64,000 nucleotides of DNA from Gloeopeniophorella convolvens (lineage: Eukaryota > Basidiomycota > Agaricomycetes > Russulales): contig WTXD01000023.1 in assembly GCA_022496205.1 (NCBI GenBank), forward strand, positions 124,001-188,000. The letters run 5' to 3'. The position numbers were made by a program, and so were the translations under genes. A model generated the notes under the pieces. That model did not search any database and was not told the DNA's origin. It saw only the letters and a list, made by a program, of their open reading frames with translations. Shown piece by piece: positions 1 to 64,000 of this stretch (positions are counted from its first letter, which is position 1; every line of letters starts with the position of its first letter).

Positions 1-1757
1 GCGTGCTGTACGATGGGGCAGTCGTACGCCACTTGGGGTGGACACCATTGGAAAGGTTCTTGCAGCATCTGAGGCGACAGGTACCGAAAGATCTATTTGA
101 GAAGTGCACAGCGGTCCCCAGCAAAGAAGCATTGATGCTTCAAACGACGGTCCAGCACTCCGCCCTACAGAGCCCCGATACTTTCCCAATCCAAGCCCCG
201 TTGTTGTAACTATGCACAATCATCCTGTATTCCAGCACGCCTTGGTGCTTACGCTTGAAATGTTGATCCGAGTCTCTGAGACATTCAGCGCAGTAGAGCG
301 ATTTAAGTCCTGACCCATTGGCGCGACGCGGTCAGGAGTCGGAAGGCAGCAGTGACTGCCTGACGGCCTGACCGGGACCTTCCGGCCCCTTCCGACGCGG
401 GCTTCAAAATTCACGGCAGACTCCGAGGCGTGCAGTGACGAACTCCCCGTCCGTCTCTTTGTCTAGGTTTCGTCAGTTCCGTCGATAGTTTAATCCAGTC
501 TTGCACAGCGACATCTCCTCAAATAATGTGGCCCAAATCCGTTCCCATGCACCACCCTTCCCAGGGATAAGCGGGCGGAGGAACTCATCGTCGCGGAGTC
601 GATGGGAAGCTGAGCTGCTCAGGTGACCGAGTCCGCCCCGCCCCGATTCCGAGGAAGCTTCGCCTGAAAACTTCCAGGACATTAGCACGCTTCCTTATGC
701 GATGTTCTGATTTAACGTAGAATTAATCCACCGGCATAGATGAAAAGCCGCGTACGGCGCCCTATGCATGTAGCTCCCACGACATCGATATCTTGGCGGA
801 GTGTGCCCGCCGCGTCAACGTTTCAACCCACAGCATATTGACAAAATGGCCTGGCACATTGCGGACTGTGCCTTGCTTGCCATTCAGAAGACAGGATCAA
901 GCCGCAATAACAGCGCGTCCCAAAGGCGTGCTCCCGGAGCGGCACCCAGCTACCGCGTTCTCCTTGGCCTCAATTTAACTACATACACACCCGAGACGAT
1001 GTCAATGCCGTTACTGGAAGTGCAGTTTCTCAAAGTCTGGCGGCTGGCCGCTTATACTTCCCGGCTGAGTAATATTTACCGAGTTCCTATTCGACCCGCT
1101 GTGCGCCAGCTGAGGAAGCGTTAAGAACCGATAAGGACACCTTTCGGATCATAGGCTATGCCAGTCCGAGCGCCGGCTTTTGGGAAGTGACTATCCAGAG
1201 GCTACAGGACACACGGTACTTGGATTGAAATACTGAGGCCTTGAGCTTGAGGGGTGATGAAAGGCAATTGCAAGGTGTAGCAGATCTAGCCTGGCCCCGA
1301 TAGCCGATGGATGGTTGACGGAGACGAAAACTTCGGCCTTGGCCGTGAAGCGCGTTGACTCCGCAAACGCGTCTGGCAACTGGGCAACTGCATCCGGATT
1401 TTCTACCAGCCCGAGAATCCCGCAACCTCGCCTCAGCTAGTGACGACTGGTGGTGCCCGGAGGGGCCTCTTTGCCATCTCCCTTTTCGATGGACTGACAG
1501 GCTCTACAATATCGTCTCATCGCCCTACTCGCACTTATGGGGATGCCCTCGTCCAGGGGCCTGACCGCAATCGTGACATCTGCATCGTACGTGAGGCTCG
1601 CCAGCTGACGGGATCCCAGGAGTGCTTCGGCTCGAGACGGATCCAACACCATGAGACCGAAGTTCGCAATGCTTAAGGATATATGCACCGCATACTTCGC
1701 GCCAGGCCCTCGGCATGGTATTTCGGTATCGTGGCCTCGATGATACTATCCACGCCC
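1..1757. other. Left-edge stretch without recognisable gene
   Basis: Only short open frames are present on either strand and none carries a motif I recognise. No P450 remnant, tRNA or transposon end was seen. The stretch ends in the promoter of the first P450 gene. Confidence 0.5.
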
Positions 1758-1763
1758 TATAAG
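1758..1763 (+). promoter_or_regulatory. TATA box of first P450 gene
   Basis: TATAAG lies 78 bp before the chosen ATG at 1836. Position and strand fit the TATA elements seen before most other P450 genes of the window. Confidence 0.45.
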
Positions 1764-1835
1764 ACGGAAGGGCAATGTAATCAACACACTCTCCCACCCA
1801 GCTCTCCCACCAGAATTGGCAGAACAACATCACCC

Positions 1836-3967
1836 ATGATAATCCTTGATCTACTCGCACTCATATTCTTTGCATATGCCGTCCAGGTTCTCTTAGATCG
1901 TCGTAGGCGTGGAGGTTTGCCCTATCCGCCTGGCCCACGCCCACTGCCCATCCTAGGCAATGTCTTGGACATCCCAAAGGAGTCTTCGTGGTTCAAGTAT
2001 ACCGAGATGGGGCGCAAATATGGTACGATTCGCGTCATCATCGCCTGTTCAACTCCTTACTTCGAGTCGGTTGATAGGAGAGATCATGTCTTTCCAAGTC
2101 TTCGGGCAGATGATCATCGTTTTGAACTCTAGTAGGGTTGCCAAGGATCTGCTCGAGAAACGTGGAAATATCTACTCTGACCGCCCAGTCATCCCTTTCC
2201 TGGAGATGTGTGTATCAATCCTCCTTATGTCTAGTATGTCGCGCTGATATAACGAAGGCTGGACTGGGGCGTCTTCATACCCAATGCTCGCTATTCTGAC
2301 TGGTGGCGCCAGTCGCGCAAGATCCTCGATCGTGGCCTTGGTGGGGGTGCAGCGTCAAAGTATCGCCCAATGCAACATGCACGAGTGCGTGTGCTTTTAG
2401 GACGCCTGTTGAATCATCCGGAGAACGTGGATTCTCTCGTTGAACTGTCAGAGCCTTCACTGCGAGATGCTACCCCGACGCTTACCCATGCATTTCAGAC
2501 TTCAAGGAGAACTCATCCTTGCGATGACGTATGGTTATGAAGTCAAAGGGGAAGACGACAGGAAAGTCACCGTCTCAAGAGATGCACTTGGGTTTGGATC
2601 TAGAACGGCCCTTCCCGGAGCCTTACTTGTCAATCACCTCCCTATCTGTTCGTTGATGCATGGCCCTCGCGCTACCGGATCTTCCTTGACGCTTTATTGC
2701 AGTGCGTCATATTCCAGAAAAGCTATCCTGGTTCAGCTATAAGCCGCTCGCCCGTTTCGGTCGGGACCTTTGGCATGAAGTCATGGAATCTCCTATACAG
2801 ATCGTGAAAGACTCGATGGTCAGTCCGCCATCGCAAGTATTGTATCTCAACTGAAGGCGCTGTGCAGGAAAATGGCTCTGCAGTTCACTCACTTGCTCTT
2901 GAAAACCTGCAAAATGCGGAGAAGATGAATAGCACGGAGCGTGCAAAGGCAGAATCGGTTATCGTACCCACCATGGGATCGATGTACGCAGGTGCGTGCT
3001 GGGGCCGATTGCCTCGCCCACGCTAATCGAGAGAACGTCTATTAGCTGGGGTCGATACGGTACGACATCAAGCTCTCGATCGCTTAAGAGATGCTCACTC
3101 TGGGCTCTAGACAACATCAGCCTTATTGACATTCCTTCTGGCAATGATATTGCACCCGGATGTTCAGGTGAAAGCCCAAGCAGAGCTTGATTCTGTGGTC
3201 GGGCGCGACCGACTGCCAACATTTGAAGACCGTCCGCGTTTGCCGTACATCGATGCACTATGCCGCGAGGTGCTCCGGTGGAAGGTTGTAACGCCACTCG
3301 GTGAGTCCAACCCCAACGCCTGTGTTGCCCGAGGAAGGTTCTGACGACCAGGGTGATAGCCGTTCCCCATGCGACAACAGAAGATAACGTGTATGAAGGC
3401 TTCTTCATCCCGAAAGGTACGCTTCTTGTCTCGGCAGTAGTCCTGACGATCAGCTAGTTGACCGCACTGCAAGGTGTTATGATACTTGCAAACGTATGGT
3501 AGGTGATGATCCATGACTGGCAGATTTGAACGGGCTGACGATCGAGGGCATACAGGGCTATCCTACAGGATCCGATCACCTATCCAGAGCCGAGTGTTTT
3601 CAAACCCGAGCGTTTCCTTACGTCGGACGGAAACGTGCGCGACGATCCTACCCTATCTGCGGCCTTCGGATTTGGCAAGCGGATCTGCCCCGGACGCCAC
3701 TTCGTCGACGCCACGCTGTTTATTGCTGTCGCGTCCATGCTGTCAGTCTTCCGTATGGAAAAGAAGCGTGACGCCGAAGGAAATGCGATTCCCATCGAGT
3801 GCTCATACTCAGGATCGGTCGTAAGGTATGTTCGGGCGATGTCAAATCCTGCGCATAGGACGTTAAGCAACCACCTTGATAGCTCCCCGAGCAAATTTCC
3901 GTGCTCTATAGTTCCTAGAGACGCAAGAGCAGCCGAACTTATCTCCATAGACATCATTAGTAGCTGA
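1836..3967 (+). CDS. Cytochrome P450 monooxygenase (CYP64-clan type), P450-1
   Basis: Microsomal heme-thiolate monooxygenase, closest in kind to fungal O-methylsterigmatocystin oxidoreductase-like P450s; the substrate cannot be read from sequence. The start at 1836 was chosen because it gives a short N-terminal membrane anchor followed by a basic patch (RRRR) and the proline hinge YPPGP. The pieces then follow in order: GEIMSFQVFGQ exon, C-helix with WWRQSR, F-G region, the I-helix motif AGVDT, the ExxR motif in CREVLRW, the PERF motif and the heme signature FGFGKRICPGRH, with the ligand Cys codon at 3686-3688. About 12 exons are separated by short introns. The I-helix motif is carried by a 14-nt microexon (3046-3059). 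All pieces keep frame, so the gene appears intact, at about 500 residues. Family (CYP620, CYP5144, CYP5359 or other) is not assignable here. Confidence 0.9.
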
Positions 3968-4303
3968 ATAGACGCATGGAAATGCATCTCTGATCTCCGT
4001 GAGTTGTCGAACCCTCACCTCGTGGATTATAGATCACCGAACACCCTGATTAAAAAGGTTGTACCACCCGCCCCGAAATATACCTTCACTTTCATCCAGA
4101 ATGTGACATTGATCCTCCTATAAATATATGCATGTATCACGAGGACAGGCAGACGTCCTCTATCCGTGACAGCCAGTGGTAATCCGGGAGTGGCGTCTGT
4201 CATTATTTTTTCGATATCAGTTACGTCATGACCCCCACCCCCCCGGCCTTCTAGAGCAATCACGCGTCCGATAGTAGGTCCAAATCGGCCTGCACCTCGC
4301 AGG
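3968..4303. other. Intergenic spacer between P450-1 and P450-2
   Basis: Head-to-tail spacer of about 0.3 kb. Apart from the TATA box at its right end, nothing recognisable is present. Confidence 0.5.
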
Positions 4304-4310
4304 TATAAAT
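4304..4310 (+). promoter_or_regulatory. TATA box of P450-2
   Basis: TATAAAT lies 64 bp before the ATG at 4368, a good match to a fungal TATA element. Confidence 0.5.
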
Positions 4311-4367
4311 CGCACGTAAGACTCAACTCGATCCAGGTGCGGTTCTCCACAACCCCCATCGACTCAC

Positions 4368-6599
4368 ATGACTGTAACAGCACTAGCCCTTGGCTTTCTC
4401 ATATTCTCTGTCGTTTTCTTGTCTCGAGCTGCTGGCGAGCGCTACCCACGCGGACCAAGTAGACAACCACTACCTCCCGGCCCAAGGCCCCTTCCCATTC
4501 TTGGGAATGTATTCGATATTCCCAATCTCTTCTGCTGGGTGATGTATGCTAACTGGGCAAATAAATATGGCAGGTGTGGTCTAAGCTACTCCCTGAATAT
4601 GCCTCAATACCATCATGGTTTAGGCGACGTCATATCCCTCCAAGTCATGGGGAAGGTTATCATAGTTCTCAATTCATACAAAGCGGCAAAAGATCTGCTG
4701 GAGAAGCGCGGCGATGTTTACTCGGACCGCCCTGCCATTCCAATATATGAGATGTGAGTTTCGGGCTTTGATGTCTTCACAGCTGCACCAGAATGACGAT
4801 TCCATGGTATCCAGGATGCGGTGGGAGTGGTTCTTCCCATCGGCTCGGTACGCAGAGCCATGGCGCATTGGCAGGAGAATGCTCGACCGGAGCCTGCGCC
4901 CCACATCCATCGTCAATTACCGTCCCATGCTAGAAGCTCGGACACACGTGTTTCTTTCGCGGCTCCTCGCTCAGCCAGAACAGTTCCAGCTAGTAGCTCA
5001 GCGGTGTGTGGAATCTCGATGTCATCCGCTGCTTGACCCAAGTCTGACAGACATGCTTAAACAGCTTGCAGGGCGAATTGATTATGTCCCTTGTCTATGC
5101 GTATGAAGTGAAAGGGGAAGATGACCCCATGCTGCTGAAAGCGAAGGAGATGACGGAGATCGGAAGTGCATCAACCCTCCCAGGAGCGTTGCTTGTGAAC
5201 GTCCTTCCTTTTCGTGAGTATGTGTCCTTGTGCTACTGGTCCACATTGTAAGGACGTGCTGCAGTCAAACACATCCCAGCATGGCTACCCTGGGTCAGCT
5301 ACAAGCCGTTCGCTCGCAGGGGTTACGAGGTGGGGCGGGACGTCGTTCGTGTTACATTCAGGTGGATCAAAGATCGTATGGTAGGTAAAGCTTGGCTTGA
5401 ATTGGCATTATGTACTGACGGCCTTGGCGCAGGAAGACGGAACGGCACAGCCTTCACTAACTCTGGAATGTCTACGAGAGGCCGAGCAACTACCGGCCGG
5501 ACACGACAGAGACATTCAAGAGACATTTATTGCAAATACTATGGGGTCGATGTTCTCTTGTACGAGTGCATCTTTCCGTCCCCCATCGTGTTTCGACTGA
5601 GTGACCGGCACCTATTTTGTAGCTGGGGCTGATACCGTAAGCGAGCACATCCAACACTACAGACTCAGAAAACTGACCTTACTGCCAGACAGTTTCTACC
5701 TTGGAATCACTCTTTTTGATGCTTTCTCTATACCCAGAAGTGCAGGCGCGTGCGCAGGCGGAGCTCGACTCAATTACCAAGGGAGAACGGTTGCCAAACT
5801 TCGATGATCAACCGCGCTTGCCATACATCAACGCGATTTGCATTGAGTTATTGCGATGGCGTCTCGTTCTCCCATCTGGTGCCGTTCTACAAGTTGCCGC
5901 AATGTTTGATGGTCAAATTGACCGAGCGACGCCTCCCCAACAGGTTTCCCCCATGCAACAACGGAGGACGACACATACAACGGCTACTTCATCCCTAAAG
6001 GTGAAGAGCACGCGGGTTTCCGAAGCACTGTATGACCTATTCTTCGGTGTTCCCAGGTTCCATCATCATCCCGAATGCATGGTCAGCCTGTTTTCCTGTC
6101 AAATCTCCTTCACTGAACTAATCGCGAGCAGGGCGATTTTGCATGATCCAGAGAGATACCCAGATCCAGAGACCTTCAAGCCCGAGCGCTATCTGAACAC
6201 GGACGGCGCCTTTGTGGACGACCCGGTGGTAGCAGTAGCGTTTGGCTTCGGGAAGAGGTGAGTCTGGGCCACATCGTCTCGTCGGGTTCGGCGGTACGAT
6301 GGCGTCCAATTAGGATATGCCCCGGTAGGCACTTCGTCAATGCAACGGTCTTTATCGTGGTCTCGTCTCTGTTGGCATCATCCAACGTCACCAAGGCTCT
6401 TGACAAGCACGGACGGGAAATTCCCGTTGAGCCGATCGATACACACTCTGGTGAACTGGTTACGTATGTGCTTCCTTCTCTACTGAGGGACGTGAGGCTC
6501 ATCCAACTCTGCAGACGTCCTTTACCATTCGCGTGCGTTGCAAGACCTCGAGATCAGCGAGCTCGAGACCTTGTGTTAGCTAGCTGCTTAGCAGAATAG
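4368..6599 (+). CDS. Cytochrome P450 monooxygenase (CYP64-clan type), P450-2
   Basis: ER-anchored P450. It starts with a hydrophobic anchor and LPPGPRPLPILGN, and continues with GDVISLQVMGK, the C-helix WRIGRR, the I-helix GADT, ExxR as ELLR in CIELLRWR, PERY and FGFGKRICPGRHF. The I-helix motif is on a 14-nt microexon (5623-5636). Unlike most neighbours, an intron (6258-6313, 56 bp) splits the heme signature between GKR and ICPG; the Cys codon is 6318-6320. That intron is shared with the P450s at 57.1-59.3 and 60.2-62.5 kb, suggesting these belong to one subfamily. The last exon begins after a short intron near 6464 and ends at the stop 6597-6599. No lesion was found. It lies 0.4 kb downstream of P450-1 in the same direction. 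Substrate unknown. Confidence 0.9.
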
Positions 6600-6818
6600 T
6601 CCTCTAGCGAGGGATCGTAGGAGGATGGTCAGATAGGTGACAGAATCCCTCCCCTGGTTGTATCACCCCAATGTTAAAATCGCAATCCTCACTATACCAT
6701 ACCTTTGATTCTGGGTCAACTCAAACAGAGTGCTCCTGTGTATCAAACCAATACCGAGTAGGTCGCGAGTCCTGCTGAGAAGCTGGTAAAAACTACAGTC
6801 TGAATGAACGTCCCATCA

Positions 6819-9800
6819 TTACTCTTCTTCCTCATCGTCATCATCATCATCGCCTTCATCTTCAGAAACCTCCATTCCCTTCTCTCTCATACGGTCTTTG
6901 TCCTTAGCGCGCTTGCTGCTCAGCTCATCTAACAGGACGAGTAGGTCTTCTTGTTCCTTTTCAACTTCCGCACGCTTGGTGCGTTCTGCTTCTAGCTCAG
7001 CGGCTAGTGCCACTCGTTCCTGCAGGGAAATAGCTGCTGAGGTCCTGCCCATCGAGCTATGTGCGGGTGGAAACGCACCTCCTCGAACTTGGCTGCTGCC
7101 TGCGATGCGGCTGACACGGCGGTTTCCGCCGCAGCGACTGAATTGGCAGTAAGTTCTTTGAGCTTGCCCTGCAGCGCCTCGATTTCAGCTGCCTGCTTCA
7201 AGATGGCCTCGCGCAGTGAGGTAACCAAGACGCTCTCTTCTCCGCTCTGCGCTGCTCGAGGTCTGAATTAGCAGACTTCCAGCTCAGCGTAGGCCACAGC
7301 ACGCACCCGTAGACGAAGGTGCAGAATCCGGGTCGGCGACGATTCCGCGCTGGATGGTATCTGCAGTGTGTTGGCGAGTGAGCTCTGGGACACCGCGTTT
7401 ATACGAGAGCACTCACAATTGTTCGCCTTCCAGAAGTCCACGAATGCCCAATCGAACCAGACCTCCGTCTCGCCGTCGTACATCGGCGTGAAAGCAGGGT
7501 CGAGCGCGTGCGGGCCGGGCGTCGGGCACGGCAGAACCCACGAGTCAGGCCCGACAACTTTGAAGCGCTCGTCTTCGCGCACGCGATTCATGCGCCCAAC
7601 GAGCACGTCGGCGCCGAGTCTCGCCAAAATCGGATGCATGGTCGTCCTGGTCCCGTGATCGATTAACCCATAAGTTCAGGCAGGCGATGAGACGGCGACT
7701 GACCGCGTGATCTCGCCTGGCTCGCGGTTGTACTCGTAGCACACACCAAGCAGGAACGCGCAGAGCCCAGGTACGACCGCATCGACCTCGCTGGGCTGGT
7801 TCAGCTGCTCAACGAGCACCCCAAGCCCGCCCGCCTCGAGGAACTCGCGGACAGCACGCGCGTCCTCCCATAGCCACTGAGACAGGAGGGCAAGAAGCGC
7901 GCACACGACGCGGTCGGCCTCGCGGGCGTCGCGCGGCGCGAGCCCTGCACGCGAGCGCTGCAGGAACGCGAGCGAGAGGTGTTCGGTGAGTAGCGCAAGT
8001 AGGCTCTGCGGGCCGTCGTCATCGTCGCCGTCCGGCGCCGGCGCGCCGGCCTCCGGGGCCGGTGGCGGCGCGCCGTCTGCCGGGACGAAGAAAGCGCCGC
8101 CCGGGGTCGCGGAAGCCGGGAGAGGTGTTAGTGGCGGAGGCACAATCTTGCGTGCAAGCGTTTTGCAATGGGGTGTATGCCGGAGGAGGTGCGCGAAGAG
8201 GACTGATGCGAACTGGAACGAGGAGACATTGACACGGTCTAAAGGCGAGTTTGGGGGAATAATGAGGCCAAAAAGCAACGGCGTTACTGGGGAATGAGCT
8301 GGCCCTTCTAATGAAAAACGAGGTGAGACTACTGCAAGGCGGATCTGTGGCTTCGCGAACCTGTGTTCTCGGGTGGTAACATGCCAGAGACGATGGCTTC
8401 TTTGACGCGATCGTCTCTTAGGAAGTGCTTAGGGATCTTCAGTACCACCGCGTAAAGCATCGGAGAAAGACGTGTACCTCGAATACGCCAACTGCCGTCG
8501 CGCGAAGGTCGACCCCTTCCTTCTGCCTCCGTACAGCACCTTGCCCGTTGTATTCCCCATGCATGATGAGTTCGAGGAGTGCATCGATGCCAGTAGCCGC
8601 CTCGAGGCGATCCCATTCTTCGCCGTTTGTCTCGGGGACGGGCATGTATGGCGTCAACACCATGTCAGGTAGGAGAGGAACCGCAGCAGGTGGGAGTAAG
8701 CGCAGGCACTGAGCGTTGAGCGATGAGTACAAAGGCTGAATGCTTGCTTAGGAGACGCCATCAATACCTGTACTTTGAGCTTTGTGGGCGCATTCGATGC
8801 GAGTGCCATCTCAATGAATAATCTAGTGAACGCGTAACCTTCCCGGAGCTGTAATGAATGCGTTTACTTGCTTGCTCCGACTTGGAAAACGTGATGTCGG
8901 CACCTACACCAGCTCCTTTGGACCCCAACAGCATACCGATACACTCTAATATTAAGCCAGCGTTGATAGTTTTGTCCTCATTCCAGAACTGCAGGGCAAA
9001 TTCTTGCGGTACACCTTGGTCTGGTTGAATACTGGGGTTGAAGAATAAAAGCGAGCAGAGCAACGCAGGAAGGTTCGTCTCCCGGAAATAGCTCTGCGCC
9101 CGGTTCGTAAGGAGTAGAACAGTAAAAGAAGCAGAGTATGCACCTGGTTGGAGGTATTGAAACGTAATAGGGTATCGACGCATTTGAGAGCATCGGTGAC
9201 GACTGCTTGCCCTTCTAGCCCGCCTTCACGAGTGACGATTGCAAACAGTTTCTCGAAAATCCCATCAAACGCAAGCGCTTTCTGAATTTCGGTGCTTTGA
9301 CGAATAAGCGCAGCGAGCATGGAGATTCCTAGAAGGCAAAAGGGCGCATGGTCAATCCGCATGTTACAATAAGAAAGCATCGAGCAGCTTGTCGTGCGTC
9401 ATGATCTGCACGTGGCCGAATCCAGAAGGATGCAAAACATGCTGCTCACCGCGACTGACAGTCTCCTTATTATCCTCCAGGAGTCCGATGATCGCCGCCG
9501 GGCCCACTGGCGCCTTCAAGAAATAGGCTTGTACTTTTTGCGGTCGGTTCTGAAGGATGCTGATCAATAGCACGCACACTGCGTACCGCAGCTGGTAATC
9601 TTGGTCGCCAAGTAGCGCAAAGAGCTTATGCGTCGTCTTCTCGTCTTCCAAGAGCAGATCCGTATGCTCGAAACCAAGGTCGCGTTGCGTGTAGACAGCG
9701 TCGAGTGTGTCGCAAAGGATAGTGACGGTCTCGATGGCCGCGCGCCCGATATCTGGATCAACGTCTGCATCGTTTTGGATGATCCCGAGCAAGCCTCGAA

Positions 9801-9990
9801 GCGCATGGGTCCCAACGAGCTGCTTGTGAGCTTTGGCGAGGCCCTTGAGCGAGAGGACGGTAGCGCGTCGGTCGGCAAGGAGGGTAGAGGGCGAAAGGCG
9901 GTCGCTGAGTCGGGCGATAGTGTCCGCAGGTGTCTGTGGCACTCCTGTTGGACCACGTAGGGCGGTGTAGGTTTGTTGGAAGAAATCCAT
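6819..9990 (-). CDS. USO1: Vesicle tethering factor Uso1/p115
   Basis: Homologue of the general vesicular transport factor p115/Uso1, a homodimeric tether of ER-to-Golgi vesicles. The start at 9990 opens with MDFFQQTYTALRG, which leads directly into the armadillo-like Uso1 head (segments with TVLSLKGLAKAHK, ILQNDADVD-like IIQNDADVD, LRYAVCVLLISILQNRP, and STEIQKALAFDG). It runs through several short introns to a coiled-coil end (from about 7228: ILKQAAEIEALQGKLKEL and ERVALAAELEAERTKRAEVE) and a very acidic C-terminus of Asp and Glu runs. One intron is clear: after FEE near 7082, ending before ERVAL. The coiled coil is only about 130 residues, much shorter than in yeast Uso1. Exon borders in the head (for example after KETV near 9450) were not all resolved. 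It is a housekeeping gene inside the P450 array. Confidence 0.88.
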
Positions 9991-10404
9991 GGCGGTGCAC
10001 GGGTTGCGAGCGTGTCGCCGTCTCGGACGTGCAACTCGCGAGCTCAACGCTGCGCAGGCGGCGGCGTGCGCTCTCCGGGCCGTCGGCACCCAATGGTGTT
10101 AGGGGCCGGGGCGCGTCCGGCCCCGAAGCGAATGGTATTCGATCCTTGCTAGGGCACTGATTATAAGTACTCTGCGTTCGCACTCGCTGGCCAGTTCTAA
10201 TCCTACCAGTGCTAGTGGGGGGTCGCGCAAGCAGGGCCTAGGCTTTAGTAAATGATGCACTGGCATCGCGATTATATTGCATATGATATATTAGGAACTT
10301 GAAGCACCAGCTTCGGAGGGTATTAGTTACTACTGTAACGGATATACTACCAGCCGTCGTATTATATAGATTCATACGGATCATGATGGCGTTACCGCTC
10401 ATAA
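9991..10404. other. Spacer between USO1 start and P450-3 end
   Basis: About 0.4 kb, expected to hold the USO1 promoter on the minus strand. No clear TATA box or other element was identified. Confidence 0.4.
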
Positions 10405-12530
10405 TTATGCTGAGGTAGTCGTATCAATCAATTCTGCAGCCTTCTTATCTCGGGGAACTATGGCAAATGGAAATGGGGTAGGGTGGCTGCTCAAGCAATC
10501 AGCTAATCAAGTATGAAAGAGATGCCTTGAGCGACGTTACCTGACGATGGAACTCGTTTGGGAAACATTGAAAGGAATCTCTTCTCCACAAGCATCATGC
10601 TGCTTCTCGACGCTGAACACCGAAAGCAACGACGCGATGACCATGAACACTATTGCGTCGACGTGGTGCCTGCCAGGACAAATCCGCTTGCCATAACCAA
10701 AGGCTACTTTGAGAACGGCGTCGTTGCGCAAGGTTCCATTGGAATGAAGGAAGCGCTCGGGCTTGAAAGCATCCGGCTCTGGGAACAGCTTAGGATCACG
10801 AAGGATGCCCCTGAACTCAGCTTTCAGTAACCCGACAATAGTGTATATGCGTCGTAATCGCTCACCATGTGTTCCCGATGACGATAGCGTCTTGAGGGAG
10901 CATTAGCATCGAGGATGTCGCCAATTAGAACATCGGATCACACCTTTCGGAATGAAGAAGCCCTCGTAGATATCGTCCTGCGATGCTCGGTGCGGAATGG
11001 CTAATAATGCAGAGGGTCAACCAGCATTCTCCGTGGTACAGAGAAGGCTTACACAATGGCGTCACAACCTTCCATCGGAGAGCTTCTTTGCAAAGCGCAT
11101 CGACATAAGGCATCCTGGGGCGATCGCCGAATGTTGGAAGTCGCTCTCCGCCGGTCACGAGGTCAATCTCTTCCTGGGCCTTCTTTTGTACGTCGGGGTG
11201 CAGCAGAACAGCCAGCACTGCATTCAGTATAGCAGCACCTGTCTGCGAGGGGACACAGAGTATAAGAATCGAACAGCATTCAGTAACAAGCCTAGTCGGA
11301 CTCACGGTGTCAACGCCAGCTAGCCCGAGGGTTCAGAACAGCGTTCAATGGTTAGAGAAGCCATGGCTTACGTGCGTAGGTGGAACCCAGCGCTTGGGCA
11401 ATGATGCTCTCTGCCTTGTCTCTTTCCGATTCTTTCAGCTCCTCCGCCTCTTGAAGATGCTCGAGAGCCATTGAGGGAAGCGCTGTCCCCATTCTCTGCA
11501 AAGGCTCAACAATGTCCACGTCAAATCCGTGGATTACCAACCATGTTCTCCTTCACAAACTGAATGGGAGTAGTCATAACTTCCTGCCACATGTCGTGTC
11601 CAAGCCGGGCTAGAGGCTTATAGCTAATCCATGGAACCCAGGCCGGGATGTGTCGGACTGCACAGGACTGTCAAGACAGAGACGGACAGAAACAGAGGGC
11701 AACGCACGAAAAGGTAAATGGTTCACGAGTAATGCTCCCGGGAGAGCAGATGACGCCGCGAGTTCATTCATCGCCTTGGAGACAGAGACGATCCGATCCC
11801 CGTGACCCTTCAACTCGTATCCGTACGTCATACCCATGATGAGCTCGCTCTGAAGGCTGAAGCAAACATCGTCAGTGTGAATCGGAGAAGGATGAGAGAG
11901 CTCTGCGTACAGTTCCACATGTGCCCGTAGATCTTCAGGCGTCGCGAGCATGCGACCCAGGAACGCAGCAATTCTCCTTTCTTGTAGAGGATGATACTGC
12001 CCCAGTGCAGCTGGGCGCATGCTGCGCTCGAGCAGCCTACGCTCCTGTTTCCACGTCTCCCCATATGGTGCGCCGGGCACGAACGTTTCCCACCCCATCC
12101 TAGGCGTAAGCGTGGTCAGCGTCAGTGCGACCAGCGGTGATATAAAAACTTACATTTCTCCGATAGGCAGTGCAGGACGGTCCGAATAGATGTCCCCGCG
12201 TTTCTCCAACAGGTCCTTCGCGGCTTTCATGGAATTCAGAACGATGATGGTCTGCCCGAAGACGCGGAAAGATGTGATCTCCCCTAGCTCGAGTCTCAAA
12301 GAAGGCGTCACAAATGTAGGCATACGTTGCTCACCATACTGGTCCGCAACTTCCGTGTACTTGACCCAAGAAAAGTCCTTTGGGATGTCGAAGAGGTTGC
12401 CTACGAGGGGCAGAGGCGGCGGTCCCGGAGGATAGGGAAGTCTTCTGCGTTTGTGCTGGTCATGAAGCGCTCTGAGAATAAATACGAGCACAAGTAGAGC
12501 CAGTCCATCAAGCGCATGAAGAAAAGCCAT
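10405..12530 (-). CDS. Cytochrome P450 monooxygenase (CYP64-clan type), P450-3
   Basis: Intact-looking ER P450. The ATG at 12530 starts the membrane anchor, followed by RRRLPYPPGPPPLPLVGN. Further pieces are ITSFRVFGQTIIVLNS, C-helix WKQERR, YGYELKGHGDRI, the I-helix AGVDT on a 14-nt microexon (11306-11319), ExxR as EALR in CKEALRWK, PERF, and the heme signature FGYGKRICPGRHHVD with the Cys codon at 10678-10680 (minus strand). The C-terminal exon reads HPTPFPFAIVPRDKKAAELI and stops at 10405-10407. The proton-delivery motif has Val where many P450s have Ala (AGVDT), as in P450-1. It faces tail-on to the USO1 promoter. Substrate unknown. Confidence 0.9.
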
Positions 12531-12570
12531 CCGGAAGACCTGCGGTGAATAATAAGTCAACGATTGGGTG

Positions 12571-12578
12571 ATTTTATA
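12571..12578 (-). promoter_or_regulatory. TATA box of P450-3
   Basis: On the minus strand this reads TATAAAAT, about 45 bp before the ATG at 12530. Confidence 0.5.
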
Positions 12579-13439
12579 CCAGCGGCCATGCTGCTGAGTG
12601 GCATTGTGAGATCGAAAAGGGTGCGGCTTAAACGCCGTTTACGTCAATATGCGCCCGCCAAAGTTGGATCGAATGCTGCGCGAACCTTTCAACGGTGACC
12701 GGTGATTCTTGGCCTAGCGCTAGGGCGAGTGCGGGAAAGCTATTTTGAGCTAAAAACGTGGCAGAGCAACTTCCTTACTGCAGCGTCATCCTCTCAATCC
12801 TTGCACCCGTTCGACCAGTCGCTGCCGACTCAAGCAGACACCCTGAAGATTGGCCAAGGCCGCCAAAGAAAAGCCCATGCCATCGATATCCTGTACGTAA
12901 TGCATAGCAAATTGGCGTCTAGAAATCCCCGTCTGGCACGATGAAACAGAGCGGCAGAGAGCGGCCGGTCATACTCAGCGTATATTTAATTAACACACTG
13001 GCGCCCTGCTGACGAATGACGGAACTTGAAGTGACTACTTACTTAGTGAACCGGGTCAAAAGAAAAGGCTTCAATGATGAGCGCAAGCTTGAATGGCACC
13101 GCGAAAGGTGGCCGGCGACCGCCGGGAGAAATAAACCCCGGTCGGGAAGGACGTGGCCGGGTTTAGGACCGGGCCGCCGACTGGCGTTGAAGTGGTTTTC
13201 TTCAAACCAGTGGCAAGGCAGCCGCTGGAGTCATCAACTTGGAACCATTGCGTCGATTTTGAATCCTAGGAGGGCAGGGAAACATAGTACGTGCTTAGAA
13301 CATCATTCACGTCACATGTCAGTTCAGATCGAAAAGTGCGGAGGTAAAAGGAAAAACAATTCCCCCGATGTCAAGTACTATTGGCGGAGTCACCGCGTCG
13401 TATCACTGCTGTATCGTCATCATAGGTGGCTGGACAGGT
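12579..13439. other. Intergenic stretch upstream of P450-3
   Basis: No gene recognised. The longest open frame (144 aa, plus strand) has no family features. The right end borders the first unit of the tandem duplication. Confidence 0.4.
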
Positions 13440-13525
13440 CAAGTACGTGAAGCAAGATGTGAAAGGCGCTGGCAAAGTATCCAACCGATTCGGTGACATT
13501 ATGTGTTACTTACTCGAGGGCGGTG

Positions 13526-15664
13526 TTAGCGTGCCAACACTTCAGCAGCAAGCAAACCCTCCGCCTTCCCGTCTCTGGGGAAAATGCAGTATGGGAACTG
13601 TGCTGGGCGACTGTGACAGCCTTGGTCAGCCTCGAGGAATATCCCGCAAATGGGGGAGTGATAAGCGTACCGAACCACATCCAATGCGTAGGTGGGCTCG
13701 ACTGAGAGCAGATTCCCTTCAGAGTCTCGTTTTCTTTCGATGTTGAAAACCGAGAGCAGAGATGCGACGAGAATGAATAACGTTGTGTCGACGAAATGTC
13801 TCGCTGGGCAGATACGCTTTCCGAAGCCGAATGCTACTGAGGGTGTAGGATCGTCTCGCAGACTTCCGTTTGGGTTTAGAAAGCGTTCCGGCCTGAATTT
13901 TTGTGGCTCCGGATATACTCGTGGATCCTGGAGTAATGCCCTAAACAGTGTCAGATACGCTCAGGATAGAGTTTAAAAAGGCTCACCGGGTATTCCCAAT
14001 GATGATGGCGCCTTGAAAATATCAGGATGGCCTCCGCCACGAACGACTCCGTGTTGTGAGGACATACCTTTCGGGATGAAGTAACCTTCGTAGAGGTCAT
14101 CCTGAATTGTAGCGTGAGGAACCGCTGAAGTTCATCAACAAATCGGCTCTTAGAAGGTAGCCATCCGGGCGGAAAGAGCTCACCGAGGGGTGCGACAGGG
14201 TGCCACCGGAGCACTTCTTTGCAGATTGCGTCGGTGTAGGGTAATGACGGGCGGTCCTCGAAGGTCGGTAGTCGCTCACGTGCGGTTACGGAGTCGAGCT
14301 CCGCTTGGGCTCGCCGTTGTACTTCAGGGTTTAGAAGGGCTGCCAATAAGAATGCCATGATAGCAGAGCCCGTCTTTCATGAAGTCTATCAATTGTCAAT
14401 GTCGAGAAATACGGGAAACAGCGCGTACTGTGTCGGCTCCAGCTGGAACAATGTTAGCAGAGGGCACTACTGCGATTAGGGGTGCCAATACCTGAATACA
14501 TAGATCCTAGACCATGTATAAGGAGTTCTTCTGCCTTCACGCGCTCTGAGGCATCTAACTTTTGCAGTTCCTGCAGATTTTGGAGTGCAAGCGAAGGTTG
14601 AGCATCGCCTGTCACCTTTTGTGAATGTGTGACGAACGATTCGAATAAGCGCAGAAATCTACGTACCATACCGCTTTTGACAAATTCAATCGGGGCATAC
14701 CGAACTTGTCGCCATATATCTTGACCTGCACGAGCAAGCGGCTTGTAGCTGATCCAGGAGAAGCTCTCTGGAATATGTCGCACTGTGGCACGCTACAGTC
14801 AGCGGCTACGGATGCCAACGACAATGGCAAAGTCTAGCTGACGAAAGGGAAGCTCATTCACGAGGAGTCTCCCGGCTTGGAGCGCTGGAAGCCCGATTCT
14901 GTTCATCTCCTGAGCAACCAACAGCTTCGGGTCATCGTTCCCTCGGACTTCATATCCATATATCATCGTTAATATGAGCTCCCCCTGTAGACTGCCGTGG
15001 GTGAGGAAGGTGTCAAGCTTCAGTTCCAAAAACAATGTTGTACTGACAGGTCTATGTGTGCTTCAAATTCCTCCGGGCGCTCTAGAATCCGATTTAGGAG
15101 CACACGTGTCCGGGTCTGTTGCATATGTCTGTACTTCTGGATCTCCCCTGGGCGCAGGCCACGTTCCACAAAGTTGCGTGTCATATGGAACTTCTCACCA
15201 AACCGCGTTGCCGTCAGATGCAGGTCCCACCCCATCCTAGGGACTATCAGCACGCAAAAAGGAGCAAGGGGACAAAACAAGTACATCTCGAACATCGTAT
15301 TGACAGGTCTGTCGGAGTAGATGCTGCCACGTTTCTCGAACAGGTCCTTGACTACTTTGACTGAGTTCAAGATGACGATAACTTTCCCGAATACTCGCAG
15401 ACATATGATATCGCCTGCAGTTCCAGGCGTGAGTTTGCATGAATAAGCGAAGCAGGACTCCGCACCATATTGCTGTCCATATTCAGCATACTTGAGCCAA
15501 GGAGTCTCTTTCGGAACGTCTAATAGGTTGCCAACCACAGGCAAACGTCGCGGTCCAGGAGGGTAGGGCACGCCACCTCGTCTGCGGTAGTCATGGAGAG
15601 CCCTTAGGGCAACGAGCAATCCAAGAGCTACAAGGAAGTCGAGCAAAGTTGACGAATGGAGCAT
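13526..15664 (-). CDS. Cytochrome P450, duplicate copy A with altered heme signature, P450-4
   Basis: P450 of the same architecture as its neighbours. It is a recent duplicate of the gene at 18101-20252; their third exons differ at 6 of 63 residues. The ATG at 15664 (MLHSSTLLDF) is shared by both copies; an upstream in-frame ATG at 15712 is less likely. Motifs: VPYPPGPRRLPVVGN, I-helix AGADT on a 14-nt microexon (14429-14442), ExxR in CKEVLRW, and PERF. Three features are unusual: the heme signature reads FGFGKRICPARHF, with Ala (codon 13802-13804) in place of the last Gly of FxxGxRxCxG; the C-helix WRxxR is FHMTR, so Trp is lost; and the C-terminus is RPAQFPYCIFPRD. The frame is open throughout, stop at 13526-13528. 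It may have shifted redox or substrate properties; this is inference. Confidence 0.88.
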
Positions 15665-15723
15665 ATGAGACGCAAGCGGGAGTATGGGGATGCCGGGCAT
15701 GCAGAGGGTCATTTGCTCCGGTC

Positions 15724-15730
15724 TATTTAA
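15724..15730 (-). promoter_or_regulatory. TATA-like box of P450-4
   Basis: On the minus strand this reads TTAAATA, 60 bp before the ATG at 15664. The same box and surrounding bases occur before the duplicate gene at 20310-20316. Confidence 0.45.
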
Positions 15731-15734
15731 CGGT

Positions 15735-17984
15735 CAGCGCATCTCGGTAACCCAGTGGATCTCGGGTGTCCAGCAGGGTAACTTCGGCATAGAATGACTT
15801 GAGCGATGTCCTAGGCCTGGTCCCGGTGATGGCCTCGATGGACGGGACCCAAATCAAGCATCCGTTGTCTATCGGTTCCAGACGTAGTGCTAGTTTCACA
15901 CCGGAGGCGCAAGGGTGACGAGACTTGATCAAGATTGCACTGAGAATGCGTGATTCTACTTGTGAGTTATGAGCAAGCCGGAAGCTGCGGCGGGAGACCG
16001 AGACCTAGAAATGGATAATCTGGAATCAACATGGCGGTGCCACAAAACTCAAAATACCGGGGCTGCGCAACCTGCATCGCACTTTAAGGTTACAAGAGCA
16101 TGGGGTACTATATGTCAGAAGGGTGCCCGGGTTGAAGTTTCCCCCGAAACTTATATTCGCCCTGACAGAGACCCTTGGGCCCCATGCGACCACCTCGGTG
16201 CTATACTTAAGGATCACTCACCTTCGCCTGTCAGAGCACGTAGTGCTTCCAGCGGATGGTCGTAAATCTCGGAAGCACGATCGTTCATGGACTCTGGAGT
16301 GGTGGTCCAGCGCAAAAGTTGGTTGAGTAGCGATAGCCTTTGGTGATGGTGGCGTTCCCGCACTAGAGTTGGTCAGCTGCCCGGTATACCGACCAATTGC
16401 TGCGCGGTGATACACTCACTTCGGGACGTTTCGCTGACATGAATAGATTCCGCGGGCCCCCGCCGCGGAGACTTATCGGCCGCAAGGACGCAGGGAAGAT
16501 GTCCGGTATCGCGTTCCCCGTGCATTCTGGTGCAATGTATTCATTGCACTGTCCAAGATGGTACGTACGTGCCGCCCACCCCGCGGGGGAGCCGCCAGGG
16601 CATCGCGGCATGGGTGGCACCTATGACAGGCATTCAGAAGGACAACGCCACCGTCCGGGCGCTCCGCGTGTGTCAAAAGAGCTCTGGAGTGAAGGGGCGG
16701 TGCCACCTTCGAAGGGTCCCTTGACCCGGCCGGGCTGTGGTAGGACCGCGAACTCGCTCAAATTCACGACTTTTTACGCGTTGTCATCAAGACATGCCTA
16801 GGATTTATGCTCAGAGACAAAGATAGTTCTTTGCACGGCGCACAGATGACTCGGAGCAACAGCGGGAAGACGGAAGACATCTAGGAGTGCGTTATGGGCA
16901 AGAATGTAAATTGGCCACATGACCGACCGACCCCATACATGAGATTGAGTACTAACTTCGTATTGCTTTGGTCGAATCATTCACAGAGTATTGAATAAAA
17001 CCTGCCCGGGAATGATGGTCAAGCCCGCCCAGACTCTATGGGCACATGAGGTTGCCGGCATCACTGCTACAACCAGGCTTCGCGGCGGAAGGCCCGCCCA
17101 GCGGCGTTGCGGACGAGTGAGCGCAGCTGTCCTTCCGCGCGATGCACCGCACCCACGACAGCTGCGGCTTGAAGCACGTCCCGGAAACATCGATGTGGAG
17201 TTGGAGAGCCTTTCCGTTGGATTCGCGTTATGCTTCCTATGGTATGCAGTCCGGACATAACCTATAGCTGGTGGAGGAGGTCCGAGACTTTCCGTGCGAC
17301 TATGCCTCCAGTGCCTTGGATCATCTGCCGTAAGTATTTGGCCGAAGGTGAAGTCGCTCATGGAGAGGAAGTCCTTATGAGAGGAGGGGTGTTGGGATGA
17401 AGATAGTGTCAAAGCACAAATCGACGGGCCTGACCAGTGCCAGAACGGTAAGTGAACCGGCCCTCCCGAATCAGCATACGAGCACTCAACGTCAACCCGA
17501 GCCGTCGATGCGAAATTGTGGATATTCCTCTCTAGCGGTGGCCGGTCCGATTTGGCGTCTCTAGGGATCCACAGCCCAGATGTGCGGTTGGAGGCTGTAG
17601 GCATATGCAAGGTGCGCTGTTCAGATGCGCTCTATAACCAGGAACCGGGGCGCACTCTTCGACGTCTGGCGAAACATAACATCACGAGTCGGCCATTAGT
17701 AGGTTCTGATTGTTGCTGAAGCGCTGAATGTTTCGATATAGACGTAGGGTATGAATATGGAAGTGATGGATAGAGGGGCCTCGGAGGAAGTCGCCAGTCG
17801 CGTCAGCACTGGGGCCTGTAAGTCATTGAAAGGTTGGCTCTGGCGGCCTTCCGATCGCCGTGGGGGGGGGGGGGGGCGCGAGAATGTTTGGTCATACATT
17901 CACACGATCTGGGCCTAAGCGCCAAGGAAGGCCACCAAGAACGATTCGACAACATCACATTGTAGGATTATCACTGTGGCTCTA
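15735..17984. other. Upstream region of P450-4 without convincing gene
   Basis: A 209-aa minus-strand open frame (16981-17610) exists, but its counterpart in unit B is broken into different frames, so it is probably not coding. The part at about 15850-16735 is absent from unit B and has no recognised content. Confidence 0.5.
17862..17876 (+). repeat. Homopolymer run of 15 G
   Basis: An uninterrupted G run in the noncoding upstream part of unit A. The unit B counterpart has only short G runs. Such runs are hard to sequence, so the exact length is uncertain. Confidence 0.85.
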
Positions 17985-18100
17985 CGGGTGAAGTACGTGA
18001 AGCTTGAAGCTTGAAGCAAGATGCGGAAGGTGCAGGACAAGCGCCGACGAGTATTCAAACAATACGACAATGACACGCAGTGCCTAGTACTCAAGCGGTG

Positions 18101-20252
18101 CTAGCGTGCCAACACTTCAGCAGCAAGCAAATCTTCCGCCTCCCCGTCTCTGGGGACAATGCGGTATGGAAACTGCGCTGGGCAGCTGTGACGGCCTTGG
18201 TCAGCCTCAAGGAACATCTCGCAACCGGGACAGTGATAGGCGCACCGGATTACATCTAATGCATAGGTGGGCTCGACTGGGAGCAGATTCCCTTCAGAGT
18301 CTCGTTTTCTTTCGATGTTGAAAACCGAGAGCAGAGATGCGACGAGAATGAATAACGTTGTATCGACGAAATGCCTCGCTGGGCAGATGCGCTTTCCGAA
18401 ACCAAATGCGACTGAGAGCGTAGGATCGTCTCGCAGACTTCCATCTAGATTTAGAAAGCGTTCCGGCTTGAATTGCTGTGGCTCCGGATATACTCGTGGA
18501 TCCTGAAGTAATGCCCTAAGCGGGGTCAGGTCTGGTCAGGCACGCTCAGGATAGAGATTCAAAAATGCTCACCAGGTATTCCCAATGATGATAGCGCCTT
18601 GGAAAGATCAGGATGACCTCTACCATGAAGGGTTCTGTGTCGTAAAGACGTACCTTTTGGGATGAAGTAACCTTCGTAGACGGCATCCTGAACTGTAGCA
18701 TGAGGAACCGCTAAAGTCCATCAATAACTCGGCTCTCAGCCACTGTCCGCGCGGAAAGAGCTCACCGAGGGGTGTGACAGGCTGCCACCGCAGCACTTCC
18801 TTGCAGACTGCGTCGGTGTAGGGCAGTAATGGGCGGTCTTCGAAGGTCGGTAGCCGCTCGCGTGCGGTTACGGAATCGAGCTCTGCTTGGGCTTCCCGTT
18901 GTACTGCAGGATTCAGAAGCACCGCAAGCAGAAATGTCATGATAGCAGAGCCCGTCTTTCATAAATTCTATCAACCGACAATGTCGAGAGGTACGGGGAA
19001 CAGCGCGTACTGATTCTGCTCCAGCTGGAACAATGTTAGCAGAGGACATTACAGCGATTAGGGATGGGCTGATACCTGAATACATAGACCCCAGTCCATG
19101 TGCAATGAGTTCTTCTGCCTCCACGCGCTCTGAAATATCTAGCTTCTGCAGTTCATGCAGATTTTGGAGTGCTAGCGAAGGTTGAGCATCGCCTGTCACC
19201 TTTTGTGAATGTGTGACGAACAATTCGAATAAGCACAGAAATCTACGTACCATGCCGCTTTTGACAAATTCAATCGGAGCATACCGAACCTGCCGCCATA
19301 TGTCCTGACCTGCACGAGCAAGCGGCTTGTAGCTGATCCAGGAGAGGCTCTCTGGAATATATCGCACTGTGGCACGCTACAGTCAGCGGCTATGAAGGCC
19401 AATGATAATGGCGAAGTCTGACTGACGAAAGGAAAGCTCATTCACGAGGAGTTTCCCATGTTGGAGCGCTGGAAGCCCGATTCTGTTCATCTCCTGGGCA
19501 GCCCAAAGCTTCGGGTCATCGTTCCCTCGGACTTCATATCCATATGTCATCGTTAATATGAGCTCCCCCTGTAGACTGCTGTGGGTGAGGAAGGTGTCAA
19601 GCTTCAGTTCCAAAAACAATGTTGTACTGACAGGTCTATGTGCGCTTCAAACTCCTCCGGGCGCTCTAGAATCCGATTTAGGAGCACACATGTCCGGGTC
19701 TGTTGCATGTGCTTGTACTTCTGAATCTCCCCTGGACGCAGGCCACGCTCCACAAAGTTGCGTGTCATATGGAACTTCTCACCGAACCGCGTTACTATCA
19801 GCTGTAGGTCCCACTCCATCCTGGGGGTCATCAGCACGCAGAAAGGAGCAGTGACAAAACAAGTACATTTCGAACATCGTATTGGCGGGTCTGTCGGAGT
19901 AGATGCCGCTACGTTTCTCGAACAGGTCCTTGACTGCTTTGGCTGAGTTCAAGATGACGATAACCTTCCCGAACACTCGTAGGCATATGATATCGCCTGT
20001 GGTTCCACACGTGAGTTTGCATGAATAAGAATAAGCGAAGCAGGACTCCGCACCATATTGCTGTCCATATTCAGCATACTTGAGCCAAGGAGTCTCTTTC
20101 GGGATGTCCAACAGGTTACCAACCACAGGCAAACATCGCGGTCCAGGAGGATAGGGTAGGCCACCTCGTCTGCGGTAGTCATGGAGAGCCCTTAGGGCAA
20201 CGAGCAATCCAAGAGCTACAAGGAAGTCGAGCAAAGTTGACGAATGGAGCAT
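18101..20252 (-). CDS. Cytochrome P450, duplicate copy B with Glu-Ser I-helix, P450-5
   Basis: Near-identical sister of P450-4 with the same exon plan. The ATG at 20252 (MLHSSTLLDF) was chosen by match to copy A; a further in-frame ATG lies at 20261. It has LPYPPGPRCLPVVGN, C-helix FHMTR (Trp absent, as in copy A), ExxR in CKEVLRW and heme signature FGFGKRICPARHF with Ala (18377-18379) in place of Gly. The 14-nt I-helix microexon (19011-19024) differs from copy A at three bases, turning AGADT into AGAES: Asp becomes Glu and the oxygen-activating Thr becomes Ser. Both are conservative, so activity may persist. The frame is open to the TAG stop at 18101-18103. Duplication plus motif change suggests functional divergence or early decay. 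Confidence 0.87.
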
Positions 20253-20309
20253 ATGAGACACAAGCGAGAGTGGGGATGCCGGGCGTGCAGAGAGTTGTCT
20301 GCCCTGGTC

Positions 20310-20316
20310 TATTTAA
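20310..20316 (-). promoter_or_regulatory. TATA-like box of P450-5
   Basis: TTAAATA on the minus strand, 58 bp before the ATG at 20252. It is conserved with the box of the duplicate gene P450-4. Confidence 0.45.
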
Positions 20317-20319
20317 CGG

Positions 20320-21597
20320 TCAGCGTATCTCGGTAACCCAGTTGAGCCCGGGTGTATATTAGAACGAGCCTGGTATAGAATGGCTTGGGCAGCATCCTGA
20401 GCCCAGTCCCGGCGTGATGGCCTTGATAGACAGGCCGTAGTAGGATCAGGAACTCGTTTAGATTCACGACGTTGTACGTGTTGCTATCTACTGGAGACAT
20501 GCCTGGGATATGTGCTTGAAGACAAAGATAGCTCTTCGCGCAGATGGCTCGGAGCAATAGCCGGAAGAGGCATCTGGGAGTGCGTTTATGGACAAGAATG
20601 TGGATTGGCGACATAAGCAAACGACCGCGCACATGAATTTAGTACTAACCTTGTATTGCTTTCGTTGAGTTCTTCACAATGTATTGAATAAAGCCTGCCC
20701 GGGAATGACACTGGGCTTGCACTGGGCGCAAGAGGTTGCCGGCATCACTGCTGCATTCAGGTTCAATGACTGCGGCAGCACGTCCCAAAAGCATTGATGC
20801 AGAGTCGGAGGACCTTCCTGTTGGACTCGCGTTATGTTCGCTACGGTATGCGGTCCGATGATAACCTAAGGCTAATGGTGGAGGTCCGGAACGTTCCGTG
20901 CGACTAGGCCTCCAGCGCCTTGGACCAATCTGCCGCAAGCATTCGGGCGAAGGTGGAGCCGCTCACGGAGAGGAGATTCTTATGTCTTATGAGGAAAGCA
21001 GTGTTGGGAGAGGAATAGTGGAACACAAATAAATAGGCTGACCAGTGACTAAACGGTAAGTGAACCTCCCGAAGCAGCATACGAACAATCAACCCGAGCC
21101 ATCGGTGCAGAATTGCACACATTTCTCTTGCGGTGGTCGGACCGATTTGACGCGCCAATGTTTTCACAGTGCAGACGGTTGGAGACCCAGGTAGGCATAT
21201 GAATGTGCGCTGTTCGTTTGCGTCCTGGATTCGGAAGCCAGGGCGCGTTTTTCGACGTCCGGCGAAACATAACGTGATGAGTCGGCCATTGATAGGTTCT
21301 GCTAGCTGTTGAATGTTTCGATATAGGCATGAGATATGGATGTGGAAGTAATAGGTAGAGTAAGTCGTCGGCCGCCTCAGCGCTGAGATCGAATAGGTCG
21401 TTGGAAAGTTGGCTCGGGAGGACCGGGGCGCATGCAAATGCTTAGTCATATATTCACACGGTCTCGGAATCAGCCTGGGGCTTCGAAGCGCTCAGCGCCG
21501 AGAACAAGATAACATCATGCAATAAGTAGCACATCTACGATACATAACACCGTCGTCTGGGTGTTCCGCTGATGTGGTGACGGTATCGTTGCCAGGG
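20320..21597. other. Noncoding upstream region of P450-5 and spacer to DUF6535 gene
   Basis: Homologous to about 15735-17935 minus a 0.9 kb segment. A 181-aa minus-strand frame is present but is not conserved in frame with unit A. No gene is supported. Confidence 0.5.
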
Positions 21598-24088
21598 TTA
21601 AGGAATGGGCCCGGACCCCAGGGACCTATCGGCCCCGCCGCTGGCGGGGTCGGGCGCGTCAAAGTTCACAACTTTGTCCCCGTCCAGGTGTAGTACAGAC
21701 GAGGTGGCGCTTGAATCCGAGGTTGAATGAGGCAGCGGCCTAGTTGGCAGCGCGACGCTAGGCACCTGCGAGGCCCATCTTGAAGAGGACGGTTGGTCTG
21801 ACGGCGTATCATAAATCGCAGAACGTATCCCCTGTTCCGGGGCGCCCGCGCTAGTGGGGGAGTGGAGAGGCTCGGAGTTCGGATGTGGGGGTACTGGGAT
21901 CGTAGAAGAGGCGGGATTTGGAGGTGCAGGATGATATAACGTATCGGAAGCGGGAGAAGCGGGAGCATGGGTCGACCAGACTTCGATTGCAGCTGATCCT
22001 GTCGACGGCAGGGGCACTGCACCAGACACTAGCCGAGGAGCGAGTTCTACTCCTTCAGCCGTCCCGACTAGCTGTCGAGCTTGCGAGGCGGAGCGAAACG
22101 GACCCGAGATGCGATGTTGGATATCGATGCAGAATGGATACGAGGAAGCTTGCGCGAGGACGACGTCTTCACCATCGGTGGCAGACGGTATATCGGAAAC
22201 GTTGCCAGTGCCTTCATGCAACGAGGCGTAAACAGTATGGATACGCTTCAGGATGATGATATAGAATACGCGTATTGCATGGGGCGTTTCGCTCGATTGT
22301 GCAGAGCGAACTAGCCGGTTCCACACCTCACAGAACTCGTGCTGGAGGTCCGGCAATGCGCTCTGTGCGTCTAGGTTTCGTAGCAGTTCGAACGACCCCG
22401 GCAGTACCCCATTCAACCAGAAATGCGGTAGCTCGGATAGGAAATCGAGGACGTGTCGGACAATGTGGATAAGGTTTGCGAGGAGCAAACTGTCGTGTCC
22501 GTGATCCAAGTAGCGTTGGAAGGCTGACACGGAGACCCCTAAATCTTGCCTGACGAGGTCCACCCAGCGACCACCGCGGTCTTGCGTAAAGGCAATGATA
22601 CTAGCAGTCATGCATCTTGAGTAGAACGCCGTGTACACATCGGCGCTGTAACCCATCCGTACGATATACCCGAATTCGATGGAGCCTAGGAACTCGGGCC
22701 AATACCCTTTGCTGATGTAGGAATGAAGGAACAGTCGCGCAATAGATGGTACCCCACTCAGGACCTTCGTGCAGATGATAATGCGTCGCTGCTGCGTGGT
22801 AAGTGAGACCAAAGTATTGGGCGACAACGTGCGTTCCATAAGTTGGAAGAGGGTGGAAGACAGCTTCATGGTCGGGGTGGAATCGCTGAGCCATTCCAGT
22901 GGGTCTTCTGCTGGCCCCACGCCGCGAAGTCCCACCAGGGAGGCAAAAAACTGTTCGAGTTCACGGTCTTCGTCTAGAGATTCGAGCGTCCAGAGCAAGA
23001 CACGCTTGTCGGTTGATGGGGAATATTGTTGAGCAGATTCCTCTGCTCCGTTTGTTATCCCGTGTAAGAGCCGTCTGCGGTACACATCCATGAGAGTGCG
23101 AACGTGCAGGTACGACTGGTAATCGAGCGCTTGCATCCTGACCAACTTCCATGTAACATTCGAGGCCACGTATTGCATGCCACTGACGCAGTACCAGACG
23201 GACGATGAGAGCGGCGTGTGATATGGACTGTCATGTCGAAGGACTGGAAGGAAGGTGATGCACGCGTACAAGCCTACGCAAAGGCCCACCCACGAAAGCA
23301 CGATGGTGAAGATGGTGTGATTGATGTTGGAGAGGAAGACAACGAGGCCAACGAAGAAGAGGAACAAGGCGATATGGAGGAGTGCGGGTAGTGCCTCGAC
23401 CGTCCAAGGGAGGCCCAGCTTTTCGACGCCTTCTGCGAAGAACGCCCGGATGCGCGCTCGTTTGCGCGGGCTGTATCGTGGCTGGGTCACCCGAAGATAC
23501 CGACGAGCCCACTGCTGTAGTAGCGTTGCCAGGAGCGCGCACGTCAAACTGATCACCAAGCTCATGAGCCAGAGGGCGTTCACCCAAACAGCAGGTGCCG
23601 GTGTTGTGAAGGTGGATGGGTCGGGCAGCGTCGAAGGAATGGCGATACGGGAATCATTGGTGTCTGCAAGCAGCTGGTAGATGTTTGCGAGGTAGAATGC
23701 TGAGGCGTCTTGAGAATTTGGCTGCAGGTTTGGAAGGGAAATTGAGAGGAATGTGGCTACAGTGGCCGAGAAGAGACCGGTCTTCATTCTGCAGATGAGC
23801 TTGGTAGTCGAATGCCTTTAGCGAAGAAGCAGCACGCACGAAGACGAGAATTCCATCCGCATCCCCCTTCCAACTCTCCGTCATCTTCTTGTCTTCTTCA
23901 TCTGCCCGCTCTAGATACATCGAGAACAGTGCCCCAGGACCACTGGAGAGACCCAAATCGCTGTGGACATGTTGGTTCCTCGCCGATTGAGATGAGACGG
24001 TGGGATAAGACGGTCCTGCTGTAGACGGCGTTAGATTGGTATCTGATTCGTATCTGCATGTTGCACCTTGATGACCCCGCACCTGCAT
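21598..24088 (-). CDS. DUF6535 domain membrane protein, copy 1
   Basis: Member of the agaricomycete-expanded DUF6535 family; function unknown. Exon 1 (24088-23840) carries the family entry block SMYLERADEEDKKMTESWKG followed by DADGILVF. An intron with donor GTGCGT and acceptor AG before 23781 then joins to TGLFSATVATF. The remainder is one long exon with several membrane segments (around VNALWLMSLVISLTCALLATLL, read as two halves; ALLHIALFLFFVGLVVFLS; and IVLSWVGLCVGLYACITFLP). A long soluble part and a low-complexity Pro/Ser/Ala-rich tail of about 150 residues follow. The conserved QQWARRYL segment sits between membrane spans. The N-terminus before the family block is uncertain; the ATG at 24088 is simply the first in that frame. 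It sits between the duplicated P450s and P450-6. Confidence 0.85.
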
Positions 24089-24491
24089 GATTCTGCTCCA
24101 TCCCTACGCCTTGGAACTGTTGGTCGGCCTGTAGGTCGTCCATTTGGATTCAGAATACCAAAAGCGTCGCTAGCTGTCCCTGTGTATTGTTGACCAGGAG
24201 ATGGTGAGAGGGAGGGAGAGTAGGAGACGGAAGTTTTGAGGGGAAAGAGCAATAACAAAACTGTCGTCGGAGTGCTAGACCGCAACTTACGTAAATGACC
24301 GGCCGGCCCCGTCGAATGGAGTTTGCGAGACCAGACTCGGCCCTGGCCTGCTCACAACTTGCGTGGCCAATGGCAGCCCGGGAACCAGAGGTATATCATT
24401 GAGCAATCCAAAGCAACGTTGTTATGAACCGTGCTGATACTCGGGCCAGTATACACACAACAAGGTACATATGTCCAATGAACGATTCCAA
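24089..24491. other. Spacer between DUF6535 copy 1 and P450-6 end
   Basis: Presumed promoter of the minus-strand DUF6535 gene. It may hold more N-terminal exon sequence of that gene; nothing certain is seen. Confidence 0.35.
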
Positions 24492-26655
24492 TCATGCACT
24501 GAACCCGTTCGCCAAGACCAGATCCTCAGCTAGCTTACCCCGGGGCGTGATAGAGCACTCAAATGTATCCGGGGACCTGGGGCCAACCGGTCAGGGAATC
24601 ATTTCCTGAAGGAATCCAAGGCCGACTTACACGATGATGCCATTCTGTCCTTCCACAGCGACCCTTATAGGGATATCGTGGCCATACTTGTCTTTTGCCT
24701 TTGTCAAGTTGAACACGGACAAGACTGATGCAACGACGATGAAGAGCGTAGCGTCCACAAGATATCGCCCCGGACAGATGCGCCTGCCGACACCGAAAGC
24801 GAAGGAAAGAGCTGGATCATCGCGCACAGAACCATCCTCGTTGAGGAACCGCTCGGGACTGAAGGTATCAGGGTCTGGATAAGCTTCCGGGTCGTGCAAG
24901 ATTGCCCTGGAGTTCAGTAAGGAGACGGAGACGATAGGTTCTCTGTGTACCAACGACTGACCAAGTGTTGGGAATTACGATGGAACCTAGTATCAGAGTT
25001 GTGAGGACGTGCACTATGCATGGGTTCGTTGGAGCCTCACCTTTCGGAATAAAGTAGCCCCGATATACGTCGTCCTCGCTCAATGCATGAGGAAAGGCTA
25101 GGTGCGCCGTTCGTGAGATGCCTCCAAAACACCTCACTATGATGCGATAGAGGCTCGTACCGATCGGCGTGATCATTTGCCACCTCATCAACTCTTTGCA
25201 TATCGCTTCGACATATGGAAGACGGGGCTTGTCATCAAATGTCGGTAATCTGTCTCTAGATGTGACAGCGTCGAGCTCTGCTTGCGCCCGACTCTGCACA
25301 TCTGGGTTGAGAACGAGCGCGAGGAAAAACCATAGTAGTGCAGACACTGTCTGGAATAACACTTGAATTAGGTGGAGCATAGACGTAGTCGATGCATACC
25401 GTGTCGGAACCGGCTGGTTGTACAATCAATGCTTCGACACGGACAGAGAAGTTACTAACGTACCAACAAACATGGATCCCAGTGCGGCTGTTACAGTCAT
25501 CTCTTGCTTCTGGCGGTCCGTGGGGGCAAGTTGATCTAGATCATGCATACATTCGCTGGCCAATGAGGAGACGGCAGTACCCTCTTTCTGAGAACTCGTC
25601 AGGTGACCTAGAAGCGGGACCTTGTTCATGACACACCATGGCGGTTTTCACGAAATTGAAAGGTTCATTCCTACTTCTTTTCCCGACATCTCTGCCCTTG
25701 CGCGCCAGGGCCCCATAATTAAACCAAGGAACCCAAGCCGGTATATGTCTCACTGTGGGCGTTCGAACGCTCGTGGTGAGCAACGTAAAGAATCGCCCTT
25801 GTTAGACGTGCACGTACAGAATGGGAGTGTGTTCACTAACACCGCCCCAGGTACTGAAACCCGAGAGAGGATATCAAGCTGCTCGATCGGAGCGAGTATA
25901 ATCTCGTCATCGAGCGTTTTCAAGTCATATCCATAGGTAAGTGCCATGATGATCCTTCCCTGCAGACTGCTCCAGCCGTCAGCGGCGTCGTGTTCCTACC
26001 AGAAGAAAGAACCACTTACAGCTGGGCATGCTCCTTGAAATTCTCCGGGGACTCGAGTAGTTGACCGAGAAAAGAGCGTATCTTCTCTTGTATCATCTGG
26101 TGATATGATGCGATTGCGCCCGACTTGAGGCTACGGTCGAGTATCCTTCGTCCTTCTCTCCAAGGTTCTGCCCTGTTGAGGCTGTGGAGTGGCCAGTCCA
26201 ACTCCATCCTACACATGAAGACAAAGCACCTGTCACAGACTGGGTTATATTGAACCGAGAAGTTTACGTACATTTCTTGGATCGGAAGTTGGGCGCGGTC
26301 AGAGTAGATATCTCCCCGCTTCTCAAGTAAGTCCTTCGTAGCCTGGGCTGAGCCTAGGACCACGATAGTCTGTCCGAGCATGTGCAGAGACATGACATCG
26401 CCTAGTGGAACTGTATTGAACGGAGGTAGATTCTACTCAGGGTTGACACCCACCGTACTTCTTAGACATGTTCGCATACGATGCCCAAGCTGTATGCTTA
26501 GGAACGTCAAACAGGTTGCCAACGATCGGCCATGATCGTGGCCCCGGGGGATAAGGCAGTCCTCGTCGCCTTCTGTAGTCTCGAAAGGCGGCGAGAAGAT
26601 AAGCGAAGAGTAGAAATACACAATAGTCGACTACTGAAATAGTGAGAGACATCAT
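24492..26655 (-). CDS. Cytochrome P450 monooxygenase (CYP64-clan type), P450-6
   Basis: Intact-looking ER P450. The start at 26655 (two adjacent Met codons, 26655 and 26652) precedes a hydrophobic anchor, RRRRGLPYPPGPRSWPIVGN, DVMSLHMLGQ and the C-helix WREGRR. The I-helix motif reads AGSDT and lies on a 14-nt microexon (25400-25413). ExxR is ELMR in CKELMRWQ. The heme signature is FGVGRRICPGRYLVD, with Tyr in place of the usual His after Gly-Arg; the Cys codon is 24774-24776 (minus strand). The last exon reads SPDTFECSITPRGKLAEDLV and stops at 24492-24494. All exons keep frame. It is more divergent from the others in the F-G region (DLKTLDDEIILAP), so it probably represents a separate subfamily. 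Substrate unknown. Confidence 0.88.
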
Positions 26656-27835
26656 GAATGGCACCAAGACGTTGGAGGGGATGACGGGAGAGTCGTTTGG
26701 ATCCCTGGTCAAAAACGCGTCCCTTTAAGATACGGGTTCGACGAGCGCTAGCGAGCTAAGGATGGGTTCGACTTAGCTGGCGGAAAATCACGAGTCGGAG
26801 AAATGAACCTTACTGCATACTTATGAGGCTTCGGTGCGGCGTGCTCAAAATGACATTCGCTATTTGCGGCGCAGTGACAAGCGCCAGGGCGCGTGGCACA
26901 CCACCAGGCCTTCCAATAGAATAGCGCCCGCAACGGATGTGGGACAATACAGGACATCGAGCAAGTCAATTACCGTCGTATCAAGCAAGACACCGCACCA
27001 CGCTGGCTGGCCGTAGTTTGATGTGGAATAACGGATCCTCGCTAGTGAGGCCTTGAGGCCTTGAGGGCTCGTTCTCCGGAGTTTTCACAGGCCGTTCCGA
27101 CCAGATTCCGTCTGGTGGCGCGCTGCGGAGAACCTATCAGTGACCATTGGCATTGATGCCATAGGCTAACGCGCACACTCTTATCGCATCCTGTAGGTCA
27201 CGGGGAGGAATGGAGATCTAGCACCTCCTCGAAAGTCGACAGTGGCACGATACACCCTACCCATTGAAACTCAAACTGCCTGATATTCCCAAACGGATGA
27301 AGGTCGTTAATTGCCAACCACTGGACACGAGCCACTTCACAAGGCGTGGTAAGTAGAGAATAGGGAATCTTCGGGCGTGTTGTGGCAGTTGACTGGTCAC
27401 CACGTACGATGATAACGGCGATTGAAGGGTTCATCCAACTGCTCAGTTGACGAGTGAAGTGTGTGACAAAGCAGGACAAAGTAATACAAATATCAACCAA
27501 ATATTGGGAAGTCCAGGGCCGCGTTCTGCATGCCTCACCTCGTCTCGTCTCGGCCACCTTGCCTCGGCCGTCTCGGTCGCCCCCGAGGCTGGATGAGCCA
27601 TGTTCTATCCAACTTGTTCAACCTGCCCGATAAACTCCAATACTCAGCCTCGTTAGAAGTAACATTCTGGCCAATGACGATCATCATCCGGATCATCTCG
27701 TATCTTCTCGGATCGCGCCTGGATTCACCCAAAAATCCTCCCTTTGACGTTTCATACCGACGAGTTGCCGGCAGAGGGGACCCAACCCGAGGTGAGTCAA
27801 TACGGCTCGCACCAGTGCCCACCTCGAGCCGATGT
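26656..27835. other. Intergenic stretch between P450-6 and P450-7
   Basis: About 1.2 kb. A 119-aa minus-strand frame (27198-27557) has no recognisable family motif. No RNA gene or mobile element end was seen. Confidence 0.45.
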
Positions 27836-29975
27836 CTAACGAGCCAGCACATCAGCAGCGATCAAGTCTGCTGCCTTCTTGTCTCTTGGAACAACGGAGA
27901 ATGGGAACGGGCTCGGACGACTATCATGCGTAAGGTAAGCTTGTCGTCCGCTCTGTACGGACATGGGAGAGGAATACCTGATGACCCCGTTCGTGAACGT
28001 CGGCTCAAACGGGATCTCGTTGCCGTCGGCATCTTTCTTCTTGCTGATCTTGAAAGCGGAGAGGATAGACGCGACTGTGATGAAGAGTGTAGCGTCTGCG
28101 AAGTGGCGCCCCGGGCAGATGCGCTTTCCGAGCCCGAACGCCATGGTCAGCATTGGATCATCGCGAACGCTCCCATCTGGTTCCAGGAAGCGCTCCGGCC
28201 GGAACCGGTCTGGCTCGGGGTATAGCTCTGGGTCGTGGAGGATCGCCCTGGCGCAGTTCAGCGATGTTTGATTGATGAGAAGACCGAGCCCCACCATGTG
28301 TTGGATATCACGACGGCCCCTTGTGACGGTGCTCCGTCAGCTTTTCGCTACTGCATCATCAGGTGAAATTCATACCTTCTGGAATGAAGAAACCCTCGTA
28401 TACATCATCTTTGATCGATGAATGCGGGACCGCTGCACGTGCAACGATGAGCATTCGTAGGACAGCTTTTAGGAGAGACAGACCTAAGGGCGTGACAGGC
28501 CTCCATCGCAGTACCTCCTTGCAAATGGCGTCGGTGTAGGGCAACAATGTGCGGTCGTCAAACGTAGGGAGACGTTCAAGCCCTGTCACAGCGTCGATCT
28601 CTGCCTGGGCCTTCTTCTGCACATCTGGGTGCAGGAGTGCCGCAAGGATGAATACCATTGTAGCCGATCCCGTCTGATGCGCCACGATTGACTCAGAGAG
28701 TGCTAACATAATGAAAAGAACGAAAAACGCACAGTATCTGCTGCCGCTGTACGGAACGATATTAGTGGATGTCGAGAGCAACCCGCAATTGCAACTGCCT
28801 ACCAGAATACATGGACGCGAGAGAATACATTAGCACGTGCTCAGCTTTCTTTCGCTCAGACATGCTCAAGTCTTGTAGCTGCTCCAGATTCTCGAGTGCA
28901 AGCGAGGGACGCGCTGTGCCATCCGCCTACAAAATCCAAGTTGGGTCCAGGCGTCAGACAGACGAATTTACAGCATACGCACGATAGTATCCTTGACGAA
29001 CTGCATTGGAGAGCGTACCGCTTCCACCCACAGGTCCCTTCCGACACGCGCGAGAGGCTTGTAACTGATCCAGGAGAGCCATCCAGGGATATGGCGCACT
29101 GCGGAAGACGTTAGACTCATATTCAACCAGAAAGCCATCATGCGCACAGAAAGGCAGCTCGTTCACCAGCAACGCTCCTGGAAGCGTCCTTTCGATTCCG
29201 ATATGATGTATTTCTTGCGCGAGCGCGACACGTTCATCGTTGGGTCCCTTGACCTCGTATCCGTACGTCATAGCCAGACTCAATTCACCTTGCATTCTGT
29301 AGAGGAACAATTGAGTAGGGATTACAAGGGGCGAGGCAGGTGGGAGAGCACCTGTCGACATAATTCTCAAGCTCGTCCGGGCGCTCTAACACACGGCTCA
29401 GCAGCACGCGCACGCGTGCTTGCTGCATGGAGCGATACTTAGTCACGGCACCCGGGCGTAAGCCGCGATCGACCAGTTTGCGTGCCAGACGCCAATCCTC
29501 GCCATAGTGCGTTATTGGTAGATTCAAATCCCAATCCATCCTAGGGTCCATCGATGAGCCTGAATCGGAAAACAGGAGAGTGGGCCTACTTACATCTCGT
29601 AAAAGGGCACGCGGGGCCGGTCGGAATAGACGCCGCCGCGCTTCTCGAGCAAGTCCTTGGCGACTTGAGCCGAGTTCAAGACGACAATCATCTTCCCGAA
29701 AACACTGAAAGATATCATGTTGCCTAATGAAAGTTGAGAGAAGAGGAACAAGTCTGTGGAACGAAATTCGCACCGTATTTCTTGCCCATCTCGGTGTACG
29801 CCAACCAGGAGTGCTCCTTTGGAAGATCAAGCAAATTCCCTATGACAGGCAGTGCATCTGGACCTGGAGGATAACGGAGGCCTCCACGCCTGCGGCGATT
29901 GCGTATATACGAGAAAGCATAGAAAGAGATCGATAGAATGAACAAGTCTAGCACTGTAGCTGCGGGGGAGAACAT
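27836..29975 (-). CDS. Cytochrome P450 monooxygenase (CYP64-clan type), P450-7
   Basis: Intact-looking ER P450. The ATG at 29975 (MFSPAATVLDLF) is preferred to 30002 because the TATA-like box at 30014-30020 lies close by. It has [30 protein letters not shown]-helix WRLARKLVDRGLRPG, YGYEVKGPNDERV, the I-helix motif AAADT (14-nt microexon 28733-28746; Gly of the usual AGADT is Ala), ExxR in CKEVLRW, and FGLGKRICPGRHFAD with the Cys codon at 28115-28117 (minus strand). A short intron interrupts the codon region after GVIR, and the last exon PSPFPFSVVPRDKKAADLI runs to the stop at 27836. It closes the first P450 array before the tRNA. Confidence 0.9.
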
Positions 29976-30013
29976 CGCAAATGTTGACGGCGGATGAACC
30001 ACCCGCGTTCAGC

Positions 30014-30020
30014 TATTTAT
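30014..30020 (-). promoter_or_regulatory. TATA-like box of P450-7
   Basis: ATAAATA on the minus strand, about 40 bp before the ATG at 29975. Confidence 0.4.
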
Positions 30021-30873
30021 CGCCACAAAAGTGACAGCTCCACAAGGTGTTTTCTGTATGAGGCGTTCGCAAAGACGTCCTTGTCGAGCATTGGAGTTTC
30101 CATTCCTAGCGCATCACCGGATGGGACGTCAAGACAGCTAACGTGAACTGCCTCGTGGAGACTAGAAACGGCCGCCAAGGCGAGGATGTGTCGAAGGCAC
30201 TGCGCAATGAATCGACCCGTGCCTAACGATGGGTATCAGTAAAGAATATATTACTCCACGCAAGCACAAACAGGGAAAGTGGCCGCAGCCCTCCTGCCCA
30301 GTTCGGTGAGTCTTGGCCTCCCCGGACATCCCGAGTTCCGAGATTAAGTCGTGGTGCGATTCCAAGCCATCTGCTGACAGCGCATGGCCTTGGATGGCGC
30401 ACGCAGCTCATCTCGAGGCAGGAATGCAGATTCGACAGCTTCGGAGCGTCATCGTGTTGTATAACGTCAGCACCAGAAAGCGGACGTGCTACTTTGCCTG
30501 CGCTTGGACATGCAGGAGGCCAGCTCAGTCTATCAAACTTCGAAAAGTCAGGGATGTTGTCTATGTCAGAGCGTGGAAACCTTGCATCGGCGAAGTGCTA
30601 CAAGTGCCCTGGAATTGCTTCAATGCTTGTCCTGACTCCTATGTTCCCTTTGCAGACGATGAGCCATGCGGAAGCAGTCACAGTCATATGACATTAGAAA
30701 GTGCACCAGAGAGAAAGTGGATATAGCCGATGGAGCGATGGAACTGTATGCAGCAAAGGCGGAGAGAAGTGGGTGACAGCGACAGCTGCGTTCTAACCCC
30801 GACACAACCCCGACCCCCAGCGCCACAAAGCCCGGCCCGGCTCGAGGAAGCATCCGAGCCGGATCGCAGCACA
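30021..30873. other. Stretch between P450-7 promoter and tRNA
   Basis: No recognised gene. The longest frame is 137 aa on the plus strand (30313-30726), without family features. Confidence 0.45.
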
Positions 30874-30955
30874 GGCGCTATAGCCAAGTGGTTACGGCGA
30901 CAGATTAGAAATCTGTTTCCCTTTGGGAGCGCAGGTTCGAGTCCTGCTGGCGTCG
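30874..30955 (+). tRNA. tRNA-Ser (anticodon AGA)
   Basis: An 82-nt class II tRNA. The acceptor stem GGCGCTA pairs with TGGCGTC (two G-U type pairs), with discriminator G at 30955. The D arm is AGCCAAGTGGTTACGGC. The anticodon stem CAGAT/ATCTG encloses loop TTAGAAA with AGA at 30907-30909. The long variable arm TCCC/GGGA is typical of serine tRNAs. The T arm is GCAGGTTCGAGTCCTGC. There is no intron. A short T-rich run just downstream (about 30965) can serve as the RNA polymerase III terminator. Decodes UCU and, by inosine, UCC/UCA. Confidence 0.96.
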
Positions 30956-31544
30956 AGTTCTCTAGTCCTTTTCCTCTTCCCCCCCCGTCTGGAATCTCGA
31001 ATACCTTTTTGCTTCCGCCGCCGGTCATTTGTTGGTCGCCCATCGGCCCAGATCGGATGCGATCGTACTTTACTTCCCCATGCGGGTTCTTTCGGGGCGC
31101 GCGGCGGCGGCACCGACGACGGGAAGCTTCGATCGAACATGGCATCATCGCAGCGATCGTCCTCGAGCGCAAATCGGGAAAGCCGCCTGCCTTTCCCGGT
31201 TTTCATCCATGGGCGCCCCCGAGCCTGGCGCTCCGGCGGCGGACAGGCGCTGCGGCCCCGCCCCTGGCGTCGCAGCACGGTGCCAGCGCCCGGCGCCGCG
31301 TCACGATCGTGGGCGATCGATGTCAAAGTCCACCACCGCACCACCACTAACGCCACACCGCAGCAAACTAGAATCAAAGAGGCAATTGCATTCCTCCGCG
31401 TCCAAATCCGAATCTGAATCCATATACAGACATACGAGACCACGGCTACAGCTACGAACCCACAAGATGCTCACGGCGCCGCGGCGCGATATCGATACAC
31501 AATACATAGTACTGCCCGTCCACACCAACACGCATATAGTGGAA
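30956..31544. other. Spacer between tRNA and PLP enzyme 3' end
   Basis: GC-rich. Long open frames on both strands (up to 206 aa) overlap each other and look like composition artefacts; none has a recognisable domain. Confidence 0.45.
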
Positions 31545-33637
31545 TCAAATCGCGCGTCCAACGACGACGCCCGCATCCAGCTCCTCCGCGGCGGGCAGCA
31601 CGCCCCACCGCTCCGCGAGCGCGCACACGACCCACTCGCGCACGGCCCATGCGTCCGCCCACGCGCTCGCGAGCCCGAAGCTAATGCGCACGACACCGAG
31701 CTCGCGCCCGGCCGCGGCCTCGAGCGCGCGCAGGCTCGGTGCAGTGTCCTGCTCGCTCAACGCCGCCATGAGCGTCCCAAGCGCGAGGAGCGCCGCCGCG
31801 CCGCCCGGGTTGCACATGCACCCCGTGCGCAGCGCGATGCCGTGCGCCGCGGCGTGCGCTGCAACACGCGAGAGCGGGATGGGATCGCCCTTCTCCTGTA
31901 GTTCATGTATGTGTGAGCATAGTGCGGAAGGAAAAAGGGGGAGGGGGGGGGGGGAAGGGGCGCTTACGTCGAGCATGAGGCACGCGACGACACCGCCCGC
32001 ACCCTGTAATGCCTCGCCAGGTTCGGGCTGTGTACCCGGTACGCGTGAGAGCACGCGCACAGCGCGCGCGCCGCTCGGCCAGCGGAGCGCCTCTAGCATG
32101 CGTGTGCACGTAGCAGAGAGCGCACCGGTGCGCGCCGGCAGTACGGAGAGGTATGCGCTGAGGAGCCGTAGGCCGGTCGTCACGGCTGGGAGTAGTGTGT
32201 AGTTGAGCGTGCCGTCCTATGCGGCATAGTCAGTGGGTGCCAGGATGCGCAGGGTGAGGGGAGGGGGGGATGTACCTCGAAGGCTTCGTCGACGGCGGCG
32301 GTGCGCCCGACGACAGTGCCCGGCACCTGCACAACGTCAACAGTGCCGCCTGCAAACCATGGCCTGCGCTCGCGAAGCCACGCTCCGATGCCGGGAGCGA
32401 GCACGAGTGCACCGATGCCTGTTGGGAAACCGAACATCTTGTAGAAGCTGACTGCAACCGCATCGACTGGGGTCGCAGTCAGGTCGATCGGCGTTGTTGG
32501 CGCCAGCGCCGCTGCGTCGAGGAGAGTGGTGAACCCACGCGCAGAGGCGTGCGCGAGAACTGCGAGCGGCGGCTTCGAGTTGGTGATGTTCGACTGGCCT
32601 GTGTACGCAAAGAGCGCGGGCGTGCCCGCGGGTGGGTAGTGCTTATCGATGAGTGCCTGTGAACGCATATATGCGCGTGAGTCCGGAGTATATGCGCATG
32701 AATAGCGGGGCAGCCGCACCATCGCCTCCCTCACACGCACGCCGCCGCGTGGTGGGGATGGGAGATATACAACGGGTGCGCCTTTTCCGCGCGCGAACTC
32801 TCGGATGCCGTGCACCGAGTTGTGTGCGTCCTCGGGGAGGAGGAATGCAGCAGTTTCCGAAAATGGAAATGACTCGCCGACGAGCTTTAGCGCGCCGCTC
32901 GCATTTGCCGTAAAGATGACGGTAGATCCTGGTGGGGCATTGAAGAACGACAGCACAGCTGCCCGCGCTGTTGCTGTGAGTGCTGCGGATAACTTTGAAC
33001 TAGGGGGGATGTGAGTAATGATTTTTGCAAACACCAGCGACCGGATCACGTACCTGGCGCTCTCGGAGTGGGTGTTGCCGAGCACGGCGCTTTGAAGGAA
33101 GTCGGCATGTACAGAGACGAGGCTGGCGGGGTAGATCGCGCCTCCCATGTAATCTACATAGGTCTCGTCCGCAGATAGACGTCCGTACTCGGAGCGCCGT
33201 AGGGCGTCGACATGCCAGCTAGACGCATACTGTGGGAAGTCGTGCAGGAAGCGAACATATGCAGCATCGGACTCCGAGAGAAGCCCTTTTGATGACGCCA
33301 CCGGAAGAATGCCAGCAGTCGGAGAAGGTAAAAGTATATGCGTGTGCAATGGCGCCGGAGGTGGCGGGAGCGTGACGGTGCGTAGTTGCTGAGGCGCGCG
33401 TACAGAAGCCTGCCTGCTGCTTGCTCGAACGGGCTGGCGGTTCTCTTTGTCCCGTTCGTGGTACTTTTCTGACAAGCTGTTGAAAGATGGCGAGGGGCTA
33501 CGGGATACGGTGAGCGTCATTGACTCGTTTGGGCGCAGGGGCCTGAGTGAATGAGGCGTAGATTTGTGGTGCTTGAGGGACCTCGGGCGGGAGGTCGAGA
33601 CAGAATCAGGAACAGGATGGGAGTGAGCGTGCCCCAT
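31545..33637 (-). CDS. PLP-dependent class V transferase, MoCo-sulfurase-like
   Basis: Cysteine desulfurase/aminotransferase class V fold similar to the N-terminal domain of molybdenum cofactor sulfurases, but with no C-terminal MOSC domain in the gene. The N-terminal about 115 residues are low complexity (Ser, Pro, Arg rich). The core follows: YVDYMGGAIYPASL, VLGNTHSESA, VIFTANASGALKLVGESFPF, LLPEDAHNSVHGIREFA, LLDAAALAPT, and SFYKMFGFPTGIGAL, whose Lys is the expected Schiff-base residue. The C-terminal part has GIALRTGCMCNPGG, like the conserved Cys loop of MoCo sulfurases. Introns: one after VVACLMLD (donor GTAAGC at about 31967; poly-pyrimidine inside); probable in-frame ones near 33050 and near 32700. 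A TATA box lies at about 33700. The substrate is unproven; sulfurtransfer from cysteine is the family expectation. Confidence 0.85.
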
Positions 33638-33699
33638 GACTAGCAGAGTCCAGATATGAGCGGCGAGGGTGGTGGGGCGCCAGACCGAAAGAGAAGGAT

Positions 33700-33707
33700 A
33701 TTTATAA
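33700..33707 (-). promoter_or_regulatory. TATA box of MoCo-sulfurase-like gene
   Basis: On the minus strand the bases read TTATAAAT, about 65 bp before the ATG at 33637. Confidence 0.5.
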
Positions 33708-35300
33708 GGGCGGGGGGCCAGGCGAGGACTGGTGTGTCCCAGGGTGGGCGAGGTGGGATGGCAGTAGTGGTGCTAACCAAACGGGCGTCGGGGCCCGGGA
33801 ACTGGGAGAGCCAGATGCATTCCTGCGGCCTCCATCGCGCTTACGGGCAAGGCATGAACAGAGCGGTGCAGTTCTGGGCGTTCTCGCCCGGACGTGTGCG
33901 AGCCACGAGCTCCATCAGTCCGCCGTGCTCGTCAAAGACGCGTCCCTTCAAACGCGTCGACTAGGTTATTTCAAATTGGCCATCTCCCACCGCTTTTGGC
34001 CGCTTTTCCGCGTCTTCCTCGAAAACCTGCCTCTTCCCTCCCGGACGAGAACCCGCGATGGCGACATCCTCTGTCTTCCTCCTCCCCGCCCTAATTGTCT
34101 CGCCATACCCACGGAGCCCTCCTAGACCCTCCTCCATAGCCTTCTTGCCAGCCCCCTGTCACCTCTCCTTTGGGCTCATGATGGTGCCGTCTCGCGCCTA
34201 ACAAGTGGTGCTCCTTTCCCTAATCCACCCTCCACCGCCCACCTGCCTTGTGCAATTGTCCAAAGGCGCCCAATTGCTCTCTCGGCATCTTATTTTGCCT
34301 CATCTCTTTTTCCGTCCTTATTACTCAGCCACCTCCCTACTTTAAACTTTTCCTGGACGTAAGGTTTGCCCTTGCCCAATATCCTAACAAACTATAAGTA
34401 TCCCCCGCTCTCTTCCATCTTCTCAGGCCCCGAGATGTCACTATAAGTCGCCCCGGCCTTCCGGAACATGGTGTCATCGTTGACTCGTCCCATGCGCACC
34501 TCCGCGCGCTTCTCTCCCGTCTCCTTGGCCATCTCGGCCATCTTCTCCTCTGCTTCTCTACAGGGCGATCGCCGCCTCCTTCGCTGTTGCGAGCGGGTAG
34601 CTGCGCCCCTGCTCTTCTTCGTCTCCTTTTGTTGCTCCTCTGATGGCTCCTTCGCCTTCTCTGGTCCCAGCGCGCGAACCCTCATGCGGGGCTCTCCGGC
34701 GCCCCGAACAGAATCCTGCCGTGACGGCGTTCAACCAGCTGTCAGATCTTCCGAGATTCATTTCCCTCCCTCTCCTAACGCGCCTTGCCCGTAATAGCCT
34801 ACCCTTCCCTCGCGCAGCCCTTTGTGGTGCTCGCTCGCTATTGTCATATTCCCCTCACAATTATCGTGCTGCGTTCTGCATCCTTCTCGCGCCTTTGTGG
34901 AGACAAGGCAGAGCACTGCGCGCCCGTACAATCCCCACCGGGGCTGCGCTACGCCTCGGCGCAATCTCTGCTGATAGAGATGATCATGGCGCAGGGTCAC
35001 GCGCGAGTACGCGTCGCTTTGCGTGGCACAGGTACCGTGCCAAACAGACTTCCGCGCGCCTGCGTCATGCACCTTTGCCGTCGGGTTATTGTCTTCTTGC
35101 GCCCGTTTCGTGTCCGTGTGTCATTTGTCTCCGTCGGCCGCCGCTGCTCATTGATGTCCACCTGCCATCTTATCTTCCGAAAAATGCCAGACTCCACAGT
35201 CTGAACATCTCGATCAACATATAGAATATGCGGCACTCACGGGACTCCGCGGCCTTGCCGCACTTCGCGAATAGGGGCTCGGTGTCTTCGCGCCCCAGCG
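33708..35300. other. CT-rich gene-poor region
   Basis: Pyrimidine-rich on the plus strand between about 33960 and 34850. A 193-aa plus frame (34643-35224) and a 97-aa Lys/Glu/Arg-rich minus frame (34392-34685) overlap and have no recognisable domain. This may be a promoter or untranslated region of an unrecognised gene; not resolved. Confidence 0.4.
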
Positions 35301-35334
35301 GTGGCCGCTGCAGCTGCTGCGCGTAGCCCATCCC

Positions 35335-35352
35335 ACGCGCATATATGCGCGT
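35335..35352. repeat. 18-bp perfect palindrome
   Basis: ACGCGCATATATGCGCGT equals its own reverse complement. It is a possible dimeric protein-binding site or chance in this sequence composition. Confidence 0.9.
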
Positions 35353-35518
35353 CTATATGCATGTTGAGATGCTTCCGCCGCAGCATCCACGCTGCAATTG
35401 TGCAGCTTGTTGCATTCGCGCGGCGCCAGCCCGGCGTGCCGCGATAATCAGATTAGGATCCGACCCTGGCAGCGCCGCGTTGGCCCCATCCGCGTATCTG
35501 CAGTGGCGTGTTGCGCCC

Positions 35519-35542
35519 TGGCCAACCATCAATGATTGGCCA
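35519..35542. repeat. 24-bp imperfect inverted repeat
   Basis: It runs from TGGCCAA to TTGGCCA around a central CATCAATGA, forming a near-palindrome with mismatches near the middle. Confidence 0.75.
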
Positions 35543-38200
35543 GCATAATTATCAGTAATCGGCTAGCATAACCGGACTCGGAGACATACACTGTCCGTCA
35601 GGGACATGGTCGATGGTGGTGTACCATGGCGTGTCCTGCTGAGCTCGAGGCTCGCGGGGTCCGAGGGACCCGCGGTAGCCCGCGGTCTGTGGCGGGTACC
35701 TACCAGGGCGCCGCTTTGCGCATATACCTACCTGCGGTCTTCTATCTGCACGCCTGGGATCGGGTGCTTTTGGGCGGGGTTCTCAGAAGTGTTCTTAGAA
35801 CGCGTTCGAATGCGCGAGCTAGAAGTTGCTCCAAACGGCCTGTGTGTGTTGTCTGCTGTTGTCTGTCGACGCGCGCGCTGGCAGGGTGGGGATACGATTG
35901 TCTGGTGGCATGATGTGGTTCTGTACTAGGCTGGTTCTGATGTGGGCGGGGTCCGTGGAGTGCGTATGTAGGTGTTTCAGGGTCCGATGGGCTGCCTGCG
36001 TGTGCCATATGCACGACATGCCGGGGTGTCGACGCCACTTTAGCAGTCGTATGCACGTGTTCTGAATATGGAAGTCGGGGAGCGCATGCGGCCGCTTGCC
36101 TTCCGCCGTGCACTTACTCACCAGAAATGCCTTCATAGGACTACAGCGCTTTAGTCTGTGCAGCTTCTCAGCGGGATCTCATCATTCGGGAGCTTATCTA
36201 CATAATTTTTGGGCTCTTCTGGCTTCATTAAGGCCACCGCGAAGCCAAGCAAACAAAACCGGCTTCTCAGCACCGTTGTCGTCCGGGTACTTGCCTCCGG
36301 ACCCTAGGCTAGACTCTCAATTATTCTGCGCGAGAAGATCATAGCCTTGTTTGCACAGTGGTGCCGACGGGGCACGACCAGGTTCCGGGGCTCGCTTAGC
36401 GCGATAAAGCTAGCACAACAGGCCAGTGTTTCGGGACATGTGGGGTTAATGAACACTTTGCGGCTCGCGTCTAAGATAGTGCCCTGCACTCCTTTCTCGC
36501 AAACCCGAAAGAGGCTGCGGCTCCGTGTGCTACCCAAGTCCAACCTCGCCGCGCTTCGATGCGCCCTGTCGCACAAGCCGCGTCGGGCTTTGCGTGGCAC
36601 GCCCAACTTCCGCGCGCCGTTTCCGAGTGCGCTACCGCGTCCGGTCTGCGTACGGCGCGCGCCTCGGGCGCCTTTGCGCGTGAGTAGCTGGACTGCCTAG
36701 CCCAGAGACGTCGATGCAGCCGCGCGTGAGGCCGGGGCGCTGGCTGCGCCCCGCACGCTCCAGCTTCGCGTGCGGGATTAACGAACGTTTCGCCGCGCGC
36801 GCGCATCGCCGGGATCGGTGGTGCCCCCGGGAGTCTGAGCTTAACCAGTGCGTCTTCTGCCTTCCCAGCCCTCGCGCGCTTCGCGGCTGCCCCGGGAGCA
36901 TGTGCCCGAGACTTCAGATCGCGCCTGCGCGAGAAGGCGAGCCGAGCCGAGGACGCTAGTAGCCCCTCCGGGCGGTGCGCGCAGTGCTGCTTCTGCGCGC
37001 GCTAAGTCTGGCCTCTGGGAAGTGTGCGCTGGGCTTCCCGAGGCTGCTCCTGTGTGAGCATGTCCCGGTCCGTGTGCGTGCACCGTGCGGGTGCTTCGAT
37101 CGCTGCCAGCGTGCTGGCGACCACCCCGCGGCACCTGCGCCCGCATGCTGGACATGTCCCCGGCCTCGCACGCCATTTTAATCGCAGGAGATTCATGCAG
37201 GCAGACGTCGACACGCACGAAGAAGCCTGGAGTGCACGCTGCGTTACGTTACCTGCATCGCCCCTGGAATCTTGTTGAACGCAGATCAGATTTCCCCGCT
37301 CATGTAGTGCTGGACTGCTACATGCAGGTCCCCGCTGATCTGCCTGAAGCTCTGTGCGGGTGTGATTGGCGTGGCACCAAGGGTGTCATTGCCGTGCAAA
37401 TCTTCCCGGGCCGTCCCGCGCCGGGCTACACATCGCGCACTGGTCGCAGGCGGGATTAGCATGGCACGCATGCGTCTTCCATGCAAGCCTCTGCCGGGCA
37501 CAGCTGACGCGCGCCTGGCCCGAAGCTTCTGGCGTTTCACTTCTCCAGATCTTAACGAAGGCGGCTGTGCTCCCGCGCTATGCCTGAGCGATGCGGCTCT
37601 GCGCAGCTGCTAAGTGTTGGCTAAGTGAGTCTCGTACCGACCCTTCTAGCCCAGCGCTACTGGCTAGCTGGGCACGAATGGTACGTGAAACCGTGCGCGT
37701 TGGCTTGCAGCGAAGCTGCGGTGCGCAGCGCTGTGCTCGGGGCCCTGCGTGCTTCGATGCATACGCGGCCCGCCAAGCTAAGCTGCTGTAGCGCGAAGCC
37801 CAGCCCGGGGCCTCCGAGCGCGCGTCGGATCGGTCACTAGTCCGCGCGCACCTCTCGAAAAGAGAACTTGAAGGAAATGCGCGTTAGGGAGTGCGTCTCC
37901 GACCTGGAGGTGCTTCCATAAGCAGCTCTTGCAGAGGGTATCATGGAACACGACATACTAGGCAAGTCGATCCCCAATTATGTGCAAACATCTGGCAGGA
38001 CGGCAAGCAGCACGTTGTACCCTACCGTGGCGGCACGCTCGGAATCATCGCGGGATAGCATGTGCAGTATTGAATGCTAGACAACAGCACTACAGTACCA
38101 CATACGCCTCCCGCCCGCGCCGCAGCGCGCTTCTGGAGCGCGTGCATGGCGTACGTGATGCAGCGTGGGGAGAGGGTCAGCATTGCTCATCGAGGAACAT

Positions 38201-40201
38201 CATTGGACCAGGGTATCGATGGCGCTACGGACTGAAGTTGTAAGGAGGTACGGGGGTGATTCCCCTGTCGCGCCTGCGTCGAAGACGAAAATGAAGAAGC
38301 ATCCGGCGATGTAGATCGGGACGACCAGCGTCTGCGGGCGGAGCCAGCGGGCGCCCAAAGGAAGACGTCGGAGCGCACATGAAGCCATACTCTGTTGCCG
38401 CACCCGACGACATCATAAAGGTGTAAATGCGGTGGCACGGGAAACGTCGACAGTACTCAATGGTTGAGCACTTGAGCAGCAAAGCTAGGAATCCGCAGGC
38501 GGAAAGTGGCTCAGGGGGTCGTGGAATTTCTTCAAGAAACCGGACTTATCATCGATCTCCGTGCTCCCCGGCGCGCCACCAATGCGAGTGAGGGGGAGGG
38601 GGGGGGCATCCCCGAGTGAAAGTCAATACCAAGGGGCGGCTTGCGCGGTCGAGGCCCCATTCAAGAATGTATTCGAAGTAGTCGAGCATTGCAGTGAAGA
38701 TTTCTGAGACACTTTGTATGTCGGTTTCTGCATACCTTCTCGTTAACCTTCTTACACAAGGGAACACTGGGTTCCGCTGTTCTCCGCATAGGGGGTTTGC
38801 GGAGCAGCGGTGACCTAACAGCACCGTGGCTCCTTCCGTCGATGCGGCCACGGCGAGGTTGAGCACTGGGCGAACATTCGTTAGTCTTTGGCTGTGCAGT
38901 CACATGCACACGTACCTATTCCCGACCTGCAGGTTGACATACCGCGGCGACCGTCGACATCGGAAATTAATGGAAGAGCTCTTTTCTCGGAGGTGACACG
39001 TATCATAGTTCAGCGCCACAAACTGCGAGTACCGCGCGCTCGAAGAGGTTCAGGGGTGACAAAAGATTCAAGCTGATATGACGAATAAGGACTCGGAAAA
39101 AGAGCGGAGGCCAAGGACGGAACTACCCCCAGGCACAGTGAGTATCACGTTGTAGGAACGGCAGAGGTAAATTGAGCGTTGTGACAGATTGTCTCCACTG
39201 GTGCTCCGACTGATGGAAAGCCGCGCCTGAGAAGGAACGGACGGTACGGAGTAGCATGAGAAGATGGATGAACATAGAACTGTTCGAACAATTGTGTGAG
39301 ACATACGATGCTCATTGTAAGCCAGAGATCGACGTACCATTCGCACCACAAGCCAGGCGGTAAGGCGGGTGGTCATGCGCGCCCAGAAGAAGCAGGATGT
39401 GGGCGTTGTCACCGTTCATCAGAAGTACGTTAGGAAGCGATTTAATTATGCATCCATGAGATCTCGCGAGGCCTGGACGGGCGCGGAGATCGTTGACTGG
39501 AGATGAGGAGGTGTTCTTAAGGTTCTACCGAGTCCGATGCCCGGGCCCAGTCACCGAACCATGGGCCCGATCCGGGGGAGCCATTATCAACAGGGCGTTA
39601 TTCTCACTTATTGTTGAAGAGAAGTAAGAATCAGAGCTATTAGAATAGGCACGATAAGGGACCACTGCATAATTAGCACTCAAGGCGAGAAGTTGATCTC
39701 GTTAGAGGACCACAGTCGCACGCCCACGTGTCATGGTGACACGAAGCTCCCAAGAGCGCCAACACGAAGTGGCTCCCAAAGACTGTATGCGAGAAGCCGC
39801 ACAGAACCGTTTGCCTTTTGTCTATACGCATCGACCCTACCAGAAGACTTGTTCAGCGACACAATAGTGACAATGGAGCAACCTACGCCAGGTCACCGCC
39901 AGGTAACGCCATCGTTCAACTGACCTCCAAGCACAATAGATTCGACAAGCAAAGCCCGTTCTCGCCCCATTGGTTAGGCATGAGCTAGGGATAGTCACTA
40001 TCCGTTGCCATACGATTTTTGCCTGAGAAAATGGCTGGGCGCAGAGGCTCTCTAGTCAGACAAGAATTGTTGGCCGGCGCCACACTTGGGCCACAATGCA
40101 CACGTCGAATTGCGCAAGCGGCATCCGCCGTCGGCCGTTGCCGCAGACACTTTGGTGGGCATGGGCCCATACTTTCAGGTTAGGGTTACGGCTGCCTTGC
40201 C
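38201..40201. other. Stretch before LSM6, no gene assigned
   Basis: Short minus-strand frames with some hydrophobic content (for example PIYIAGCFFIFVFDAG near 38300, and AMLDYFEYILEWGL near 38680) hint at an intron-split membrane protein, but they could not be joined into a convincing gene or matched to a family. Confidence 0.3.
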
Positions 40202-40607
40202 ATGGACGACACACCACCCCCTCCGCCTGCCGAGCCCACACCTCCGCCTCCTCCCTCTGGCCCGTCTGGATCTCCAACCGACTTCTTGAAAGGCGTAGTG
40301 GGGAAGCGTGTAGTCGTTCGGCTAACGTCAGGTGTTGACTATCGCGGTATGTCTACGAATTTTGACGTGTCACCCGACGAGTCTGGTTCTGACGAGACCA
40401 CGCCAGGCGTGCTGTCGTGTCTTGATGGCTATATGAACATCGCACTCGAGCAGACCGAGGAGCATGTCAATGGTGTTGTGACTAACCGCTACGGCGACGC
40501 GTTCATCCGTGGGAATAATGGTGCGTGCCCTTTTACTGACCTTCGGTACTCGTATGCCGACACTTTCGCACACAGTACTCTATATATCCGCTGCCGAGCC
40601 ATTGTGA
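40202..40607 (+). CDS. LSM6: U6 snRNA-associated Sm-like protein LSm6
   Basis: Subunit of the LSm1-7 (cytoplasmic mRNA decay) and LSm2-8 (U6 snRNA) heptameric rings. Three exons: 40202-40346, 40407-40520 and 40576-40607, with 60-bp and 55-bp introns, giving 96 residues. An N-terminal proline-rich extension of about 24 residues precedes the Sm fold: SPTDFLKGVVGKRVVVRL, then SGVDYRGVLSCLDGYMNIAL (Sm1) and FIRGNNVLYIS (Sm2). The first intron splits the codon for Gly in YRG; the second lies in the Val codon of NNV. The protein ends AAEPL at the TGA 40605-40607. The Pro-rich N-terminus is longer than in yeast Lsm6. A housekeeping gene placed between P450 arrays. Confidence 0.95.
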
Positions 40608-41186
40608 CTCTTATCTCTCGCTCCGTCAGCTTTGTGCGTAAGCTGGCTTTGACGCCAAGCTCACCATCCATATAACTGACCGACGCGTCACGCTGATGCC
40701 GTCGTTTTGCGCTCCCCGGTGTCCCTTTCACCTGTGCTCGTCTACGCGTTCTGTTCCATCGACAATCATGACGTCGATTCCTCCGCATGACTAGCAAAAG
40801 CCAGGTCGAGGGGAGTCATTGGGGGTAATGCGGACCCGGCTCTGCAAATCATCATTCATCACGTTGAGAACCCAGGCCCGCAGCCGACGCCATTGCATGT
40901 GGCCATGATGTTTCCCAGCAATTCTTCTTCGATCCACTTCAATTGGCTGGGGATGCTGCATGTGACGACGGTTCGAGCAGCGTGTCGTCTGCATCCTATG
41001 CATCTGGAATCCTATTACATAGCACCGCCGCACGGGCATCACCTCGAAAGGAAAATATCACGCAAGCATCTGACCATACGCGCGCCATTGTTTTCCTAGT
41101 TCTCCTAGTTCTCACCGGTCGCCCCACATATCTAGACCCACCTCGACATTGACCCACTTCAGAAGACGCGGATTTCTCCCTGGTGG
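40608..41186. other. Spacer between LSM6 and P450-8
   Basis: About 0.6 kb with no recognised gene. It ends in the TATA-like box of P450-8. Confidence 0.45.
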
Positions 41187-41196
41187 TAATATATAG
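41187..41196 (+). promoter_or_regulatory. TATA-like box of P450-8
   Basis: TAATATATAG lies about 70 bp before the ATG at 41264. Confidence 0.45.
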
Positions 41197-41263
41197 GGAT
41201 ATGCACCTTGTCCTGATGTTAAACTAGCATCCCCCTTGCCATTCCAGTTGTTTCTATCATTCC

Positions 41264-43393
41264 ATGCCTTCGTTCGCGCTTGTTTTCGATTTCTTCGCCC
41301 TCTTGCTATGCCTGGTCGTCGTACAAGCCATCCGTGACCGTCGGAGGCGTCAAGGCCTCCCTTACCCTCCAGGCCCATCCCCACTGCCTTTGATAGGCAA
41401 TATGCTTGACATTCCGAAGAAGTTTTCTTGGCTTACATATGCGGAGATGGGGAAGAAATACGGTACGGAACTGGCATCGCCGTTACAAATTACATGCTAA
41501 CGCTCGCCAGCAGGGGACGTCCTATCTCTTAGGGCATTTGGGCATATGGTAGTCGTATTGAACTCAGCAAAAGCAGCCAAAGAGCTACTAGAAAAGCGTG
41601 GAGCGATATACTCCGACAGACCCGTCATTCCCTTCTATGACATGTATGTGATGAGTTTCTCGATTAACGATCTACTTTGACAAAATCCAGGATGGAGATG
41701 GACCTGAACCTCCCAGTTACGAGATATGGGGAGGACTGGCGCTTAGCACGCAGACTTGTCGATCGCGGTCTCCGTGCCGGCGCTGTAGTCAAATATCGAC
41801 CCATGCAACAAACAAGGACACGCGTGCTTCTCAGTCGAGTGCTCGAGCAACCTGACAATTTTGAGGAGCATGTCGAAACGTAAGTAGAACGTTCTTGCGA
41901 GCATCCCCGATTCATACTCTCAAATTGTTGTCTTTCTTCCGGCAGCATGCAAGGCGAGCTTATCTTAGCGATGACCTATGGCTACAAAGTGAAAGGCCGC
42001 GCCGACGAGAGACTTGTCTTGGCCAAATTGCTGAACGATATAGGCGCTACAAGATTATTACCAGGCGGTCTGCTCGTCAACGAGCTACCCTTCCGTGAGC
42101 GCGCATCCGGTTATATATTCTGGTTGTGCTTACACTCAATACCATACACAGTGCGCCACATTCCGGAGTGGCTCCCTTGGATCAGCTACAAGCCTCTAGC
42201 GCGTGAGGGGCGGGAGCTTTGGCAAGAGGCTGCAAAGTCCCCGATTCGATTCGTCAGAGAGTCTACAGTAAGCATTTGGTGACTTCGGTGAGACACACTG
42301 TGACCCCGTGGCGCATGCAGGTGAAGGGCACGGCACAGCCCTCCCTTGCTTTCGAAAACTTACAGGAAGCAGAGAAATTGAGCGACTCAGAGCGACAGAG
42401 AGCTGAACACGTGCTTACGTTTGCCTTGGCGTCTATGTATACGGGTACGTAATCATTCACTACGCATTTCATCCTCCTCGTATTCACCGAAGCGTTCAGC
42501 GGGAGCTGACACGGTATACTGATATACGGTTGTCACGAGCTTTTCTCACACATGCTACTCTAGACTGGAATAGCTATAAAGAACTTCCTCCTCGCAGCAT
42601 TGCTGCACCCTAATGTGCAGAGAAGAGCTCAGGCGGAGCTCGACGTCGTCACTGGGCGTCAGCGACTTCCGACCTTCGAAGATCGCCCACTGTTACCATA
42701 CACCGATGCGATCTGCAGAGAAGTGCTGCGTTGGAAGGCTGTTACCCCGCTAGGTATATACAGTTGTCCCCATGAGAGCGACATACGACGTTTACCATGA
42801 ATAGCGGTTCCTCACGCATCCACCCAAGATGATATATATGAAGGGTTCTTCATACCAAAGGGTACGAGTGGTGCCTACATGTCCTTGATGTTCCAAATCG
42901 TGTATTTTCTGAAGGCGCCGTAATCGTCGCGAATACCTGGTAAGTTTTTTGAGATAGAGGTCACCTGTCGCCACTGACGCACCCCAGGGCCATCCTTCGA
43001 GACCCATCCGTATACCCGGAACCAGACGAATTCAAGCCCGAACGCTTCTTGAACTCAGACGGGACCGTGCGCGACGATCCTATGCAGTCGGTGGTATTTG
43101 GATATGGGAAACGCATCTGCCCGGGGAGACACTTCGTCGACGGGACGCTTTTCATTACTGTTGCATCTCTGCTCTCTGTCTTCAACATTGAGCGAAAGAA
43201 GGACCAGAAGGGCGAAGATATTGCATTTGAGCCTAAGCATACAGACGGTATTCTCAGGTACTTCCATCGAGATCTTCGGTGAGATTGATGGACTGATCTT
43301 CTCCATAGCCACCCTGCCCCATTTCCCTATATCATCGCCCCCAGGGACAAGAGGGCACATGAGCTGGTGACTGCGGAAGCATTGGCGCGTTAG
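41264..43393 (+). CDS. Cytochrome P450 monooxygenase (CYP64-clan type), P450-8
   Basis: Intact-looking ER P450 and the only complete plus-strand P450 in the right half. It has an N-terminal anchor, RRRRQGLPYPPGPSPLPLIG, GDVLSLRAFGH, C-helix WRLARRLVDRGLRAG, YGYKVKGRADERL, the I-helix AGADT (14-nt microexon 42500-42513), ExxR in CREVLRW, PERF, and FGYGKRICPGRHFVDG with Cys codon 43118-43120. The last exon reads PAPFPYIIAPRDKRAHELVT and stops at 43391-43393. Its C-helix and heme region resemble P450-7 (WRLARKLVDRGLRPG), so the two may be close relatives now on opposite strands on either side of the tRNA-LSM6 island. Substrate unknown. Confidence 0.9.
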
Positions 43394-44642
43394 TGGGTTG
43401 TGGGAGGGCCGTCCCGTACCAGGACATGATAGTTCGAATATGCAGAGCACAACATTCACGAGTTGAACCGAGGGTAGCCGTTAACTTCAGTGACCTGATT
43501 CCAAGCTTGGAAGTTACTGGAACGACCTTCGCATAGCACAACATCGTCCGGCGGGAGGCTAACAGGCCGTCGCGTTGTTTCTAGTGGATCTAAAAGGCAG
43601 CTACGATCGTGCTGACTTCTGCTGACCCGCCATCGGTAGCAGCGCGCACTGCTCAACAAGTTCGTGCCGCTAAAGAAAGTTCGCTCCCTCCGCAGAGAAC
43701 GGCAAACCTTTCTCCCCATGCGCGCCTCACTTGGACTACCAACGTGATCATTGCCAGATGCAGTGATGGCTCCACTGACTGCCGTCTCATAGAATCGGGA
43801 ACGCTGGCAGGACAAACTGGCGGCATTTTCCGTTTCCACATAGATGTCGGCATTCCCTGCTTGTTGCTATGTCAGTTTTTCGCTTAATCAATCGGTAGGC
43901 ACGACTAATGAACTTGAAAGCAAGGCGGCCGTCGGACGCGTCGAGAACGCGCTAGCTTGCACTGGTTCACCAACATTCCAGCGGGCCTACGACGATAGTG
44001 CCTTTCCATGTACTCTGCTCAGTACCGCAAATCGAGACGCAAGTATGGCATACCATCTGCAAGAATCAACACACTGCCCATCGCAACGCGTTGATATTCC
44101 TCGGGGGACCGTGGGTCTGGCTCTCCCTCTTGGCTCGATCATCTCGAGCTGCCCGTAACAGCTAGTTACGGGACTACTTCGTATTCAGGTGCACTCGCAG
44201 CCGGGAAATCCCTGTCTTCGTGCAAGGCTAGCGATCCTAAACGGTGGGGGATCCTGACCATAAAATGGATTACCAACGCTCATAGTTCAATAGCGCTGTG
44301 CTGAATCATCCAGCCGCGGCGCGGCTTGAATCCTCCTAGATCTCCTAGATCTCCTTCCATGAGCCTTCGTCTGAACGGCATCTGTCAGCACAATCACCAC
44401 GGAAGCTTGATGCTTGCGTCGTGCCGTCTGCTTACGGCACCTATCTTGCTTAGTGGGTGCACGCTTAGGGAAACATGGCATCCAGGACGCGTGGCCCCAG
44501 GGAAAGTTTCCCGCGCCGACGCGGTATGTATAAGTACCTGCGAGCTATGAGGTGCAGTGGAGGCTTCACCCTTCCGCAACAGTACCGGTGCATCCGATCT
44601 ACCCGGTTGGTCACACGCATACGGTCGACTCCATCTCGCAGA
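43394..44642. other. Spacer between P450-8 and SDR gene
   Basis: About 1.25 kb. Only short overlapping frames; no recognised gene, RNA or mobile element. A short direct repeat of TCCTAGATC occurs near 44335-44352. Confidence 0.45.
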
Positions 44643-45876
44643 ATGACCATCATCAGAACCGTCTTCGTAACTGGTGCCACTGGCTTTGTTGGGAGCAATG
44701 CCGTCGACCAGCTACTCGATGCTGGCTATACAGTCAAGGGGTAGGTCGTGAATCAAGCGTTGTTATCCGGCGGCTTGGTCTAACCATAATCATCACTACA
44801 GAGCTGCGCGGTCTAAAACTGCGCCACGCCTAGCCGATAACCATAAGGCCGTCGGAAATCGGTTCCAGGTGGTCGTTGTGGATGACATCTCTACGTACGA
44901 CTTTAACCGGTGCCCTTGATGGTAAGTTCTCGCATACCATGACGGTTCGTGGCCTGAAGCTACTTAGGTGTCGATGCCGTGATACATGTAGCATCCCCGG
45001 GCATTGGAGCAGTGAGCGCCGATGCCGTCCTCAGTGTATGTCGCTTTATTCCCGTCTCAAGGATCTCGTCAAACTTACATGCACAGGGTGCCATCTCCGG
45101 GACAGTTCGTATCCTGGAAGGTGCTGTCAAAGCGGGCGTACAGAAAGTTGTGATCACTAGCAGCATAGTGGTCCTCGCAAGTGTACCGCAGATGTCAAAG
45201 AATGTTGTTGTGACGGAGCATGGTGTGTACATGTCTCAGCGCAATAATTGGAGCTTCTCATATGGCGTAGATACCAATTCGCAGATGTTTGAAGAAGCTA
45301 TCCGGCGTGGGGTGGATCCGATCGATGTCCACACCGCCCCGAAAGGCCCTGCAGACAAAGCAGCATGGGAATTCTCCAAGGCTCACCCAGGGATTGACAT
45401 TGCGACCAGTATGTCTTCGTCCGTTGTGATACACTGCACCTAACTAGGATGCATCGTCAGTCTATCCCCCTATCATCTTTGGCCCGGCTGGAAAAAGCCA
45501 GATCATCGATGTGCCCGCAAACGGCACCAACTCTGCGGCATTCATCCACGTCAAAGACCTCGCGCGAGCGCACGTGGCAGCGCTTTCCATCCCGAAGTCG
45601 TCTAATCCGAAGCGCATCGTCCCGAACGCTGGTGGATTCGCCTGGGCAGACGCCGTTCGGTATCTCCGTAGGGCGCACCCCGAGCTCGCCGATCGGTTAC
45701 CGCTGCAGGGGGAGAAGGACCCGGAAGAACCTCCTCGAGCTACATTCGACAACAGCTCCGCTGCGAAGCTCCTCGGTTTGATGAAATACATCAGCTTCGA
45801 GCAAACCATCGAGGAGACGATTGATGATATCCTGAAGAGGGAGAAGGCATTGGGGATTAAGCCGACGTCGGCGTGA
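44643..45876 (+). pseudogene. Extended/atypical short-chain reductase, frameshifted, catalytic Tyr lost
   Basis: Related to fungal NADPH-dependent aldehyde/ketone reductases of the dihydroflavonol-4-reductase/Gre2 type. Exon 1 gives the nucleotide-binding motif VFVTGATGFVG. Later pieces match the family: NRFQVVVVDDIS, GVDAVIHVASPG, VQKVVITSSIVVL, DKAAWEFSKAHPGIDI, and PPIIFGPAGKS. Two defects are seen. Within 44901-44906 one extra base (in CTTTAACC) throws the exon out of frame: DISTYDF continues to a stop instead of joining TGALDG. In the active-site motif YxxxK the Tyr is His (HTAPK). The rest, down to the stop at 45874-45876, stays open, so decay is recent or the extra base is a sequencing error. 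Even if the frame is intact, the His change predicts weak or no reductase activity. Confidence 0.75.
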
Positions 45877-46994
45877 GCTTCGTGTGAATTGGTGTTCATC
45901 AACTGTCCCGAATAGTATCGCCCACGTCCTGTCGTTCTGCAGTGCTTGTTTTGGGGTAGTGGGTGATGTTAGACTCGCGATTGAGAGTCGAGAACGACAG
46001 ACCGCTTGCCACAGTCTGGTCGGAGCTCTGCTTATAATCAAACAGATCGACTATCTGGGATCTGTGATTACTAAGGTCTGTACGTAGAGACTAGCTCTGC
46101 TTTAGTCTGCTTTGCGAATTCAGTCAGTGTGATTGACCTGATTATGAACGCTATTGTGACCGAATCCAACTGAATAATGGTGCTAAGCGATAGACTGGTT
46201 GATACTTACCCCGAGATTGATTGGCATGAGTCACACAGTGGCCGCTGGAACTCACCGGAAGTCGGGTAGGTCACGTGCAGATGCACGTGTCACTAGGTTA
46301 GGGTTACGTATTACTCGAGTACATGATTCTGTCGGGCTTGCTGTTGGCAGCAGCCGCACGGCCTCTCATCGCCTTCAATCACTGCCGGCGGTCGTCAAGC
46401 TCGGAAACGTCATGCAACCGTGCTCAGTACTCTGAAGCCCATGACGGGGGCTTGTGACTGCATTCTTGAGACTTTGGCAGCACCCCGGGTGAACAGCTCA
46501 TGAAACTAAGTTAGTGGATGCCTCCCTTTCCTCAGCGGTCTACGGACCTTCGCGCCAGCAACACGGCAAGGCTCTAAAATAAGGGTGACCACCGTCTTTA
46601 TTTAATACAAGCAACTTATCTTAACCACTTATTCACTAGACGGCGCTCCGTACGCCTGTCTCTATGGGACAACGGGACTTTTCGGGCTATACATACGCAA
46701 GAAGCGACGGAGGCACCTGTCCCAGTACCTGCATATATTAAATCAGCGGCCACTGCTTCAGTGCAGCAGCTCCACTGTGCCTTTCCATCAAGCCTCAGTC
46801 ATGCATCGGACCTGAAGGTATTCTTGCTCTCGACTTACATTTGGTGTCCCATCTTCGCACGCGCATAGCGCCGTCGCCTTCCCTGCGAGGCGCCCTTTGT
46901 CACCGCCGCTTTTTCACCACAATGTTATATATGAGCATCCTTTTTTTGAGCGCGCCAGAAACTGAATGACCCCATGCTCATCCCACCCCTTACA
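45877..46994. other. Spacer between SDR locus and P450 pseudogene
   Basis: About 1.1 kb with no recognised gene. Small frames only. Confidence 0.45.
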
Positions 46995-48540
46995 ATGCCC
47001 ACTTTACATTCCTCTGGACCCGTGCTTGACCTGCTTGTTCTCTCGCTCTCACACATGCCGTCTGGTCTATATGCGATCATCAGAGACGAAGAGGCTCGCT
47101 TTACCCTCCCGGCCCCCGACCACTGCCAGTAATAGATAGCCTCTGGGATCCTCCTAAAGAGCTGCCATGGTTCGAATGCACTGAATCAGAAAAGAAATTC
47201 GGTGCGCCTTTCGGCCCCGTCAGCATATATCAGTCGCTGACAGGTGGAATCCGTCTCAGCGTCTTCGGGAAGGTAATCATTGACCTGAACTCAACGAGAG
47301 TACCAAAAGAATCGTTCGAGAAGTGCGGCAGCATTCGTTTCTATCTCCCTGCCATTCCGTTCTACGAAACGTACGTGACCACTCCTCACTCCAGTCTTCC
47401 ATGACGAGCTTATGTAGGCACTTCCGGTACGGAAGCAAGCTTGGCCGTGGATGTACTGTAATGTGGACCGGCGAAGGCTAGCGCCTAGTGCGCAGGCTAG
47501 GGGCGATGACACACGGGTATGATGTGAAAGGACGGGAAGGTGGAAAGGTCGTGCTCTCCAAGGAGCTGCACAGGATGGGAATTGAGAAGTCCCTGCCGAG
47601 CGCTCTCCTCGTCAGCGGAATTCCATTCCGTGGGCCCGCGTCCGACTCTGCGATAAGCCTGATGAGGATATGCGGTCCGTCATATCCCAGGGTGTCTCCC
47701 TTGGCACGTTACTGAAGATATCTCTGCCATGGAGCCGCAAACTCTCCTCAGATGTGATGCGTGAGGGAGTCCATCGTACGCCCAAAGCTCGCGGGCCTGG
47801 CAATCAAATTGAAGCATTTCATCCCAAGTAGAAGAGGCAACTCCCCTCGCCCGCACCAGAGAACTTGCTGGACCCAGAACAATTGCGTTATCCTGAGCGC
47901 ACCCTCACATAAAGCCCTTGGGTCCAGTGTGCGTGACGTTGATATGTGTTTCGCGCTTCGATCGGCCTGCTATACACCATATCTTCCAGCAGTGTCGGAT
48001 GCTGTTTATGTCTGCTCGGCGTGTGGCTTCATGTACAGTTCCTCAACTGTAACTCCCTGTAGACTGCAACTGCAATCATGAACCTTCTGCCTACATCACC
48101 GCAGAACCCGGAGGTTCAAAGGAAGACGCAGGCCGAGATTTATGCAGCGACGGGGCGTGAGTGGCTCCCCATTTTTGAAGATCACACCTTATTACCGTTG
48201 AAAACGGCGAAGCCGTCTGCAGGCGTAGTTTCCGCGTGAAGTTGCCGCATGAAGTTGGGCTCTTTGCCCTTGCTTTGTCCCGTTACATTCCGCTGATGTG
48301 CCAGTGTCACGGTACGCTACAACCTCGTGATCTCAGTGCCACGTGCTGATCCTTCGCGCTATCGCGTGCCTCCCATTCCACCATATACGGATGCGGTCTA
48401 CAAACAGGTGCTACGATAGAAAAGCGTCATTCCTTTTGGTGTCATGTCTCTCAGTCACGACGCATGGTCATCGACATACTAAGGTATACCTCATGCAACG
48501 TTCCAGGACCATGCCTCTCGAGACAATGTCAAGCCTGCCC
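46995..48540 (+). pseudogene. Degenerate, truncated cytochrome P450
   Basis: Pieces of a CYP64-clan P450 in the right order but broken. The N-terminal anchor begins at 46995, then a frame change occurs before LYPPGPRPLPVIDSLWD (about 47085-47100). VFGKVIIDLNSTRV and IPFYET follow. The C-helix reads GEG*RLVRRL with TAG (47479-47481) where Trp is expected. It is then fused directly to MTHGYDVKGREGGKVV, skipping the usual roughly 60 codons and an intron. Further on are NPEVQRKTQAEIYAATGREW and a ruined ExxR (QVLR*), where Glu is Gln and the following Trp is TAG (48417-48419). A trace of the PHATFQD segment is the last recognisable piece (about 48490). The heme-binding half is absent. It runs tail to tail into P450-9. 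Clearly non-functional. Confidence 0.88.
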
Positions 48541-48595
48541 GTTCGTACTACGTAACCCCAATGGATAGCCCATGTGATACATCCAGGAGACTCCT

Positions 48596-50660
48596 CTACT
48601 CGTTCGCTGTCGCGCGCACAAGTGCCGCCGCCGTCTCGGATCGAGGGGTTATCTTGCACCTGAACGACTCCGGGTATCTGCCCATGCCACCATTAGAATC
48701 AAGACAAGGCCTACGGGAAGACAGCACGCACGAAACGATCCCCGATGCATAGATCTCGCGCGGGGGATCATCCGCATAGGGCTCAATGTTGAAGGAGGAA
48801 AGCACCGCCGAGATCGCCGCCCACACGCTCGCGCGGGCCATGAAGCGCCCGGGGCACTCGCGCCGCCCGAAGCCGAACGCAGGCTCCGGGAACGGAGGTG
48901 CGTCAGGGGCAAGCCAGCGTTCGGGACGAAAGCGCGATGGCTCGGGGAATGCCACAGGATCGTGCATCATCGCCCTGCGCGACGCATTAGCACTGATCGG
49001 CTGAAGGTACTGGCGAGGCGTACCATGCGTTTCCAATGACGATGGAACCTGCAGGGATGAGATAGCCCTCGTAGATGTCATCTTGCGTGAGGCGGTGCGG
49101 TATTGCTGTGGACCGAGCAGAATAAGCGAGCGATGAGGAAGACGGCAAGATGCGGGGACGCACCGAGCGGAACAACAGGGTGCCAGCGCAGCACCTCCTT
49201 CAGCACCGCGCCAACATAGGGCAACGCAGGTTCGTCAGAGAAGTCTGGAAGCCGTGTGCTACCGACGACGGCATCAATTTCTGCCTGCGCTTTGCGCTGC
49301 GCCTCGGGGTTAAGTGCCATCGCAAGGAAGAACGTCTGTAGCGCGGAGACAGTCTGTAGAACACGATGAGATGAATGGTATCGCGCTCTTACGCAAGCAT
49401 ATACATACTGTGTCCGCTCCACCAAGATATATATTCCCCGGGAGGAATTTTGCAAGCATGACTTCCTCTGCAGTCGAATCTTCGCTCAGGTGCGTTGTCA
49501 TTGAAGCGGCAACTGAGGGAGCAGCGGTCCCATCGGCCTGACGAGGACGAGCGTCAACATCACTGCGAAAGGATTGACCCGAGACACGCACCAGGCCCGC
49601 CTGCACGGCCGCGTAGGGATCCTCCAACATGCCCGTAACGTGCGGAAGCCATCTGCGTGCCTCGCGCTTGAATGCTGCTCCCGGGAACCAGTCGGGCATG
49701 TTGATCACTGCGCACGTTGATATCGCGGCTGCGTGAAAGTAGATATAGGACTCACACCACGGAATCACGTCAAATAGCCCTCCACCCATACTGGACGCCA
49801 GTGCGACTGCGTGCAAAGATTTCTCCGCAGTCGCGACGTATGGATCGCTGTGCGGTTGCACGTCGATGCCATATGCGATTGCGAGTATGACCTGCCCCGC
49901 CATACTGCAAAGACTCGGTGTCAGCACACAATAACATTGAAGCAGCGCACTGCAGAGTAGAGACGTACTGCCTCAGGTGCTGTGCGAAATCATCAGGCGT
50001 GGTAAGCAAATTGCGTAACAACCGACGCGTCGCGTGCAGTTCAAGTGAATGGTACGCGCGGGATGCGGTGGGATGGAAGTGACCGTGGAACGCACGGCGC
50101 AGGGCGCGCCACTTAGCCCCGTACGGATTGAATCCAAGGACCCAATCCAACTTGAGGCTGAACCATGGAGCGCGCGCTCAGTGGCGATGACGTGAGATAG
50201 GGCAGACGGGACTCACATGCGGTTAAGTGCGACGAGCGGCGGCCTGAAGGACTCGTACATCAGAAGGTGCGACATTCGGACCCCGCGGATCGCACCTGTC
50301 GGAATAAACAGAAGAGCGCTTGTCGAAGAGCTCGTTCGCGGCTTTCTCTGAGTTGACGACGACGATGTGCGTGCCAGCTGCGTCGACATGTACGATATCC
50401 GAGCCTGGTGACGCGGGATTCTGGACGGTGCGCTAGCAGCAACGCAGATGATTGGACGTACCATACTCGTCTGACCACTTCTTATATGTGATCCATTCGT
50501 CCCGGGAAGGCAGATCCAACAGGTTCCCAATTATGGGCCAGCGCTTGGGCCCCGGTGGATATGGTAGGTTCCTGCGCGTCCTGCGCGTCACATACAGGAG
50601 GACAGTGACGAAGAACGCTGCAGTGGGGATGAGGATATCAGACCGAGTGAGCATTGGCAT
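48596..50660 (-). CDS. Divergent cytochrome P450 monooxygenase, P450-9
   Basis: A P450 clearly different from the rest of the array. The ATG at 50660 opens an anchor, then [18 protein letters not shown] and [13 protein letters not shown]. Next come [19 protein letters not shown], an intron inside the Arg/Pro junction of [13 protein letters not shown], and the C-helix [14 protein letters not shown]. The I-helix GGADT lies in a normal exon, not on a 14-nt microexon. ExxR is in LKEVLRW, PERW replaces PERF, and the heme signature is [15 protein letters not shown] with the Cys codon at 48854-48856 (minus strand). The stop is at 48596. No lesion was seen. Fewer introns and the different C-helix point to another family within the same clan. 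Substrate unknown. Confidence 0.87.
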
Positions 50661-50705
50661 GACGTGGCCCCGGACTCTGAATTGGAGGATGCCTTCGTTC
50701 GGACT

Positions 50706-50712
50706 CTTATAT
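50706..50712 (-). promoter_or_regulatory. TATA-like box of P450-9
   Basis: ATATAAG on the minus strand, about 46 bp before the ATG at 50660. Confidence 0.45.
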
Positions 50713-51538
50713 GAGGGGCGGACGGTTGAACGTTGACAGCTCCCACCGCTCTGCAGGCACCTTTTGAACAAAACGGATGGCAGCGAATAGAGGACAGGCG
50801 CTTACATTACTGGACTAGATGATTCCTAACACGACGTAAGAAGCGTCTCGGTAGAACTTCCAATCAGGCTGGAAGCACAGACGGGCCTGCGGGCATTTTA
50901 GAGCCACGGCTTGGCTGCGCCTTAAGTAGGGAAGGTGGCTCCAGCTCCGCAACATAGACTGAGCCACCCGTGAGGGCGGTAGTTTGGGACACGGTCGAAG
51001 GAAGTGCCACCAGCATCCGTCGGTCGCAGCGGGTGATTGCAGTGGGAAATGCCAATGCCGGTGGTCGCGTTGCCAGTGGTTAGTGACGTAGAACTCGTTG
51101 CCATGTTGATGTCCGAGCCCCTTCGCGCCCTATTTAGATCTTGGTTATGTAAGTCTGTCAGGTGCGATGACTGCGAAGGAGGCCCGAGTCAGGCGCCAGC
51201 TGAAGATAAAGAGACCTGATATTCCAACGACACACGGTGGCTCTGAGCTTCCCAAAAGAACACTGACCATCCGCAATCGAGTTTTGGCAAGTGACCGATG
51301 ACGCGTACGCGCTCGGGCTCAGAGCGCTCAGCGCTCAGTAATCGAGGAGCGATTCTCACGAAACGTCTGCACTGCAGCTGCATAGATACTTATGTCGCAT
51401 GGTCCTTGTGTGCGGCGTGAGAGCACCACGGACTTGCACGCGGATTGAACCTGCTGATCTAGTACACTGATCTAGTACACACTAAGGTGTACATCACTGA
51501 GTCCTGAGCGGCGAGGGAAAGCGTCATCTAGCTTCATC
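50713..51538. other. Spacer upstream of P450-9
   Basis: No recognised gene. It contains a 13-bp unit CTGATCTAGTACA twice in tandem at 51454-51479. Confidence 0.5.
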
Positions 51539-52958
51539 TCAGGCCAATACACCTTTCAGTACATCGATGATCCGGTCTACCTCTTCAATCGAGTTGTAGT
51601 GCACCAGAGAAATCCGAACCACACCATCGTCGATATCCACTTTCGGATCGAGTTCGTCAACAAGGGAGTAAGCGTAGAAATGACCGTATCGTATTCCGAT
51701 CTGTCAATTGCCGTCAGTAGATGGGTGGTGTGAGAATAGATGGTGCATACCGTGCCAGTCTCATCGAAGACGCGTACTACATCGCGGCTACGAGTGCCTT
51801 TGACGATAAAGCTGATGGTCGGCGCACGCGAGGGTCCTGCATGTGCATCACCAGCAACAAGCACGCGCGGCGCATGCCCACGCAAGAAGCCGAGCAGACG
51901 CTCCGAGAGCGTCTGCTCGTGCTCTGCGGCGGCCGCGAATGTAGCGTCGAGAGTGCCGGTAGGAGTGAGGCTTTTCAAGTATACGTTCACGCCCGCAGCG
52001 CCGTGGACGAGTTCATAACCTGGTCCGCCTGGTTGTAGTTTGTAGCCAATTGTGTCGACACGTAAGAAGTGATGCGTCAGCGGCGCGACGGACGTGCGGA
52101 GTGCGACGTCGCGGGCGTAGAGCGCAGACACGTGGGGTCCAAAAACCTGCACAATGGTAAGTACTGTGAGCTAGGCGAAATCCAGGAACATATTTGATCG
52201 CGACCTTGTAGAATGAGAAGACGGCGTAATCCACGTCCCAATCCTGCACGTCCACCTGACGATGTGGCGCATACGCGACGCAATCAACGCTGAACTCGAT
52301 CTTCCTGACGCCCAGCTGCGCTGCGCGGAGTCGTGCGGCAGCGATGACTGCTTTGACAGGCACAATCGAGCCAAGTATGTTGGAGCATGCCGTGAAGGCG
52401 ACAATGCGCGTCTTGGCACTGATCAAGGGGAGTAAATCCTCGATATCCAATGCAAGTGAATAAGGGTTGTAGGGGTCGGTGGCCCGCGGGCGCCAGTGTT
52501 TGATAGACAATCCTCGACGTGCAGCAAGCTTTTTCCACGGACCGACGTTCGCTACACACGGCGCGTCAGCATCTCACGCAGGTGATGATGGTGAGTCGAA
52601 AAAACACACCCTCATGTTCGCTCGTCACCACGATCTCCTCATCAGCTAAGATATCTCCTTCCAGAGCGCGCGCAAGATTCTCCACGTTCAAGGTTGAGCT
52701 CGCGCCAAACACGATCTCATCAGGCGACGCCGCATTGAAGAGCTCTGCAGCTGCTACAGCCCCAGCAGCAACGCGCCGCGTACTCTCAGCAGAGGTAGCA
52801 TAATCAGCGCCGAGTTGTGCATTTGTGTTTAAGAGGTAGTCGTAGATGCGGTCAGCGACGAGCTGAGCGCACTGGGAGCCACCTGCACTGTCGGCGAAGA
52901 CGAATCCAGTTTTCAGGGCAGGGAATTGCGCGCGCGCGACGTCTGGAAAGGAGGACAT
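51539..52958 (-). CDS. Cysteine-desulfurase-like PLP enzyme (aminotransferase class V)
   Basis: Class V aminotransferase/cysteine desulfurase-like protein. The ATG at 52958 (MSSFPDVARAQFPALK) fits the usual family start; 53012 is an alternative giving a short extension. Core motifs: FVFADSAGGSQ, YATSAESTRR, IVFGASSTLNVENLARAL, EIVVTSEHE, KTRIVAFTACSNILGSI, FSVDCVAYAPHRQVDVQDWD, and YAVFSFYK, whose Lys should bind PLP. After an intron come VFGPHVSALYARD and APTISFIVKG. After another intron the C-terminus reads IRYGHFYAYS and DDGVVRISLVHYNS, ending LKGVLA at the stop 51539-51541. All pieces keep frame. It is unrelated in close detail to the MoCo-sulfurase-like enzyme at 31.5-33.6 kb. Substrate unproven. 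Confidence 0.87.
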
Positions 52959-54594
52959 GGCTATTGAGCGGGATGATATCGATGGCTGTGATCGAAGGGG
53001 AAAGCTAGCCAAGGGGCGGACGACGGAAGGCCATGGGAACGATATCTGCTCGAGACGGACCGGAAGCCCGTCTCATGCCAGCGAGTTGAGTTCCTTCCCG
53101 CGCGATTGATAGAGGATATACTTTGTGAAAAAGCACAAGAGATATTAAGCTCCTATACAAGAGTTGCCATGCTAATCATCCAGTGCGTTCAACGCCACGG
53201 ATGTCGGTTCGGAAGAGCTTCGTGAGGTGGTGGTGGTGAGCAAGTGGTGAAAGTAAGATGCCCTCGGGCCGTGCGGAGTTCACTCGGCCGCGGACCGGCC
53301 GTGCCGGTAGCTCACTGCCAGAACTTCGCGGTAGACAATCTCGGTTGCCATCAGTTCCGCACGCTCAAATTCACAACGAAGGAGACGGGTATTCTTGCTC
53401 GGCGTATGTTCACATGCGAATGATTGAAATAACACGCAAGCAACTGGGGTCAGAGTGACAGCACGCGAGAGTCAGGATTGGAGCAGCGCGTTGATTCGGG
53501 AGGTCCCGACCAAGTCCCGACCCTCCGCTTCGAATCCATGCGACCCCAGGGGACCGACAGGGACCAGCGCAGCGCCCCGCACAATTCGAGAGACGTTGAG
53601 TGTGCACTAATAATAATGATGCTGCGCAGCCCGGGGTATGATCACCAGTGCTTGTTGCCAATATTAAACGAAGGAACGTTATAGGAACGTATCTCGGTGG
53701 CCGTGCACGGTGGGCCTGCGATGATCAGAACGTTTGATTACCTTGCCTCGATAAGAATAGCACATGCACTAGATCACGGTTCTCGGCGGGGTATTTTCTG
53801 TGAGGCCGGCAATCATCATTGTGCGCTGGGGTACACGCTGAAGCTAGCCTCTCCGATGACTCGAGGATCGGGAAGGATCGTAGATCGTGCGCACAGAGGA
53901 GACAGGGGGAGACAAATGAGACTAATTACTCTCGGCAACTGCCTAATTGTGTACTCGTACTCGAGTACATAATGATCGGAAAGCAAGCGGAAAGTCGAGA
54001 CGTCCGGCGAGACACGCAGCCGCGGCGCAGCGCTGGCTTCTCGTTTAGCAACTACCATTTCCCCTGCCTCCAGGCACGATTTTCTTGCAATCTCCGGCTT
54101 GTCCCTTCATCTCCAAACCGCGATACCAGTCTAGATAATTCTCGTCAACGTCAGACTCTTACAATCGTGTCGAGATACTCCTTGGATACTCCCCAACGTG
54201 GATGTCGCGTCCACAATTACATCCTCCGATTGCCACACCTGCGACTCACGGGACAGCTCTGGGCGCTCGACTATTAAGAACATTCGCCGGGCCAAGAGAG
54301 GATGCAAGTCCAGTTTGGGCGCAGGAGGAACAACGTGATGCCAGATAGCAACCCCTAACCTCCGCTTCCATGCAAGAACCCTCTGACCTCGCGTTGAGCG
54401 ACCGTGACTGGCAGCTAGGCCACTGCTCCCGTAAGTTTACCAGACACCGGAAGTCCAGTGAACGCTGATAAAACGTGTGAGTCGCAGGGTCCATTAGCGC
54501 CCTATATAATATAACCATAGCGCGATTCGCCATGCGTTGTTCTCCCTGATCGTTCACTTTGCCCGCCGCGGAGGCCCCCATAGCCTCCCTTCAA
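52959..54594. other. Spacer between PLP enzyme and DUF6535 copy 2
   Basis: About 1.6 kb between divergent genes. A 152-aa plus frame (53819-54277) has no recognisable features. It presumably holds two promoters; no clear element was assigned. Confidence 0.45.
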
Positions 54595-56836
54595 ATGTCC
54601 TCTCCAACCAGCGCCATGAGTAGCGAACCAAAGCAAGTCGATCTTGAACGAGGCGAGGTGTCAGATCTGCTGTACTGTCTGTATCGCTCTTCCTATGTCA
54701 TATGATTAGTAGCTCACGATCGGCGTGCAACGACAGCACCTGTTCGTTCAGATACGGGAGATTCGAAGGGGATTATGAGTCCTGAGTCCGCTACCTCTCC
54801 GTTACCTTCTGAGTATGAAAAGTATCCCCGTGGTGCGTAGCACAGTACCTGAGCTTGTTCGACGCTGATGTTGTCTTAGAGGATTGGGGTCATAGGCGGA
54901 ATGCGACAAGTGATTCGTTTAGGAGCGTCCCAGAACGTCGCGATTCTATGGGCATGGCTGGTCAAGTACCGTACGGCGATCCGGCGGCCCGAATCTGGGG
55001 AGTCTATCTCGCCCGGGCGGAGAGAGTTGACAAGGAGCAATCTGAGAGATGGACGAGCAATACCGATGGGATACTAATCTTTGTGAGTGGACCAAAGTTA
55101 TGTCAAACCCGGCGCTAACTCAACCTGGGCAGACCGGTCTTTTCTCCGCGATCGTGGGTGCCTTCGTTCTCGTCAGCTACCAACAACTGTTCCCGGATTC
55201 CACCGCGACAACCAACACACTCCTTTCCCAAGTCTCCCAGCAACTGGCAGCGCTTTCTACTGGCGCTCCCGCGCCGGCGGCCCTCAACGCGTCTGAAATC
55301 GAGTCCGGGTTCCGACCTACCAATGCCGCCATACGCGTCAATATCCTGTGGTTCTTCAGCCTGTCTCTCAGTCTATACAATGCACTTATGGCCACGTTGA
55401 TGCAACAATGGACCCGCAAATACCTGCAGTCCGTTATCAACAGGCCATATGCACCGGCCAAGCGTGCGCGTATCCGCGCGTTCTTCGCCGAAGGCATAGA
55501 GAGGTTCCAATTCATCACGGCTGTCGAGGCGCTCCCCGTCTTCCTGCACATCGCAGTCCTCCTTTTCTTCGTCGGACTCATCGACTTCCTCTTCAACGTC
55601 CATCATACCGTCGCATGGGTAGAGCTTGCGGCGTTCGCAGAGGGCCTCGCTGGGTACTTCGGCATTGCCTTCATGCCGCTTATCTGGGCAGATACCCCCT
55701 ATCACACTCAACTCACCTCGCTCTTCTGGGCCATCCCTGAGTGCATCCCTTTGATCTCCATGTGGCTGCGTCGCGGTCAAGAGGGTATGAGAGACGCTAT
55801 CAAGCTGCGTCGCAAGAAAATCAAGAATGGCATGCGCCTCGCCTTTGAGGAAAAGGCCCTGAAGCTCAATTGGGAGATTGACTCGCGCGCGCTCAAGTCG
55901 ACTCTAGAGTCCTTGGACGAAGATGAAGAATTGGAGGAGTTCCTTGACGGCCTTCCGGGCCTTCTCCGTCAAGCAAGGAGCCAGAACCCTTCCGAGCGGA
56001 AGAAGAAGGACATGGAGGAGCTGAAGAAGAGCCTGCAACAATCAATCAACCCCGTGACGGAGAGGTTACTAACGACGTGCTCGTCCGGTTTCCTCCCCGA
56101 ACCGTACCAGAAGCGGCGCCTCGCTGCGTGCCTCGGCACTATCTGGTGCTTCTCAAGCACCATAGAACGCCATTTCCTGGCGGTATGGAAGCAGTGGGGC
56201 CAGGAGACAGGTGACCCATGGGGTCTCCTCTCAACGGAGACGTGGCTCATGGCGCAAAGTATGACCGACGACAACGACCTGCTCACCAGGTTCCGTGCTC
56301 AATGCGTGCAGGCGCTCATGGCCATCATGTGGAAGAGAGGCAGGTGGAGCTGCCCTCCTGCAGAAGCGTCCTTCCTTCTCCAGCGGCAGCTCGGCATCTC
56401 TCCACAAGCTCTGGATAGCTACCTTACCAAGGATGGCTATCTCGAGCTGGCGGTAGCCGCGAACCTACTTGCGAAGTCGGTTCCCCTACTGCGCGAACAC
56501 GATGGTAGCCCCGGCTCGTTATCTCCACAGAGGCTCCCCAAGTACGACCTGCGCGCGATCTTGAACACGATATGCAAGGACTCGGACACCTCGGACATCC
56601 CGGACGACCTGAAGGAGCGCTTCGTGAACAGTGCAGAAGCGCTCGCTGTTTTCGACATCGAGGAGACGCCCCAGAGCGTACGCCGCCGCCGGAATGCCAT
56701 CGACCTTCACGAGCCTTGGACCAAGGTGCTTGCAACGGGAGCGGAGTTAGATCGGTATAGGGCGGCACATGCGGCTCATGCGCGTGGACACGTGCGCTCG
56801 CTTCAAGTGGAACTATCGCAAGGAAGCGAGACTTAA
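54595..56836 (+). CDS. DUF6535 domain membrane protein, copy 2
   Basis: Second DUF6535 family member. The family block EDWGHRRNATSD...IWGVYLARAERVDKEQ ends in NTDGILIF. After an intron (donor GTGAGT, acceptor before the ACC codon at about 55132) comes TGLFSAIVGAFVLVSYQQLF, the same splice position as in copy 1. Membrane segments follow (NILWFFSLSLSLYNALMATL, FLHIAVLLFFVGLIDFLFN, and GLAGYFGIAFMPLIW), with MQQWTRKYL between them. The rest is soluble and charged, without the Pro/Ser tail of copy 1. The stop is at 56834-56836. The first exons (from the ATG at 54595, MSSPTSAMSSEPKQVDLERG) are uncertain; an internal ATG at 54775 (MSPESATSPLPSEYE) is an alternative. Function unknown. Confidence 0.82.
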
Positions 56837-57117
56837 AACTGACTTGGTCTATTGCGCTGATGCACGGCAATGAAGATAACTCACCAATTGTTGGTGGTGA
56901 CTGATCCATGTTTACCACGACATACATACTACGTACTTCACGAACTCGAATACACGATCACGAATGTTACATATCGAACCCGGAGCTCGGGTTGTGTTTT
57001 CTTCAACCCGCTGATCGCGAGAGCTAGACGTACATCGGTCACCAGAAGAAACTAGGGTTCGAGCGCCTAAATGAAAATCCATCTTCAGTACGGCGGCATG
57101 CGCGGGTGCAGACAGTC

Positions 57118-59334
57118 TCAGTCTTCTGTAGCGTGTATCAGGTCTATCGCTTGCTGCGTCCTAGGCGTGATGGCACATCTGAAAGGCAGTGGATGACTAC
57201 GAAGGTTGAGTAACAATATTGTTCCTGCGACTGAACAAAGCTCACCTCAAGGCCCTTCCTTCGAAAGTGCCATCAACCGGAATCTCATCTCCGTTCTCCT
57301 CCTTGGCTTTGCTGATGTCGAAAACCGAGAGCACAGAGGCGACTACAATGAAGAGTGTTGCATCCACGAAGTACCGCCCCGGGCAGATTCTGCAACCCCA
57401 CTGGGTGAGTCCATGCTGCATCGATCGAATCGAGCCAAGGCACACACCTCTTCCCGAATCCAAACGCAGGAGTGACGGGTAGGTCCTCGCGAACGCTTCC
57501 GTCCGCAGCAAGGAAACGCTCGGGTTTGAAGGCGTCTGGATCTGGGAAAACCTCGGGATCGTGCAATATTGCCCTATGGGCCGAAAGTCGCGGCATGATT
57601 AGCGCCAACGTGTCGAAGGAATGAAGCAGTCTTACCAGGCGTTAGCGATCACGATAGAGCCTGGTGTTCAACTGAAGTCAGGTCCGCACAATAACAGGCA
57701 GTGAGTGGATCAGCACCTTTCGGGATGATCCAACCCCTGTAGACGTCATCCTCAATTGGCGTGTGAGGGATGCCTGGATCAAAAGAAATGGACTGAAGTA
57801 AAGAAAACAAGCAAGTGGGATAGGGAGGGTAGGGTATATACCCAAGGGCACGACGGGCTTCCACCTCAGCAGTTCTTTGCAAATCGCGTCGACGAACGGT
57901 AAGCGGGAGCGATCGTCATAATCGGGCAGCCTTTCTCCCCCAGTAACAGCATCCAGTTCCTCTTGCGCCCGCCTCTGAAGGTCCGGGTACATTGCAACAA
58001 CACAGAAGAGTGCAGAAAGCGCCGAAACAGTCTATGCCACGCTCAGCCGGGGACACACCCAAGTTGGACATAGCAACTCACAGTATCCGCTCCCGCTAAG
58101 TTTCGGGGGAATAAGTGAGCGTGTTTTACTGGAAATTGAGCGACCAACCTAGGTACAGAGATCCGAGAGTCTCAGCTCTTGCAGTCTGCGTCTCTTCTCG
58201 TTTGGGGCCATGCAGCTTCTCTAGCTCCTGTAAGCTCTCGAGAGCCAAAGAAGGTCGGGCGGTTCCCGCTTCCTGTGGTGATGTGAAGCAAGTCAGGCGT
58301 CGCCGAGCAGGTGACATAAAAGGTCATACCATCTCTTTTTTTACGAACGCGTAAGGGGTATGGATCAGGTCTTGTCCTATCTCGAACCCCTCTCGAGCGA
58401 GCGGCTTATAGCTTAGCCAGGGGAGCCAGGCTGGTATATGTCTCACTGGTGGTTGACAATCGTCACCTATGGGTCGAATTTCAACTCCGAAGGGGAACAT
58501 ACGTATGGGAATATGATTAACAAGGACTGAGCCGGGGACTGTGGTAGTCGAGCCAATGAAGGCTGCCTTCATCGCGATCTCGATAAGCTTGTCGTCGCGT
58601 CCTTTGACGTTGTAGCCGTATCACAACGCCATTATGAGTCCATTCTGAAAGCTTGATGGCGCCCATGGATTAGCGTCTCAGACGTGAGCTTCTTGTGCGA
58701 AGAAGCGCACTGTTCAATGTGATCCCGAAAATCTTGCGGGTTCGCGAGCAGCTGTCTGAGGAACAGGTGCGTCTTCTCCTTCTGCATTGGCCTGTACTTG
58801 AGGGCAGCAGCAGGGCGCAACCCGCCATCGAGAAATCTCCGCCCAGCACGCCAGGAGTCGCTATACCGTGCCAATCCCAGGAACCACTCCCACTTCATCC
58901 TTTGGTCTATTTGTCAGATACGAATGCGGAACAAAGATTTCAACATACATCTCGAAGAAAGGAATACGAGGTCGGTCCAAATATATGTCACCGCGCTTCT
59001 CGAGCAAGTCCTTGGCAGCCTTGTGGGAGTTCAGGATCACGATGACGTCGCCAGGGACTTGGACAGAGATGACATCGCCTGTGGTTCAATCATCATTCCA
59101 CAAGAAGTTTCGACACTTAGAGGCGTTCAGGACGTGCCGTATTCTTGTGCCCATTTCGAATATTGTAGCCACGAAAACTCTTTGGGGACATCAAAAAGTT
59201 ACCTATGAGTGGTAGACCCTTGGGACCGGGAGGGTACGCAGTCCTCTTGACTTCCGGTGGTTGACTAACGCCTTCAGGAGGAGAGCCAGCGCTGCGAGCA
59301 AGATGTAATCGAGAAACGTAAGGTATGAGGCCAT
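57118..59334 (-). pseudogene. Cytochrome P450 with frameshifts and a nonsense codon
   Basis: A P450 of the heme-intron subfamily with nearly complete exon content but three lesions. In exon 1 (ATG 59334) the frame slips by one base before YPPGPKGLPLIGN (about 59252) and again in the T-run between GNF and DVPKEFSWLQYSKWAQEYG (about 59205). In exon 4 the codon between MAL and YGYNVKGRDD is TGA (58621-58623), where the sister gene has Thr. Elsewhere it is well kept: GDVISVQVPGD, C-helix WRAGRRFLDG, I-helix AGADT on a 14-nt microexon (58082-58095), ExxR in CKELLRW, FGFGKR|ICPGRYFVD with an intron inside the heme motif (Cys 57383-57385), and a C-terminus ending at 57118-57120. It is therefore young. 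Closest relative in the window: P450-10. Confidence 0.85.
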
Positions 59335-59410
59335 TGTGTATAAGGCGATGAAAGGGATCGGGGAACTGTACCACCTCAGAGTACCATCGAGCCTCACTAA
59401 CACCGGTGGG

Positions 59411-59418
59411 CTTTATGT
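59411..59418 (-). promoter_or_regulatory. TATA-like box of the P450 pseudogene
   Basis: ACATAAAG on the minus strand, about 77 bp before the ATG at 59334. The same core (TACATAAAGCC) precedes P450-10. Confidence 0.45.
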
Positions 59419-60244
59419 ATCAAGGGAAGGCGAGATTACTGTGTTTGGGTCTGGTGACTGCCAGGGGCTCCGTCTCTCCCAAAGTATCGAAGAAGGAGAA
59501 GCCCGGAATTAGCTCTCGCTGAGCGCATCTGTAGCCGGTGGTTGCTGGAACGTTCGCACCTGGGAAGAACTTTCCAAATGCTTTGATGCTCCCGCACAGC
59601 CAGCCTTCCGCGACTCTCTATTCTGGGGTCCACGGAGAGGGCACCGGGTGGGGCGGGTGATACGAACCCGTCAAGCCTGGTATTCTGTCACAAATGTAGC
59701 TCGGGCCCGGAGAGTTCTGACCGAGATCAAGAATCCAGAACCTTATCGGCACAGGACAGTGGACAGTGGGAACAACTACATGCGGTCCGCCGGTACCGGC
59801 GTCTTCGTCGCTGACGCGGACGAGCCACACGTGCACTGAGAGCATGTGAGTCGTCAGATAATCAGAAGAACTCTGACTTACTGTACCTCTTGGCGGGAAG
59901 CTGCCACCGCGGCAGACGTGTTGCCGTATATAAAAGCGGTGTATGTATCAAAGATATCCAACAAAGAAGCGTGACAATCTGACAATGTCCACCCTTGGTC
60001 GTGATCAACAGTCAGATGATATGTCCGAGCTTGTTGGCACTCAGAATAAGCTCAACATGTAGGGTTTTCTCGTAGTAGTCCAGGTAAAGAGTGCCGTCGT
60101 ATCTACGTCTCTGATGAAGTGACATGGCTCCTGGTATATCCCTTTCTTTAATGCTGCCAACGAATTTTGTTCAAACTCAGCACCACGATGAGTGAATCGG
60201 AGAAGGTTCCATGCTGTGGTCCGTCACGTTGTTCTCAATCTGCG
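59419..60244. other. Spacer between P450 pseudogene and P450-10
   Basis: About 0.8 kb with no recognised gene. Confidence 0.45.
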
Positions 60245-62459
60245 TCATGTCGGAGTTCCTGGAGAAGTTGCGTTGATGATATCCCGCGCCTGCTGGGATC
60301 TTGACGTGATAGAACACTTGAACGGCAGCGGATGACTGCGGAGTCCGGGTCAGCGTCGCGTCGTCATTACATAGGGACGCCGGCCCACCTCAACGAGACG
60401 CCACCAAACGCTGTAGCGTCAAGTGGCAGATCTTGTCCATTTCCATCTCTTGCCTTGTTGACGTTGAATACAGCAAGCACGGATGCCACTACGATGAATA
60501 ATGTCGAGTCCACAATGTGCCGTCCAGGGCATATCCTGACATCCACGAGGTTGAACGATCGCATAACCACGCCATTGATGCAGTGTGCGTACCTCTTCCC
60601 GTATCCGAATGCCGATGTGACGGAGAGGTCCTCACGGAAGCTACCGTCTGCAGCCAAAAATCGGTCCGGTCTGAAGAGGTCTGGGTCCGGAAAGACGTCC
60701 GCGTCGTGTAAGATTGCCCTAATATCCCGTCAGCCTGCTGCCTATGGGAAAGACATACGGGAGGCATCGCACCATCCGTTGGCGATCACGATGCAACCTG
60801 ACGGCATCGTGGATCAATGTCGCGGGCATCACATCCTCAACCCACCTTTGGGAATGAGGTATCCTTTGTAAACATCGTCCCGGGTGGCCCTGTGGGGCAC
60901 GCCTGAGAACAAGTCACGGTTAAGAATAGGTGATTCGGAGAACACGATGCCGTGACCATGCCTATAGGTGCAACAGGCCTCCACCGCAGAAGCTCTTTAC
61001 ATATCGCGTCAATGTACGGCAGCTGTGGTCTGTCATGATAGTTTGGGAGCCTGTCATTTCCAACAACGGAGTCAATTTGGTCTTGGGCGAGTCTCTGTAC
61101 TTCTGGGTGCAAGGCGAGCGCGAGGAACAGCGCCGTAAGCGACGAAACAGTCTATTTCGAGGTGAGGACTGCGAATTACAGTCCAAAAAGTTGACACACA
61201 GTGTCCGCACCAGCTAACATTCATGAGAGGTTCAGCGACGTGTGCCGAAAGGAAAGTCGGATTGGCTGACCGATGAACAGTGAGCCGAGGACCTCTGCCC
61301 TTGCTTTCCTCACGCTTTCCCGCTCCACCTCTGGCAGATTTTCCGACTCTTGCAAGCTGTCGAGAGCCAATGACGGATGCGCGATGCCTGCCTTCTATCA
61401 AGTGGATTGAGTGAGTACGAGTTATCCACAGATGTTGACAGACGATCTCACCATCTGATGCTTCACCATCTCGTATGGAGAGTGGATTGTCTCTTGCCCT
61501 ATATCGTACCCTTCTTTGCGAGCGGCTTGTAGCTTAACCAAGGCAGCCACGCCGGAATGTATCTCACTACCACAGATAAATCAGTAGGTTCCGAGTCCTT
61601 GTTTGACCGATCGGAAAGTGCACACAAAAAGGAAGATGGTTGACAAGCACCGCTCCTGGGATCGAGGTAGCCGAGCCAATCGACGTGGCCTTGATAGCGA
61701 TCTCGACGAATTTATCGTTTCTGTCTTTCGCGTCATATCCGTATGTTAGCGACATAATTAGCCTGTTCTGGAGGCTGGCGCGAGCCAGGCGTCAGCCAGA
61801 CGCAGATCATCAGATATACTGGCACTCACTGTTCAATATGCTCGCGGAAGCCTTCCGGTTCCCCGAGGAGCTGTCTCAGGAATGCATGGACCTTTTCCTC
61901 CTGCATCGGCCTGTACTGAGATGCGGCAGCTGGACGCAGCGCTCTGTCGAGAAAGTTGCGTCCGGCGCGCCAGTATTCATTGTATTGGGCCGTAGGCAAG
62001 AACCATTGCCATCCCATCCTTGAAGTCCCGTCAACGCCGTGAAGAACTAGGCTGGCCCTCGAAAGTAGACTTACATATCAAAGAACGGGATGGTCGGTCG
62101 GTCCAGGTATATATCTCCGCGTCGTTCGAGCAGGTCCTTCGCGGCTTGATGAGAGTTCAGAACGACAATCACGTCGCCGGGAACTTGGATAGAGATGACG
62201 TCTCCTGCGGGGCTACATCAGCTAACGCGCAACAAATATCAAGTGTTGAATACATACCATACTGTTCACCCCATTTCGCATACTGGACCCAGGAGAACTT
62301 CTTGGGAACGTCGAGCAGGTTTCCGATGAGGGGCAGACCCGTCGGACCAGGAGGGTACACAAGCCCTCTCCGCCTTCGGTGCTCGCCGAAGGCCTTCACA
62401 AGGAACAGCAACGCTGTGAGCGCTAATACATCGGCGGCCGCCAGATAAGGGGCCGGCAT
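60245..62459 (-). CDS. Cytochrome P450 monooxygenase (heme-intron subfamily), P450-10
   Basis: Intact-looking ER P450, sister of the pseudogene at 57.1-59.3 kb. The ATG at 62459 (MPAPYLAAADVLAL) was chosen from the sister gene's start, although the frame is open further upstream. It has RRRRGLVYPPGPTGLPLIGN, SWVQYAKWGEQYG, GDVISIQVPGDVIVVLNS, C-helix WRAGRNFLDRALRP, MSLTYGYDAKDRNDKF, the I-helix AGADT on a 14-nt microexon (61200-61213), ExxR in CKELLRW, and PDRF-type PERF region. The heme signature FGYGKR|ICPGRHIVD is split by an intron between Arg and Ile (Cys codon 60529-60531, minus strand). The last exon HPLPFKCSITSRSQQARDI ends at the stop 60245-60247. All pieces keep frame. Substrate unknown. 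Confidence 0.87.
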
Positions 62460-62549
62460 GATATACCACGCGGCAAGAGACTGGAGGACAACGATGGGAG
62501 CTGGCACGAGTTGCAGGGAGTAGATCGGGCCTTCAGCAGGTGGATCGGG

Positions 62550-62558
62550 CTTTATGTA
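62550..62558 (-). promoter_or_regulatory. TATA-like box of P450-10
   Basis: On the minus strand the region reads TACATAAAGCC, about 91 bp before the ATG at 62459. It is shared with the neighbouring pseudogene's promoter. Confidence 0.45.
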
Positions 62559-63296
62559 CCATCCGGGGTAGTGGCATTTAAGCGAAAAACTGGGGACGTA
62601 CAAATTGGAAGTACGTATCATGCGCCCGCAGAGGCCGCAAGAACCCCCTCCCCGGCGTCTCCGAGTTTGCACGTTACAAATATACGCGCGGACACCACAA
62701 ACCTTGAAGAACAGAACGCCCACCTACGCCCACTCGACACTGGAGCGAGAGACAGCGAAAGACTGATGGGTTAAACGAATGCATGGACGGGGGTTCTTGA
62801 AGTGGTTAGTAAAAATAGGCGAGAGAACGGCTGACCGGGCTTTACGGGATCGAGATGATTCGGAAGCAATAAAATGGATTCTGGAACCTTACATGGCACA
62901 GCTACCGGTCAAGAAGGGGCGCTGGGATTCATATTGCTATTACCGGTGAACAGGGGGTTGTCTTCAGAGTGACAGCATGATGGTACGCCGGGACGAGAGT
63001 AAGTCGAGACGAGCGAATCAGTCAATCAAACGTATACCACGTCCACAATGGGTGAAAATAGGCGAATGAGCAAATAGCCGCAAAATTGAAGCACCGTACG
63101 ACCATGCAGCGAAAGATATGCTCTGTAGCCAGAGGCTTGCGGGAGACGACGGAACCCTGCTATGATTGTAATGATTGCCAGAGTCGTCCACATCTGTAGG
63201 CCGCCTCAGCAAGGCAAGACCAAAAGTTGAAACGTCAGATTGAAGATACCTGCAGATAACCTCATGAAAGGTCATAGTTGGCTATATCGCCACGCT
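62559..63296. other. Spacer between P450-10 and P450-11
   Basis: About 0.7 kb with no recognised gene. Confidence 0.45.
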
Positions 63297-64000
63297 TTAC
63301 TCCATTGCACTCTCCGAGATCATCTCCTCTGCCCGGCGATCCCTCGGTGTGATTGAGCACTTGAACGGCAACGGGTTGCTGAATTGAAGAACGATAAGCC
63401 TTTGCCTCACAAAGGCAAGGTTCAGAGACCAAACGCACCTGACAACACCATCGGAGTACGCGATCTCAATAGGAATCTCGCGACCTTCCGCGTCCTTGGC
63501 CTTCCTGATGTTGAACGCAGCGAGCACGGATGCGAAGACGATGAAAAGCGTCCCATCGACGAAGTGCCGACCTGGGCAAACTCGCCGCCCAAACCCGAAC
63601 GCCGCGCTCAGGGCGGGATCGTCTCGTAGCTGTCCGTCAGGAGCGAGAAAGCGCTCTGGAATAAAAGCTTCGGGGTCCTCGTAATTCGCGGGGTCATGCA
63701 ATATCGCCCTGTGGAGGAAAATATTTAGGTAGAGAAGAACGAGGGATAAGCAGGACGTGCCATGCATTAGGGATGATGATGGAACCTAACAGGAATCAGT
63801 TCGCTGAAAGTTGAAAGGGCTAAAGAAGAGACCTTTCGGAATGAAATATCCTTGATAGATATCGTCTTCCATGCAGACATGCGGGAGAACTAAATGAACG
63901 AATCATGGTCATGTCAGGGAACTCTAGGTTTTAAACCCAGCACGTACTCAAAGGTGCGACCGGTCTCCAGCGAGTTACTTCTCTGCAAATTGCGTCGATA
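63297..64000 (-). CDS. Cytochrome P450 (CYP64-clan type), partial at window edge, P450-11
   Basis: C-terminal part of a P450 whose start lies beyond the right edge. At the edge the minus strand reads IDAICREVTRWRPVAPL, giving the ExxR motif. A VLPHVCMEDDIYQGYFIPKG-type segment and an intron follow. The main exon has AILHDPANYEDPEAF, PERF, and FGFGRRVCPGRHFVDG with the Cys codon at 63576-63578 (minus strand). A short intron after DGVVR leads to NPLPFKCSITPRDRRAEEMI and the stop at 63297. The heme signature is not split by an intron, unlike its neighbour P450-10. The visible part is in frame and intact. Confidence 0.87.

What the first reader, a model, noticed from the sequence alone, without database searches (positions are those of the whole stretch)
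3046..3059. A conserved 14-nt microexon encodes the P450 catalytic I-helix motif
In all ten loci of the main P450 lineage where this region is visible, the (A)GxDT oxygen-activation motif is carried by an exon of exactly 14 nt: 3046-3059, 5623-5636, 11306-11319, 14429-14442, 19011-19024, 25400-25413, 28733-28746, 42500-42513, 58082-58095 and 61200-61213. Each has an AG just before and a GT just after, and each completes an Ala or Ser codon begun in the previous exon. Because 14 is not a multiple of three, skipping it would both delete the catalytic motif and shift the frame, so splicing of this microexon could act as an on/off switch for enzyme activity. P450-9 lacks it.
Basis: partly seen in the sequence, partly recalled or inferred. 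Interest (0 to 1): 0.8.

Follow-up and report, generated by a model that had tools for sequence, protein, structure and literature searches.

The report
Inherited 14-base exon in fungal P450s
In a family of mushroom cytochrome P450 genes, the oxygen-activating motif sits on a real 14-base exon, but it looks like an old, routinely included piece of gene structure that gene-prediction software often gets wrong, not an on/off switch.

Summary
All ten 14-nt exons exist at the stated places, with a phase-1 intron before and a phase-0 intron after, and carry the I-helix motif. A decayed eleventh copy lies at 47990-48003. One detail is wrong: the exon at 11306-11319 completes a Pro codon.

The switch reading is not supported. 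Exons 2, 3, 4, 8, 9 and 10 have one length in all ten genes too. Flanking introns are not unusually conserved and donors are ordinary. Of 51 genes compared from the same genome (Gloeopeniophorella convolvens), 32 of a 40-gene clade have the exon; seven lack only the upstream intron, one lacks both. Of 41 ORFs on short, transcript-like contigs of relatives that reach the junction, 36 include the exon, 5 end in a retained flanking intron, none shows skipping.

I-helix microexons in basidiomycete P450s are already in print (PMC12940212). The useful residue is practical: 27 of 104 listed genome-derived protein models of relatives fail a motif test at this junction, many apparently by bypass or read-through. 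No RNA-seq was available; regulated retention remains open.

The parts
3046..3059 (+). 14-nt exon of P450 g1 (AGVDT); introns 2992-3045 and 3060-3110
5623..5636 (+). 14-nt exon of g2 (SGADT); introns 5560-5622 and 5637-5688
11306..11319 (-). 14-nt exon of g3 (PGVDT; completes a Pro codon); introns 11320-11371 and 11243-11305
14429..14442 (-). 14-nt exon of g4 (AGADT); introns 14443-14491 and 14374-14428
19011..19024 (-). 14-nt exon of g5 (AGAES: Asp to Glu and Thr to Ser); introns 19025-19075 and 18956-19010
25400..25413 (-). 14-nt exon of g6 (AGSDT); introns 25414-25463 and 25351-25399
28733..28746 (-). 14-nt exon of g7 (AAADT); introns 28747-28802 and 28674-28732
42500..42513 (+). 14-nt exon of g8 (AGADT); introns 42445-42499 and 42514-42563
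   Evidence: spliced product 100% identical to public protein P0001 over the query
58082..58095 (-). 14-nt exon of g10 (AGADT); introns 58096-58148 and 58032-58081
61200..61213 (-). 14-nt exon of g11 (AGADT); introns 61214-61270 and 61152-61199
47990..48003 (+). decayed 14-nt exon of a P450 pseudogene (AVSDA if the codon begins with G), AG before, GT after; next intron 48004-48062
   Evidence: placed by eye, not by the aligner
49409..49537 (-). g9: 129-nt exon with the motif GGADT uninterrupted (upstream intron absent); downstream phase-0 intron 49354-49408 kept
1836..3823 (+). g1 exons 1-11 as aligned (187,130,189,149,116,124,14,190,57,25,268 nt), the architecture shared by the ten genes; the end is where the alignment ends, not a set stop codon

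Best explanation
The 14-nt exon is a constitutive coding microexon. It exists because two old spliceosomal introns lie 14 nt apart: one in phase 1 inside the codon before the Gly (or Ala) of (A)GxDT, one in phase 0 after its Thr. The length is fixed because no indel is tolerated in the motif and both intron sites were inherited by a large clade of duplicated P450 genes. The exon is joined by ordinary splicing of two short introns (48-63 nt in the ten genes). Shown: the sites, phases, frame necessity and the family-wide pattern. Inferred: that inclusion is constitutive in this fungus, and that the genes with one intron lost it rather than never having it.
For: All ten genes share one architecture; exons 2, 3, 4, 7, 8, 9 and 10 have one length in all ten, exons 5 and 6 in nine of ten, exon 1 in eight of ten. 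Donors of the flanking introns score like the others (5.76 vs 5.78 bits, p=0.61). Flanking introns are no more alike between paralogues (I6 0.537, I7 0.523; all ten introns 0.510-0.545). Of 51 genes of the genome put on a tree, 32 have both introns, 7 only the downstream one, 1 neither, and 11 (a separate clade) an intron at -7 instead; on the best tree the seven fall in three places among genes with both. 36 of 41 short-contig ORFs of relatives reaching the junction read the motif in frame, 5 end in a flanking intron, 0 skip. In Schizophyllum commune exon skipping is 1% of annotated coding-region splicing events (PMC5034255, passages).
Against: Acceptors of the two flanking introns are slightly weaker (3.79 vs 4.68 bits, p=0.037, uncorrected). 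The same S. [quoted passage not shown] No RNA-seq of this fungus was available. That the short contigs are transcripts is inferred from long ORFs that cross the positions of introns known in this fungus. Direction of intron change is inferred; starred branches force only two, not three, changes for the seven genes, and L045 is a long branch at an unresolved fork.
Confidence: 0.85

Rival explanations
1. Regulated skipping of the microexon is an on/off switch: conditions decide whether exon 6 joins exon 7 or exon 8, and the skipped mRNA is frameshifted and dead.
For: Skipping would shift the frame in 32 of 32 genes examined, with an early stop seen in 28. A microexon acts as a switch in another fungus: Xlr2 in Trichoderma virens (PMC11121469, abstract). 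Doddapaneni 2005 proposed that microexons promote alternative splicing in P. chrysosporium P450s (PMC1184071, passages). S. commune junction counts include 1,527 skipping events inside coding regions (PMC5034255, passages).
Against: 0 of 41 transcript-like ORFs at the junction show skipping, although the second search used skipped products as its query. Skipping would need an intron of 113-129 nt where the introns of these ten genes are 46-68 nt. Relatives without the upstream intron keep the motif and cannot skip it as a separate exon.
Confidence: 0.04
2. Regulated or leaky retention of the two introns flanking the microexon lowers enzyme output: crowded splice sites around a 14-nt exon splice slowly, and retained forms are disrupted.
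For: Three short-contig ORFs end in the downstream intron and two in the upstream intron. Retention would be silent (multiple of three, no stop) in only 2 of 32 genes for the upstream and 3 of 32 for the downstream intron. Weaker acceptors. Retention is the commonest coding-region event in S. commune (PMC5034255, passages).
Against: Other ORFs of the same search end at about the positions of introns 4 and 5, so retention is not special to this place. Nothing shows regulation.
Confidence: 0.1
3. No microexon: the motif belongs to a longer exon or the genes are read otherwise.
For: Some public gene models read through it, e.g. P0022 of this fungus.
Against: Score falls in 10 of 10 genes when the exon is forbidden; transcript-like ORFs of relatives give the spliced reading; read-through meets a stop or a frame change in most genes.
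Confidence: 0.01

Closest known systems
8-nt microexon in the I-helix motif AGHETT of CYP5141A1, Phanerochaete chrysosporium (Nelson and Syed 2026, PMC12940212; part 1 of 3 of the text and passages seen)
   Same: A very short exon inside the same oxygen-binding motif of a basidiomycete P450; the authors state there are multiple I-helix microexons in that species and suggest they preserve the motif when introns fall within it
   Different: 8 nt not 14; from the codons printed, its introns sit 3 nt inside those here on both sides (my reading), so it is another pair of sites; one gene is spelled out there, 32 genes here
Microexons (2-10 aa) in nearly a third of the P. chrysosporium P450ome (Doddapaneni 2005, PMC1184071, passages)
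   Same: Basidiomycete P450 genes with many 45-55 nt introns and tiny exons; alternative splicing proposed
   Different: The passages seen do not tie microexons to helix I and give no 14-nt exon
13- and 15-bp exons of CYP63-type genes pb-1 and pb-3, Phlebia brevispora (PMC3292997, passages)
   Same: Tiny exons of equal length kept between paralogues, in genes for which cDNA and genomic DNA were cloned
   Different: Another P450 family; position relative to the I-helix not checked
Xlr2 microexon switch, Trichoderma virens (PMC11121469, abstract and outline)
   Same: A fungal microexon whose absence removes a functional part
   Different: A transcription factor, with both isoforms reported under different glucose levels; no skipped isoform found here
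1-nt exon of Fusarium CYP621A (PMC12940212)
   Same: Microexon inside a conserved P450 motif, needed to assemble the protein
   Different: PKG motif, ascomycete, confirmed by RNA reads

Membership tests
Cytochrome P450 (Pfam PF00067) | Whole-protein score above the curated cut-off | tested here: met
   spliced g8 236.6 bits and g9 237.5 bits against 22.8; the other window genes were not scanned singly
Cytochrome P450 (Pfam PF00067) | I-helix (A)GxDT, K-helix ExxR and heme loop FxxGxRxCxG in one reading frame after splicing | tested here: met
   g8 reads AGADT, EVLR and FGYGKRICPG; motif names as in PMC12940212 and recalled
Coding microexon of the basidiomycete P450 I-helix (PMC12940212) | Very short exon lying inside the I-helix motif, needed to assemble it | tested here: met
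Coding microexon of the basidiomycete P450 I-helix (PMC12940212) | Same intron positions as the published 8-nt case | tested here: not met
   introns at -2 and +12 from the Gly codon against about +1 and +9 as I read the printed codons; shared location, separate sites. This is not a defining feature of the class, only of that gene
Switch microexon (Xlr2-like) | Both included and skipped mRNAs exist | tested here: inconclusive
   0 skipped of 41 transcript-like ORFs; not RNA-seq, other species, and skipped mRNAs may be degraded
Switch microexon (Xlr2-like) | Ratio changes with condition | not testable with these tools
   no expression data

The most novel reading that the evidence does not exclude
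The two introns crowded around the 14-nt exon form a shared slow step. Their retention, not skipping of the exon, sets how much active P450 a whole tandem family makes, and it responds to growth conditions across dozens of genes at once.
Probability: 0.07. Interest if true: 0.6.

Novelty: new member of a known kind. Interest (0 to 1): 0.3.

Why it matters
The exon itself is ordinary gene anatomy, but it sits on the catalytic motif of a very large enzyme family of mushrooms, and 27 of the 104 listed genome-derived protein models of relatives fail a motif test exactly there. Searches for active-site variants, structure predictions and cloned coding sequences made from such models would be wrong at the oxygen-activation site. 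The absence of the upstream intron in several relatives also gives a natural comparison of genes with and without the microexon in one genome.

Tried and rejected
Special conservation of the 14-nt exon: rejected, most neighbours are as fixed. Weak donors inviting skipping: rejected. A first acceptor comparison (2.44 against 4.67 bits, p=2.9e-5) counted the first exon base, which the motif fixes; redone on intron bases only the difference shrinks to 3.79 against 4.68, p=0.037. Conserved intronic control elements: no excess identity, although this measures whole introns, not short motifs. Skipped isoforms: searched with a profile of seven hypothetical skip products, sized so that full-length proteins drop out; 55 proteins, none with the frameshifted tail on inspection. 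Conservation at DNA level in other fungi was not tested: the searchable genome collections hold prokaryotes, viruses and this one assembly. PMC3899305 (passages) holds gene-structure figures but no use of the word micro-exon; PMC8426240 (term look-up) holds no exon, intron or splice. CYP family name: not assigned. The solved-structure search gave only distant, mostly animal P450s and did not bear on splicing. Structure prediction was not run. One search was a script error, repeated. Automatic motif placement failed for L045 and L087; I set their states by hand from the exon lengths.

Full report
What is there. The window is a piece of contig C146 of a 36.68 Mb fungal assembly. The spliced product of one window gene (g8) is 100% identical over the query to a public protein of Gloeopeniophorella convolvens on a contig of 422,830 bases, the length of C146, so the organism is that Russulales mushroom. 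Ten P450 genes share one architecture; in g1 the exons are 187, 130, 189, 149, 116, 124, 14, 190, 57, 25 and 268 nt, and three of the ten (g2, g10, g11) split the last exon once more. Exon 7 is the 14-nt exon, at all ten cited places.

Is it real? Each exon has AG before and GT after, is entered in phase 1 and left in phase 0. With a different paralogue as query, forbidding its acceptor or donor costs 13 to 45 score units in 10 of 10 genes; in g5 the next-best model placed a 14-nt exon elsewhere. Shuffling the DNA between exons 6 and 8 (300 dinucleotide shuffles per gene) never reached the true score in any gene, and a 14-nt exon turned up in 0 to 6 of 300. The exact motif pattern has 9 window hits against 0.07 expected; a looser scan gives the ten plus two elsewhere. 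Two corrections: the exon at 11306-11319 completes a Pro codon, and g9 lacks only the upstream intron. A pseudogene at 47042-48437 keeps a decayed 14-nt exon at 47990-48003 between AG and GT, found by eye.

Is it specially conserved? No. Exons 2, 3, 4, 8, 9 and 10 also have one length in all ten genes; exons 5 and 6 differ in one gene each, exon 1 in two. Equal length is what inherited intron sites and an indel-free motif give. Most of these exons are not multiples of three, so the frameshift argument is not specific to exon 7. The introns beside it are no more alike between paralogues than the other eight. Donors are average; acceptors are slightly weaker (3.79 against 4.68 bits, uncorrected p=0.037).

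How is it spread? Part of the choice used a pattern that favours the 14-nt exon, so proportions are not unbiased. For the tree I dropped L047, L051, L061, L062, L065 and L066 (alleles or broken copies) and a second copy in L041 without a readable motif; loci under the score limit (among them L044, L054, L055, L056, L060) never entered. Of 51 genes, 32 have both introns (14-nt exon), 7 only the downstream intron, 1 neither, and 11, a fully supported separate clade, have an intron 7 nt before the Gly codon instead. On the best tree the seven fall in three places among genes with both; starred branches alone force two, and L045 is a long branch at an unresolved fork. Same position and phase in distant members favours one origin with later losses of the upstream intron; that direction is inference. 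In g9 and its relatives the motif is read without interruption, so the catalytic sequence does not need the microexon.

Is it spliced in, skipped or retained? There is no RNA-seq here. A substitute came from the protein collection. One search listed 120 of 1,729 relatives. Sixteen come from contigs under 6 kb, yet hold ORFs of about 510 to 550 residues that cross the positions of the introns known in this fungus, so they are very probably transcripts; 16 of 16 read the motif in frame. That list favours intact proteins, so I searched again with a profile of seven hypothetical exon-skipped products, sized so that full-length proteins are excluded. Fifty-five proteins came back, 39 of them from short contigs. 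Over both searches 55 short-contig ORFs were examined: 36 include the exon in frame; 3 end in the downstream intron (P0125, P0133, P0145); 2 end in the upstream intron (P0135, P0163); 14 end before the junction, several at about introns 4 or 5; none has the frameshifted tail of a skip. P0163 may carry more unspliced sequence. In G. convolvens, skipping would shift the frame in 32 of 32 genes (alleles left out): in 28 a stop follows after 16-40 residues, in 4 the frame stayed open to the end of the stretch aligned (g5 stops after 164). It would also need introns of 113-129 nt where the ten window genes use 46-68 nt.

What about public gene models? Of the 104 listed proteins from longer contigs, 77 show a normal motif region and 27 do not (Fisher p=0.021 against 16 of 16). 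Of the 27, P0042 has a plain substitution at normal spacing and P0091 lacks the exon-6 side, so not all are splicing errors; I judged the others by eye, and many look like bypass or read-through of the tiny exon. P0022, a G. convolvens gene, carries the downstream intron as extra residues compared with my model of L071, and P0121, on the haplotig copy of g2, bypasses the exon.

Mechanism, with weights. Constitutive inclusion of an inherited microexon, 0.85. Retention-based control of output, 0.10. A skipping switch, 0.04. Not an exon, 0.01.

What is known. Nelson and Syed (PMC12940212; part 1 of 3 of the text and passages) describe a 1-nt exon in Fusarium CYP621A, an 8-nt exon in the I-helix motif of P. 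chrysosporium CYP5141A1, and say there are multiple I-helix microexons there. Doddapaneni 2005 (PMC1184071; passages) reported microexons in nearly a third of that species' P450s and proposed alternative splicing. PMC3292997 (passages) gives 13- and 15-bp exons kept between two Phlebia P450 genes. PMC5034255 (passages) reports exon skipping as 1% of coding-region events in a mushroom, but also 1,527 skipping events inside coding regions when single junctions are counted, and P450s enriched among alternatively spliced genes. My searches (read as listings) did not show a description of this 14-nt exon, but they cover open-licence papers only, and a web page cited in PMC12940212 could hold it. 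The finding is a well-supported new member of a known kind.

Noticed in passing
P0022, P0101 (this fungus), P0121 (haplotig copy of g2) and others among P0001-P0175: Public P450 protein models often bypass or read through the 14-nt exon; 27 of 104 listed genome-derived models failed the motif test, not all for that reason.
   Followed up: partly
47042-48437 (+): A decayed P450 copy with recognisable exons and a remnant 14-nt exon.
   Followed up: partly
4570-4623: The aligner starts intron 1 of g2 with GC instead of GT (a possible GC-AG intron).
   Followed up: no
59196, 59237 and 61512 (-): The aligner needed frameshifts in exon 1 of g10 and exon 5 of g11; these may be inactive copies or assembly errors.
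   Followed up: no
19011-19024: g5 reads AGAES: both the acid and the alcohol residue of the motif are changed conservatively; L063 reads GVEST.
   Followed up: no
3474-3498 and homologous places: A second tiny exon of 25 nt, also of fixed length in all ten genes.
   Followed up: no
contig C163 (L061): A haplotig-like contig carries second copies of g1 and g2 with identical 14-nt exons.
   Followed up: partly
L039-L042, L046, L048-L050, L053: A separate P450 clade has a phase-2 intron 7 nt before the motif's Gly codon instead; introns near this motif sit at more than one site.
   Followed up: partly
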